From the NCBI GenBank assembly GCA_037043015.1, contig CM073322.1, positions 34,245,364-34,309,363 on the forward strand: a stretch of DNA of 64,000 nucleotides. The letters are read 5' to 3'. The notes beneath the pieces are model-generated. The model was not told the DNA's origin and made no database searches. It worked only from the letters and a program-made list of their open reading frames with translations. This document shows, piece by piece, positions 1-64,000 of the stretch. Each line of letters starts with the position of its first letter. Positions within the stretch are counted from its first letter, which is position 1. This DNA is from Bryum argenteum. Taxonomy: Eukaryota > Streptophyta > Bryopsida > Bryales > Bryaceae. Both the position numbers and the translations under genes were made by a program.

Positions 1-1066
1 CTTGTGGTAAACATCTCTGGAGCCCTATCACAATAACACAAAAGACTTGAAAAACATAGAAAGAAATTGCACAAGAATGCATTTCATCAGTGCTATATAG
101 TTGAGCCCGCTTATTTGCCCCACAATTAATCACCCGTGGCACATCTCACCTTGAACACCTCATTTCCAGGACATTCTCTTACTCTTCCTAGTTCATATTC
201 CTATACGTGCACCTTACATGTAAGCAAAGGTGCCAGCAATTGCGGTTGACGTTCCCCGTTGGCCAATTGTCCTTTCAACCATTTGGGAAATCCCAAAATC
301 TGCTAATACAGCACCGTCAAACTCATCGAGCAAGACATTGGAGGGCTTCAAATCTCGGATCACCACATTCTCAGCGTGCAACTCCACAACTGCCTCACAT
401 ATATCAAGCGCCCATCGCTCCAACAGTTTCCGTGGTGCCTTCCGATCTACACCACATGCCAACTTCTAGTCTCAGAGCGTGCATCATTTCGCCATGAACA
501 TCCTCGCTGATCTCAACACCAGACATGCTTTTGCGCCAACGGAGATAATAAAATATGGTTTAAGCGTGGACCCAATCCACCCAATCCAGAAAACAGGCAT
601 GATGTTACCGGGAAACTCGTCGATCTTCTTCTCCAAGGACGTGACATACTTCTTCATCACCAGACAGAACTTATCGTCCTTTACGCAGATCCCGTACAAA
701 CGGAATGTTCTCTTGCACCGCTCGGATACCTTCGCCAGCACAACAGCCTCTCTGCCTATCTTATTCCACGTCTCTTCGCAGTTTCCGTTCATGGGAAGCA
801 GCTTCACGGCTACCTGCATGTGCACACCAGCTCATTTCATCCCAACATACAACATTGGACACCCTCAACTACACGCGCACATCTCATTCGTTAACACACC
901 GACTGGCTCAGACCTAGATAGCATACTCTGGCGCGTACTCACAAGAGTAGTGAGCTATCTGACATACACGCCACCCCCATCTTTTTATATAGAGAGATCG
1001 ATGGTTTGAAGTCGAGATTGTAGCGGGGGGCCGCGCAATATGCATCTCAAGGTAGGATACTACGTC

Positions 1067-2370
1067 CACTACAAGGCGCTGGTTGTCTTAATTGACAAAA
1101 AAATGACAAAAAACTGTCAACTGTGGTGTCAATTTTAGTACCCTGATTCGGTCATGTAGTTGACAGAACCTTCTCAATTCGGCTGTCAATTCTGCGAAAA
1201 ATACACGTAGGATGTACGGGTTGCTAATGTAATTGCCATGTTGGATTTATCTTGCCATGTCACTATTACACTATGGTGATAAACTTCCACGTAGGACTCC
1301 AAAGCCTCCTTATTTTTACGATTTCACCATTTCCCAAAGATTGTGATTTTTTTTAAAGGAAGTAAATGTTAATGTTTACTGCACCTGAAATTATTATTTA
1401 TTTTCATTTCTACTTTTACGCTTCTTGAGGTAACTACGATTCTACTACCCATGAAAAAAAAAACGCATTATCCGCCACCGGTGGGGCCCACCTCGAACTT
1501 CACAAACTATCGCCACCCGGGCTTGAACCGACAACCTCTTCGTCCCTAACCCATGTCTTCAACCGCCACAACACTTACAAACGTTCATGCACATGTGCGT
1601 TTAATTTTGTAACTTATTCAAATACTTAACCATTGGCGATTAATTTGCCATGTAAATTTTTTATTTTTTTTTCAAATTTTTTTTTCCACTATTTCATGCA
1701 GGTATTTTTCTATATGTATAAAAAATTTCAATTTTTTTTGAATTTTTTTTTTTTTTTTTGGCTGGGGCGTTTTTTTACTACCCAGCATACTTTGAATATT
1801 TTTCACGGTGTAAAAAAACATTTTTTTCAAAATTTTTTTCCACTACTTCATGCAGGTATTTTTCTATATGTATAAAAAATTTCAAATTTTTTTGATTTTT
1901 TTTTTTTTTGAGGTTGGAGCCTTTTTTTACTGCCCAGTTGACTTTGAATAATTTTTACAATTTAAAAAAAAAAAAAAATCAATTTTTTTTTTCAATATTG
2001 CATGCAGGGATTTTTCTATATCTAGAAAATATTTTAAAATTTTTCAATTGTTTCTTTTTGAAGAAATAATGATGCCCCAAAGCATCTTTGTTTTTCAATT
2101 TGCATTTTTATCAATGTCTGAAAAATAATGAAAAGATTCCCAAAGATTCCGTAAGATTCCAAAAGATTTCAAACTATTCCAACAATATTCCCTAAGATTC
2201 CAAAAAAATTCCAAAAAAATTGACAAAAGATTGACAAAAAAATTTGAACGAGTGAGAATTGACAAAACTCCGTGTAAATTGACAGAAATCCAAGGTGCGA
2301 AGGCCTTTTTGTTGATTTGGACATTTCAGTGTCAATCTTTAGTAGGTTTTACACCCATTTTCTTGTAGTG
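1067..2370 (-). mobile_element. Non-autonomous CACTA (En/Spm-type) element, left-arm copy
   Basis: The element begins CACTACAAGGCGCTGG and ends with the complement of CACTACAAGAAAATGG, the classical CACTA terminus. It is flanked by a perfect 3-bp target duplication, GTC at 1064-1066 and 2371-2373. Subterminal regions carry many ATTGACA/TGTCAAT motifs in both orientations, like transposase-binding repeats of this superfamily. At 1,304 bp with no transposase reading frame it would need a helper. It lies within the kinase intron between the glycine-loop and VAVK exons. Confidence 0.9.
1660..2040. repeat. About 153-bp diverged tandem repeat inside the CACTA element
   Basis: Three diverged units start near 1687, 1839 and 1993. 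Each has a TTTCATGCAGGTATTTTTCT-like core followed by long T runs and a CCCAGC-TTTGAATA stretch. The mirror copy lies at about 9,100-9,475 in the right arm. The short reading frames here are low-complexity Phe runs and not genes. Confidence 0.75.
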
Positions 2371-4553
2371 GTCGCTAGTATTGGACTCAACGTGATCATT
2401 GTGCCACACAAGGCCCGACAATCCTGGAGGCGGTTCGTTGTGGTGTGATAATTAGGGCTCAGAAATCCCCGTCTAGAGGACTAGCACCAGCTTCTGCCCT
2501 CCCACTACCCAGATCACTACAACATCGCTGCCAAACCGTATCAAGTCAAACGCCTCATGCTCAGAGGAGATAGAAGTGACAACAATCGGTACTAAAGTGT
2601 GGCGCGTTCCTTATCGAACATTCGGTACCCGGTTACACTGCACCATTTGATCGAGTTGTCCCAAGACTAGATTCCTACTTTAGGTCACAGCCGCCCAAAG
2701 TGGAGCGCAAGGAGAAGGGTTCATTCCATGCGGTCCAAAGTTTATCGTTTGTGACAGGACACTTGACTCATCGTTTTGGTTCGCTTCCCCACTATTTCGT
2801 TTGGACCTAGTTCCAGGTGGTGTCAGAGTGGTATAGTACCTCGATGCTAGAGTTGCCGTCTCTCAGGGTCCCAGCTCGCACTTCGCCAAAGGAGCCCGCG
2901 CCCAACACTTGTGGTCCCACGTCCAAATCTTCATGTTGGAGGCTCCACCGCTCCAACAGCCGGTCCATGATCGCGATGTTGATGGACACCAGTCGGAGTC
3001 CCCACACAAGATAGATAACCCCCGCACGTAGTTAATTTGTATGCACCGTTGCTACACACAGAGTTGTGCAGTGCAGATATTATCCTGGCACCAAAGTTGG
3101 CACCAGGTACTAGCCTGAGAGTCGAGGGCTCAGAGCCGGAGACACCATGGAAGCAAGGCTAAGTTCGTGCGTTCCTAAACAACGAAGGGGTCAGACCTCG
3201 GGGAGAGGAGCTGAACTAGTTGACGAAGCGCGTGGTTTTGAAGTACTTAAAACTAGTGATGACCTCACAAGTGGACCCGGATTATCGTGGGGTACTGTTC
3301 CAATGCAGACGAAAGTCCAACCCCCTCCTTTGAAAGTGTGGGAATGTCAACCCCAAGTTGAGTGCCAGACGGAGTTCCTGATGTCACCAAGTAGCAATAA
3401 TGATTTGTGAAAGTCTCAGGAATCAGGGAGATGAAGTTGAATAGGTCAAACGGCCATGGGCGTGAAGATCGCTCACTCAGTTACCGACGAAATGGATGGT
3501 GTCATCTACACCGTTCACTGAATATAGTGAAGCAGAGTAGTTCGAGTTTCAACACTACATTCTAACCCTGATAATATCACACTTGTTAATATAACACCTT
3601 GGTATTATCAGCCAAAACCTTGAAACCAATTTTCTTACTGTAGAACTCCCTTGTTGTCATCACTATCACTCTTGATAATGTCAGTTTCTTTTCAGAATCC
3701 TGAATGTAACTACGACATTATCAAATTCTGATTTTTTATAAACCAATCAAATAAAAATAAATAAGATAAAAAACGAAAAAATTGCGCATGTCATGCTCAA
3801 CACAGGAGCTGTGAAGTTCGTATCAATGTGCAATTGTTGTCAACATTCATTGCCCCTCCATTTGCATTTCCCACTCTTCATGACTATTTCCCCTTCCTCC
3901 ATGACCACTCCCCGCCTCTCATATCCGTCACAAGTGTGCTCTCATTGTCGCATGAGTTATTGTACACCTCACATAACCTTGCCCCTCCACAATTTCATCT
4001 ATCTTTACACATTGCATCACCTCCTTCACCTTAAAAATGCCTTCGCAATGCTAGGTGCATGCGTTAGTTGCCTCTCTCAGCTTATAACATGTGCTTCGTT
4101 AAAAGTGCTCATAGGCATGTGCACTTTTTTTTCATTGATAATACATTTTTTATAAAAACACCTACAAAGTGGTAACTTTTGTACATGTTTGGCTTGGGAC
4201 TTATAACTTTTCTCTTGTGTACATTTTTACATGGTGTGCTATTGAACATACGATTGCTGACATTTTTGGAGGGATTTACATTTTAGAGAAATTTACAATT
4301 TCCATGAAAAGAGAGGGTAGGCATGTGCCCACCCTTCACCCTCCTCCCACACGGAAACAAAGTTTTGGTAAGCGGGCAGTAGGTATGTGCCCACCCCTCA
4401 CCCACAAAAGCAAACTCTTGATAAAAGAGTTCAATTCCAAATCCCAAATACAAGTGACCAAGTAAATCCTCAAGACCCTCAAATCTATAGAGATCGATTA
4501 ATTAGACTTGCATGATGTGACTGCTTCACTTACTACATCCTACATACATTTCG

Positions 4554-5075
4554 GTGAGGAAAAGTAAAATGGCACTTCGAGCTCCCGATCCCGATCAAAT
4601 CATACATCGAAAAAACAGAGCACCGAGGCCCCGCGTGCACACGCACAACAAGGACCGTGAAAGGCGCTTGACTGATGATGGCGAGTTCCGGGTTTACACT
4701 ACTCAATCGCCGGGAATACGAGAAACAGACTCTCGTTCAAAATCCTCAAGACCTAGACGTAGAGCAACAAACTCCGCCACGACTTTTCCAATGCGCACCC
4801 TTCATTTGAGCGGCGCTGACCTTTTCTTGTCATTGCATTGCCTCTCGAACAATTTCCAAACAGGGTATCATTATAACGCCTTCAGAAAGACTCAACGTGA
4901 CCTCGGCTTGCGAGCGGAACCCCACAAGCTGTGTCCTGTGACTACCCTACACGCACCACCAATTTACGGGCCAGTCGATGCAATGATCTCACAACAACTA
5001 CTTACGACTAAAATGACTGCAAGCGGCAGCGCACGCAAGCTGCTCCCACCAAATATTGCTAGCAGAAAAAGGTAA
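4554..5075 (+). CDS. Unrecognised 173-residue reading frame (doubtful gene)
   Basis: I do not recognise this product. The frame encodes a basic, Arg-rich N-terminal half (RPRVHTHNKDRERR, SRPRRR) and a less biased second half. It starts at the first ATG-like codon after an A+T-rich stretch and stays open through more balanced DNA. There are no clear domains, no signal peptide and no obvious membrane segment. It lies alone inside the spacer of the inverted repeat, with no visible splice partner. It may be a chance frame, an exon of an unannotated gene or decayed transposon coding sequence. Length and composition are the only support. Confidence 0.2.
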   Translation: MRKSKMALRAPDPDQIIHRKNRAPRPRVHTHNKDRERRLTDDGEFRVYTTQSPGIRETDSRSKSSRPRRRATNSATTFPMRTLHLSGADLFLSLHCLSNNFQTGYHYNAFRKTQRDLGLRAEPHKLCPVTTLHAPPIYGPVDAMISQQLLTTKMTASGSARKLLPPNIASRKR

Positions 5076-5429
5076 GGATGCCGGAACATGCTTAAGCTTG
5101 GCGTCGAATTGGGTCAGATGATCACCATACCGAGAGGGTCGTACGGCGGACAAGAAGCACTATGTTAGCCCGCGCACATGGGACTGAGGGAGGGCTGAAA
5201 CAGGGCTCTTCAGCCACCCTCAGCCTGCCGTGAGCCCTCTCCGAGGCTGACAGCGAAACGAGCTACCAGCTCAGCCCACCCCTCAGCCAAGTCGAGCGGC
5301 TCCTGCCCGACTCTCCACCAACCTGCCCAAAACCACAAAAACCAAAAGTGGCCCCTTAACTACCCCTTAACTACACTTACCCTCACCCCTTTGACCCCAC
5401 CTCTTCTCTCTTCTTTTCTTCATTATTGT

Positions 5430-5533
5430 CCCCATCCCTTTGTATTTTCCCCATCCCTTTGTATTTTCCCATCCCTTTGTATTTTCCCCATCCCTTTGTA
5501 TTTTCCCCATCCCTTTGTATTTTCCCCATCCCC
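5430..5533. repeat. 19-bp minisatellite
   Basis: Five to six head-to-tail copies of a CATCCCTTTGTATTTTCCC unit, one of them a base shorter. Overlapping frames translate to repeating Pro-Leu-Cys-Ile-Phe and are an artefact of the repeat. Confidence 0.9.
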
Positions 5534-6816
5534 TTACCTACCGATTTTTCTTATGAATCCATCATTTCTATTAGATATTTATTAGCTATTCCAAGATTTA
5601 TAAGAAATATTTTTCCTCCCTTCTTATCTAAATTTTCACTATTATTCAAAGTTCTAGTGACTTGAACCACTCTAAAGTAATATTTTTGTCATTTCATTCA
5701 ATAAACTTTGATGCAAATTTTTTTTTAAGTATTAATAAATTTCTAAAACAATACAATAAATAAAATAATCGTTAAATGATAAATTATTAACTTCTAACCA
5801 TCTTTATTGATTATTTAATAATTCAAAACGAGTTATATTCTCTAGTGGGTTTTCAATTACCCAACTCTGATATAAATATACAGGAGTAAATACTTGTGGG
5901 CGTTTTAATTGAACACCAATTTGTCAGTACGCTTAAAATTTTCAAAATTTTTTTTTTCAATAATAGGTAATTGATTCCACCAATTTATGGAAAAATCATT
6001 TATGGAATCTCGACCATACCCTCGATGAAGAAAAAATTGTTTAATTTTTTGACTTTTCTTGTTCTCTTCTTGCTCCATGAGTAACATATAATCTTCTTAG
6101 CATTTCTTCATCTATAACTAAGTTTTGACTTTAAAAACAACTCCAATCTCTCAATATTTTTTTTGTATGCTTCCAAAAAACTTATAGGGTTCTAATTGGC
6201 TGCTGTAAACCTTAAAACCACCTCCACCATGTTAATTTCTAATCCATTTGCATACACCCCTTACTTTCTTGAATCTAATTAATCTTAAGTAATTCGGGGA
6301 AAATAATTCCCTCACCCTCGCGGTCCTAAGATTTTCACCATAAATTTTTATATGACATGAAATACCTAGTAAAAAATTTATAAAGATCACTTAAACTAGG
6401 GGCTGGGGTTAAGGGGGCTTTAATAAAATTTTAAAAAAAAAATAAAAAAAAAATAAAAAAAATCCAAATAGCAGCTAAATTAAACAGGGGTAAAGAAAGG
6501 GGGGGGGGGGGGTGGGATACGGGGGCTGGGAGGATAGAGGGTTGGGATAATTAAAAGGGTAGGGAGGGGGAGCATAAGGAGGTGGGGGGGTAATCATGGG
6601 GGGAGGCTATGGGGTAATTATGGGGGGGGGCTGGGCTGATGGCGGGGGATGGCTGCCCTGCAGCCAGCTGCCGGCCCCTGCCGCAGCAGCTGCCGTGAGG
6701 CACGCCAGGGCACCTCCCAAAATTAGGAGGCCTGGCCCAGGCCCAGGCTGAGCTGAAAGTGGCCATGTGCGAGGGCCATGTGAAACCCATGCGTCAGTCA
6801 ATACGCAACCACTCAG

Positions 6817-6886
6817 GGCCCCTGTGCGACCCAGGGAAAAAGGTATTCTTCGGCCCCTGTGCGACCCAGGGAAAAAGGTATTCTTC
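6817..6886. repeat. 35-bp direct tandem duplication
   Basis: Two exact head-to-tail copies starting GGCCCCTGTGCGACCCAGGG, with period 35. There is no coding sign. Confidence 0.9.
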
Positions 6887-7170
6887 GGCCTGAGATTTTT
6901 TTTATGAGAAGCATAGACAGCCAGGTAGAAAGATTGATGGATGCGCCAGCATCCCCTAGCACAAAATTCTTGATCTGAGTGTAAGACAATGTTGCATCGC
7001 GATTGAAATGCGATTGACCAGAATAGTTTAGAGGTCCGAGACCATATCAGGATCCGACCGTAAGTTGAGTTGTGGCGAAGATACGACTGCAGAAAAAGCC
7101 CGGGAGCAGGGGAGGAAGGTGGGTGCTCACCTTGAGGTCCTCGTCACTAAGGGCTGTGCAGAAATGGGGG

Positions 7171-7419
7171 AGCGCGGAGCTGCCCGCCCACACTCGCTGC
7201 CCGGCATAAATTCGTAGAAATACGATTTTTGCATTTTTAGAGGCCCTACAATATTTTTTTTCAGATTTTGAGTTTGAAAATGGGATCTGCGACTCCAATT
7301 TACCCCGGGAGGTGTCCCATGATGACATTGGTGACATCAACAACAAAAATTTAGGGGGCAAATTTACTCCCAAATTATTTTATGGGGGACTGGGTTTTGT
7401 GGGCGGGCAGCTCCGCGCT
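7171..7419. mobile_element. Foldback MITE with 22-bp terminal inverted repeats
   Basis: Bases 7171-7192 (AGCGCGGAGCTGCCCGCCC...) are the perfect reverse complement of 7398-7419. The 249-bp interior has no coding capacity. I could not define a target-site duplication, so the superfamily is unknown. Confidence 0.7.
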
Positions 7420-7744
7420 TTACAATGGAACGAGAGGTCAGACAGGTCAAAACGATGACGACGACGAGAAATTCAATGAGGGGACGAAACGGGCTCTCTC
7501 ACCCCCTTGCACCTTCAAAGAAAGCAGCGGCAGGTTAGGTTAACCTACCTCTAAAAATTAAAAGTATAGCCGGCTCCACAAATTAGGGTAAAGTGACTGT
7601 GCAAAGGTGCTCCGAGCAAGTATAAGAGCATACGAACTCACATTTCACTTCTTTACTTGTTGGTGTGTGATGACTTGTGATAAATATTGCATGCCGTGTA
7701 GTTTTGGAAACATCTCTGTCGTTCAAATCGGGTATCCTGATGTA

Positions 7745-10700
7745 GCAACTCCGTCTGGCACTCAACTTGGGGTTGACATTCCCACGCTTTCAAAGGAGGG
7801 GGTTGGACTTTCGTCTGCATTGGAACAGTACCCCACGATAATCCGGGTCCACTTGTGAGGTCATCACTAGTTTTAAGTACTTCAAAACCACGCGCTTCGT
7901 CAACTAGTTCAGCTCTCCTCCCCCCGTGTCCGACCCCTTCGTTGTTTAGGAACGCACGAACTTAGCCTTGCTTCCATGGTGTCTCCGGCTCGAGCCCTCG
8001 ACTCTCGAGGCTAGTACCGTGCCAACTTTGGTGCCAGGATAATATCTCGCACCGCACAACTCTGTGTGTAGCAACAACGCATACAAATTAACTACGTGCG
8101 GGGTTATCTCTATCTTGTGTGGGGACTCAAGTGGTGTCCATCAACATCGCGATCATGGACCGGTTTGTTGGAGCGGTGGAGCCTCCAACATGAAGATTTG
8201 GACGTGGGACCACAAGTGTTGGGCGCGGGCTCCTTTGGCGAAGTGCGAGCTGGGACCCTGAGAGACGGCAACTCTAGCATCGAGGTACTATACCACTCTG
8301 ACACCACCTGGAACTAGGTCCAAACGAAATAGTGGGGAAGCGAACCAAAACGATGAGTCAAGTGTCCTGTCACAAACGATAAACTTTGGACCGCATGGAA
8401 TGAACCCTTCTCCTTGCGCTCCACTTTGGGCGGCTGTGACCTAAAGTAGGAATCTAGTCTTGGGACAACTCGATCAAATGGTGCAGTGTAACCGGGTACC
8501 GAATGTTCGATAAGGAACGCGCCACACTTTAGTACCGATTGTTGTCACTTCTATCTCCTCTGAGCATGAGGCGTTCCCAGCTTGATCTGGTTTGGCAGCG
8601 ATGTTGTAGTGATCTGGGTAGTGGGAGGGCAGAAGCTGGTGCTAGTCCTCTAGACGGGGATTTCTGAGCCCTAATTATCACACCACAACGAACCGCCTCC
8701 AGGATTGTCGGGCCTTGTGTGGCACAATGATCACGTTGAGTCCAATACTAGCGACCACTACAAGAAAATGGGTGTAAAACCTACTAAAGATTGACACTGA
8801 AATGTCCAAATCAACAAAAAGGCCTTCGCACCTTGGATTTCTGTCAATTTACACGGAGTTTTGTCAATTCTCACTCGTTCAAATTTTTTTGTCAATCTTT
8901 TGTCAATTTTTTTGGAATTTTTTTGGAATCTTAGGGAATATTGTTGGAATAGTTTGAAATCTTTTGGAATCTTACGGAATCTTTGGGAATCTTTTCATTA
9001 TTTTTCAGACATTGATAAAAATGCAAATTGAAAAACAAAGATGCTTTGGGGCATCATTATTTCTTCAAAAAGAAACAATTGAAAAATTTTAAAATATTTT
9101 CTAGATATAGAAAAATCCCTGCATGCAATATTGAAAAAAAAATGATTTTTTTTTTTTTAAATTGTAAAAATTATTCAAAGTCAATCAAGCAGTAAAAAAA
9201 GGCTCCAACCTCAAAAAAAAAAAAAAAAATCAAAAAAATTTGAAATTTTTTATACATATAGAAAAATACCTGCATGAAGTAGTGGAAAAAAAATTTTGAA
9301 AAAAAAATGTTTTTTTACACCGTGAAAAATATTCAAAGTATGCTGGGTAGTAAAAAAACGCCCCAGCCTCAAAAAAAAAAAAAAAATTCAAAAAAAATTG
9401 AAATTTTTTATACATATAGAAAAATACCTGCATGAAATAGTGGAAAAAAAAATTTGAAAAAAAAATAAAAAATTTACATGGCAAATTAATCGCCAATGGT
9501 TAAGTATTTGAATAAGTTACAAAATTAAACGCACATGTGCATGAACGTTTGTAAGTGTTGTGGCGGTTGAAGACATGGGTTAGGGACGAAGAGGTTGTCG
9601 GTTCAAGCCCGGGTGGCGATAGTTTGTGAAGTTCGAGGTGGGCCCCACCGGTGGCGGATAATGCGTTTTTTTTTTTTCATGGGTAGTAGAATCGTAGTTA
9701 CCTCAAGAAGCGTAAAAGTAGAAATGAAAATAAATAATAATTTCAGGTGCAGTAAACATTAACATTTACTTCCTTTAAAAAAAATCACAATCTTTGGGAA
9801 ATGGTGAAATCGTAAAAAAAAGGAGGCTTTGGAGTCCTACGTGGAAGTTTATCACCATAGTGTAATAGTGACATGGCAAGATAAATCCAACATGGCAATT
9901 ACATTAGCAACCCGTACATCCTACGTGTATTTTTCGCAGAATTGACAGCCGAATTGAGAAGGTTCTGTCAACTACATGACCGAATCAGGGTACTAAAATT
10001 GACACCACAGTTGACAGTTTTTTGTCATTTTTTTGTCAATTAAGACAACCAGCGCCTTGTAGTGGACGTAGTATCCTACCTTGAGATGCATATTGCGCGG
10101 CCCCCCGCTACAATCTCGACTTCAAACCATCGATCTCTCTATATAAAAAGATGGGGGTGGCGTGTATGTCAGATAGCTCACTACTCTTGTGAGTACGCGC
10201 CAGAGTATGCTATCTAGGTCTGAGCCAGTCGGTGTGTTAACGAATGAGATGTGCGCGTGTAGTTGAGGGTGTCCAATGTTGTATGTTGGGATGAAATGAG
10301 CTGGTGTGCACATGCAGGTAGCCGTGAAGCTGCTTCCCATGAACGGAAACTGCGAAGAGACGTGGAATAAGATAGGCAGAGAGGCTGTTGTGCTGGCGAA
10401 GGTATCCGAGCGGTGCAAGAGAACATTCCGTTTGTACGGGATCTGCGTAAAGGACGATAAGTTCTGTCTGGTGATGAAGAAGTATGTCACGTCCTTGGAG
10501 AAGAAGATCGACGAGTTTCCCGGTAACATCATGCCTGTTTTCTGGATTGGGTGGATTGGGTCCACGCTTAAACCATATTTTATTATCTCCGTTGGCGCAA
10601 AAGCATGTCTGGTGTTGAGATCAGCGAGGATGTTCATGGCGAAATGATGCACGCTCTGAGACTAGAAGTTGGCATGTGGTGTAGATCGGAAGGCACCACG

Positions 10701-11130
10701 GAAACTGTTGGAGCGATGGGCGCTTGATATATGTGAGGCAGTTGTGGAGTTGCACGCTGAGAATGTGGTGATCCGAGATTTGAAGCCCTCCAATGTCTTG
10801 CTCGATGAGTTTGACGGTGCTGTATTAGCAGATTTTGGGATTTCCCAAATGGTTGAAAGGACAATTGGCCAACGGGGAACGTCAACCGCAATTGCTGGCA
10901 CCTTTGCTTACATGTAAGGTGCACGTATAGGAATATGAACTAGGAAGAGTAAGAGAATGTCCTGGAAATGAGGTGTTCAAGGTGAGATGTGCCACGGGTG
11001 ATTAATTGTGGGGCAAATAAGCGGGCTCAACTATATAGCACTGATGAAATGCATTCTTGTGCAATTTCTTTCTATGTTTTTCAAGTCTTTTGTGTTATTG
11101 TGATAGGGCTCCAGAGATGTTTACCACAAG
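7745..11130. repeat. Right arm of the large inverted repeat
   Basis: Reverse complement of bases 1-3,380. It contains the first four exons of the kinase gene (the fourth only in part) and the second CACTA copy. The end at 11,130 is set by the window edge on the other arm, so the true arm may reach further into the kinase gene. Confidence 0.93.
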
Positions 11131-13977
11131 AGTGGCAGAGAGGTCGTGCAAAGTGGATGTGTGGTCGTTGGGATGTTTGCTGTTAGAACTTTATACCGGC
11201 AAGGCTCCATGGGAGGGATTGGATATGCAGATCATCGTGTGCCAGGTTTGATCCGAGAGCCTGTGATTCAGTCACTTAGTATGTCTTGTCGGATGTGGTA
11301 GAGAGACTACTGTAGGTAAGGCCTTGGTGAACAAAACATCTTAAAAATTTATATGTTGGTTGTGAGTCCGTCCTTGATGGATTGAGTTTGGCAATGGTTT
11401 CGAATATAATCTGCATGAACGGTTTCTTTATGTAATTTGTTCGGTCGAATGTTGGAATATCTGAGAAGATGGACAGATGTGAATGGGTAGCATGTGAAGG
11501 AAAACAACTAACCTTGGTCAAGAAGTAATTGGGTTCTGTTGATGAAGGCCTGCGATTTCCAAAAAGGTATGAGTCTGCAAATCATTGGAAGGTTTGAAGG
11601 TCCTGAAGTGGTTCTGATTAGAATGCGATAATGTTCTATCTCCGTGATTGTTTGATGTAGGTTTTCATGTTGAAGGAGCACCCAGCCATTCCCTCGGAAA
11701 TGAACCGTGATATAGCTGACGCACTGGAGCAGTGTTTTGTTTATGATCCAGCCGAAAGAGTGTCGGCAATGACAATACTGGAGGTGAATTTTTACTGATC
11801 TCGATGGCTTTGATGTCTCTTGGAGTCTGCTTCGTATCCAAAGCTCACGCGAGAGCCAATGGTCAAGGGTGCTGAGGATACAACTTTCAGATACCGAACA
11901 ATATTGGATGTTTGTGTTTTGTGCAGGCGTTGAGAAAAGCCTACCATCAAGCACCAGGAAGCTCAACAAATTTTGAAGACAAGTGTCATTTATGTTCAAG
12001 CTCTGGCACCGTAGCCATATGTTTGCAATGTACCTCAAAGCTCTCGACGCAACATGATTCACCTCGAAGTTTGGACTCCATGTACGTCTCTCGCCAGACT
12101 TTATGATTTATTTTTTTGTGAAGTGTGGCGCAGCCAGCATGAACTTGCACGTCATTTTGAATACTGAAAATGAGCTTGAGATAGCTCTTAGTTACTCTAT
12201 AATTAGCTTAGGAATCAAGCGGCTAGCATTGATGCATTCATGGAACAACATGATTCCTCCTTCATTCTTGAGGTGGTTGAACTACTTCTAACTCGACTCA
12301 TGTTATACAATAGCCTAATGTCGATATGACAGGCGTAAATATCTTCTTTTGGTCTTATAACGTAAAGGCGCTCATCACGCCTTTATACTGACCACACGCT
12401 TACTTGAATTCTACAAACAGGTCAAGAATGGAGAGCTTGGAGGGTGAAGTTTTGGAGCTGCAACAGGCACTGCAAGATGCCAAAGCCGAAGTATTTGGTT
12501 TGAAGGCGGTAAATGAGGGTCAGAAGCACGAGCTTAATGGAGCCAAGCAGATGGCCTTCAAGAAGACTTTTTTGGAAGGCAAAGTGGCCCGACTGGAGAT
12601 CAGGAATGCGCAACTATCGAACAACCTGGCTAGGCTAGAATGTGCTAAATATGAAGCAGACTCTTTGAGACTCAAAAATTCAGGAGCTGACTCTCGAGAA
12701 GGATGCTTCGGAGTGTAAAATAGTGCAGCTTTCAAGCACGAACGAAGACTTGTCAGGGCGGATCTCTGGCCTCACAACAAAAGTGTCGGCTTTAGAAGAG
12801 AAGGATTTCAAGAAGACTTATTTGGAAGGCAAAGTGGCCCGACTTGAGATCAGGAATGCGCAACTGTCGAACAACCTTGCCGGGCTAGAATGTGCTAAAT
12901 ATGAAGCAGATTCTTTGAGACTCAAAATTGAGGAGCTGACTCTCGAGAAGGATGCTTCGGAGTGTAAAATAGTGCAGCTTTCGAGCACGAACGAAGACTT
13001 GTCAGGGCGGATCTCTGGCCTTAGAGCAAAAGTGTCGGCTTTAGAAGAGAAGGATTTGTTGCAACAGTCTTTCAGGTACGTGAAAATATGACAGGAATAG
13101 AGTTATTTGTGAAGTCAGGCAAAGGTATCAGGAGGTTATATCCCTTTTCTCATTTTGAATCATAAAAATCAACCCTCCTTAGCTATTAGTCTCTATTATC
13201 TGCTTAACGAGGGAAAAGGCAGCTTAGATTTATGGGTCAGTACGACCCTTCCCTTACTCTCAAAGGGGTCTTAAACTGCTTCTAACTTGAGTTTAGAGTT
13301 CAATAAGGATTCTAGTTGTGAGGCTATTAAGTTTTTCTCATATATAAATGACTATCAGGAGTGAACAAATAGTAATATTGAAATAATACGAAGGGGTTTT
13401 GCACTGAAACCGTGTGCGTTGACGAATAAGTGAAGGGAGACGGTGTTGATTTTGTTCAAGTTTATATTGTGTTATGTTTTATTTTTCCCACACGCAGCTT
13501 GTTTGGGGAAAGTAGCTTCTTTGGGGAAAGTTCGGAAGCGAAGGCAACATCATCTTCTTCTGACGACGAGATAGTCGGTGACGACTATATCTGCAGGTAC
13601 TCAACTCATATGTTCTAAAATCGGTCCTCGCATTGCACAAAGATATGTCAACCTCCGTTGAATCAACACCCCGTAGAATATCATGTTCATCTTGTTCAAT
13701 AATATTATACTTGTGCACCGAAAATAGGTAATAGACACTCAACGTAGCATTTCATACAGCAAATAGGAAACGTCATATTCGATGGTTGATAGTAACTACA
13801 ATGTGCTTGATTTGCAGCTTATGCGACGTACTAGTGTACAAGAGTCAATTGTTTGAACACGAGATGGGCAAAAAACATCAACACAAGATGCGTACAACGG
13901 GCAATGGTTACAACACGAGATGGGCAAAAACATCAACACAAGATGAGCAAAAACATCGAATAGCGAGTGGTGAATGA
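8096..13977 (+). CDS. KEG-like protein kinase with coiled coil and C-terminal C2H2 zinc finger
   Basis: Exons by splice sites and phase: about 8096-8284, 10318-10522, 10685-10913, 11107-11245, 11661-11783, 11927-12081, 12421-13075, 13498-13596, 13818-13977 (TGA). The kinase shows GAGSFGEV, VAVK, a Glu in REAVV, IRDLKPSNVLLD (catalytic loop lacking His), ADFGIS, GTFAYM/APE split across an intron, VDVWSLG and a late ERVS arginine. CVKDDKFCLVMKKYV and AVVELHAENV resemble the kinase of plant KEG ubiquitin ligases; no RING is visible. A coiled coil follows, made of an 83-residue unit repeated twice, then a Ser/acidic linker and a U1/matrin-type finger (CSLC then H-x5-H; the first Cys sits at a splice junction). 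One extra A near 12,676 shifts frame in the first coiled-coil unit. The start is uncertain; an ATG at 8155 is out of frame. Confidence 0.82.
8756..10064 (+). mobile_element. Non-autonomous CACTA element, right-arm copy
   Basis: Starts CACTACAAGAAAATGGGTG and ends with the complement of CACTACAAGGCG. The flanking duplication is GAC (8753-8755 and 10065-10067). It is 1,309 bp against 1,304 bp in the other arm, so a few indels arose after duplication. It sits in the 2-kb intron between the glycine-loop exon and the VAVK exon of the kinase gene. It carries a Pol III B-box-like GGTTCAAGCCC at 9600-9610, probably fortuitous. Confidence 0.9.
12558..13060 (+). repeat. Tandem duplication of an 83-codon coiled-coil unit
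   Basis: Bases from about 12,558 and about 12,808 are near-identical at a spacing of 250. The natural unit is 249 bp (83 codons); the first copy has one extra A in a run of five (near 12,676). The unit encodes heptad-like text such as KVARLEIRNAQLSNNLA. The duplication is recent because few substitutions separate the units. Confidence 0.88.
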
Positions 13978-15184
13978 TGCTATTTTCATAGTTTCCTCCA
14001 AAGACAAACAAGATAAAGTAAAGAAGCACTTTGCTCTATTATGACTTATGCAATTGGATTTCATATTCAACTATAAAAGAAACTTTGAAAGAGGTAATAT
14101 TGGGACCTTCAAGCTCTAACCACTTGTGCTCCCGAACAACCAATTCTTTTCAATTTTATCATTCCTTGACCCAGAGAAAGATAGAAGGCACTTCCATTTC
14201 TTTATTGAATTTGCAATCAAAGTCGCTCTATTTTTCATGAAACCTTTTTCAAAGTCGCTCTCTTTTCGTCTATTTCAAGCAATCTGAGGTCATAAGCACT
14301 GAATACTTACACCTAGATTGCTTTGATTTGTATTAGAGAGGTATAAAGATGGTGCTTGTGGAAAAGCATGGTGCTACATCATTATGACATGAGTTATCAA
14401 TATCTTAATGATGGTAATCGCAAAATATTTATAAATACCAACTTACAAGATTGGAGATTAAATCGCAAGTTTGAATGTCTTTGAAGACACTTGTAGAGTA
14501 TAATGTACCTCAGGATTTTATTGAAAGTGAAATTAAAAGATGATTGTACCAACCACATATGAATGTGATCAATGATTAACATCTAAAAGTACCACTGTTA
14601 CACCTCGGGAGTAATTTCAATGTTCGGACATGTTCCCGAACAATCCAAATCTGATTATTTATTTCTGAGAATTCTATTGAGGATAGGCATTTTCATTAGC
14701 TTCGTGCGATCTGTTCTGGACTCTTCGATGGCATGGACTGGCATGGTTGAATCCGTAGGCATGTCCTCAAAGTAATACGGTGCTTGTTTCCATTTCTGAT
14801 GGTATGTTGTTATTTTCTGTGTGTGCCCAGGCTTGGTATTACTTTGAAGTCCAGGTGAAAATAGTGTGGAGCATATAAATACAAGAGTCCAACTTTGTGG
14901 TGGCTTGCTCTCTTGCTTATTTGATCATGGCTGGTTTAAGCTCCATTCATCCCTCTTTGTTTACTTCGCTCATCAGAAAGTAGGGTTTGTCTGATTCACA
15001 AATACAACAAAATACCAACTTTGGTACACTTTAGTACAAACAGGTGTGACTTACTTTTGAAACAACCTTTTTACAACCAAAGTACGGAAGTCAATTGGAA
15101 CCTCTTCAAATAGAGGTTGCTTGTTTTTATTTATAAAGCGATATGTAGAAAACCAATTTGATATAGAAGGAGCTCATTCCCACG
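13978..15184. other. 3' flank of the kinase gene, no gene seen
   Basis: A+T-rich DNA with only short, unconvincing frames. The first few hundred bases are probably the 3' untranslated region. I see no repeat of note until the TTAA-flanked element at 15,189. Confidence 0.6.
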
Positions 15185-15188
15185 TTAA

Positions 15189-15547
15189 CGCTTAAACGCC
15201 CATAGGGTCCAAAACGGCGACCAAAAATTGGATCACAAAGATCTTTTGGAATTGGGCACCATGAATAGTGCACTTTTTGAACTTGGGCATCATGAATAGA
15301 CCTCTCAATGATGAGCTTGCAACCTCGTACAAGGTTATGTACCACAACCTACCTACCATAAATCCTTTCAAGGCACAAAATCACTCATACAAATTGTGAT
15401 TTGAATTGTGAAATTTTACTTTTGAATGCATCGGAAGAAGGTGACCTATTTGACATCAAAATATAAGTGAAATGTTGAGTACAACGAGAGCTATGGGGAA
15501 GATTCTGTTGGAATCATGCCCCTCGGGCTTGCTTGGGCGTTTAAGGG
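15189..15547. mobile_element. piggyBac-like MITE, family C copy 1
   Basis: Flanked by TTAA on both sides (15185-15188, 15548-15551). The termini CGCTTAAACGCCCA and TGGGCGTTTAAGGG are inverted repeats with one mismatch. Its 359-bp interior is homologous to copies at 28804-29201 (opposite orientation) and 58246-58596, sharing a GTGAAATTTTACAATTCAAA-like core. The TTAA duplication and a CCC-starting terminus fit piggyBac-type non-autonomous elements. Confidence 0.72.
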
Positions 15548-15904
15548 TTAATCCTTAATTGACATCATCGTTTTGAGAAAAATGTGACCTCATCGTCCTT
15601 TGACCATATTTTAGCATAGATAATTAAATAAATCCGAAAATCCGAAATGGTGTGTGTGGAGGTAACTTGATTATGCAAATATGTTTAAAAAAACAACCAC
15701 ATCGCAAAATATCTCGAAATTTGCCACCGTTGAGATTAAGGAAGTTCTTGTTCAGATCGAGGACCAATTTGGTCCCCTGTGTCAATAAAGGGTTAACATG
15801 TTTTGAACCTACAAATATGCTAAGAACAGGATTTAGGGTTTATTGGGTTTGAGGTTTAGGGTTTATTGGGTTACATGCTTGTTCCGAAAAAAGTGGCATA
15901 CTTT

Positions 15905-16860
15905 TTTTAGAATTTTGATGTCACGTACCCCTGCATTTTTTATAGTTGTGATTTCGAATATGTAATTATATTTAATGATCAATTTCTCATTTGGAAGATA
16001 TAGCTACTTTGACTTTCAAATTTTGCAGTGACTTTTTTGAAAAATGGTTCTTTTGAGTTTTTTGAAGTTACCTACCCCCCTATTTTAAGACATTGTGAAT
16101 CTCATGGTGCACTTGGTTTTTTCATTTGACAAAGCGTTCGGGAGTTATGATGAATTGTATTTTGAGCTCTTTGGTAGTCAGAATCTTCTATATTTGGATT
16201 TTCATATTTCAAGATGACCTACCCCCCATTTTCAATAGTTGTGATTTCAAATATGTAAAAACATTTAATGAGACCTTTGCCATTTGGAAGATATGATAGG
16301 TTTGACTTTTTCGAATTGAATTGACTTTTGTTGGACTTTTCGTAAAAAACATCATTTTGGAAGTTTGAACACACCCACCTCTACTAATTTAGACCTAGGG
16401 AATTCAATGGTGTTGTTAGGTTTTCCAAGAATTACATACATTTTGAGATGTACTTGGATTTTAGCTGAATCTTCAAATGGCCGTATCAATATCAAATTTT
16501 CATCAATTTCATTGAGCAAGGTGTTCGTTTTGATCGTTTAGGGTTTAGGGTTTAGGGTTTAGGTTTAGGGTTACAAGAGCATTGTGTTCATTTTTCGCTT
16601 TTTATTTTTGAATTTTAGTCGTACCTACCTCTCTATTTTCGAGGGTTGCGGATTTAACGGTATCGTTTTCGTGTGCTACAAGTTTTTCATTTGGGAGATA
16701 TAAGTGGTTTGACTTTAGGTTTTTTGGTTGACCTAGTTTAGTTTAGGGTCTTAGAATTACTATATTAAGATTTTGATTAGACCTACCGCCTCATATTTGA
16801 GGATTGTGGTCATGATGGTGTTATTAGATTGAGCAATAGGGTTAAGGTTTGGAAGTTATC
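15905..16860 (+). repeat. Diverged tandem array, about 170-190 bp per unit
   Basis: About six diverged units, each with a CCTACCyCC-(T/A)TTTT stretch, then GTTGTGATTTC-like text, an ATGGTGTT or equivalent, and ATTTGGAAGATATA followed by TTTGACTTT. The units lie near 15,925, 16,070, 16,215, 16,375, 16,620 and 16,780. There is no coding frame. A diverged minisatellite or inner part of a transposon are both possible. Confidence 0.6.
16536..16574 (+). repeat. Interstitial plant telomere repeats
   Basis: About five consecutive TTTAGGG units, the last slightly degenerate. Similar degenerate motifs occur at 15,830-15,871. TTTAGGG is the Arabidopsis-type plant telomere repeat. Unique DNA continues on both sides, so this is not a chromosome end. 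Confidence 0.9.
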
Positions 16861-17620
16861 ATTGATTTGTCCAAATTTTAGGTTCAATGATAACTTTGAT
16901 ATGGTGTATGCAATGGTTGATTGAAGAGCGTCATGGTGGAGTGCATCCTTAGAGCTTTCTAAGGTTATTTGGTTCAGGATTTCGTAGATTTAGAGCTCAT
17001 CCCCACATCAACATGTTTTGAACCTAGGAATGAATATATATGGGAATGAAGTTTACTTTCCAAAATTTGAACATTGAAAGTATACCAATTTTATCTCATG
17101 AGGAGCATTTCGGTCAAATCTCATCTAAGGATAGAGTCATCATGAATGTTGTACTAGAAGATGAAAGATAAGGTAAAACAAGGGGAAGCTTTATACAAGC
17201 TTTATATAGCTTGGTATGAAAGAATCTCATACTCACTTTTTCTATGCATGAATAGTAATGGAAGTTAATACTCATAGCGCAATTCAATGCAAGCTAAAGC
17301 TACGCCATAGTACTCCAAGGTTTCTAAGAGTTAGTCTGTAATTCCGCTACACCTATTTCAAGTATGGTTACCTTTCCATGTGCAAACACTCACTATCATA
17401 AAAGCTTATTCACTCTTATGATAGAAGAAAAGATAAATGCACCACTTTGATCTTGTTCATCTGTAGCATGGATGCACATTTTTTTTCTAGTCAATCTCAA
17501 CACTAGTGAGCCTTGATAGTGCAACTCATATTGGTTTTACATATTGAGTTGTTTAATGATTCAATTTCATTGTAGATCATATTTAAGTATAGTTGAGCAT
17601 GAAAAAAAAGGTTGATTTAA

Positions 17621-18552
17621 CCCCTAAAAATCCAAGCGTTTTTTGGACTTCCAAAACCAAAAACTGCAATTTTCTACCACCTTGTTCGAATTGAGACATG
17701 GTCAAAATTTTTATTGTTAATCTGTATTTTCAACCGTAAGATCTCAAACCTACCTACTATCACTACTACCATGTGAAATTTCAATCGTTGGATCTTTATC
17801 ATTTGTGAGATCATAACATTCAAAGTTGGTGCAGAAGTTTTTTCGAGCATTGCTTGTGAGACATTGTTTCCATGGAGCAAAAAGAAAATTGAAGATATTT
17901 ACCCCAAACATAATTCCCATATTTTTTTTCATATGGGTAATCAAGTTGGGTACGCTCATGCAAAATTTTGGAAACTCATTCCATTTTTGTGACCTTCATG
18001 CAAATTATTTTGTAAAAGAAGGTCTAAAAACAACGATATAGTAAAACATGCATTTGATTAGATATATTTGGCTTAATTAAAGATCCCAATGACGAGTAGG
18101 TGTCTTTATGAGTTTGTGAAATTTGAGAAAAAAAAAATTTGGGAAAGTTCCATAACCTTAAATTTTGACAAATTTTGTAAGAGTTATTTCAGAAATTACT
18201 AGAAATTGTGAAGATTGTTTTTGTAATTTTTGAGGGCTGCCCTTGTGAAATTGACAAACTTTTTGACTTGGGTCACTTTGGAACTCAAGTAGTGATTTGT
18301 TCATGAACATATTTCCAAAAAAAAATTCCAAAAAAAAGACTAAATTTAAACTGCCCTTTTTGGACTTCAAACCTAAAATTTCTAGATGAAGGTTCTAAAA
18401 CTGGAATTTGGATCTGAAAATTTTACCACATGCACTTTGCGGTGTAAGGAGCACCCGGTAAAAATGTTAGGAAAAAATATTACTTCTAACCCATTCATCT
18501 AGGCTGCCCGAAATAGGAAACCTCCACTTTGGTGGCCGTGGATCTTTAGGGG
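17621..18552. mobile_element. piggyBac-like element, family A copy 1
   Basis: Flanked by TTAA at 17617-17620 and 18553-18556. The left terminus CCCCTAAAAATCCAAG matches the complement of the right terminus at 14 of 16 positions. The 932-bp interior has no convincing coding sequence. The first about 430 bp recur at 30954-31385. Confidence 0.72.
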
Positions 18553-18948
18553 TTAACCTTTAATGCTTACTATGTTATAATAGCTCCCTTTTGGCTATGA
18601 GAAGTGTAGTTCTATGTGGTGTAGATTGTATGGAAACAAATTTTTGTTGTTTATAAACTTTAACCACATGAAAGTCTTCTTCATTTGTCATGGGCAAAGA
18701 AACATTGATATTCATATGTATATATGAATTTTAAAATTGATATTAAACGCATGAAACAAAAGTTACAAGATTTTGAAATTAAAACCAAGGGAGCAAGGAG
18801 GCTAGGCAAAGGTGGTGTAGAGGTGAATATTGCTATTGTAAAGTTGAATAGAGCACCTTTTGAGGAGGGTAGGAAAATTCTTGGTAACCCTCCTTGTTTT
18901 TACCTCAGAATACATAGAAGTTAGATAATTTTTTGTTTAAAAAAATAA

Positions 18949-18952
<4 letters not shown>

Positions 18953-19013
<61 letters not shown>
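18953..19013. repeat. TA dinucleotide microsatellite
   Basis: About 30 uninterrupted AT/TA units preceded by an AAAT run. Length polymorphism is expected. Confidence 0.97.
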
Positions 19014-19016
<3 letters not shown>

Positions 19017-20405
19017 CTTTCAAAGAAGAAGACATGATACTTCTATCTACCATTTGGATTTTAGATCTAATAGTTATGTATATATAATGTTATTAGTAAA
19101 CTTGCAATGTTAAGATTATGGCCACTTTCTACACCACTAGTCACTACAAGGCTTCTTCCCTTGTCCTAAACACATCTATTTCTTGAGATTCTTGGCAAGC
19201 AATGACCTTGTACAAGGTAGAGAACAATTTCATAAAAGTTAGGCAATCTTAAGTAAAAGCAAATACATTTAGTTTAAGTCAAAGTATGGTGACCTTGTCC
19301 ACCAATGGAAGGAATAACCTACATTGTGCTCTTCAGTGCATGTATCTCTAAGTGTGTGTTGCCAAAATTTATGAAAGCTTTTTTAGTGCATTCTTTTAGT
19401 AGAGGGCTTTAAGATCCTACACTTGAAAAAGTAAACAAGTGTTACATTAGTCCCATAACATTTCATCTTGGAGAGGTAGTTTTAGGGTAGTTTTGGTAAC
19501 AAGCACCCCCGAGTCCTTTTATAGGTTGAACTACAACAAAATCATATGCCTTGTCGAATCTTTTGCAAAGACAATGCCAAATTCATTGTTCATGTGAATT
19601 CAAGTTGAACAATTTTAGCTACCTTTGCGAAAGAAGAAAGAGTTTGCATGTTGTACCAAGAATCTCTATAAAATTACACAAGAGAAAAATAGAAAATGGA
19701 GAACCATTACCAGCAGACATACAACCACCATAATTTATTTATTTTATTTTTTTTTTAAAAATTAAGAAGAAAGAAGAAGTGATATATTAGAATAGCAACC
19801 TTGTCACAATATAGGGGGCTCAAGCCGTTGGAATTTCCTGCCCACTAGCTCTAGAGTGCGAGATGATTGTAAACGATACTCAAACGAGTTAAACGGGAAT
19901 CGAACCCTAAACCACCGCTACTACACATCCATGTTTCTTCCAAACAACGTGGTGGTATGTCAATAATGTGACGACCAACAAAACCAAACCTCTACTTTTA
20001 TACAAACATAATAGCTCACTAGTTCAGGATCTTTTTTCATGTAGTGTTCACCCTGAGAGAGGTTAGTAGTCCTATACCACTGTTGTTAGGTCGTGGGGGC
20101 ATATCATGAAGGGTAGGTCGAACGGACACTTTATTTACGCCAACCCTTACGGGTCTGGTGTTCTTCGTCTTACCAAGAATCTTAGCTACATCTCTCCTCT
20201 TTAAGTTGACTGTAGAAATTTAGAGCTAGGTATGGCTGTTTTAATAACTGACAATCAGAAAAGGGGTCATTATTCTTGGTGTTTTTGCTTGAGTTTATGG
20301 ATGATAATTCCAATGTTATGCAGTCCCACTTTCATCGTATTCAATCATATTGAACTCCCGACTCGCGTACGTGTACCGACTTACCGATACTGTACGGGTT
20401 TGCAA
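19014..20405. other. Gene-poor stretch with a tRNA T-arm-like motif
   Basis: No supported gene. On the minus strand, 19907-19894 reads GGGTTCGATTCCCG, a perfect Pol III B-box/T-arm, but no matching A-box, acceptor stem or anticodon arm lies at the right distance. A tRNA-derived SINE fragment is possible but unproven. Confidence 0.4.
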
Positions 20406-20410
20406 GTAAA

Positions 20411-20708
20411 GGTAGAGGCCCTGACCCGAGGGCCTCACGCGTCGTGAGGGACCGGAGGAGCCCGGGAGGGCGCCAGCCCGGACGGGTGACGGAGGTCTCT
20501 CACGACACGTGCAGGCCCGAAGGGCGGGGCCTCTACCGGCCTAAAGCACTGCTGGAAAATTTTGTGAGCTGCCCGTGCATTTTTTTTGCACCGTGAGGAA
20601 ATCTCACGGTGCAAAAGTAAAATTGCACTGTGAGGGTATCGCAAATGGTTTCTCCCACTAGTGAGGCGGCCTGAAAAAGAAAGGGAAATTTTCCAGCAGT
20701 GCTTTAGG
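20411..20708 (+). mobile_element. Composite of two foldback elements, copy 1
   Basis: Unit A (20411-20537, 127 bp) is G+C-rich with long imperfect inverted ends starting GGTAGAGGCCC. Unit B (20540-20708, 169 bp) has ends CCTAAAGCACTGCTGGAAAA and its complement and an inner palindrome around TTGCACCGTGAG. Two bases separate A and B. The same pair with the same lengths and spacing occurs inverted at 34920-35217, so A and B moved or were duplicated as one unit. No target duplication is obvious. Confidence 0.85.
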
Positions 20709-21647
20709 CTCAGATCTGGCTACCGTGGGGTTTGCCTCTCCGCAGTCCCACGCTTGCAGCGACCTCGGACGGATTGTTCTGCCGCGTCTCGCCTACTCAG
20801 TCCTCGGCTGCCCTTGATTTCTCAACCTCAATTTTAGTTAGCCCTCCAAGGAATTGCGCTCTCTACAAGCCTTACAAGTGGCTCGATCAGGCGCTTCGCT
20901 GGACTCCTCATCGTGGATCTAGTTCGCCATTTCTACAGAAGGTACGTCGTACTCTCCGCTTGATTTTCCAACTGATAGAATTGTTGGTCGTGTGGTCGAA
21001 ATATCGTGTTCTTTCTGGAACTTGTGAATATGAATGGTTCTACGAGGTTTGCTGCGGGTTTGAGTCTCGTGGAAGGCAGTCAAGACAGTAGGATAGAGTC
21101 CTGAATTTACGACACGAAATTTGGAAGTTATGTGTGTTGAAGATTGAGAATTAAAAAAATTGAAGGATAAAACGATAGAGTACTGAATTTTCGACACTGA
21201 AGTTTGAAAGTAATCTGCATTGAATTTTGGAAGTTGGGCTGAATTGGATAGGAGCGTCTATGTGACTGTAAAGAAGTGGAGCTTTTGTAGAGTAGTATAA
21301 TGTTTTGTCAGGCGAAGAGAAGAGCTTCACAAGTAAATTTGTGCCTGCAGACTTTATACAAGCGTTGGTGTGGTTTGAATGAATCGACGGAGGTTTCTCC
21401 TTAATCTTGTGTCTTGAATGCTGGATGGCCGTGGTCTTGCAGGATTGGGAATTGAAAACTGCTGAATTACGAGCTTCCAGGGTTGCTGCTCTGAAGGATG
21501 TACAGATGCGCATTCCAAGTAACTGTTGTGCCAAAGTTCGGGTTTTAGTGGCGGTGACGTGTGTATATCTTCACTTAGGGTCTTTCTGAAATGTAAGCTT
21601 GTGAGACGGTGTTTGGTTTCACTGCACGTTTCGGTTGGAAGAACATC
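20709..21647 (+). promoter_or_regulatory. Upstream region and possible 5' exons of the fusion gene
   Basis: Balanced base composition and a good donor at about 20,941 (AGAAG/GTACGT) suggest one or more 5' untranslated or short coding exons of the gene that starts at 21,648. The overlapping frames here have no recognisable domain. I cannot place the transcription start. Confidence 0.35.
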
Positions 21648-24600
21648 ATGGCGTCCACATCGTGCCAAAGACCACACCCGGCCTGCACGGTGAGGCTGAA
21701 GCCCGTGAGAGCAGATTTGTCTCCGAACCACGTAATGGAGGAAGTGAGGAGTATATTTATGAAGAGTCGTCCTTTCGGCGCCTCCGCATCTTTCGAGGAG
21801 GTTCCGAACTCTGGTGTGCACGCCGTGGATCTTTACTTTCAGACGGCGGAGGAGGCAAACAGCTCCAAACACTTTCTCGACACCCGCCAGTTCCTCGGCC
21901 AAATAGTAAGGTGGTCAGTTCTCGACGTCTCGGATGGTTGCAAGATCCGACTGAGCCCCATCGGGCCAAGTCGTTCCAAGGACGACGTGATGCAGGAAGC
22001 GCAGAAACGTTTGTTTCGTGCTTTCCAGCCTCGTGACGCCTCCTCTGCCTTCAGGGATCCCTGGAAGCCGGATGGATTTGTGGCTGATCTGTACTACGAA
22101 ACGCCGCAGAAGGCGAAGAGCGCTCTTGTCTTCCTGCAGAACCGTACATTTTTCGACCAAGTTGTCGCAGCCAGAGTCGTTGGAGCTCGACCTAGGCTGC
22201 AAGGGGCGCCGCAGCAGGGAATCCACGGGAGCGGATCGCCACCATCTCGAGCCCCGGTTGTGAACTCCGCCGTCGTCATAGTTGTGGAGCCCGTTCGGGC
22301 ATGCCCCATCGACCAATTGCAGCCAGAAGTTCGCAGGGCATTGAAAGCTCTCGACGTACAGCATGCAAGTGAGAATTTGTGTCTAGAGCATGGATTGAAG
22401 GAGTGTGAAGATGCTTCCCGGTTCCACCGCCACTTATCGCCGTGTGTGTATCTCTATTTTAAGGATCGTAATACTGCCATCAGTGCTGCGGAGTTATTGA
22501 GCAGGGCTGGCGTGCTGCAAAATCGGCAGGTCCGTGGATTGCTGAAAGAAGACTTGGATCGCAAGGGGAGCCCAAACGATGACATTAGTCATTGCTCGAA
22601 TTCTGGTCGGAATTTGAGGGCGTGCGATGAAGCAGCCTACACTCAGTCTGGCGTGTTGTTGCACAGGTGGAATTTAATCTAATAGAACAATGCAAGTTTC
22701 ATGTGAGCTTTAATTTGAATCATTATCTTCCAGGTCTTAGTTTACAGTGATATCCATTTTAAGTTCCGAGGGGCCATCAAAAGGCCTAGCTATTGTGGTT
22801 CGAGATTGGACCTGGCTGGTCATGCTATTAGCTCATGACTCTAAGAGGGTAATGAGGCGGACATCGCCCTTGAATGAAAACAATTTCTGTTATTGATCGT
22901 AGCACTGCTCTACAGCTGAAGCTCTTTAGCTTGTTGGCATTATATTGTTGCAGCCTGTGCCTCATCGCAGACATAAGGAGAAATGGGGGGAGGTAGAGGC
23001 TCTATTGTTCCGTACTCCCTCAGGATATGCATTTTTGCAAGGCAGGCGACTGGGTGGCGAGGATACAAAACGCACGGCTTTACGCATCCTCAAAGAAAGG
23101 ACGCGTTTACAGATCGACGAGAACAAGATCGCAGGAATGGAGGTTGTGTGGTTCGGCAAGGAGACAGAAGGATAGGAGGCCGAGCGTGCTTTGTATCTTA
23201 TCGATGTCTCTCTTGCGAGTCTACCACCTGGTAGAGGTGGGTGTAATTAACCACTCTATGATCATGCAACTATTGACGAGACAAGTAGAACTCCTCCGCC
23301 GAGTAATTTGTTTTCTCGATTGCCAACCAACGTTTTGTGGTTACTGATGGCATGCTCACTTTGCTCTCTCATTACGCAAGCATAATGTAAGTGCACATAG
23401 ATTTCTCTTCATCTAGGAGCAGCTCGACCGCGGATTGCTCCTCGAGCAATGGATTACATTTTAGGCTTAGTTTCTTGACCTCATGACATTCCACTTGCAA
23501 AATTCTAATGTTTCGAGTGTGGATGCTGTGGTTGATAGAGTTCACTTGCGGCAAGGAGACGTTTGTGTGGTTGTCTTTGTCCCGCCTTGCGAAGGACTAT
23601 GCAGGGGGCCAGAGTCTTCCTCTATATCTCCCTCCCAAGCTGATCAACTGGGCCACAGAGCTTGTTCTAAGGCAGAAGCGCTTTTTTGACTTCGATAGGT
23701 TGATCAGCAGAGAATTACAAGGTGCTGAAGCTGAGAAACCGGATATTCTGAAGCTTATAGGGAAATTTAGCACACCAGTTCCAAAATTCCAAGCTACGCT
23801 TCCAACGGATTTAGTCCCACTGCCAAGGGAGCACAAGGAGTACAAAGAGTTGGAGGAGATATGGCGAAGACATGATGTTCTGGCAGGCTATCCGATCAAG
23901 CAAATCAAGAAGGTCAATGTGCCCGATCGAAGGGCGCGCTTTGAGAGTTATGTGAAGTCCCTCGGTCCTGACGGAAATGAAATCCTTCGCGTCATTCACG
24001 GGACACCTACAACAAAAGCTGCTAATAGCATAGCACGCAATGGTCCTAATATATCCCTTGCAGGCCAAAATGTTGGCAAGATACTGGGAAGTGGTTTTTA
24101 CACAGCAGCAACCCCTGTAGAACCTGTTAGAGATTATGCCACTAAATCTGGGGCAGTTTGCGTTTGCAAAGGAGCCCCTGGTAGGATGGAATATGGCGGG
24201 ATGGAGGAGTTGGACTCAAAGACAATGTTAGCAATGGGCAAGCACAGCGTAGTCAAAGGCGAAGTACATGTGTTCTTCCACCCAGATGCAATTGCGGTGG
24301 AGTATATCATAGACCATGGAGACGATGATACTATCACATTGCAAAAGATGGAAGCTGAGAAAGAGGCAGTCAGGAAACACAAAATGGCAGAGACTGAGCG
24401 GATATAAAAGAAGGAGGAGCAACTGCTGCGCCAGGAAATGGTTAATTATTTTTGCAAACAATGTTATGAAATGATGAACCGTGTGGAGAAATAGCCGAAT
24501 GAGTTGCCTATGTGGAAACGTTTGTTCCGGAGAGAGGCTCAGCAGTTTCACCAGAAGCTACCCATATATGCGAAAAAGGAGGATACCTTACGCAGTTTGG

Positions 24601-27600
24601 AAGAAAACAATGGACTTGTTCTGAAAGGAGGCACCGGAATCGGTAAGAGCATTGCGATGCGTTACGACGTAATTCTTTTGATATCTTTTGACTTTGTCTT
24701 TGCAGACTTCTCGTTTTATCACTTTGGTATGCTAATTATTCTGTAATAGACGTTAATTCTTGTGCTTGTATCACAGGCAAGTCAGTGTTAGTACCACAGT
24801 GGGTCTACGACCACTTTTTATGCACGAAGGGTTACGGCCATTGGAAGGTAGCAGTTTTGGTCCCACGACGTGCCATAGCTTAGAGCCTCGCCACCTACGT
24901 CAGTCATGTCCGTGGTGGTGAACTTGGTGGAGAAATAGGGTTGGGAATAGACGGCAATGTGAAAATGACAGGGGAATCACGGATCGTATTCATGACTTAT
25001 GGATTTTTCAGAGCAATAAGCACAAATAACAAAGACTTCGACAAATGGGGCGCAATCATTCTGGACGAGGCTCACGAGAGGAAGACTGATGCAGATTCCA
25101 TACTCCTTCGGTTGGGATCAGCGTGCAGGGCCCGAGCAAAGTTTAAGGCTATCGTGATGTCTGCTACAATTGAAGGGTCTAAGTTTGTGGATATTCTAAG
25201 GAATGGGGGCATGCCCAAAACTTGTCCCATGATTGAGGTCAAGGGAGTTACATACCCTGTGGAGGTTATCTGGTGGGATGGAGAGCCATGGACTCCAAGA
25301 CAGGATAAAGCCATCGTCAGGCTCGCCCTTGAGACGATTCGTATCTACAACCATGAACAAACAGGAAATGTTCTTGTGTTCCTGAGCACGGTTGGGGAGG
25401 TTGAAGAAATGGCTAGAGAGCTTGGTGAACTCTTGAAACATGATGCTACGGTTAAGGTGTGCTCACTGTACGCAGCTATGTCAGGTGACAGGAAGCGGTC
25501 AGTCACAAATTTTAGCAGTACTAATGGGGGACGGTTGATATGCATCTCCACCAATATTGCAGAAGCTGGCATTACCATTGCAGGTATCAGCGTCGTAATT
25601 GATACCGGTTGGGAGATGGAAGTTGTGTACGATCCAATCACAAAGTTGACAACCTCGCAACAGAGGCGCATCTCCAAGGCATCGCAGATTCAGAGAAGAG
25701 GGAAAGCGGGGCGGACCAGGCCAGGGACTTGCTATTGTATGTATTCCGAGGAAGAATTCGGTACATTCTCGGAGTACAGCATGCCGGAGATGCTCAGGTC
25801 GAATCTTGAGCAGTTCACATTGGGGATGATGGCGGCTGGATTTGACCCCTTCACGATGGACATTTTGGATAGAGACAAGGTGGAAGACAGGTTGGAGTGT
25901 GCAAAGCAACATTTACTGAAATTTGATGCCATCAGGGAAGGGACAAGTGGCAACTTCGTGATTACTGGCAAAGGAAACATGCTTGCTCGTCTTCCGATGG
26001 AGCTCAATCTGGGTCTGAGCATTATTGCAGCATCGGACAGGATTAGACCTCGTTGCAGTGCATCGGTGGCAATAGTTGCCTGCATGTTCCAGATAGCTTC
26101 GAAGGGATTGTTCAATGGCAAGCCTGGGAAAAACCAGTACAAACATCGATCTGGAGATCATATGACATATCTCGTTGTCTACGAAGCTTGGGAAGAGCAA
26201 GGTAATGACCGTTGTTCGACTCTCTATGGACTGGTTGTATGGGTTGGATACGTAGGTGGTTGTGTGCGAGTTTGCTCATGAGTCGCGTAGACGTCGTCAC
26301 TTGCTGATGATTTTCTCGTTATTCTGTTCTTGCAGGCAAGAGTGAGAAATGGTGCGATAATAATGGCATCAGTTTCGCCCTGCTTACTGCAGCCGACGCT
26401 CTCCTTGCCAAAGTACACGCAGGGATGACTGCAGCAAAGATACCAATTATTGACCCTCCTCCCGGGTCAGATAGAACGGAGGTCGTTTTACGCAGTATAT
26501 GCGCAGGACTATGCCACCAAACAGCTGTTCCTTTCAACACAACAACAACTCAGGATGGATTTCTTCTCACCCAAGACTATGACAAGAATCCAACCCTTGC
26601 AGACCTGCATCGGATGAGCTCGCTTTACAAGTCAGATGCCCCAGCCTCGCAACTTGTCGTCTTTCAAAGCAGGGCACAGAGCAAAGATGGCAAGGACCTG
26701 CTTCTTGGAGTTAGCGCCGTAGACAGGATGTGGGTTGAAGAAGCCATGAATCATGACGTGACCGGTTTGCTAGGTTTTAGAAAGGCTATGGCGGAGATGG
26801 AACGCAGAACCGAGAGCATTTCGGTAATTCCTCGCTCAGTCCCCATTTGATGATCCAGCGATGCAATTCAACTTTAAGGGGAGTCCATAATTTTTGCCTG
26901 AATCACTGGAGTCAGTGCTAGGTTGGGAATAAATCTGGTTACTTTGTGTGCAGATATGCTTCAAACAGGATGCATCGACCCAGGGATTGAGAAATGGCCA
27001 GAGAACTACACAGATTGCAGCCTTCGTGAACAATTACAAGGAGCTAAAGACGGAGTTCACCACGGTGTGTTTCAAGTTTGATGCCAATTCGCCTGACAAG
27101 CTCATGGTGAGCTTTCCCGTGGAGCTGAGGTAGAAGGTTGTAGCAAAGGTTGAGGAATGCGTAGCCGCTGTGCAGCCAGAAAGCGGGCAGATTGACGTAT
27201 CCTCTGTGAGGGAGAGGGAGATCGAGCTGTTGCTGCAGAATCTCAGAAAGGACGTGAAGGAGCATCTTGGGTCTTTCTGCACCGTGGAACCCGTTGGCGC
27301 AGCTAGTTACAAGATCACCACATTTAAGGTCTGCTTGGATGCGGTGCTGGACATTGCCCGCAGCCGGCTGGGGCTTTCCTCTCTGCGATCTGTGAAACCT
27401 ATTTTGGGTGGCGTTGAAACGGAGCGCCTTCGTGCCATTCAGTGTGGCACTAGAGACGGCATTCTCTACCAATTTGGCAGAGGCAAATTGGGCTCCTTGC
27501 TACTCCTGGCGCACGTGATCCTACGAGATACCAAGCTCTGGATCTACGGCGGATTCATACGTGACATTCTTTTCCGCGGAAATGCTCATGATGCATTGGA

Positions 27601-28328
27601 TCTTGACTTGGGAATACCGCTGCCACCAAGTACCGCCACTCCTCAGCAGTGCATGATCACATTGGTAACTTTGGCAGAGCAAAACGGAATCCACTTCAGA
27701 AGAAGTGGCAACTCCGGTGATCCCAAACTGGCAGTGAGCTACTTCAGAAGCATAGACGACACCACGGACATGGAGGTACAGGTGGTCGATTCTCATGCTT
27801 TCGCAATGGCAAATCCTGACATAGACTTCGACGTGAACAACCTGAAATTAGGGCCTGGAGCAGATGCGAAGGAGTGCGAGCTGAAGGTTCCAGTCCCTGG
27901 AATGACTGTGGAGAGTGTGATTGCCAACATTCGAAGCCAACAGCTGGTTGTGCATAAGAAGGCAAGCCTCGTCACAGCACGCATAGACAAGATGAGGGAG
28001 AGGGGATGGCGAATCTCTTATTACAATATGCTGCCAGGGCTTCAGTAAAGTGGACTCAAGGTGCTGATCACGGATAAAGAGAATGCAGGGGTGAAACCAA
28101 ATTTCAGATTGAGGCTTGGCATAATGTGTTGACTTTGCTTGCGACCGTACGTCGAGTGATCCGAACGCCCTCTTCGAACACAGGCAGAGCTTTAAGAGCG
28201 ATTTCGATGTTGCAGACATTTTCGTACCCCCGCCACCGCCGGAGTTCATCAAAGGATGCCAGAGACTTCACGCTGGTGGGCTTCACGATGTCCCAACTTG
28301 TAAGGACAACCGAATCAGAGATACCTAG
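21648..28328 (+). CDS. RRM-like / ADP-ribosyltransferase / DEAH helicase / nucleotidyltransferase fusion with in-frame TAA/TAG codons
   Basis: Exon model: 21648-22666, 22971-23236, 23605-24642, 24777-26201, 26336-26823, 26954-28060, 28188-28328. All six junctions keep phase with GT-AG sites, giving about 1,827 codons. Order: three RRM-like repeats (residues about 13-310), PARP-type transferase (about 540-690), DEAH helicase with HA2 and OB regions (about 765-1410), C-terminal nucleotidyltransferase (about 1500-1780). In-frame stops are TAG 23173, TAA 24405, TAG 24492, TAG 24881, TAG 27131 and TAA 28046; none is TGA and I see no frameshift. The flanking protein text is continuous. The start MASTSCQ is the second ATG of the frame (the other is 21609). 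Either a recent pseudogene, or a gene using readthrough, editing or recoding. If 28046 is the true end, the last exon is void. I do not know a named homologue with this domain order. Confidence 0.65.
21684..22590 (+). other. Three RRM-like repeats (N-terminal part of the fusion gene)
   Basis: Three segments of about 85-100 residues share a pattern: a beta strand (CTVRLKPV, CKIRLSPI, VVIVVEPV), a helix with a regularly spaced hydrophobic pattern, then an aromatic strand (VDLYFQT, ADLYYET, VYLYFKD), a second helix with a LL/FL-x(n)-F/V pattern and a final VR/VAAR strand. Strand-helix-strand order and the V-D-L-Y-F strand look like RNA-recognition motifs with a degenerate RNP1. The similarity between repeats shows internal duplication. 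RNA binding is inference. Confidence 0.55.
23605..24404 (+). other. PARP-type ADP-ribosyltransferase domain of the fusion gene
   Basis: The domain shows HGTPTTKAANSIARNG (nicotinamide-binding His, codon 23997), GSGFYTAA (Tyr about 35 residues later), a YATKSGA element and AVEYIIDHGD (Glu codon 24300). This His-Tyr-Glu order and the Glu-Tyr-Ile-(Ile/Val) context match the catalytic triad of PARP-type transferases, which move ADP-ribose from NAD+ to protein or nucleic-acid acceptors. No zinc finger, WGR or BRCT region is visible. The frame ends at TAA 24405 unless that codon is read through; the charged KKEEQLLRQE text continues in the same frame. Confidence 0.72.
24495..26823 (+). other. DEAH-box RNA helicase core with HA2/OB extension
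   Basis: The motifs appear in the right order. Walker A GGTGIG/KS is split by the intron at 24643-24776. Motif Ia is VLVPRRAIA-stop-SLA, with TAG at 24881. Motif II is DEAHERKTDAD, III is MSAT, V is ISTNIAEAGITI and VI is QIQRRGKAGRTRPG. A winged-helix/HA2 region follows (PEMLRSNLEQFTLGM, LPMELNLG), and the next exon carries the OB-type part (EKWCDNNGIS, QLVVFQSRAQSKDGKDL). All catalytic motifs are present, so ATP-driven RNA unwinding is expected if the protein is made. The overall look is of a cellular DEAH/DHX enzyme. Confidence 0.88.
27134..28060 (+). other. Nucleotidyltransferase-like domain, poly(A) polymerase/CCA-enzyme type
   Basis: At about codons 27540-27615 the protein reads WIYGGFIRDILFRGNAHDAL followed by DLDLGIP. 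GG-x-x-RD-x-L-x-G and a D-x-D with Leu spacing are the signature of the class II polymerase-beta-like head domain (bacterial poly(A) polymerase, CCA-adding enzyme). The two metal-binding Asp residues are present. A later MEVQVVD strand could supply the third carboxylate. The usual neck/body helices of CCA enzymes are not obvious. Nucleotide addition to RNA is inference from the family. Confidence 0.62.
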
Positions 28329-28803
28329 CATATAATTGTGTCAAGAGCTTCACCTGGGACCAAGTCTCCTCAAAATGGGGCTGAGTACGTTGGGTCACCC
28401 AAAGAGTAGGCCCATCCTTAGTCATGAAATGTAATGGTTCGACAAATGAAGGCCGACTGACAGCCTTGTTGTATAGTTCACTTAATGTATAATTCATGAA
28501 TTGTTGGCATGGGTATGCTCTTTCTCTACCCAATCAGTCGGGTCTCCTTGTTCCTCCGTATTGAAATTTCCATCTTACTAGTATTTTAGAAAACCTAACT
28601 ATATTTTCTTTCATATTGAAAATAAAATCATATCACTGATAGTATGATTATGCACGATACAAATAAAAAATGAGTAATTAATTAAATAACCTCAAGCCCC
28701 TTTTTAGTTAATGAATGGCCCATTATACAATAAGGGTTGACATTATCAAGCCAGGTATCTAAACACTTTTTGTTTAAATTTTAAATCATTATTAGGTTAT
28801 TAA

Positions 28804-29201
28804 CCCTTAAACACCTAAGGTGACCCAAGGGGTCATTTTCTTTCAGTATCTTCTCTATAGCCCTTCCTGCACTTATCTTTTCATTTATATTTTTATACTT
28901 ATATTTTCATTTCTATTTTTATATCAATCTGCTTACCTTCTTATGATGCATTCACAAAGTGAAATTTTACAATTCAAATTGCAATTTATATGAGTGATTT
29001 GTGCTTTGAGAGAACTAGTATAGGTAGGCTGGGGTTGCACATAACCTTGTAGGAGGCTGCAAGCTCATCATTGATTGGTTCATTCATGATGCCCAAGTTC
29101 AAAAGGTGCACTATTCATGATGCCCAGATACGTTTTCAAGATGCCCCATACTCCTGAAATACACCTCACTGCCCAATTCCGTATGTCCAGACGTTTAAGG
29201 G
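28804..29201 (-). mobile_element. piggyBac-like MITE, family C copy 2
   Basis: TTAA flanks at 28800-28803 and 29202-29205, termini CCCTTAAAC and GTTTAAGGG. The interior matches the family C copy at 15189-15547 in reverse orientation, including the GATGCCCAAGTTCAAAAGGT-like part. It lies about 0.5 kb past the end of the fusion gene. Confidence 0.75.
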
Positions 29202-29205
29202 TTAA

Positions 29206-30953
29206 ATGATGTTAGAAAAATCTATACATCATATATACTATTATGAAGTTACTCTTAAATTACCATGAAGTTAGTTTGGAGTTAATTTGCAATTTGTAAA
29301 AGCGAAGTAGGACAGGTTGAAAGTTATCATGAAGTTAATTTGTAAAAGATATATTTGTAGATTCCAAGCTAAAGTAGAAGTTAGTTTCACTTATAATGAA
29401 ATAAATGTATCCAATAGGTTCAATGGTAACATCCTCAGTATAAAGTGAAAATGATAAATTTATTTTATTTTTTTATATATACTAATATATTAATATGTTA
29501 TAATCTCGCAATCTGTGAGGCCTCATAACTTAAAATTAAATCCACATGACCTGCAATAAGTCTACTATAAGTTTGTACGGTTCAAATCTAAATAACTTAC
29601 CTTCATTTCATCTATGACGTTTTTTCAAGAATGTATTTTATGGCTATTTATAAGCAAGGACATTTAGGGGTTAATCAAAATTTGTAAAGGTTTTTGGTTA
29701 TGAATTTGATATAGGTTGTAGACCATTGAAAAAATGAATGTAGCCAATTGATACTTCTTTTACTCCTTGAAAAAATTCAATTTTGACAACCTTGTGTTTC
29801 TAGGATCAAAATTTATGTCAAAGTTGCATCAGTCGGTGTTAAAAACCACTTTTGTCTAGTAAATTAACAATAACCTCTATGGGCCCAAGCAATCAATATT
29901 TGAATAATAAACTTGATGTTATTTGTTAGGTTGGATTACATTATGGATCTTGTGGTAGAAACCTTAGCAAATAAAATCTTGGATCAAAACTACTCTTTTT
30001 TACGGAAAGTTATTTTGGTGACGTTTAATCATGCATATATTTGACATTGTAGGTGATGGACGTAATATTTCTAAAAGGATGTTACCCTAAATAAACCTCA
30101 AATTTGTACATAATTAATTTAAAAATGAGGCATGCTAAAACGTTTAAAAAAATCTTAAATTTTTTATCGGAAATTTGAATAATGCGACAATATTAGGTTA
30201 AGCTACTTATGATGGAAAGAGCTTGAACTACATCTTATTTTATTAACAAAACTACACACTACATTCCCTTACGTAATTTAACGAATAAGTATGTACCTTA
30301 ATTTACACACAAACCAATGTTTTCTTGAGCAACACTCAACTCTCTTCCTATTTCACTTCAAACAATATACTACTCACTTCCTATTTCACTTCACTCGATT
30401 CTTGTTTCTCAGAACAAGTTCTCGGAGAAAGTTCTTAATTACCATAGCAGGTAAACTTAGGGTAAATAATCATGAAATAAACATGCAGTTTCTTACTGAC
30501 TCCTTTAAATCTAAATGTAAGCCTTGTTGCATGTACATGAACAAACTTTGTATTACACCCATTAGTTACATTATTACATTCCTCGACCCAATCCTCCTTG
30601 TTCCGTGTTTCCATGCTAATGGCAAATCTTAATCAGACGGCCTAGGATGCTGCAGAGCGTTCGACGACTCCGATGACTAGAGCCCGACTAGGAAACTCGA
30701 GTTACGTCAGAAAAGCATTGCCTACACTAATATATGACCCCGCAAGCTATACTAAATTCTATAACCTAGAATTCATGAAGATATCCCAAGGAATATTATT
30801 GCCAAGTCAACAATTCTTGTGCTTTATGTGACTTAATTCTTGAATTATGTAAGAGTATAGATGTCGAAACAATCATATACCAAAGAAAAATAATATTTCT
30901 TCAAGAAATCGCTTTACAATGAATAAGTGCCTACTTATATACTAATATCTTAT
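29206..30953. other. A+T-rich repeat remnants, no gene
   Basis: Contains part of the dispersed family with CTCGCAATCTGTGAGGCCTC and AGTTTGTACGGTTC blocks (29,505-29,600) and its TTTAGGGG/TTAA end (29,651-29,662). There is no supported coding region. Confidence 0.6.
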
Positions 30954-31385
30954 CCCCTAAAAATCCAAGCGTTTCCTCGACCTCCAAAACCGGAAACTGC
31001 CATTTTTCACCTCCGTTGGGAAATGGGGAAATGGAGAAACTTTTTTCTTGTTTTAGACTTTGAACCGTAAGATCTTGTACCTAACTTGAATACAAAGGAC
31101 TAGTCAAAATTCAACCGTTGGATGCTTTTTATTTGTGATAACAATCAAAGTCTGTCCAACACTATTTTTTGCCGTTGTCCGAGAGGCATTGTCTAAATGG
31201 TGCCAAGGGCAACTTGATGATTTTTACTCCAAACAGTTTTCCCTCATTTTTTTCCATGTAGGTAATCAAGTTGGGTACGATCATGCAAAATTTTAGAGAC
31301 TCATTCCATTTTTTAACTTCAATGTACATTATTTAATGATAGAAGGTCTAAAAACAACAATATAGTAAAACAAGCACCACATATG
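30954..31385 (+). mobile_element. piggyBac-like family A, partial copy 2
   Basis: Starts CCCCTAAAAATCCAAGCG after a TTAT (mutated TTAA) and follows the family A copy at 17621 for about 430 bp, to the CTAAAAACAACAATATAGTA stretch. The right end is missing. Confidence 0.65.
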
Positions 31386-31570
31386 ATGTAGTAAGTTTAA
31401 TATAAAGCAAAACCGGATAAAACTGAATTGATCAAAATATCAATGTACACACCAGCCGTGTCAAGATTCTTATGTGAACGCCAACTTTTCAACTTCAACA
31501 ACTTGCCTACACGCTTCTCACTAAGTCTTTTGTCAGAAGCTACTCGTTGTCCGACTCCATCTCAGAGTCA

Positions 31571-31658
31571 GAAGTCTCCACCTCTTTCACCTCCTCTATG
31601 AAGTCTCCACCTCTTTCACCTCATCTATGAAGTCTCCACCTCTTTCACCTCCTCTAGG
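31571..31658. repeat. 29-bp tandem repeat, three copies
   Basis: Unit GAAGTCTCCACCTCTTTCAC plus nine bases, with one substitution among copies. No function is suggested. Confidence 0.9.
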
Positions 31659-31690
31659 ACAAGATTACTCTTTTTTTTGACTGCGCGCAC

Positions 31691-32392
31691 CTACGTCGTC
31701 GTCTCCACGTCTTTTTTTTTAATCTTTTCGTGGGCATCATCCTTCTTTGACAAACAGCCATTTGCTCGGTGGCCACACTTCTCTTGTTCATCTGGCGTCA
31801 CGCGTCTTCGAAGCTTTCCTACTTGAACGGTAGACGCCCAATCCATCTCATCTCCATCGTGCCACACGCCATTTGTTGTTGCCATCGGAGTTGCACGACC
31901 CTTCTGATATTAAAGGCAATCGAGTTGGGAACCAACTGCCAACAAAACTTGCACAAACGTGCCATAGTAAACATACATGATGGGACCAATCATCGCGCGT
32001 TGCATCTCCAAGTTAAGAGCACCTCGAAGATATCCACTCTTCACCATGTCAAGAACCATAGTAAGCTGACTCTCACCAAGCTCCTTCTCAAACTTGGGCA
32101 AAAACGTTGAAAACGATTATTTGCCCTACTTCATCGCCTAAAGCCTATTCAACGCCCGCGCCGCTGCATTTGGGTGGATAAAAACGCTGTCAAGATGTTG
32201 AACAAAAGTTCTTACATCACAACCCGGTTGGTTCTGGTAGAATAATACTACCATCAACTGCGCTTTTGCCTCCACTCTAGTGAACAAACACGCCGCTTGG
32301 TCTTGGGGTCTTCTATGAATAAGATTTTTTTGGATACAATGAACCACTTTGATGCTTTCTTGCTCATCACACGGGAATTCCGATCGAGTCAT
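31691..32392 (-). pseudogene. Decayed retrotransposon Gag-like sequence
   Basis: Three minus-strand frames (32392-32138, 32101-31910, 31885-31691) lie in the same phase and are separated only by TAG, TAG, TAA and TAA. The text fits retrotransposon Gag: an EAKAQLM helix, LNRL-stop-AMK-stop-GK-stop-SF resembling the common Leu-Lys-Gln-Gly-Lys-x-Ser-Phe motif, KSGYLRGALNLEMQRAM and a degenerate CGHRANGC that could be a broken zinc knuckle. No protease, reverse transcriptase or LTR was recognised nearby. The stop positions look like former Gln codons, as expected from C-to-T decay of a methylated element. Gag type (Ty3 or Ty1) is undecided. Confidence 0.5.
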
Positions 32393-34919
32393 AATTACAA
32401 TAGATCAATAACATGGTAGAATGTGCCCAATGTTCAAAACTGCAAGGTTGGAACAAGCAGATAGTACCATGACCTTTACAATGAGGAGAAATAAGAGCAA
32501 AACAATCCTCTCTTGACCATATTCAATGAAAGCTTCAAATAGCTCCTTGAACTAGTGTGAACTATGGTAGAAGTACCTAAAACCACCAACTTAAGGATTT
32601 TGAGCCTTTTTTTTCAGGGTTATTTCAGGGGTGTAATTTTCACGTGTAGAAAATAGGTTTTTGAACATAGAATGCAAATTTTTTTCAATTTTTTTTCCCC
32701 AATACACAAATAGACTAATTTTCAAAGGCAAAAGTACTTGGTGATCCAAAACTAATCTGTAGACTTTCCCATTGTCACACCTAGTTGGTACAAATTTCCA
32801 TTCATGATTCGACCCAAAACCACCAGCTTTTTTATTGTTTTGATTGGTCAGTTTGAATTGAGTGTTCTGACAATGCTAGTTCAGGCTAGGTGCGGTTATG
32901 GGGAGACCTATAGGTTGATACTGGGGTGCTGGTGGTTGTAGGTACTTCTACCATAGCTGGAGCAGAATGTGAAGTGAAATCTGATGGAGATTTTATGGCC
33001 TCTAATCCCAAGGCAAAGTGACGCGAAGAAAAGGAGGACGGAGGAAGCTGAGGTGGCAGTAATGATGAGAGGGTGGTGGAGCCCGGGAGTCCAGCACGCT
33101 TGTGTCTTGGCAGCCGAGAGCTAAGCACAGCAGAGGTGAAGGGAAGGGGAGGGAAGGGACGGGACGGGACGGGCGAAGGAAGAGGCAAGGCATGCTGTTA
33201 GGTGGGCATGGTCCGTCCACTTGGACCGCAGTGCCGCTGAATATCAGCTCAAACATGTCACTCCCCCGCTCGCCCTCCTCCTTGCCTACCACCCTCATCC
33301 ACGCCTCCTCACACCTGCTGCTCTGCTTCTCTTCCACTCTTCCACTTTTTGCATCCCAGGTGTGCCCACCGTAACCTTCGCCGTGCTCACAAGTCTTTGA
33401 CAACGCCTCTTTCTCTTAACTTGCCCTCGTTTCCATCAACCATGAACAGCCTACTCATCCTTCATTCCTCATCAATCTACCTTTCAATTAAGTCCGCTTC
33501 ATCTGCGTCACTCCTCATTCCTTGCTGCACTTGCTATAACATATTCCGTACGCCTGGCCGCTGCTGGACTGAGTGGCCGGTACTACCATCCACTTGTCTG
33601 GCCGATTGATGCAACGGATAGGAAAAACAACTAGGGCTTCGCTGCTCTCCGCATTACCAGTGACGATTAATATCTTATGATATATTTGTTCATATATATT
33701 TTATATGTTATAATTATTGGGGATGAACATGTGACACTGGTTCCTCATCGCCTCCTCTCAATGTGCCTGCTTCTTCACACAATAGTGCATGTTCTTCGAG
33801 CCCACCCTGGATACCCAACCAAACCAACAATCACAAATGCTTACTTCCAACACAGACCAGGTGCAGATTCTTAAAAGACTAGAATCCCAACAAGAAAAGC
33901 AAACCCAAAACTCAAGGTTTCCTCTATAAAGATATAAAAGTGCATATACAGATATTACTTCAATGTCGGGTCATCAATTCTAACTATCTTGCCAGACCAA
34001 AAATCGAATCACTGTTTGCAACCACAGATGTTTAATTTCCTTAACACGGACGGACCAGGTGCACATTTTCATTCCACTAATATTCCAGAAATCGAAATCC
34101 AAAACTCAATAAAGAGCTCAGAAAATTTACAATCTGGCCGATTGATGCAACGGATAGGAAAAACAATAAAATCACAAAAAGGTGGAATGCGTAATGATGG
34201 CACAAATTTCAGTATGGCAAATCTGCAGTGAAGTTGGTGGTGTGAGCAATTTCTTGGCATGGACAAAGTCAAATGCTGAACATTTATTTATGAATTTTTA
34301 AAGATATTTTATGAGTTTTTGAAAACCTGTAAGTGTCCCTAAAGTCATACACCCTAAATTGTTTATATATATTATGTATATCACGAGTGGATTGGAAATT
34401 AGACTTCCTATCCATGATTAATCTCCCTTGATATGTAAGTGTACTGGGCCAGATCACCAATTTGCAAAAGGTTGATGATTTTATGGTCTCTTTGACATGT
34501 GTAGCAGGAGAGTGTTGCGTACACCAGCCCATCAGATGTTTGTTTCCGACATTTCAGATCCTTGATCACATCTTTGAGAACACCCAAATCAGGCAGTACT
34601 GGGCTTGGTTGCTGTGACATTTGAATGTCGATAACGAAACACGTCACTGCAGGAAAAGTACACGTACAGTACTATTCATCTGTGCTCACAAGGCAACAAA
34701 ATCACAATATGTCAAGTTTTAAATAGTTGGCTATAGAGAAGATTCAAATATAGTGAAAACTTAGCATCAAGTGCATATTCCTAAATCCGATAATTGATAA
34801 AATTCCTCAGCGTTTCATCGCGCAATGGTATATCTCGTGAGACAGTATACAAAACTCGGTACAAACGAGTAAACCGAGCCGTTCAAAGGAGCGCTATCCG
34901 CTCAAGGTGATTACAGTGT
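32393..34919. other. Intergenic DNA with a G+C-richer patch, no firm gene
   Basis: Bases 33,000-33,400 are richer in G+C, with a GGGAC/GGGAA purine tract at about 33,137-33,180. Frames on both strands are compositionally biased (Pro/Ser/Leu). The 20-base text CTGGCCGATTGATGCAACGG occurs at about 33,598 and in near-identical form at about 34,134, a short dispersed duplication. I see no gene I can support. Confidence 0.5.
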
Positions 34920-35217
34920 CCTAAAGCACTGCTGGAAAATTTCCCTTTCTTTTTCAGGCCGCCTCACTAGTGGGAGAAACCATTTGCGATACCCTCACAG
35001 TGCAATTTTACTTTTGCACCGTGAGATTTCCTCACGGTGCAAAAAAAATGCACGGGCAGCTCACAAAATTTTCCAGCGGTGCTTTAGGCCGGTAGAGGCC
35101 CCGCCCTTCGGGCCTGCACGTGTCGTGAGCGACCTCCGTCACCCGTCCGGGCTGGCGCCCTCCCGGGCTCCTCCGGTCCCTCACGACGCGTGAGGCCCTC
35201 GGGTCAGGGCCTCTACC
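34920..35217 (-). mobile_element. Composite of two foldback elements, copy 2 (inverted)
   Basis: Unit B (34920-35088) then unit A (35091-35217), the reverse order and orientation of the copy at 20411-20708, with the same unit lengths and 2-bp spacing. Few substitutions separate the copies. Together the copies bracket about 14.2 kb that contains the whole fusion gene. Confidence 0.87.
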
Positions 35218-35557
35218 TTTACAAAACTCCTACGCTCCAGATCCTACGTGCCATAAGGAAGCCGGCTCAATGTGTAATGCAGGCAGAAGTTGATCGAAAG
35301 CGCCGATCAATTGTAATTTACACAGCTGCATAGTAATGCTCCGTCCTGTGACGGAGGGTGGCGATAGAGCCCAAGTTCAAGACTCTGTTTTCCACTCATA
35401 TCTAACCTAATAATGGTAACCATGCGCTAAGTACCTCCACAGGCTGCACCGTCGGAGAAATGATTCCGAAAATGGGTTCTGCTGAAAAGCCTCGTAACAT
35501 GGCAAAGCCATCACCTTTCTCGTTGCCAGAATCGTACAACCATTGCGCATCACCCAA

Positions 35558-36430
35558 TCATACCATGAAAACATTACAAACAACGTCATCCATGAGCTCA
35601 AACTTGCCGGACAGCTGACGGCAGTTCTGATACTGCTGCAGGTTCACACTCCTACGTCCCGAATTGGTCTTCAACAACTTCTTCGACGTCCCTTCCGACG
35701 CAGACAAGTCCTCCAGATCCAGGAAATTTATGTCATCGAACTTGGTCGCATCCCACGCTAATTCCACTTCTTCCAAGCTCACATAGGATTCCTCTTCGTC
35801 TTCTTGAGGAGATGATTCGCCTGTGCAATCTAGCTCCTCGCCCTCTGTTGTGCCTGACTCTGAGGCCCCACCTCTGGACCACGATGACCGCTCCCCCGTG
35901 GTGCCGGAGTGCTCGGTCTCCGCAGGTCGCTGGTGCGATTTGGGCGATAGTTGCGTTTCGTTTTTGATACTCTTGAGCTGCGCATCCAGGGATTGCGCCT
36001 TAGATGTTCCAGGCAGTGAGACGGGTGTACAGGGCTCGGCTCCTGCAGCGGCCGCGGCTGCTGCAATCTGCACATCACGAGGAGAGCGGCACTCAGGAAG
36101 TGATTTCGGTGGAGACTCCGGAAAATTTAGGGTGCCCGTGGGACCGCGCAAGCACACCACCGCGGCATCGTAAGCGCGAGCGGCCATTTCCGCAGTGGGG
36201 AATGATCCGAGCCAGATGCGCGACCTCTTGTTAGGCTCTCGAATCTCAGACACCCATTTTCCCCATTGCCGCATACGCACGCCTCGGTACTTGGGACTGA
36301 CGGCTATGCTCTCAGGCTCCTTGTGTACGGAATTCAACTCCTTCTTGACGTGCGTCAAGCAATGTCGCGGCCCTGCCCTAACTTCCGTCGCAGATCTCTG
36401 GCTTCTATTCTTCTCTACCATGGTTGTCAC
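35558..36430 (-). CDS. AP2/ERF transcription factor, DREB subfamily
   Basis: Intronless 290-residue protein ending in TGA. A single AP2 domain (about residues 48-106) runs from [19 protein letters not shown] through [20 protein letters not shown] to [12 protein letters not shown]. The Val of KWVSE and the Glu of EIREP occupy the DREB-diagnostic positions, so binding to DRE/CRT-type (CCGAC) sites is expected rather than GCC boxes. The sequence is nearest in style to groups A-4/A-5. An Ala run follows the domain, then a Ser/Glu-rich region and an acidic stretch ([11 protein letters not shown]) that could be an activation domain; no EAR repressor motif is visible. The start MTTMVEKN is the first ATG of the open frame. 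Such factors act in the nucleus in cold, drought or developmental responses. Confidence 0.93.
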
Positions 36431-37025
36431 CAGATCCTCTTCCCTTGTAAACTCACCAAGAGCCTACTAGCCCACAATGGCGAGATGGAACAAAGCCAAC
36501 CCACACAGGTGTTCAAGAAGGCACTACTTTATGTACAATGGATCGTCGCTGCAATTTACAAGAAGGAAGGAAGGAAGGAAGAGGTGCCACGCTTGATCGC
36601 AGACGCAATTGATGACCGGGAATCGAAACAGAAAGGCTTGCCAAGGATTCTACACGTGAAGGTGGAGACGAAAGATTACGCGTGAGAAAGATGAATGCTG
36701 GGTGCCGGTTGAAGGGTAGAAGAAATGTAGAAAGGAAGGGAAGTGATATTTGAAGATTGATGCTTGGAAGACAACGAGCTGAGATACTCATGAAGAAGGC
36801 GGATGCAGAGTTATAGATGGCAGTGAGGGAGCGGGGCCCGCCTGCAGCGCGAGGAGGAAGCAGGGGTGGCCGCGTGGCGCAAGCGCTAAGATCTTTCAGG
36901 ACAGAAAGAGAAAGAGATGTAATCGCTGGCTACGCTGGCTAATGGCAACGTGACGTCGCGTCCTGATCACGACATGTTCATGGTGAATTTGTCTCAACGG
37001 CTGACACTCAGGATCTCATATGCTA
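36431..37025 (-). promoter_or_regulatory. Upstream region of the DREB gene
   Basis: About 600 bases 5' of the AP2 start. It contains a short GGAA repeat (about 36,563-36,580) and no recognisable TATA box at a standard distance. No motif can be assigned with confidence. Confidence 0.35.
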
Positions 37026-37472
37026 TTATTCTTTTCTACATTCTAATATAGTAATATCTATACGTAGTCTCCATTTCTTATTCGATCCTTTTGCATTTCC
37101 CGGAATATGCACTGCACTGCACTGCTTACAGTCGTCATCGTCGTCGTCGTCGTCTGAAGTTTCGTCACGCTCTGGTCCAACATGGCTGATTACTTGAGCG
37201 CGTCGCTGCTGTCTCCGCCGCTTCTGCTCGAGCGCAGTTACTTCAGTGTAATGTACATGAATTGAGGCAGCATTGTCCGGTGCGTGAGGGAAGCTTATTC
37301 GGCCTTCCTCCGCTGCCTGTTTGCATTCTTGAAACGCCGGCAATTCAGCAGCACGGCACATGGTCAACCTCTTTCCCGTCTTACCGTCGTTCTCCGCAAG
37401 CCCAGCAATGTCTGTGGGGGACGGCACACGGCATGAGGGCTGCCGGGTCAATATTCCACCTTTGCAACTCAT
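37026..37472 (-). CDS. Unrecognised 148-residue protein with poly-Asp run
   Basis: A minus-strand frame starting MSCKGGILTRQPSC. It has a basic helix (ALEQKRRRQQRRAQ) followed by TSDDDDDDDD coded by a GTC/GAC trinucleotide repeat and then a Cys pair (CKQC). I do not recognise a domain. Balanced composition compared with the flanking A+T-rich DNA and a good-looking N-terminus favour real coding, possibly an exon. It is on the same strand as the DREB gene and 0.6 kb upstream, so it might share its promoter region or be a separate gene. The trinucleotide run may also simply hold a chance frame open. Confidence 0.33.
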   Translation of the reverse strand: MSCKGGILTRQPSCRVPSPTDIAGLAENDGKTGKRLTMCRAAELPAFQECKQAAEEGRISFPHAPDNAASIHVHYTEVTALEQKRRRQQRRAQVISHVGPERDETSDDDDDDDDCKQCSAVHIPGNAKGSNKKWRLRIDITILECRKE

Positions 37473-37867
37473 GATTCCGAACTCTCTTACAGTACTTCTC
37501 CATCCGGCATACTTTCAATAAAATGCTCCAACGTCATTAATAATAACTTTTAATGGACTTCTCTCTCCACCTCTCGCTCAAGAATGAGAGGAATTTTGGT
37601 GGCATAGTGTAGACCATCCCTCAACCCTAAACCCTCTACCCTTGGAATCCAACTTTGCAAATTTTACCACATGTAGTACGTATGTATTGCCGACATCTAC
37701 CCAAAATTAAAGTCCAAAAATACCAAATTTAAAAGTTTCTTCTCGACTTCCCAAATTCGTAGAAACTTCTATTGGCAATCTTAGGCACTTATGATTAATT
37801 AATACCTAGCCACTACATTGATGATGTTGTATTACAATTAGCGCGGTGTTGAATATTTACCTCTTAA

Positions 37868-38872
37868 CCCCTAAAGCCGCGAGATTTTGAATTTGATCAT
37901 CTTAAATGACAACTCAAAACTTTGAAGAGCCATATTTTCTTCATTCATAATCCGAGTTGGACGATATTTATTGGGTCAGATTCCAAATGAAGTCAACTCT
38001 CTTATAGTCAAAGCCTTATCTTAATTCAAGAGTTTAAAAATTAATGGTATGAAATTTTGTGAAGGTTTCATTAGTTCTTGCTTTTAGAAACATGTAGCAT
38101 GTTCTATTCCAATCCATTATCTTGAATCAAGAAATTCTTTTCATTTTTTTATTTTTTTATTTGTTATTTTTATTTTATTTTATTATTTATTTATTTTGCA
38201 AAAGTGTGATCTTAGGATGATTTCCAACAACTTTATAGTTGAATCTTGTTGATCCAAACACTTCTAGTATTAGATTTGCAATGATGTTTTTACAATGAAA
38301 AAAAATGGGAAAATGAATGACTTTTGAGGAGCTATTCTCCTCCATTCATCGTTGGATTTCACCATATTTTAAGGGATAGATTACAAATAGAGTCTAGTTT
38401 TAGTGGTAGACACCTTGTTTCAATCAAAGACGTTTTCAAGAAAAGGCATAGATTTGGGTGCACAAAGTCTAGTTTTGGACTTATTCTCTTTGTAAACTTT
38501 TAGGCAATTTTCACCACTCCAAGGCTATTCTTTGAGACAAGGAATTTTTTACTATTTTCTTGGTAGTGGCGTGTTTACGAGATGAATGCGGAAAGAAATG
38601 TAGTTGGTGATTTTGTGATTGCAATTAGTTTGTTAGTAGTATTTCCACTCCAAAGTGAAAATGGTGGAATTTTGTAGTTTGGTTTGCGTACTACTTTGTT
38701 ACAATCTCGCACTCTCTGCAACCTCATAACCCAAACTTTGGTCCACATGTTTTACGATAAGTCTATTACAAGTTTGTACGGTTGAAATTTCAAAAGTTTG
38801 TTTTCATTTTCATTTATGACACTTTTTTTCAAAATTGTGATTTTTGGCTAGAAATAGCCACGAGTTTAAGGG
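37868..38872. mobile_element. About 1-kb TTAA-flanked element, family B
   Basis: TTAA at 37864-37867 then CCCCTAAAGCC; right end GTTTAAGGG followed by TTCA (mutated TTAA). The interior contains the blocks that define the dispersed family seen across 38-64 kb: CACTCCAAAGTGAAAAT, CTCGCACTCTCTGCAACCTC and CAAGTTTGTACGGTTGA. There is no coding capacity. This is the best-preserved full-length copy. Confidence 0.65.
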
Positions 38873-41800
38873 TTCATACCATTTGCAAAGTTCTTGAGAA
38901 GAAATGAATGGTGAACAAAACTTTTAGTTATTATCTATGATCTAATGTCAAGCCATCAAATATGAAATGCTCAAGGGAATCTTAAGCCTAAAAACATAAT
39001 TTTATTTGACTTGTCATAGAGGATAATAAGAGTAAATTATTTAGAAATCAATCGTCAATCTCATAATAAGAGTAAATTATTTAGGAACCAATTGTCAATC
39101 TCATAATAGACTTGTTCTAGGTATGTGGATTAAGTTCGAAGTCAAGGCCTCCTAGACTCAGATATTATCACATGTCTCTACTCAAAAAGATTACAAAATT
39201 TCATCATTTTGACTTTGGTGTGGAAATGGTACAAAGACACCTATTGCAATGAAAAGTTCCCCAATTAAACTTTTCTTTTTTACCTTCATAACAATGACAC
39301 CCTTGTACCTTGTACAAAGATTCATCAAACAAAATTCCTAGCTTGAGTTGTAGCCTTACAATAGTGAAAAGTAACCCAAAATCTACAATCATGAAAAAAA
39401 TTTCCAAACTACCCTTGTTCTAAAATGCATGACATGTCCTCATCAAATTTTGGATGACAATAAGATTCTTACCACAAAAACTATAGCCCAATTGGAATCC
39501 AACCCAATAAGCAAAGATGGAATTTATTGGCAGATGAAGGAAATACAACTCCTCAAGAGACATGTATATTTTCAAGTTTGTGCAGCATAAAAGGGTAATT
39601 GTAAATTCTATACCAAACATATTGAAATTATATTCCTCCAACTAATTTTTTGGAATTCATTTCAAGAGCACTCATATGTAGGAAATAAATTATAGAAAAC
39701 TAAATCGAATTTCACATAATTGTCTTGCAATGGCAAAGCATGCCCCATGTTTGGAATATCAAGTTTAAAATTGCGTTCACCAAAATGCATGCCTCAAATT
39801 TATATTTTGTTGTTTGGTTTTTGAATAAATAAGGTAGACTTGATTTGGGACCCTATCGCTTGATTAGGGTCAAAATAGCGATTTCATCAAAAACAGAGTT
39901 TGGATGAAGAAGTTTTCGATCTCTATAATTTCAGCTTTCATCCAAAAGATTGATTTTGACATTTTGAGTGCAGAAAGGTCAAAGAAAAAATCATGCTAGA
40001 TAACGGGACAATATCAAATTGAGAAGCTTATTGGGCTATACAAGGAACAATTTTCATAGATATGCTACTTATGTACTATATTTCATCAATTGAAATAATA
40101 AATTTTAGATTGATTTTGAATTAGTTATGAATTCTAGAAGTAAGAGCAATGTAGCTTCATTTTGGAACTACACAATCTAAAGTGTACATCATTAGTAATC
40201 TAATACAAGAAGTGAGAAACTATACATTTTCTCTCGCATAAATGCTAGTAGTGTGTGTTTTTGAGCAATTTATTCTTAAGATTTATAGGTCTTTGCCTCA
40301 TCTAGCCAAATACATATTTCTCGTCAAATTTTCATTGATGAAAATAAAGTTAGGCTATGTAGATCTCAATTTTACACCCTTGTAATAGTCTAAGGCTTGA
40401 CTAAGGGCCACTTTGTAATAGGGGCCATTCCAAAACCCTTGGTATCAACCAATGAGAGTGCTTAACTTCCCCAATTGTGCTCTAATATGGGCCTTAGGAC
40501 TCATACTAAGAGTCGGCGTACTTCTCCCAAAGCTTATGTGGTGGGGAGTGACATGGCAACCTTCTATAAGAAAGAGATTGGGCTCTATCCAAAAACCGAA
40601 TCCTTATCATATGAAAACCTACTACTCATCTAAGACCCATTTGATTAGTTATGGACCTTCCAAATGGGCCTAGGGAAATTCGTATTCAAGCACATTATTG
40701 AGATTAATTGGAAACCATGTCTCATGCAAAGATTGGCCCTAATATATAGTTTTTAGGCCCATTTGAAAGGCCTAATTTTGATTACAATTTCTACTTTGAA
40801 TCCTCGAAGCATGCATATGGACTTTATATTGCAAGACCCAATGTACTGTACAACTTACTTGATAAAGTAGGGCTAAAGTCAAAGCCCACTTTAAGTTGAC
40901 TTGGGCCAATTCCGAATGGGCAGCAATATATAGTGGCTTCAATTGTAGGTAGTCTAAGTCAAAACTTCAACCATAAGACCTCATAGATTGCAAGATTGTA
41001 AAGTTCTAGAACTCAAAGCATAAAATTAAAAATTATCATTTATACTTGGGGGTGGGAATACCATAAATAAACCAATCGGAAAAAATAAAGCACTAACTAG
41101 AAAGTTGTTTACCTCATCTTAACAATAATCTTGAATCAAAGAAAATCACTATTATACTTTTTGAGCTCAAACAATAACCTTGCAATGGTGAAAACGGCCA
41201 AAACTGCAACAAAGATTAAATAGTCCAAACTTAGACCCCTTGCACAAAAGTGCATGCCACATCCTCAAAACATCATGAACAGACTTAAGGTATTCATTCC
41301 AAAAACTAGAGTCAAATTGTAATTAAACCTTAGAAACAAAATTGAAATCCAATAATGGATAAATGAGATATATATCTTCAAAACATGTATATTTTATTCA
41401 ATTTGTTTGGTCTAAATTTATTACAGCAAATCTTATACCAAATTATTTAATTCATACGGATGTCAACTAAACCATCCTCATGAAATTAGAACTACAAGAG
41501 AAACTGATTTTGACTTTACATGATGGCCTTGCAATGGTATTACATGCTCCATGTTTAAAACCCAAAAACAAAAGTAGAAATCGCCAAATTGCATGCCATG
41601 AATTTAAAGTTTGATGGATGACTTTGAAATTTATACCCTACAATACTTGATTTCGAATCTACTTTATTAAATTCCCCAGAAAACAAACATCTTCTGAAAA
41701 TTTTATGACTTGTTGAAGTTTCAACCCTTCATACAAAATGCCATTTTTTTCAAAAGAAAAGGAGTCCGAAGGAAGACCCTTTGCTCTAGAATGCATGCAA

Positions 41801-43430
41801 TGTTGTTGGTTGATATTGGATTGAGCTACAATTATTACCACTAAAATCATATCTAAATTTTAATCACGTCAACAAATAGAGTTGCAATTTCATAGTGGAA
41901 AAAGGAAATACAATTCCTTAAGAACCATGTATTTTTTTTGGAATTTGCAACTTAGAAACATCAATGCATATGTATTACCAAGGTAGATCTAAGTGAAAAA
42001 ATTATACTAGAAAATTGTTGTACTTTATCCTAGTATCATAATTATTTCTGAAAAATTGCACAAATTTCTAAATTTTGCTTCAAATTACTAGTTTGCGGTT
42101 TAAAATAAGTTGCATGTTATAAAACACTAAAACAAAAGCTACTTTCACAAAAAAGCACGCTAAACAGTTTTTCCCATCTTGAATTATTTAAAATTCTATA
42201 GAAAAACTAGACTTCATTTGGGATTCAACCTTATGAATTCCGACAAACTAGACTCTGATGAAGAAGATATGACTTTTTGAAGCTTGAAGTGTTCTCCTAA
42301 ACTCAAATTTCTGAAAATACATCTTCTGTAGAAAACTAAATATTAACCCCCAAAGTGGATGAAGTCTGATTAGAGCAATTGGGGTCTGGTTAGTCTTGGA
42401 TTTACAATAGTTAGCTTTCATGAAATTGAAACCTTTTGCAAGTTGTAGAGTTTTCCCACACCTTTCGGCAAAGACATTTCAAGCTTCACAATCCTCATAC
42501 TTTAGGCGGTATTCACCTTCAAAGTTTGAAAACACTACTTGAACTCTGCCCAAAACTACCCAAACTCACATAATTATTCTCAGAATCTGCCGAATCAATT
42601 TGAGTGTAGAAACTTTAATTGAAATACTAATAACTAAGATTTTACTTCTTTCTTTCTTTCTTTCTCTCTTTTTAAATTTTTTTTATTCTTCTTATATTTC
42701 TCTCTTTCTTTCTCTCTCTCTTTTACATGATAAGGTGTTTGTGTTTGAGTTTCACCATACATCCATGTGAAAATTCAAGTATTTCTTTGGGTTGTATAGG
42801 TGGCATGTGGGTAAAAAGTGCATAAACATGATCCTGACTCACTTAGGACCAAGAATTTGGAGACCCTCATAGCATATTTCCTCCCGGAAGTGGTTTATTT
42901 GGCCCTCAAAATACCACTTACCCTCTTTATAAACAAGGGAAGGAATCTTTTTCTACAACTATGAACATAATGATCTCACAATGAGTAAGGAATTTGAACA
43001 TGGAATTTGATACTCATATACACTTACAAGAGAGGTGCTAGATCTTCCGGTTACATACTTAAAAATACACCAAAAGCTAAAAGAATTTACCTTGTGTTAG
43101 AAGAGGGTAGTTTGTGGCAGTTTTGAGACTTTTGACAATTTTGAGGCTAGTCCACTTTGGGTGATAACAACGATAATGAAAGCAAAAATGTAATTCATAC
43201 ACATATGTTACAATTGATTGCTAGTCATCACACCATAAGAACGGCTACATGCCTAACCTGTGTGGTGAAGTAGAAGCGGAAATGAGGGAGGGTTTTCAAT
43301 GTTGTCTTTATTTTAAATATTGTTTTTTATTTTTTTCTTTCACACATGAGCAGACGAGTTGAGAGGTTCAGATCAGGCAGTAAGGACAGACGTCATTTTA
43401 TAACCGTACAGCGGTAAGTTAACTTATCAA
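38873..43430. repeat. Field of diverged family B repeats, no gene
   Basis: Overlapping diverged copies in both orientations, recognised by recurring words such as AATGGAATCCAA..., GCATGCC and CCATGTATTTT. Also a short duplication at about 39,020-39,110 (AATTATTTAG units) and a CT-rich microsatellite at 42,650-42,725. No coding frame can be supported. Confidence 0.55.
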
Positions 43431-43840
43431 GTTGTGCAGTCTTTCACCAAATTGATTTCAAATTTACGCTTAGTTGATGTTGTCATGGAGAGCGCAAGAT
43501 GGCAACAGCTCAGTTTGCCAGCAGATTGCCCTTCCGCCTTCCTTCCTCCCTCCGAAGTGGTGAATGAGGGCTCCTTGGCTCGAACGAAACAGGGATTTAC
43601 AAATGTGCAACCATTGCCTTCACTACCTTACAGCTGGTCAGTTGGAGTTCATTGTAAGCAATGGCCTGCTCTGCTCCCCGCCGGACGCGTTGACCTTCCC
43701 ATACAGTTGCATCCCCTCATCACGCCATTCCCTCCACACTCTACACTCCTCTTAGTAAGGTGGCGCAGTTTCCAGCACACAAAATGTACAGGGATGTTAC
43801 CGCTGCAAGCAATTTTCGTGCATGGAGAAAATTAGTAGAA
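43431..43840 (+). other. G+C-richer island with a 133-codon frame
   Basis: A short patch of balanced composition in A+T-rich DNA, open from 43434 to 43835. The product (start MQSFTKLISNL) has no recognisable domain. It could be a remnant exon or a non-coding transcript; not a supported gene. Confidence 0.2.
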
Positions 43841-46432
43841 AGCTACAGCAAGTAGAATCATCATTTTTGGACTTTTCTACTATGAGTTATGAATTTTTGT
43901 AGTCAGATATAGAGGTGTTTCTCATACAAGTGCCCTGAAGTGATACCTGACAATGTTTGCAGTGAGTACATGGTATTGTTGTATGGAGAAGCTATCATGT
44001 ACTTGTGAGTGAAGATTACTAAAGCTTCATTATTGGCATTGGGCCATTATTGGTTGTTCTACTATACACCTCTACAACCGCATACTTAATGTAGGTCGCA
44101 AAAGTCACATCTTGAGTCACAAGGCCTCATAGATTGCAAGACCATGATGTATTACTACTCAGAAAATAATATTTAAAAATTTACATTGTTTTCAATTTAG
44201 AGTGAAAGTGCTACCAATAGACTTTACTGCAATAAAAAATCACCAACTAAGAAGTTATTTACCTTCATCTTATTCACACCCTTCAACCAAAACAAACCAT
44301 GGAAAAAACTACAATGTATAAATAATGGTCTGAAAATGGTCGAAACTGCCTAAAAAATTACAAAGGAATAAGAGTCTAAAACTAAACCCTTTGCACTAAA
44401 TACATGACTTGTATTACTCACATCTTTGATGGAATAAGGTTTGTACCACATTGACTAAATCTAAATTGGAATCAAACCCAACAACTAAAGCTGAAATCCA
44501 ACAATAAACTAAGAAAAAACAACTTCTCAAGAACCATGTCTTTTCCAATATACAATCTGTAACAATCTTAGTTTATTACCAGCTTAACTCAAACAACAAG
44601 CTTCAATAGAGCTCACCACCCAACCATGGAGATATAATAAAACAATACTCCTATCTCCCCCTTCAAGCTCTTCTTCATAAAATCCAAAAGCTCTACTTCT
44701 AACTTGACACTTGTACTTCTTTTCTATTTATACTAACCTAATGTTATTTTGGATGTCTAACTCCGAGTCACTACTTTTACTACCACCTCGGATTTAATTG
44801 GACTTTAGTTACTTCTATAGATAGATTTACTCAACTCAAATTCACTTGTACTCAATATGGGGTTGTCTAGCCCCTCGGGGTTGTCTAACCTATATCATCT
44901 CTTAGGGTTGTATAACCTATATCATCTCCTATCTCAAATTCTCACAAACTTATCTTGAGGTTGTCTAGCTCTCATCCTCTTAAGTACTAGGTATGGAGCT
45001 CTCTAACTATAGTGCACATGTTCTCAATCTAGGGTTGTCAAGCTCCATTTGTTGTTTGCTTACACTCTCGTAAATTGTCATCCACTCACAAAGTTAGTAT
45101 TCATTCATATTACATCTTTGGTTTACCGCAAAATACCCCCTTGATTAAAAGTCATTGTCGTCAATGACAAAGTTTAGATAGTCCGTTTTAAAACCACCCA
45201 AGAAGCATCTTCTTCCTGATCATCTTCTGATTTGATAATAAACTCGAAAGGTTTATTCCTTATATATTGGGTATTTGTCTTTAAAATCTTTATAGGTACA
45301 ACAAGTAGTTCTCTTTCAAGAGCAGCTTTGATAAAAAGGATTTACCATTTTCAAGCTTTCCATTAACAACTCCCTCCTTGCATGCATGGATTGCATGCAC
45401 TTCATTCAACCATCACATTCGCAAGTATGACCTCGTACCTTGCTCCGCTCCATATCTTAAAGTTGGCATTGGTATTCACTCATTGGATGTGATAGAAACC
45501 CTCAACAGACAGTGAGGATAAAACTAGATTGATTGTTGTGCACCAAACGTTACAAGGTTTTATCCGAATAAAAGGAAGTTCTATCTTGCAAGCAAAGGCA
45601 TCTAACATCATGTTATGCGTACTTCATGAATGAATGAGGATCAACCACACAAATGTTAACTTTAGAAAACCCTTAATCTAATGCACCATAGGTTCTTGGT
45701 CAATCCCCATGTTCCTCACTGCAGTTGAAACACTGATAGTTTTTTTCTTGTTTGCATCTTCATCTACGTCTTCATTATCTTCTTCTTGTGTTATCCCCAT
45801 ATTGCGGTCTTCCTTTTGAATGGTGGGCTTTCAAAACCTGGATGCTGAGGCTTGTAACATTTAAAACACATCCCCTTCTTCACATGGACTTCTGCATCCT
45901 CCTTGCTCAAGTTTGAAGTCTACTATCTATCTTCGGATTTTCAATACTCGGACAATTTTGATATCTTGAAGAACTTGGTTACTTTTGAACCTTAAAGATG
46001 GAATAAAACAATGATTTTATCTCAATCCTAAGCTCCTCTTCATAAGCTCCACTTCTACCTCCAATTGGGGAATACACATATGTGAGTGTAGAGCAGTGAG
46101 GGAATTTTTTTAAAAAATTCATGCATATTTAGAAACTAAGATTTATTGCTTAAAATGGAGATTTAATTTAGTGTCCTAAACTAGTGGCTCTTTATTTCGT
46201 GGATGTTTTAGTAACTCTCTATAATTTAATGTGTTTTCAATATACCCTAGTACTAACTACTAAATTAGAGCGGACGTTATCAATTACATACACATGAATA
46301 TGATTGAAGCTTTACATACACATGAATACGATTTAAACTTTTAAATACCATACACTTCTACTACAACTAGTGCCGACGCTAGAAATACCGTATATGTGGT
46401 ACCAAGTATTTGATTTACTACATCAAATTCAG

Positions 46433-46463
<31 letters not shown>

Positions 46464-48954
46464 CTTAAGGGGTTTATATGCCTCTAAGTTGCATGGGATA
46501 ATCGTCAGTTCGCGCTTGTTTGTGAGACAACTCAAAGGCAGGTTTAATTGGACATGTGTCATTGTAACGTAGTGGTCCGGTTTTAATTTCCTATGGTCTT
46601 GTTTGAGTATCCCGGTGCAACAAGCCAAATATTGACACTATCCCGACCTATAGAGATAGAAAATTATAGCCCCATTTTCATTAAAATTTGACAAAAAGTT
46701 CAGTCTCACAATCAATAAAAACTAATAAGAATCTTTTGTAGATACCATATTGTGTTTGACAAAGTGGAACCAAGACAATTATTTGAATTGAATGTGGGAT
46801 TCAATGCATAATGCTAGATCATACTACTCACGCTGGAAGTATGTATAATAAATGCTACTAACTTGATAACGAATCAATAACATATGATAACCGCACCATA
46901 TGAGCAATTAAAAGGGCTATACGAGCTACAAAGTGCTCAAATACCGAATACCATATTCCAAGAAGTGCTATGTTTAGCAACTCCTCCTCCTTGGTTAGAT
47001 GTAGCCGGTCTTTTTTTAGCTAGAAATTCCTGTTAGAAATGTCTTAGAGCATCCCTTTGGCTAGCTGCCAAAGGTGGCGGGTCAAAAAGCGAGTCCATTG
47101 ATAAAAGAAAATAACCTTTGTCTGGCTACATTTAAGCACTCTTGTCCCTTAACCATTGCGGTGGATATGCCCTAAGTTGCCCACCATAGCATGCTACCTA
47201 TCCAACTCCCACCCAAACGCATCGTTAGTTTTAAGTTAACTTGATTTTTAGAAATCTCGTGTCTCCTTTTACAACCAATTAAAGACTCCGACGGGGAGGG
47301 ACTTATACTATTATTGATTCATTTAAAAAGAGGATCCGACAATGATGTGGATGCGGTACTTGCTACACGCATCAGTACTAGCGCTAATTAACGACTCCGA
47401 CGAAGAGGGATTTATACTGATATTGATTCCTTTAGAAAGAAGATCCGACAATTATGTGGATGCGATACTTGCTACACGCATGTAGTACCGATGAAGAGCC
47501 AATCCACCAAACATATTCACAAATCGCAAACAAGTAGAACCAACATCAAGCAATCAGTACCAAGGGACTCACTATCAAAAAATTGAATTCTCTTTAAGCA
47601 AACATCCACAATATAATCTCTTTTCAAGCTCACGTTACGCTTTCGTACTCTTCCAACAAACTAAGGGCAAAAAAGTAAATATACTACTTTGTATATTGTG
47701 ATACATTCACAAAACCAAGTTAATAAAAAATCCTTGCATATTTAAGCCATGAGCAGAAACTCATGAGCATAGATAGAAACTCCGACCCTTTCATGAGCAT
47801 AGATAGAAACTCCGACCCTTTCTAAGAGGCCGACGTGAATGAAGTGTCTTGTGAGCATACAACGTTACAACAAGCGAACATATCATGCATTTCTAAAGCT
47901 TGTGCAAAGTGTGATGGAAGTAAGTGAATAAGAGAGTGACTTACCTCATGTGTCGAGTATATTTGTAGTTTTTAAAGAACATGCGTACAAGGGTGATCAT
48001 CGTGGTGATTGTTTTGAGATATGGAAAGCTCGAAGTTATGCCTCGTCCTCCACGTCTCCACTCTCCCATCTTTAACAGTCAAGGAATGTACCATAAACGC
48101 TCTTACGATTGATTTTGTATTACGATTCAGCAATCCAAATCCGCACTTCTATATGTTGTACAGGCCCACGCTTGTAACCATTTGCAATAAAAATGTAAAG
48201 GGGTTTTGATGTGGCTATAGAAGATTAGGGAAACGTGTGATCACGAGAGAGATAGTTGGACTTGAGGGTTGGAATAAAATACACGTTGAGCGCGAGGTGG
48301 CGATAATTGCATACATGGATGAGAAATGATGAGTGAGATAACTGGCGACTACTTGATGAGACGCCAAGGGAGCCCATCACTTGGCCGGTAAGCGTTCGTA
48401 GCAGCTACCAAGGAGGATCGGAGAGTGTTAACCGGGTAATTCCATAGCCAGTAATCATTTAGTTACTGGGGCAGTAGTATAGACATTCTGGATTACCCTA
48501 AGTCAAGTTGCTGGATGAAATCCTATGGATGAAATCTGGTAGATGGATGAACTTTTAGTGGATGGATGAAGGCAATTAGGGTTGGGTGACCAGGGTGGCG
48601 GCTAGGGTTTGGAGGGGGTTTGGGAGTGAGGGCTGACTCTCTCTCTCTCTCTCCGGAAGTTGGAGCTGGAACTAGGAGGTGTGGGTGTGAGTGTGAGTGT
48701 GTGTTCGATAGTGGAGAGAACTACTGCTTTGGACATATATCCGGAGGGACCAGAGAGTGGACTGCCACGGGCAGAAGTTATCTGTACTATCATGAGTTTT
48801 CAATGAAGTATGTCTAGATTTGTGTGTAAATGTGTTGGAACGTAATGCTAAGTTTTCTACTCTGGAGTATTGAAGGAATAACGTTAGAAGGTGGTGTTGA
48901 TAAGTAGTATTGTTGGAATTGTAATACCATTGTCGTACTATCCAGGGCTTGTAC
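43841..48954. other. A+T-rich repeat DNA, no gene
   Basis: Contains a family B fragment (about 44,090-44,600), a run of nearly 30 A at about 46,433-46,460, a 109-bp-period tandem duplication (47284-47482), a perfect 30-bp duplication (47761-47820) and a short CT repeat near 48,638-48,652. No coding region is recognisable. Confidence 0.55.
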
Positions 48955-49670
48955 GGGTACCGTCCAAGCCAGTGTCAAAGTTGGTTCAGGGCCAGTTTCA
49001 AGGTCAGTTCATGACCAGTTTAAAGTCCAGGGCAAGATCAAGTCAAGGTCCTAGCTAGTTTCTCGTCCAGTTCAAGATAAGTCTGGAATCTAGGGCAAGA
49101 CCAATTTTGAGTTTAACCCTTAAAAGTCCCTTGGGGACAGTATGTACGCTGTCGTATAATTAGGATTTGCTACCAACAAGAAAATCTAAATTGGAATCGT
49201 AATTGCTTACTAGAACCGCATTAATTAAAATGTCAACTTCTTCTTTGAACTCAAACCCATTAAAGGTGTGCATTCACTCCAAATACAACCAAAATACACC
49301 GTATTCTATTGGTGGCCACGGCACGCTCAGACCTTTAGGGGTTAGGACAGTTTTAGGGCTAAGCCTTGACGAGTTTGTGATCCAAGGCAGGACCAGCTTT
49401 GAGTTTAGTCTAGTTCCAAGTTTAGACCATGACCAGTTTGGGGTCCAGGCCAGGACCAGTTTTTAGTTCAGGCCAGGACCAGTTTGTGGTCCAAGGTATG
49501 ACGAGCTTAGAGTTTACTCCTGTTCCAAGTCTAAACCAGAACCAGTTTGGAGACCGGGCCAAGACCAGTTTTGGAACCAGGCCAGGACTAGTTTGGGGTC
49601 CAGACCAGGACCAGTTTTGGGACCAGGCCACGACCAGTTTGGGGTCCAGACCAGGACCAGTTGGAGGTCA
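48955..49670. repeat. About 20-bp GACCAGTTTNGGGTCCAGGC minisatellite, split by a MITE
   Basis: Degenerate units of GACCAGTTT-GGTCCAGGCCAG type fill 48,955-49,107 and 49,355-49,670. Frames through it read as repeating Trp-Ser-Trp or Gly-Pro-Gly text on the minus strand and are artefacts. A TTAA-flanked element lies in the middle. Confidence 0.85.
49117..49341. mobile_element. piggyBac-like MITE inside the minisatellite
   Basis: TTAA at 49113-49116 followed by CCCTTAAAAGTCC; right end GACCTTTAGGGG then TTAG (mutated TTAA). 225 bp with no coding capacity. Insertion came after the minisatellite expanded. Confidence 0.7.
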
Positions 49671-49679
49671 GTAGATAAG

Positions 49680-50316
49680 GTAATTGAAGGGGTAGGAAGA
49701 ATACCACTTTCACATAAAGGGGTAAAAGGAACCCCATAGTTTTCAATGTATTGGATGAAATAACCAAGGACTTCTCCCCTGGTGTAATTTGGGGCCACAG
49801 ACCGCATTTCTGAATTCAAAATCATCAAAAATGGCCTTGGGGAGTCCCCACGGATTCTAAGGTGTCTCCTTGGTAGCTACCACGAACCATTGCCCTCACT
49901 TGGCGGCCTCACTAATTACTTGGAACTTGGAACACAGGTGATACCCTTCGGAATGGGCGACCTCGCGCAGCCACAGGACGCCCCCGCGCGCGTGCAGATG
50001 ATATCCTCCCATGCTTGACCAGGACCGCTGCGCCTACATCGTCGGGAACCAGCGGCCCTTCGATACTAGGGTCGCAGGGTAGGAAAGGTTGAGCCGGATA
50101 TATGGGGTAGGTGCCGGGGCTCAGATGGAGGGGCCGAGTGGCGGCCGGGGCAGCCTTGCCTGGTTTTTGGCGCCCTCCGACCGACGCTTTCTGAGTGCGT
50201 CTGTCTTGGCGTATGCTGTGCCTTCAATCGTGGCAGGAGCAATTGCAGCAACAGGAATTGGAGGAGGTGATCTTGCACGCCTCAAACCCTAGCGTTCGTT
50301 CCATTGACCGGCAGCC
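49680..50316 (+). promoter_or_regulatory. Promoter and 5' leader of the FAM114-like gene
   Basis: Composition rises to G+C-rich from about 49,940, as usual for a leader next to a first exon. An overlapping frame (50089-50292) has no domain. No certain TATA box is seen. Confidence 0.4.
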
Positions 50317-53300
50317 ATGATGGAGATGCAAGCCGTCGACGACACCTCTTTGGTGCCCAAGGAGCCGGCGATCGCCGTCGGTGCGCCTGCTGCGGCGGCA
50401 GCCTCCAGCGCAGGAAGCGCGGGCGGATGGGGCTGGGGCGCTTGGAAGTCCTCTGCCTTCTCTGTTTTAAACGATATTCAGCAGGCGGCTGCTGACGCCG
50501 CGGAGGAGATTCAAAAAAATGTGAGTCCCATGTGCGCTTGCTATTACCATGATCGCCTTTGTGCAGCTTGTTCTGTAGGGCGCCCTTCGTGTTGATGTGT
50601 ATGTTGCATGAGATAGTGAGTGGAGATCGGGTGCAAGTGAAAGTGAATTGTGTCACGCGCAGTAATGGGTTGCTGTGGCCTCCTGGTTACCGTGGGCGTG
50701 AAGAAATTGACTGTCATTGTTTTGAGGAACAAATCTTGGATCGTGGTGATTTTCTTGTGGCTGAATTGCTCCTTCTGCTATACAATGGTCTATGTCGCCT
50801 TCCCTGCTGCCGGGATGTTGTTCTAGCAATGCTCTACACCCCTATTTTGATGGAGATACGAGTATTGCTCAACGTCCTTTTTGCACCAAACATGATAATT
50901 TGTTTTGGTGCCTTCGTCGCACTTGATGATGTTCCTGTCTCGTATGTTTAGTGAAAAGAAGAGGCTTTTTTCATGGAAGAGAAACTTGAAGTGTAGGAAA
51001 TGATCAATTTGATGGTCGGTATTAGAATAGTCTGAGATGAGAATGTCTTCATCAATGAGTCTCAAACTAGCTCTCTTACGATGCCGGTGCATGGAACATT
51101 ATAAGGCCACCTGTATGCCCTGGCAACTAATAGCAGAAGCATCTCTTATGGCATGGAGTGAGTATGACTACGTGATTGAAGGTAGATGCATATCCTTCCT
51201 GTTTTTCTGCAGCGATGCTAATGTCCGTACGCTGTTCTCGGTAGGTACAGGACTTCAAACCTTAAGTTTAGTTGGAAATCCCAAGTACTGGTACTCAATA
51301 GATGGGAGCAAATGGGGGTCGTTTTCTGCAGGTGTTTCCGCGTCAATCCTTACTTTCAGTCCCCAACGTGCTCTTTGTACGCAATAATACCAGGAAAACA
51401 TTCCAGAAACGTTCAGCGTGTTAATAGTTGATCCTCTGAAACTGATACTGATGTATTCCTCTTGTACGTTATTGTGCTTTACATTGCATCGCAATGGCTT
51501 CAATCAGAAGCACTTCAAATATCGGTGCCTTATCTTTCGTCCGCTTGTCTATGTGCTTCCCTTTCTCACACATGGTTTGGCGTACGAGTCACTTTTAAAG
51601 TCCTGCAGTCTTGAAATTATGGTCGAATTGATTGGTCGTTTTATTGCAGGCAGCAGCAGCAGCGAAGGGCATTGCGGAGTTGCAACAGACTGTATTGGAT
51701 GATGCAGTGGCGGATGTTGAGGAATTAGACAGTGTAAAGGAAGAGAACAGGGAGATGGAGAGCGCTGGCCCCGAAGAAGCAAGTGAAGAAGATACTCGGC
51801 GGAAAGCTGCTTTACAGAAATTGGAGAGTGCGAGCGAGGACTCATTTCTAGGACAGGTCTGCAAGCATTAGCGTTTACGAAATATTCTGCCTTCAGCTGT
51901 TTATATCCCTGAACATTAGTATGTCTAACAATGTTAGAAGTTGGTGTGCCCTCATCTGTGTTTCGTGTTTGATTGTATCAACTGCAGGGTCTGAAAGTAT
52001 TGGATGACTCCGTTGAGAACCTGACTACGGGTGCATGGCAAGCACTAGGAAACGCATGGAAAGGGAGTGTCAACTTGGTGCAAAAGTAAGTTCACAAGCA
52101 TAGGGTTCCGAAGCAAGGAGTAGGTGTGCAGAATTCAAGGTAATTTTCCACTAAGTGCGCAATTGGCAGCAGAAATTCTTATATAAGTAAGCGGCATTGG
52201 ACGCAGGTTGGAGAGCACGACCTTAAACCAAGGCGGGGTTCTCCCTCCAAACCTTCTCCAGGTGGGTGTGGACTGAACATGGTTGCTTTCGCTCTTTGTA
52301 ACAAATATCATGCGGCAGCATTATAGAAATTACTTCATAGCACTCACTTCAATGATATGAGGTTGGTTTCGAACACATCGCATGATCTTTGATCCGATCA
52401 ATGAATTACCCGTTCACTTTGGTTTCACTTTGGTTACTAGCTCTCAAGACCTGTGTTTCCTGATCCAGAGTGGGAGAGAGCTTACAGTCAAAGGCATACG
52501 TGCTTTGGAGTACGTTGGTAGGGAGACATTGGATATTTTGGCATCTGAAACTGGTTTCGACCTTGAGACGGATGAGAAGGTTTCTGAAGAGGAGATCACT
52601 GGAGAAGTGGAGAGCTACACCGAGGACGTTACATTTGATCGCTGCTTTTATATATATGGTGGACCAGAACATATGGAGGTTAGTGATTTCTATCCTCATT
52701 CCCGCATTCTTTTCGCATTTGCTTAGTAAGTAGGAAACACAGCTTGTGAAGAGGGTGTGAGTCTTATTCGAAAATCAGAATTTGTGAGTCCACAGTTCGA
52801 TTCATAGTCTCACATCCAAATTCGCCTGTTTGTTGCATTTTTAACTGAGACTTTTGACAAGTTCAGGAATTGGAGGAGTTATCCAATCATTATACGTTAT
52901 TGTGTAACCGCGCGAAGGCAAAATTATCAGGCGAAGAAAGAACTGAATTTGAATCGCTATTGAAGCAGCTGCAACAAGTTCTGTCGTTCAATGGAGATAG
53001 TGAACTTGGTTCTCCAGATTCCGGCAAGGGCAAGAAAGTTGCTGGTGCTGCTCACAACGGAAACGAGATTCGTGCTCTTCGTGAATCAAGTGTTGGTCAA
53101 GCTGCGGAAATGGCTACTGGGTATGTGCGCTTACTGAGTCTGAGATCAGAGTCTTAGTGTTGCAGTAATTTGATATTGGCTGCTATGAAAAACATTCTAA
53201 ACCTGGCTGCATTTCTGCAGTTTTGCAGCAACACTGAGCGGGTTGGCAATGTCAGAGGTTATGCAGAAATCGAATGATCGGCTGGATGCCATAAAGGCAG

Positions 53301-54182
53301 ATAGCATTCATGTAAGCATTCACTGAGCCTCGATACAGAGGACACCTGGATTTAATGCTATGGGTTGGAATGTTTTTCGGGCGCGCAATGCCTGCTCATG
53401 GTTTGAATACTCGTAAGTCTGCTAGTGAGTTCTTTGAGTATCTTTCTTCACACGATGTTTGAATTTTATCGCAACAGCTCGGAATAGACTGACAAGCTCT
53501 GCAATTGAGTTGACGCTGTCTTTGTTTGTCCGACACTGAACTGCATTTAGCTGACGTGGATCACAGAGGCTCTCGGAGCTATGCACGTTATGCATCGGGC
53601 ATCTGCTATTGCTTGGGAAACTCGTTCTTACACGTGAAAAAGAAGCAGAGGGATTGGATTGGCCCGAGGATTGTGTGGCTCGGGGTCAAGCAATCAAGGC
53701 ACGAGCACACGCTATGACAGCTGATATTGAAGCTGTGTCTGATAGCTTTGTCACAGGTATGCCTTGTAACTTAGAACCTGTTTGCAGCTGTTGACATCGT
53801 ATCGCAGTATCGTCGTCCAATAGAAATTGATGGGTCCAATTTGGAATAAGGAGAGATACATGACTTTTATTCATCTATTCTCGAACATCAACGAAACTGG
53901 TGATTGACTGTTCTTTCGTCACTGACAATTTGTTTCGTGATAACAGCTGTTGGAGATGTAACAGCTGCGTTTCAAGCTGCTATGAAGAGTGAGATTCGCA
54001 TCGCTAAAGAAGGAGGCGAGGACGATGTAAGACAAGGGCTGCAGAAAGGAGGCTCTATTGAAGATAAAGCTCACTCTGTGAACAGCGATATACAAGAAGT
54101 TGCAAGCATTGCAGTTGAGAAAGTTCACGACGGCCTTCAGTTTCTTACATATGTAGTGCTCTCCACGTCCCTGAAGAAGTAA
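50317..54182 (+). CDS. FAM114/NOXP20-family protein
   Basis: Nine exons with consistent phases: 50317-50520, 51650-51856, 51988-52085, 52207-52261, 52469-52678, 52867-53120, 53221-53311, 53567-53756, 53947-54182 (TAA). The product has 514 residues. It matches the FAM114 family by the early GWGWGAWKSS tryptophan motif, an Ala/Glu-rich amphipathic helix, ALEYVGRETLDILASETGFD, a HYTLLCNRAKAKLSGEERTE block and late helices RLSELCTLCIG and LQFLTYVVLSTSL near the C-terminus. Animal members are peripheral membrane proteins reported as Rab2-linked at the Golgi; a trafficking role here is inference. No transmembrane segment is clear. The TAA comes where the family normally ends, which is useful evidence that TAA is a true stop in this genome. 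Intron 1 is long (1.1 kb). Confidence 0.87.
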
Positions 54183-57100
54183 TCAGCGGTTGGCGCCTGG
54201 GCATCTCAGCCACTCCGATTATGCAGTATCTTCCAATAATCTATGAGAGTCGAGCTGAAGTCATCATTTTGCACAGAACTGGCAGTCATAGATTTGTTTT
54301 GCGATTTTTCAAAAAATTCATTCTTTTTCCCTTCCTGGTAAATAGATCTTTACAAACTCCTGTCATATGTAATTATGCAATTTCAACCTGTCATTGTAAT
54401 TCAGGCTGTGGTTCACTGCCTTCAAAGACGAGTTGTGTCCATTTCTGGTTTTCCCGTTGCTGATGGTATTAATTAGCAACGATTTCGTCGAGGGATCAGT
54501 CTTTCTTGCGCTGTTTTCTTCCATCATCAATTGGTCTTCGGTAGATAGATCAGTATTTTGCGCAATGAGCTACTGCGGGTAGTGCTAACTCCGACCAATC
54601 AAGCCCGGCGGACATGATTTTCAGTGTACTGTATTGTACATTGGGTTTCGAAGCCCACTGCGGAAGCAATGAGATTCTTTGAAGTTCATCAAAAGTTCTC
54701 AAACAGGTTTGCCGTAGTGTTTATTTGGTGATGATCATCCTACTTCCACTTTTATCTGGTGGACAGTGAGGGTGCGAATGACCACTGTATTCCTTGTCAT
54801 TTCTGCAAGTTGTTTAGGCAATACAAAGCGATTCTCCAACAAGTGTGAGACATGAAGACTTGCCCTGTCTCGCATTGAAGAAGATATGAGGGTGGCGTGT
54901 TTAGGGTACCATGTTGAAGTACGTGAATGCGTAGCCAACGACAATTTGAATGGAAGGCAGCACCTTTGAAAAGTCGTAGAGTTTTGGATGACATCACTTG
55001 TCTTAGGTCCCAAATCAAGTCTAGTTTCTGTGGGAAAAATTGGAGACCCATACAAGATATAATGAATGAATTAATGAATGAATTTATGGCATGCATTTTA
55101 GTGAAAGCAGCTCTTATTTTTGGGTATTCAAACATGGGGCAAATTCTATTATTGCAAGCCAATTATGTAAAATCCAGTTAATATTTTCATGAATTCTTTT
55201 TGCATAAGTATGTGCTTAAGATGAAATCCAATAACTTTGTAGTTGGAATAATTCTGATTTGAATTATTTTATGTGTTGGATTTGCAATGATGTTTCTATA
55301 TTGAACTTTTATTGAAATGACATGGTTTTTGAGAACTTCTTTCTCCTCCATTCACCATTGGATTTCAAATTTGTTTGTTGGGATGAACTCTACGGTGAAT
55401 CTACTTATAGTTGTAAAAACCTTCAATTCATCCAAGGTGTGAGGAAGACATGGCATGCATTTCAGTGCAAAAGGTCTAGTTTGAGACTTTTTTTATTTGT
55501 AAAATTTGAGGCAATTTTGACTGTTGCAAAGCTATTATATGAGCCAAGAGATTCTTTTGATGAATTTTTTTTTAGGCGAAGATGTCATTGAGATGAAAGT
55601 GAACATCTTCGTAGTTCGTGATTTTTTCATTACAATAAGTCTTTTTGAAGCATTTTCACTTTAAAGTGAAAATGTTGTGGATTTGTGATGTTTTTTAAGT
55701 ACTAATGCGTTATGATCTCGCAATCCATGAGGCCTCATGATATTTGACCTACGTAACGTAAAATATGACTACTACAAGATTGTATGGTTGAGATCTGAAG
55801 AACTTACCTTTGTTTCCAATCATGACACTTTTTTTGAGCATGTGTCACTATCTCTACAAATGAGTCAAACCTTTTAGGAGTTAACGCGGGTACCCCCCAT
55901 AAGCTTGCAATATTAGAATCTCGCTCTAATAAAGATTTGATCACCCTAAAATTTCCCTCAATGTACCTCATGTGTACATACAATAGAGTGTTCAATTATA
56001 GGTTAACCTATATTGGTCACTTCTAAAATTCGCATTTATTATTGTACGTGTTTATAAATAATGTAAAAATAGGGAAAGCTTGCCTTTACTATTTGCTAAT
56101 CACCAAAAAATAATAAGCTAATCATTCCATACCAGTTTTGTCATATCACGTACGGCAAAGAGGTATTATTGTAAGGGTATTTTGATGACCACAATGAATT
56201 AAATGGTCCCTGTTTTTACACAATTATCCAATTCATGGTATTATTTTGGCACGTACAATTACTTCGAATCCTATACGGGGAAGGGGGGAAGTCAAAATTT
56301 TAGACCCTTCCTTTGTTATAAGAGGAAATTTGTTCTCGTGCAAACATTTCATCTTCATTTTCATCTATAATGGTCGACCGTTACATGCAATTTTTCATCC
56401 AATCAAGCATGTCCCTAGTGCAATAATTGACCCTTAAAATATATTCTAGCTATATAAATATCTTTCAGGGTATCATAGAATTTTTCTTTTATGAAATTTT
56501 CACATTATTTATCAAAGTATGTTACTTATAATTGAGTGTCCAATTATTTGCACACCATATTTTATCTCGAAGTTTTTTCTAATTTTTAGAGACCATGATT
56601 TTATACTTCCCTACATTCTATTGCAAGTTGTTTGGTACAAAACTTCAAGTGACCTCCTCCTCCCGGGTCATTCTACCACTCCAAGTATAGTGAATACCTT
56701 AAACGTACTAAAATAGGCGTTCAACCTTAACCTCTAAAGGAGAAGCTCAACAATGACCTCCAGAAACCTTATCTGAAATTCATGAAAATAAAATCTTTAT
56801 TTTTATTTTTAAACATCCAAGCGTAGGATCTTGTTTATAACTATCTAATTAGTCTACCCACCAATGTTTATCATATTTCACCACACGGATCTTGAGATAT
56901 ATTGAGTCAAAGTTTTTATAAAATCAACGCATCTATTTGAAGCAAATCGAACCAATTTGAGCTTCTTTTCTCCTTAAGGGGTTGATTCTTGAATCTCCAC
57001 CATTTCTGATGTTTGAAGTTGATATAGTACAAATTTTTTAATGGGCATTATTTGGGGGACATAGTTCACTTTCTGCAAAGGTGGACATAATGAATGTTAC

Positions 57101-58241
57101 TTCCAAACATTTTGCTTTTGTTTTTTCCCATGTGAATGACTTATTTGAGTATGCCTATGCAGAATTTTATAGACTTAAAGTGCTTTTTAAATTTACATGT
57201 AAATTAATTTCTATAAGAAGGTAAAAGACACCAATATCGTAGAACATGCATACGGTAACATCAAACATAATTGGTTGTGAGAAGTATTGAACAATGATGA
57301 GGCGCCTTTAGCCCCAAAATGTCCTTGGGGTAATTTTGGCCAAAAACTCAATTTTGAAATAAGTGCCATGGATAAACATAAAGATAATCTATTCACATCT
57401 CAACCGTACAAACTTGTAATATACTTGTTGTAAATCATGTGGACCAAAACTTGACTCATGGGACCTTATAGATTGCGAGAACATAACAGTGTCGTGCGCA
57501 GAAAATGCTACAAAAAACCATCACTTTCTTTTTGAAGTGAAAGTATTACCAACATGAAATTAACAATCAAATAATCCCCATCTAAAGAGTTGTCTATTCA
57601 TCTCCAAGACTCTATTGTATCAAAAAAATTCATCAATAAAATTTCCTAGCTCAAATAGTAGCCTTGCAATGGTGTAATGTGCCAAAAATAGTCCAAATTT
57701 CCACCCCTTGCACTCAAATTCATACCTTATCTTCAACACATCTTCGATCAAGTCAAGGTTTCTACTACTAAAACTAGACTATGATTTGAATCTATCCCAA
57801 AAAATAAAGTCAAAATCTAACGCTGGATGAAGGAGATATAGCTCCTCAAAACTCATCCATTTTTTCACTGTAGAAACATCATTGCAAATCCAATACCAAA
57901 GTTATTTGAATCCAAAAGCATTCAACAAGAAAATTGTTGGGATGCATCCAAAAATCACTTTATGTAGAAAAATAATTCATGAAAAACTATTTGATCTCAC
58001 ATAATTGGCTAGCAATGGTAAATGCCCCATGTTTGAAAACCCAAAAACAAAAGTTGCCTTCTCTAGAATGCATGCCATTCTATGATATGGGTCTGCAATT
58101 TACCACCCAAACTAGACTTGATTTGTGATCCAACGCATGTAATTTTGCCCAAAACAGAGTTCAGGTGAGAAAGTTATGACGTTTCAAAGTTCAATCCCTT
58201 CATCCAAATTGTCGTTTTACGACACAAGGGATATTTAGGGG
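54183..58241. repeat. 3' flank followed by family B repeats, no further gene
   Basis: The first few hundred bases are probably 3' untranslated sequence. From about 54,990 there are family B copies: one forward (about 54,990-55,880, with the palindrome ATTTTCACTTTAAAGTGAAA at about 55,654 and a TTTTAGGAGTTAA end) and one reversed (about 57,300-58,241) ending ATTTAGGGG at the TTAA of 58242-58245. No gene is supported. Confidence 0.6.
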
Positions 58242-58245
58242 TTAA

Positions 58246-58596
58246 CCTCTAAAAGTCCTTGTGAGCCCGAGGGGCTCTTTTCCAACAGAATATGCCTTGA
58301 AGCTCTCATGTACTCAACTTTTCACTTATATTTTGATATCAAATTGGTCACCTTCTTCTGATTCATTTAAGAAGTGAAATTTTACAATTCAAATCACAAT
58401 TTGTATGAGTGATTTTGTGCTTTGAAAGGATTGTGGTAGGTAGGTTGGGTTGTACTTAAACTTGTAGAAAGTTGCAAGCTCATCATTGATTGGCCCATTC
58501 ATGATTTAAAAGTGCACTATTCATGATGCTCAAGTCCAAAAGATGTTGTGATCCAATTTTGGGCTGCCCGTTTCACACTCCAAGGACCTTCAAGGA
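58246..58596 (-). mobile_element. piggyBac-like MITE, family C copy 3
   Basis: Begins CCTCTAAAAGTCC directly after TTAA 58242-58245 and ends CCTTCAAGGA before TTAA 58597-58600. The interior matches family C copies 1 and 2. Its left TTAA is also the right TTAA of the neighbouring family B copy. Confidence 0.72.
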
Positions 58597-58600
58597 TTAA

Positions 58601-60957
58601 AAGTTTGTAGATTGAAGACAAAATCAATTTCGAAAAAGTCATAATCTCAAATTTTGACGAATCTTAAAAAAAGAAAAATGTTAGATTACTAAAAACCTTC
58701 AAGCTTGTTGTTACAAATTTGGAGGATGCCCTTGTAAATTTCATAAATATCAACTTCAATTACTTGTAAATCTAAGTTGGAATATGATTAAGCTTCCTGA
58801 AAATAATTGTGAAAAATCGAATCGGAACTTCTCATTCCATTCCCGATCCGAATTGAACGAGGAGCCACTGAGGCCTGGAACGGGCCACCGTGTGATTCAA
58901 CATAATTGCATCTCCAAATAGTAGCGTCACAGCTTGACATGTTCGTGTTGTTGCTGACGTTCTACTGCACTGCACTGCCAGGGATGCATTTGAGAATTGC
59001 TTGACCATGAATGATAATTCAGTTCTGACAATGTTTTTTAGGTTCTCTTCTCATGAAGGTTTCGCTTGGTTACATACTAAGTTCAGCAGACGGCAGGCTA
59101 GGTTAAAACTGTTCTTTGTAAACAACACCGTATGCATGCTTCTTTACCCAGTTTAATCCCTTTCAAATGTTCCTACCAACCAACCAACCAAAAAACCTAC
59201 CAACCAGACGGCGAACAGGAATCAACCTAGTCCGGAAACAGCACTTCTGCAGGGTTAATTTTGTTATCAGATCGAATCAAAACAAAGACTTGCCACATTG
59301 CCCTCTACGTATATATGTCCTTCGCATCACATTCAGGTCGTGAATGAGTGAAGTTCACCTTAGGAGCTCACTGCGAGTGCGTTCATTCCCGTTCACAAGC
59401 TTCACGAACCCGCTTCCAACGCCCTCGTGCTCGAGATATATATATAATAAGCCATAACCGGCCGTAACACCCCCGCAGTGGTATGATTGGGGATCTGATA
59501 GGGCACTTCATTCTACCTTGCGGCCCCCGTTGCATCTTGTTGTTGTCCCCTTTGCTACTATTGCTGCTCGTTGGCAGTGGCGGGCTCTCCGAAGTTTTCC
59601 GGTTAGAAATCCCCGAGGGCTGCTGCATCCTTGGTTTGATTACTGCGTCATTGCCCTAAGATAGATGCATTTGCTGGCCAGTCTATGCATCGTAAAAGGT
59701 GGGGATGCTCAATCTTTTCGTTCTCATTGATTGAAGTAATCGGCAGCAGCTGTAACGCGTGATCTTTGACGGGAAGAGGAAGAACAGCACTCACTGCTCA
59801 CGACGACTGTACAGTACAGTACAGTCGACTGAAGGCCGCAAGCGTATGCGTGCCAATTCGGGAACTTTGGGGAACTGGGGCGAACGAGGGCGACGTGACT
59901 GCATAGGGAACGCCGACCCTCTTTCATTCACCTCCTTCCACGACAACATCACCAGTTTTCGACAAGTGTAAAGTTATGACAACTTAAACTTGACTTCGGC
60001 CTTCGTTCTTTTTCTTTCTTTTTTGACAATTTTAATGCCAAGTACACCACTAATTGTAGAGAATAGTAGTTTTTGAAGATTAGGAACTTTACAAACTTAA
60101 CATCTATGGTAGGTGGTTCAAAACCTGCATAACACCCCCAAACTGTTCAAATTCTAATTCAAGCCACGATGTACATTGTAGCTTTTATTCGCAAATTTTG
60201 ATGTACTCTTAGTGTACGTTTAAAGTTGAGTGGTTTTGGGCACACCTTCAAGTTTCACTTCCAAAATTTATAACTATTTCAATTTTGATTCAAAATTAAG
60301 GATTCCACTTATTTTAGTCTCTTACATACTTTACCCGTTTACAAAAATTAATTCATTTGGCCACTTGCCAATGAGCTCGTCAATTTAAAAATTGAGTGGT
60401 TTCCGAGCTACTTACTATGGTGTTGGAAGACTTATAAAGAGTGTGTACACATGCATTGAAGTTGAATATGCAAAAGATTGGAACTCTTGGGCATATAAGG
60501 ATTTTTGCTTACTTTGGTTGCAAATTCTTATACCACTTACAAGGTGGCACATGATGTCCAACAATGAAGTTGAACAACAACTATTAGCAAAAAAAACTTA
60601 AATCGTGAATGGCGCCATTCACTAGTTGCGCTTAGATGATGAACCAAATGCGGTTGCACCAAATACAACGGGAAGGTTTTCGTAGTGCCCTGCCATGTTG
60701 AATTAAGCCGGATCGTTGGAGAAAGCTTATAAAGTTTGAGAATCTGCTTTAAGCAAGAAGTAAATTTTGTTGAGAACGCGGACGCGAGAAAATAGGATAC
60801 AAGAAGAGCTCAACTAAAAGAGAGACTATAGACGAACTCAAAAAGACTCAAATTAACAAAAGTACAACCATACCAAAAGGTGTGAGATGGAGTTCCAAGG
60901 AATGCGTTGTCAGAGCTTAGAGGCTCCTATTTGTAGTGGCTCATAAAAAGGTTCTCC
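58601..60957. other. Intergenic DNA with a G+C-richer island
   Basis: Bases 59,340-59,990 are more balanced, with a short TA run (59,437-59,450) that could be a TATA-like element and an unrecognised 81-codon minus-strand frame. A palindromic ACTGTACAGTACAGTACAGT lies at about 59,807-59,826. It may be the 5' part of a gene not otherwise visible. The rest is A+T-rich without genes. Confidence 0.4.
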
Positions 60958-61095
60958 TCCAGGACCTAAGACCTTCCAAGAATTTCCATCACTTAAGGCT
61001 TTCCAAGTGTTTCCATGACCTAAAACCTTCCAAGAGGTTCCACAACCTAACACCTTCCAAGAGTTTTCATGACCTAATACCTTCCAACAATTTCT
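60958..61095. repeat. 27-29-bp minisatellite
   Basis: About five degenerate units of GACCTAA-ACCTTCCAAGAG-TTTCCAT form. There is no coding frame. Confidence 0.8.
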
Positions 61096-64000
61096 TACTT
61101 AGTATGTGGGCATGATAGTGGGAAGAGGGAGGAAATCTGGATAAGGAGACAATTTAATCAAGGAATATTAAAGTTTAAGGTCTTGAAGCTCATTAAAGAA
61201 AGGTGAGTGGTGTTAGAGAGGGAACCAAACACTAATTGTAGATTATGTGGCTATTGATATTGTAATATGATTGAGATTAATATCTAGCTGTCATCTATGT
61301 TAAATATTTATATTAATTTTTGGGTAGTAAATCAACGTAAAAAAGAATTGTTCTTTTTTTTAGCTCACATACAAATCTTTTATCATAAGTATTATCAACT
61401 TTGTATAATGGGCAATATTGAAAGAAGGCTTTTGACTACTTTAAATGTTACATTCCTGTAGATAGAGTGACATAATCATTAAGATTTAGCAAACAAACTC
61501 TACTGGTAGTTAGATAGATCTACAGTGACATAATCATTAAGAATTAACAAACAAAATCTAGTGGTATACAACCTGACAATTGGAAGTTCAAACAAACAAA
61601 CACTAGATAATTTGTAACCCCACTTAGCTCGATGGTGTGGCATTACGAATGTATGGCATGCATCTTAGTGAAGCACCTTTGTTTTTTGGGTTTTCAAATA
61701 TGCGACATGTTTTATTATTGCAGGTGAATTATGTCAATTCCAATTCAGTTATTCATGAATTTTTCTTATATAATTATAGTTTTTAGATAAAATTCAACAA
61801 CTTTGTAGTTGGAAGATATTTTTATTAGATTTTGGTTCAAAAAGATTTCAATATTGAATTTTGGTGTTCTAATATTGGACTTATTTTCTTTTGTAAAATT
61901 TGAGGCACTTTTTGCCATTGCTTTGTTTTGATGTGTATTATGGTACAAGAGTGTTATTGAAATGAAGGTGAACAACTTTCTAGTTAGTGCAATGGGTTTT
62001 TTTTGTGGTATTTTTGCTTCATGATAATGAAATTTTGTAATTTTTTCGAGTACCAATATGTTACTCTCGCAATTTTTGTGACCTTATGATCCAAAATCTC
62101 ATCCACATGACCATCAATTAGTTTCTCACAAGATTCCACAATTGAGATTTCAATAACTTACTTTCATCTTTATCTATGACATTTTTTTCAATATATGTTA
62201 TTGAGCTAAAAACAAGCCGGAATGTTTTGCAAACTAGGCATATAACCAAATTCTTTTTTTCCGTGTGTGATGAAAGCTTTGTATGAGTTATCTTTTTACC
62301 TTTCATTTAGTTTATATAGTTTCTTGTATGAGCTAGTACATATGTTTCATACATTGCATCTCTATATATAAAAGAACACGATTGCAATTTGGCGATGCAT
62401 GGTCATGGTCATGGTCATCATCATTTGGTCATGTATATAAGGTATTGAAGAGTTTTAAACATTTTTAAGAGTTTCCATAAGTGGTATTTCATTGTTATTG
62501 AGAGTGTTTTAGATTCCTATCATATAACGAGGAGTCGAAGGCACAATGAATGTGGAAATTGAAAATGGGAGCAAAGAAGGAGACTATGAACCGGAGATCA
62601 AGGAAACATCAGAGGGAAATTAGGAATTGGGAACGGAGGAACAAACAAATAATGAGAACTAGGAACGAGTAATGGGAACTAGGAATGAATGATGGGAACC
62701 GGGAACAAATGATGGAAACCAATAAGGGAACCAACTGGGAACAATGGAACGAGGGAACGGAGGACATGCTACAAACCTTTTAAAACACGGGAACCAACAT
62801 GATATCTTGCTAGAGCAAACTTTAAGCAAGTTTGGTTTGAATTTATTATCATGAATCCAAATAAGGTAAAATAAACTATAGAAGAAAGTTAGAAAGACTT
62901 GAGCCCACATATTTGCCACAAGTTCTTACCCGTGTCCTCTGGACACGAACATCAAAAAGGTCATATTGAAATTTATAAAATGTGTAAAAAAACCTAGACC
63001 TAGGTGTAAGAAAAAAAATACAGGTTGAAGGTTTTTGGTGATGTTGAAATAAACCCATGCCAAAAAATAAAGTCAAGATCTAACGGTGGATGATGGAGAT
63101 CTAGATCCTAAAAAATCATTCATTTTCGCACTTTTTTTATCGTGGAAATATCATTGCAAATCCAAAACCTATCTTATTTGGATCAAAAATATTCCAACTA
63201 CAAAGCTATTGAGATGCATTTATAGATCACACTTATGTAGAAAAGATTCATGAAAAACTATTTGATCCCACATAATTGGCTTGCAATGGTAAACCATGCC
63301 AAATGTTTGACAGCTCAAAAAACAAAAGTTTCCTTCAGTATAATGAGTTTCATTTATTCTCTACTTTATTTTTTGGAACACATTTCTATTATAGTCTAGA
63401 TTCAGTGGTAGAAACCTTAATCCAATCAAAAATGTACGAAAGATAAGGCATGAATTTGAGTAAGGGTCTAGTTGTGAACTATTATTACTTTGTAAATTTG
63501 GGGTAGTTTCTACCATTGCAAGGCTAATATTAGAGCCAAGATAGTTTTTTTTATGAGTTTTTGTGGTACAAAGGTGTTATTGAGATGAAGATGAACAAGT
63601 TTCTAGTCTGTGATTTTTTTATTGCAATTTTATGTTGGTAGTGTTTTCACTTCAAAGTGAAAATTATAAAATTTTGTAGCCTATTCGGGCCCTCATACGT
63701 TATGATCTCGCCATCTATGAGGTCTCATGAGCCAAGTTTTGGTCTACATGTCCTACAACAAGTTTGTACGGTTGAGGTCGAAATTACTTGCTTTCTTTTT
63801 CATCGATGATTTTCTTTGAGAATGTGTTTTTGGCTATAAATACCCCAAGGAAGTTGAGGGGTTAGACCTAAGTACCACGGAGGTGCATAATAGCTTTCAA
63901 GGTTGATTTTGAATGTGCTTATCATGACCATTCTAGATTGCACCATATTAGGAAGACCTACAAGTCCAACTGTAAAATTGATAACAAATCCTAAGAGGGT
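61096..64000. repeat. Family B repeat copies and short simple repeats, no gene
   Basis: Diverged family B copies at about 61,640-62,220 and 63,060-63,860, the latter with CACTTCAAAGTGAAAAT and AGTTTGTACGGTTGAGG blocks and a GAGGGGTTAG end. Also a GGTCAT run (62,400-62,420) and GGGAACYAGGA-type short repeats (62,640-62,765). The window ends in repeat DNA. Confidence 0.6.

Follow-up and report, generated by a model that had tools for sequence, protein, structure and literature searches.

We found that the window, a 64-kb stretch of DNA (C2:34245364-34309363) from an assembly of 258.8 Mb in 25 contigs, carries on its + strand a set of coding modules that is probably a pseudogene, still at its native locus and retaining its introns, that descends from a single-chain multi-module gene. 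The ancestral chain would have consisted of N-terminal repeats, possibly a Nudix-like element, a PARP-like transferase, a DEAH helicase with an OB part and a nucleotidyltransferase-like module. An earlier note on this DNA had proposed the order of repeats, transferase, helicase and nucleotidyltransferase in one gene, which the open segments and the joined frame bear out (Table 1). It had also inferred an RNA-targeting machine at work here; four in-frame stops lie between and inside the modules, and the locus therefore resembles a fossil more than a functioning machine, with the RRM nature of its repeats unconfirmed and the PARP nature of its transferase no better than probable.

The joined reading frame

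A model of six exons on the + strand joins into 1727 codons, with four internal in-frame stops and a terminal one. Upon shuffling the join 200 times we obtained a mean of 88 stops and a minimum of 66, and the stop counts in its two alternative frames are 86 and 77, which rules out that the stops are chance nonsense in a wrong frame. The modules of this model are the four longest stop-free runs in the window, at 465, 361, 306 and 304 codons and all on one strand, and each exceeds the longest run (292 codons) found in 200 first-order random sequences derived from positions 20001-28500.

Three introns are clean, phase-compatible GT-AG introns, with splice scores of 3.5 to 9.8; these and all other splice scores reported here use rough weights typed from general knowledge. 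The first intron is ambiguous, with donor 22530 and acceptor 22953 scoring best (5.7) and donor 22667 with acceptor 22970 scoring 2.7, the latter option retaining more of the N-terminal part, including the last part of a putative third repeat. The junction of exons 2 and 3 is without a good splice pair, the best option scoring 2.9 with a poor donor. From the earlier proposal of seven phase-compatible exons, three phase-fitting introns are kept, whereas the open gene is replaced by six exons with four in-frame stops. The gene had also been drawn as far as 28328; its frame stops at 28046, close to the position where the two relatives of the last module (P0029 and P0030) end, and no coding continuation was found for 28049-28328. 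Across the 5.2 kb of model coding sequence, a clear frameshift is absent.

Table 1. Modules, exons, introns and lesions of the locus, in window coordinates
Feature	Position	Strand	Basis or remark
Exon 1	21648..22529	+	open run of 361 codons, 21597-22679; alternative end 22666
N-terminal repeat 1	21684..21929	+	RRM-like pattern by eye
N-terminal repeat 2	21939..22181	+	RRM-like pattern by eye
Exon 2	22954..23165	+	translation
395-bp segment, insertion or unrecognised intron	23166..23560	+	includes second copy of 12-bp direct repeat
Probable PARP-like ADP-ribosyltransferase module	23561..24404	+	open run of 306 codons, motif order
In-frame stop 1, TAA	24405..24407	+	between transferase and helicase modules
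In-frame stop 2, TAG	24492..24494	+	between transferase and helicase modules
Helicase core start, up to motif I (GGTGIG)	24495..24642	+	translation; frame and exon common with transferase, stops aside
Intron, 134 nt, splits helicase motif I	24643..24776	+	GT-AG, score 5.4, phase fits
DEAH helicase core	24777..26201	+	PF00271, PF00270; DEAH at 25064-25075
In-frame stop 3, TAG	24881..24883	+	between helicase motifs Ia and Ib
Intron, 134 nt	26202..26335	+	GT-AG, score 9.8
Helicase C-terminal part, OB-fold-like	26336..26823	+	PF07717, below cut-off
Intron, 130 nt	26824..26953	+	GT-AG, score 3.5
Nucleotidyltransferase-like module with own N-terminal part	26954..28048	+	ends at terminal TAA; similarity to P0029 and P0030
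In-frame stop 4, TAG	27131..27133	+	inside last module; relatives have sequence on both sides

The helicase and the nucleotidyltransferase-like module

The identity of the DEAH helicase is certain, and the full helicase described earlier is recovered, with a DEAH box, motifs I to VI and both Pfam halves above their cut-offs (PF00271, E = 6.8e-13, 49.3 bits, cut-off 23.5; PF00270, E = 5.3e-08, 33.2 bits, cut-off 26). The frame through these motifs is interrupted by the TAG at 24881. Upon comparison with solved structures, 69 distinct sequences matched at E up to 0.001, the best being DHX15 (7.5e-51), and the NCBIfam HrpB model matched at 4.4e-59, below that model's own cut-off. The C-terminal part resembles PF07717 (OB_NTP_bind; E = 0.0025, 18.4 bits, cut-off 29.5). 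With the DEAH/RHA helicases (DHX15/Prp43, HrpA/HrpB) the chain has in common motifs I to VI, the DEAH box and an OB-like part after the core, whereas it differs from them in the additional modules at both ends, in the HA2 model, which gave no match in the Pfam search, and in motif VI, where it has K and at least 21 of 22 compared helicases have R. These 22 come from 28 full-chain matches, with P0012, P0022 and P0025-P0028 omitted; the window helicase retains 47 of their 70 near-invariant columns, the other 23 being changed, and this low count may reflect divergence rather than decay. In a tree of 18 sequences it forms a long branch (1.65) that is weakly placed (0.625), and among the 16 matches scored in its own genome the next best after itself has 33% identity. 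Plant DEAH helicases with RING/IBR parts likewise join RNA-binding-like and enzymatic additions to a DEAH core.

We consider the last module to be real as a nucleotidyltransferase-like unit, because P0029 and P0030 match nearly its whole length (40% identity across 98% of the length; E = 3.4e-59 and 5.9e-57) and carry the same signature; nucleotide addition by it is putative. The two are the sole matches among the 2026 candidates scored for this module and are nearly identical, together amounting to little more than one relative. The GGxxRD...DxD signature noted earlier is confirmed as GGFIRD...DLDLG at 27548-27613, with GGFxRD...DxDxG present in all three sequences (window, P0029 and P0030). 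This signature is also that of the class II tRNA nucleotidyltransferase / poly(A) polymerase head (PF01743), from which the module differs in its own N-terminal part and in its scores: the PF01743 check suggested earlier does yield a faint match (E = 0.18, 12.6 bits), but one below the cut-off of 23, and a three-sequence profile found no match among solved structures at E up to 1. The two relatives suggest a protein family for which no Pfam model scores over its cut-off. Within the 258.8-Mb genome, the module has a single match, the window itself.

The transferase module and the N-terminal part

Going by motif order, the module preceding the helicase is probably a PARP-like transferase, with weak statistical support. 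As in PARP-family ADP-ribosyltransferases, the order is HGT...GSGFYTA...GKHSV...GEVHVFF, and by motif reading we take the H-Y-E residues to be His 23997-23999, Tyr 24099-24101 and Glu 24261-24263. A difference from that family is that PF00644 (PARP) does not detect the module, with no match at E up to 1 or up to 10 (in the search run up to 10, HMMER filters discard most matches above E of about 0.1), nor is it among the ten PF00644 matches of its own genome. Its local score against one PARP-like protein of the same genome, L006, is 58, which was reached by 1 of 2000 shuffles; the scores against two other PARPs of this genome, L003 and L008, were reached by 216 and 368 of 2000 and are not significant. 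With hhalign it scored 27.2 (probability 10.3), the highest among 60 shuffles being 23.0, and a single-sequence fold prediction of the segment had a mean pLDDT of 35 and was not used. The H-Y-E transferase of the earlier note is thereby probable, from motif order and the similarity to L006, whereas the PF00644 check that it had proposed found nothing. As with the last module, the genome contains one match to the transferase, the window itself.

The two N-terminal repeats are a genuine duplication, their local score of 112 standing against a maximum of 48 in 1000 shuffles. A supposed third repeat is not significant, its scores being reached by 277 and 255 of 1000 shuffles. The repeats had been called RRM-like, a label that we do not retain, since RRM profiles match none of them (0 Pfam families); against solved structures, the N-terminal part gave two matches to mitochondrial bS6, at E = 0.44 and 0.46, neither significant. 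Further downstream, positions 23041-23109 resemble what we take to be a degenerate Nudix box (G-x5-E-x7-R...E spacing). The box GX5EX7REUXEEXGU is only partly retained there and no Pfam family matches the exon 2 segment; the putative Nudix label is a lead only.

In-frame stops and the 395-bp segment

We examined whether introns could bypass the stops. For 24405 and 24492 the best intron scores -2.9 and is not credible, and for 24881 the best scores 0.9 and would cost helicase sequence. A 132-nt intron, 27107-27238, scores 5.9, a good value, and could bypass the stop at 27131; we nevertheless keep this stop as a lesion, because the stretch that would be removed is encoded and alignable in both P0029 and P0030. 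The internal stops are one TAA and three TAGs, with no TGA among them, in a frame that has 13 CGA and 20 TGG codons; the frame also has 67 CAA/CAG codons, so that the missing TGA is unsurprising and weak evidence. A different genetic code was ruled out because the same genome contains, at another place, an open frame of 1082 codons, the one behind L003, and is also contradicted by the terminal TAA, located where the relatives end.

Between exon 2 and the transferase lies a 395-bp segment associated with a 12-bp direct repeat, CGGCAAGGAGAC, found at 23154-23165 and 23549-23560 and with no third copy in the window. Leaving the segment out preserves the reading frame, and it may be a fifth lesion. 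Queried as 23166-23548, it has a single match in its own genome, itself, which rules out a repeated transposable element in a search that skips very common words.

Weighing the explanations

For descent from a single chain we count that the transferase and the start of the helicase lie in one exon frame, that a clean intron interrupts motif I, and that the phases fit on one strand with 105 bp between these modules. The chief alternative for this region is that of two or three adjacent genes, partly decayed, in which the transferase ends at 24405 and the helicase begins after 24492, with an in-frame ATG at 24510 as candidate start. The stops at 24405 and 24492 do sit exactly between transferase and helicase, and P0029 and P0030 show the last module only. 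We nonetheless regard this arrangement as unlikely: the genes would be separated by that same short distance and share a frame, the 28 codons between the two stops seem to carry on the charged stretch preceding them, the helicase carries its own stop at 24881, a phase-fitting intron connects it to the last module, and the sequence upstream of P0030 is apparently non-coding, as though the exon came after an intron. A decayed pair of neighbours, if that is what the locus holds, would be ordinary. Returning to the decayed fusion gene, it is favoured by three stops of the four lacking a convincing intron together with relatives that code across the fourth, by the in-frame stop count relative to the other frames, by the unique segment flanked by the 12-bp repeat, by the single-copy state of the transferase and nucleotidyltransferase modules, and by the K for R in motif VI and the loss of near-invariant helicase columns. 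Ordinary decay should yield some frameshifts, and the lack of any clear one counts against it; being unusual for a long-dead gene, this lack argues for recent loss. In the nucleotidyltransferase the residues of catalytic type are still in place, as is the H-Y-E set of the transferase; these, and the good-scoring intron over stop 27131, count against decay as well.

The lack of a frameshift in the model and the retained catalytic-type residues also leave some room for a gene that is still functional, its stops being allelic, assembly faults, or bypassed in the RNA by editing or read-through. The restriction of the internal stops to TAA and TAG would fit such bypassing, and U-to-C editing is reported for nuclear transcripts in Arabidopsis (PMC8001311). 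We find this quite improbable, as four such events would be needed in one gene, the segment flanked by the 12-bp repeat would stay unexplained, and the 67 CAA/CAG codons make the lack of TGA unsurprising. A viral or otherwise foreign origin by capture, followed by decay, is highly improbable. It would suit the two modules without kin in their own genome, the long branch of the helicase in a small tree and the weakest full-chain matches, P0025-P0028, which in our reading resemble giant-virus helicases; the locus, however, has at least three ordinary introns, the scanned viral contigs hold no relative of the tested modules, and P0025-P0028 match only weakly, at E = 1e-9 to 2e-4 with a query coverage of 14-15%. 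Decidedly unlikely, finally, is an undescribed plant gene family in which one chain binds, unwinds and extends RNA and marks RNA or a partner with ADP-ribose, intact behind P0029 and P0030 and here lost or with its stops bypassed; if this holds, the chain would be an enzyme that repairs or surveys RNA ends on its own.

The ancestral chain and its novelty

In the ancestral chain of the probable pseudogene, the repeats would have held RNA, the helicase would have opened the RNA end, the last module would have added nucleotides to the opened 3' end, and the transferase would have attached ADP-ribose to the RNA end or to a partner. Translation starting today at 21648 would reach 24405 at the most, so that neither the helicase nor the last module would be made, and a present transcript would probably be cleared by nonsense-mediated decay. 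A single chain, if real, would tie together NAD-dependent modification, RNA unwinding and 3'-end nucleotide addition, activities otherwise known from separate enzymes, and the single-copy relic would exemplify the loss of such a gene in a plant.

The module order is new to us, its parts being of known kinds, and its absence elsewhere is not proven. In a full-chain protein search of the 7999 candidates sharing most words, none of the 28 matches has the same order; they are ordinary DEAH helicases, with a query coverage of 39% at most, or weak virus-like helicases. The transferase region found none among 7135 long-protein candidates at E up to 10. Both protein searches span about 950-3022 residues, a range from which relatives split exon-wise by a gene caller would escape. 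Scans of viral contigs with the tested modules and of genome contigs returned no relative. In the literature, going by titles and abstract openings, and with subscription papers and preprints outside the scope, nothing was found on such a protein. RRM and PARP on one chain are already known from PARP10 (PMC4245714), and the word 'helicase' does not occur in the available part of that PARP survey. Together with the ordinary DEAH matches, this upholds the earlier impression that no protein of this order has been described.

Elsewhere in the 64-kb window, Rfam and tRNA scans gave no matches, and a match to the plant DUF7798 at 52361 is weak, spanning 17 residues with 27.1 bits (cut-off 27). The window has the look of plant DNA by two features. 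A TTTAGGG-type repeat, of the plant telomere type, lies at 16536. An AP2 domain gene is located at 35561-36463 (E = 3.2e-14), and its open run of 301 codons is the fifth longest in the window.

Relatives of two modules, and repeats in the window

When the transferase module of the window was compared with three PARP-like loci of its own genome, we found that the best match is L006, a small open frame. Related to the nucleotidyltransferase-like last module are two unnamed proteins, P0029 and P0030, both of which carry a nucleotidyltransferase-type signature, and the Pfam listing shows no domain for either; P0030 is located on a contig of 71.8 kb and seems to start within an intron.

Coordinates of the features (window positions, except for L006)
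Feature	Position	Size	Profile match
L006, PARP-like, same genome, outside the window	G000:C7:16311723-16311998	131 codons	PF00644, E 1.6e-6
Direct repeat with enclosed segment	23154-23560	395 bp (segment)	
Tandem units	12557-13057	2 x 249 bp	
Large inverted duplication	1-11130		
Its outer arms	1-1463 / 9668-11130	1463 nt	

Within the gene, we observe a unique segment bracketed by a twelve-base direct repeat, which is either the scar of an insertion or an insertion-derived intron.

Elsewhere in the window, the outer arms of the inverted duplication display 100% complementarity, with additional arms toward the centre (98-100%), and a kinase-like fragment inside it gives a profile match below the cut-off (PK_Tyr_Ser-Thr, E 0.00022). 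The tandem units, 94% alike, sit in an open run that is coiled-coil-like.
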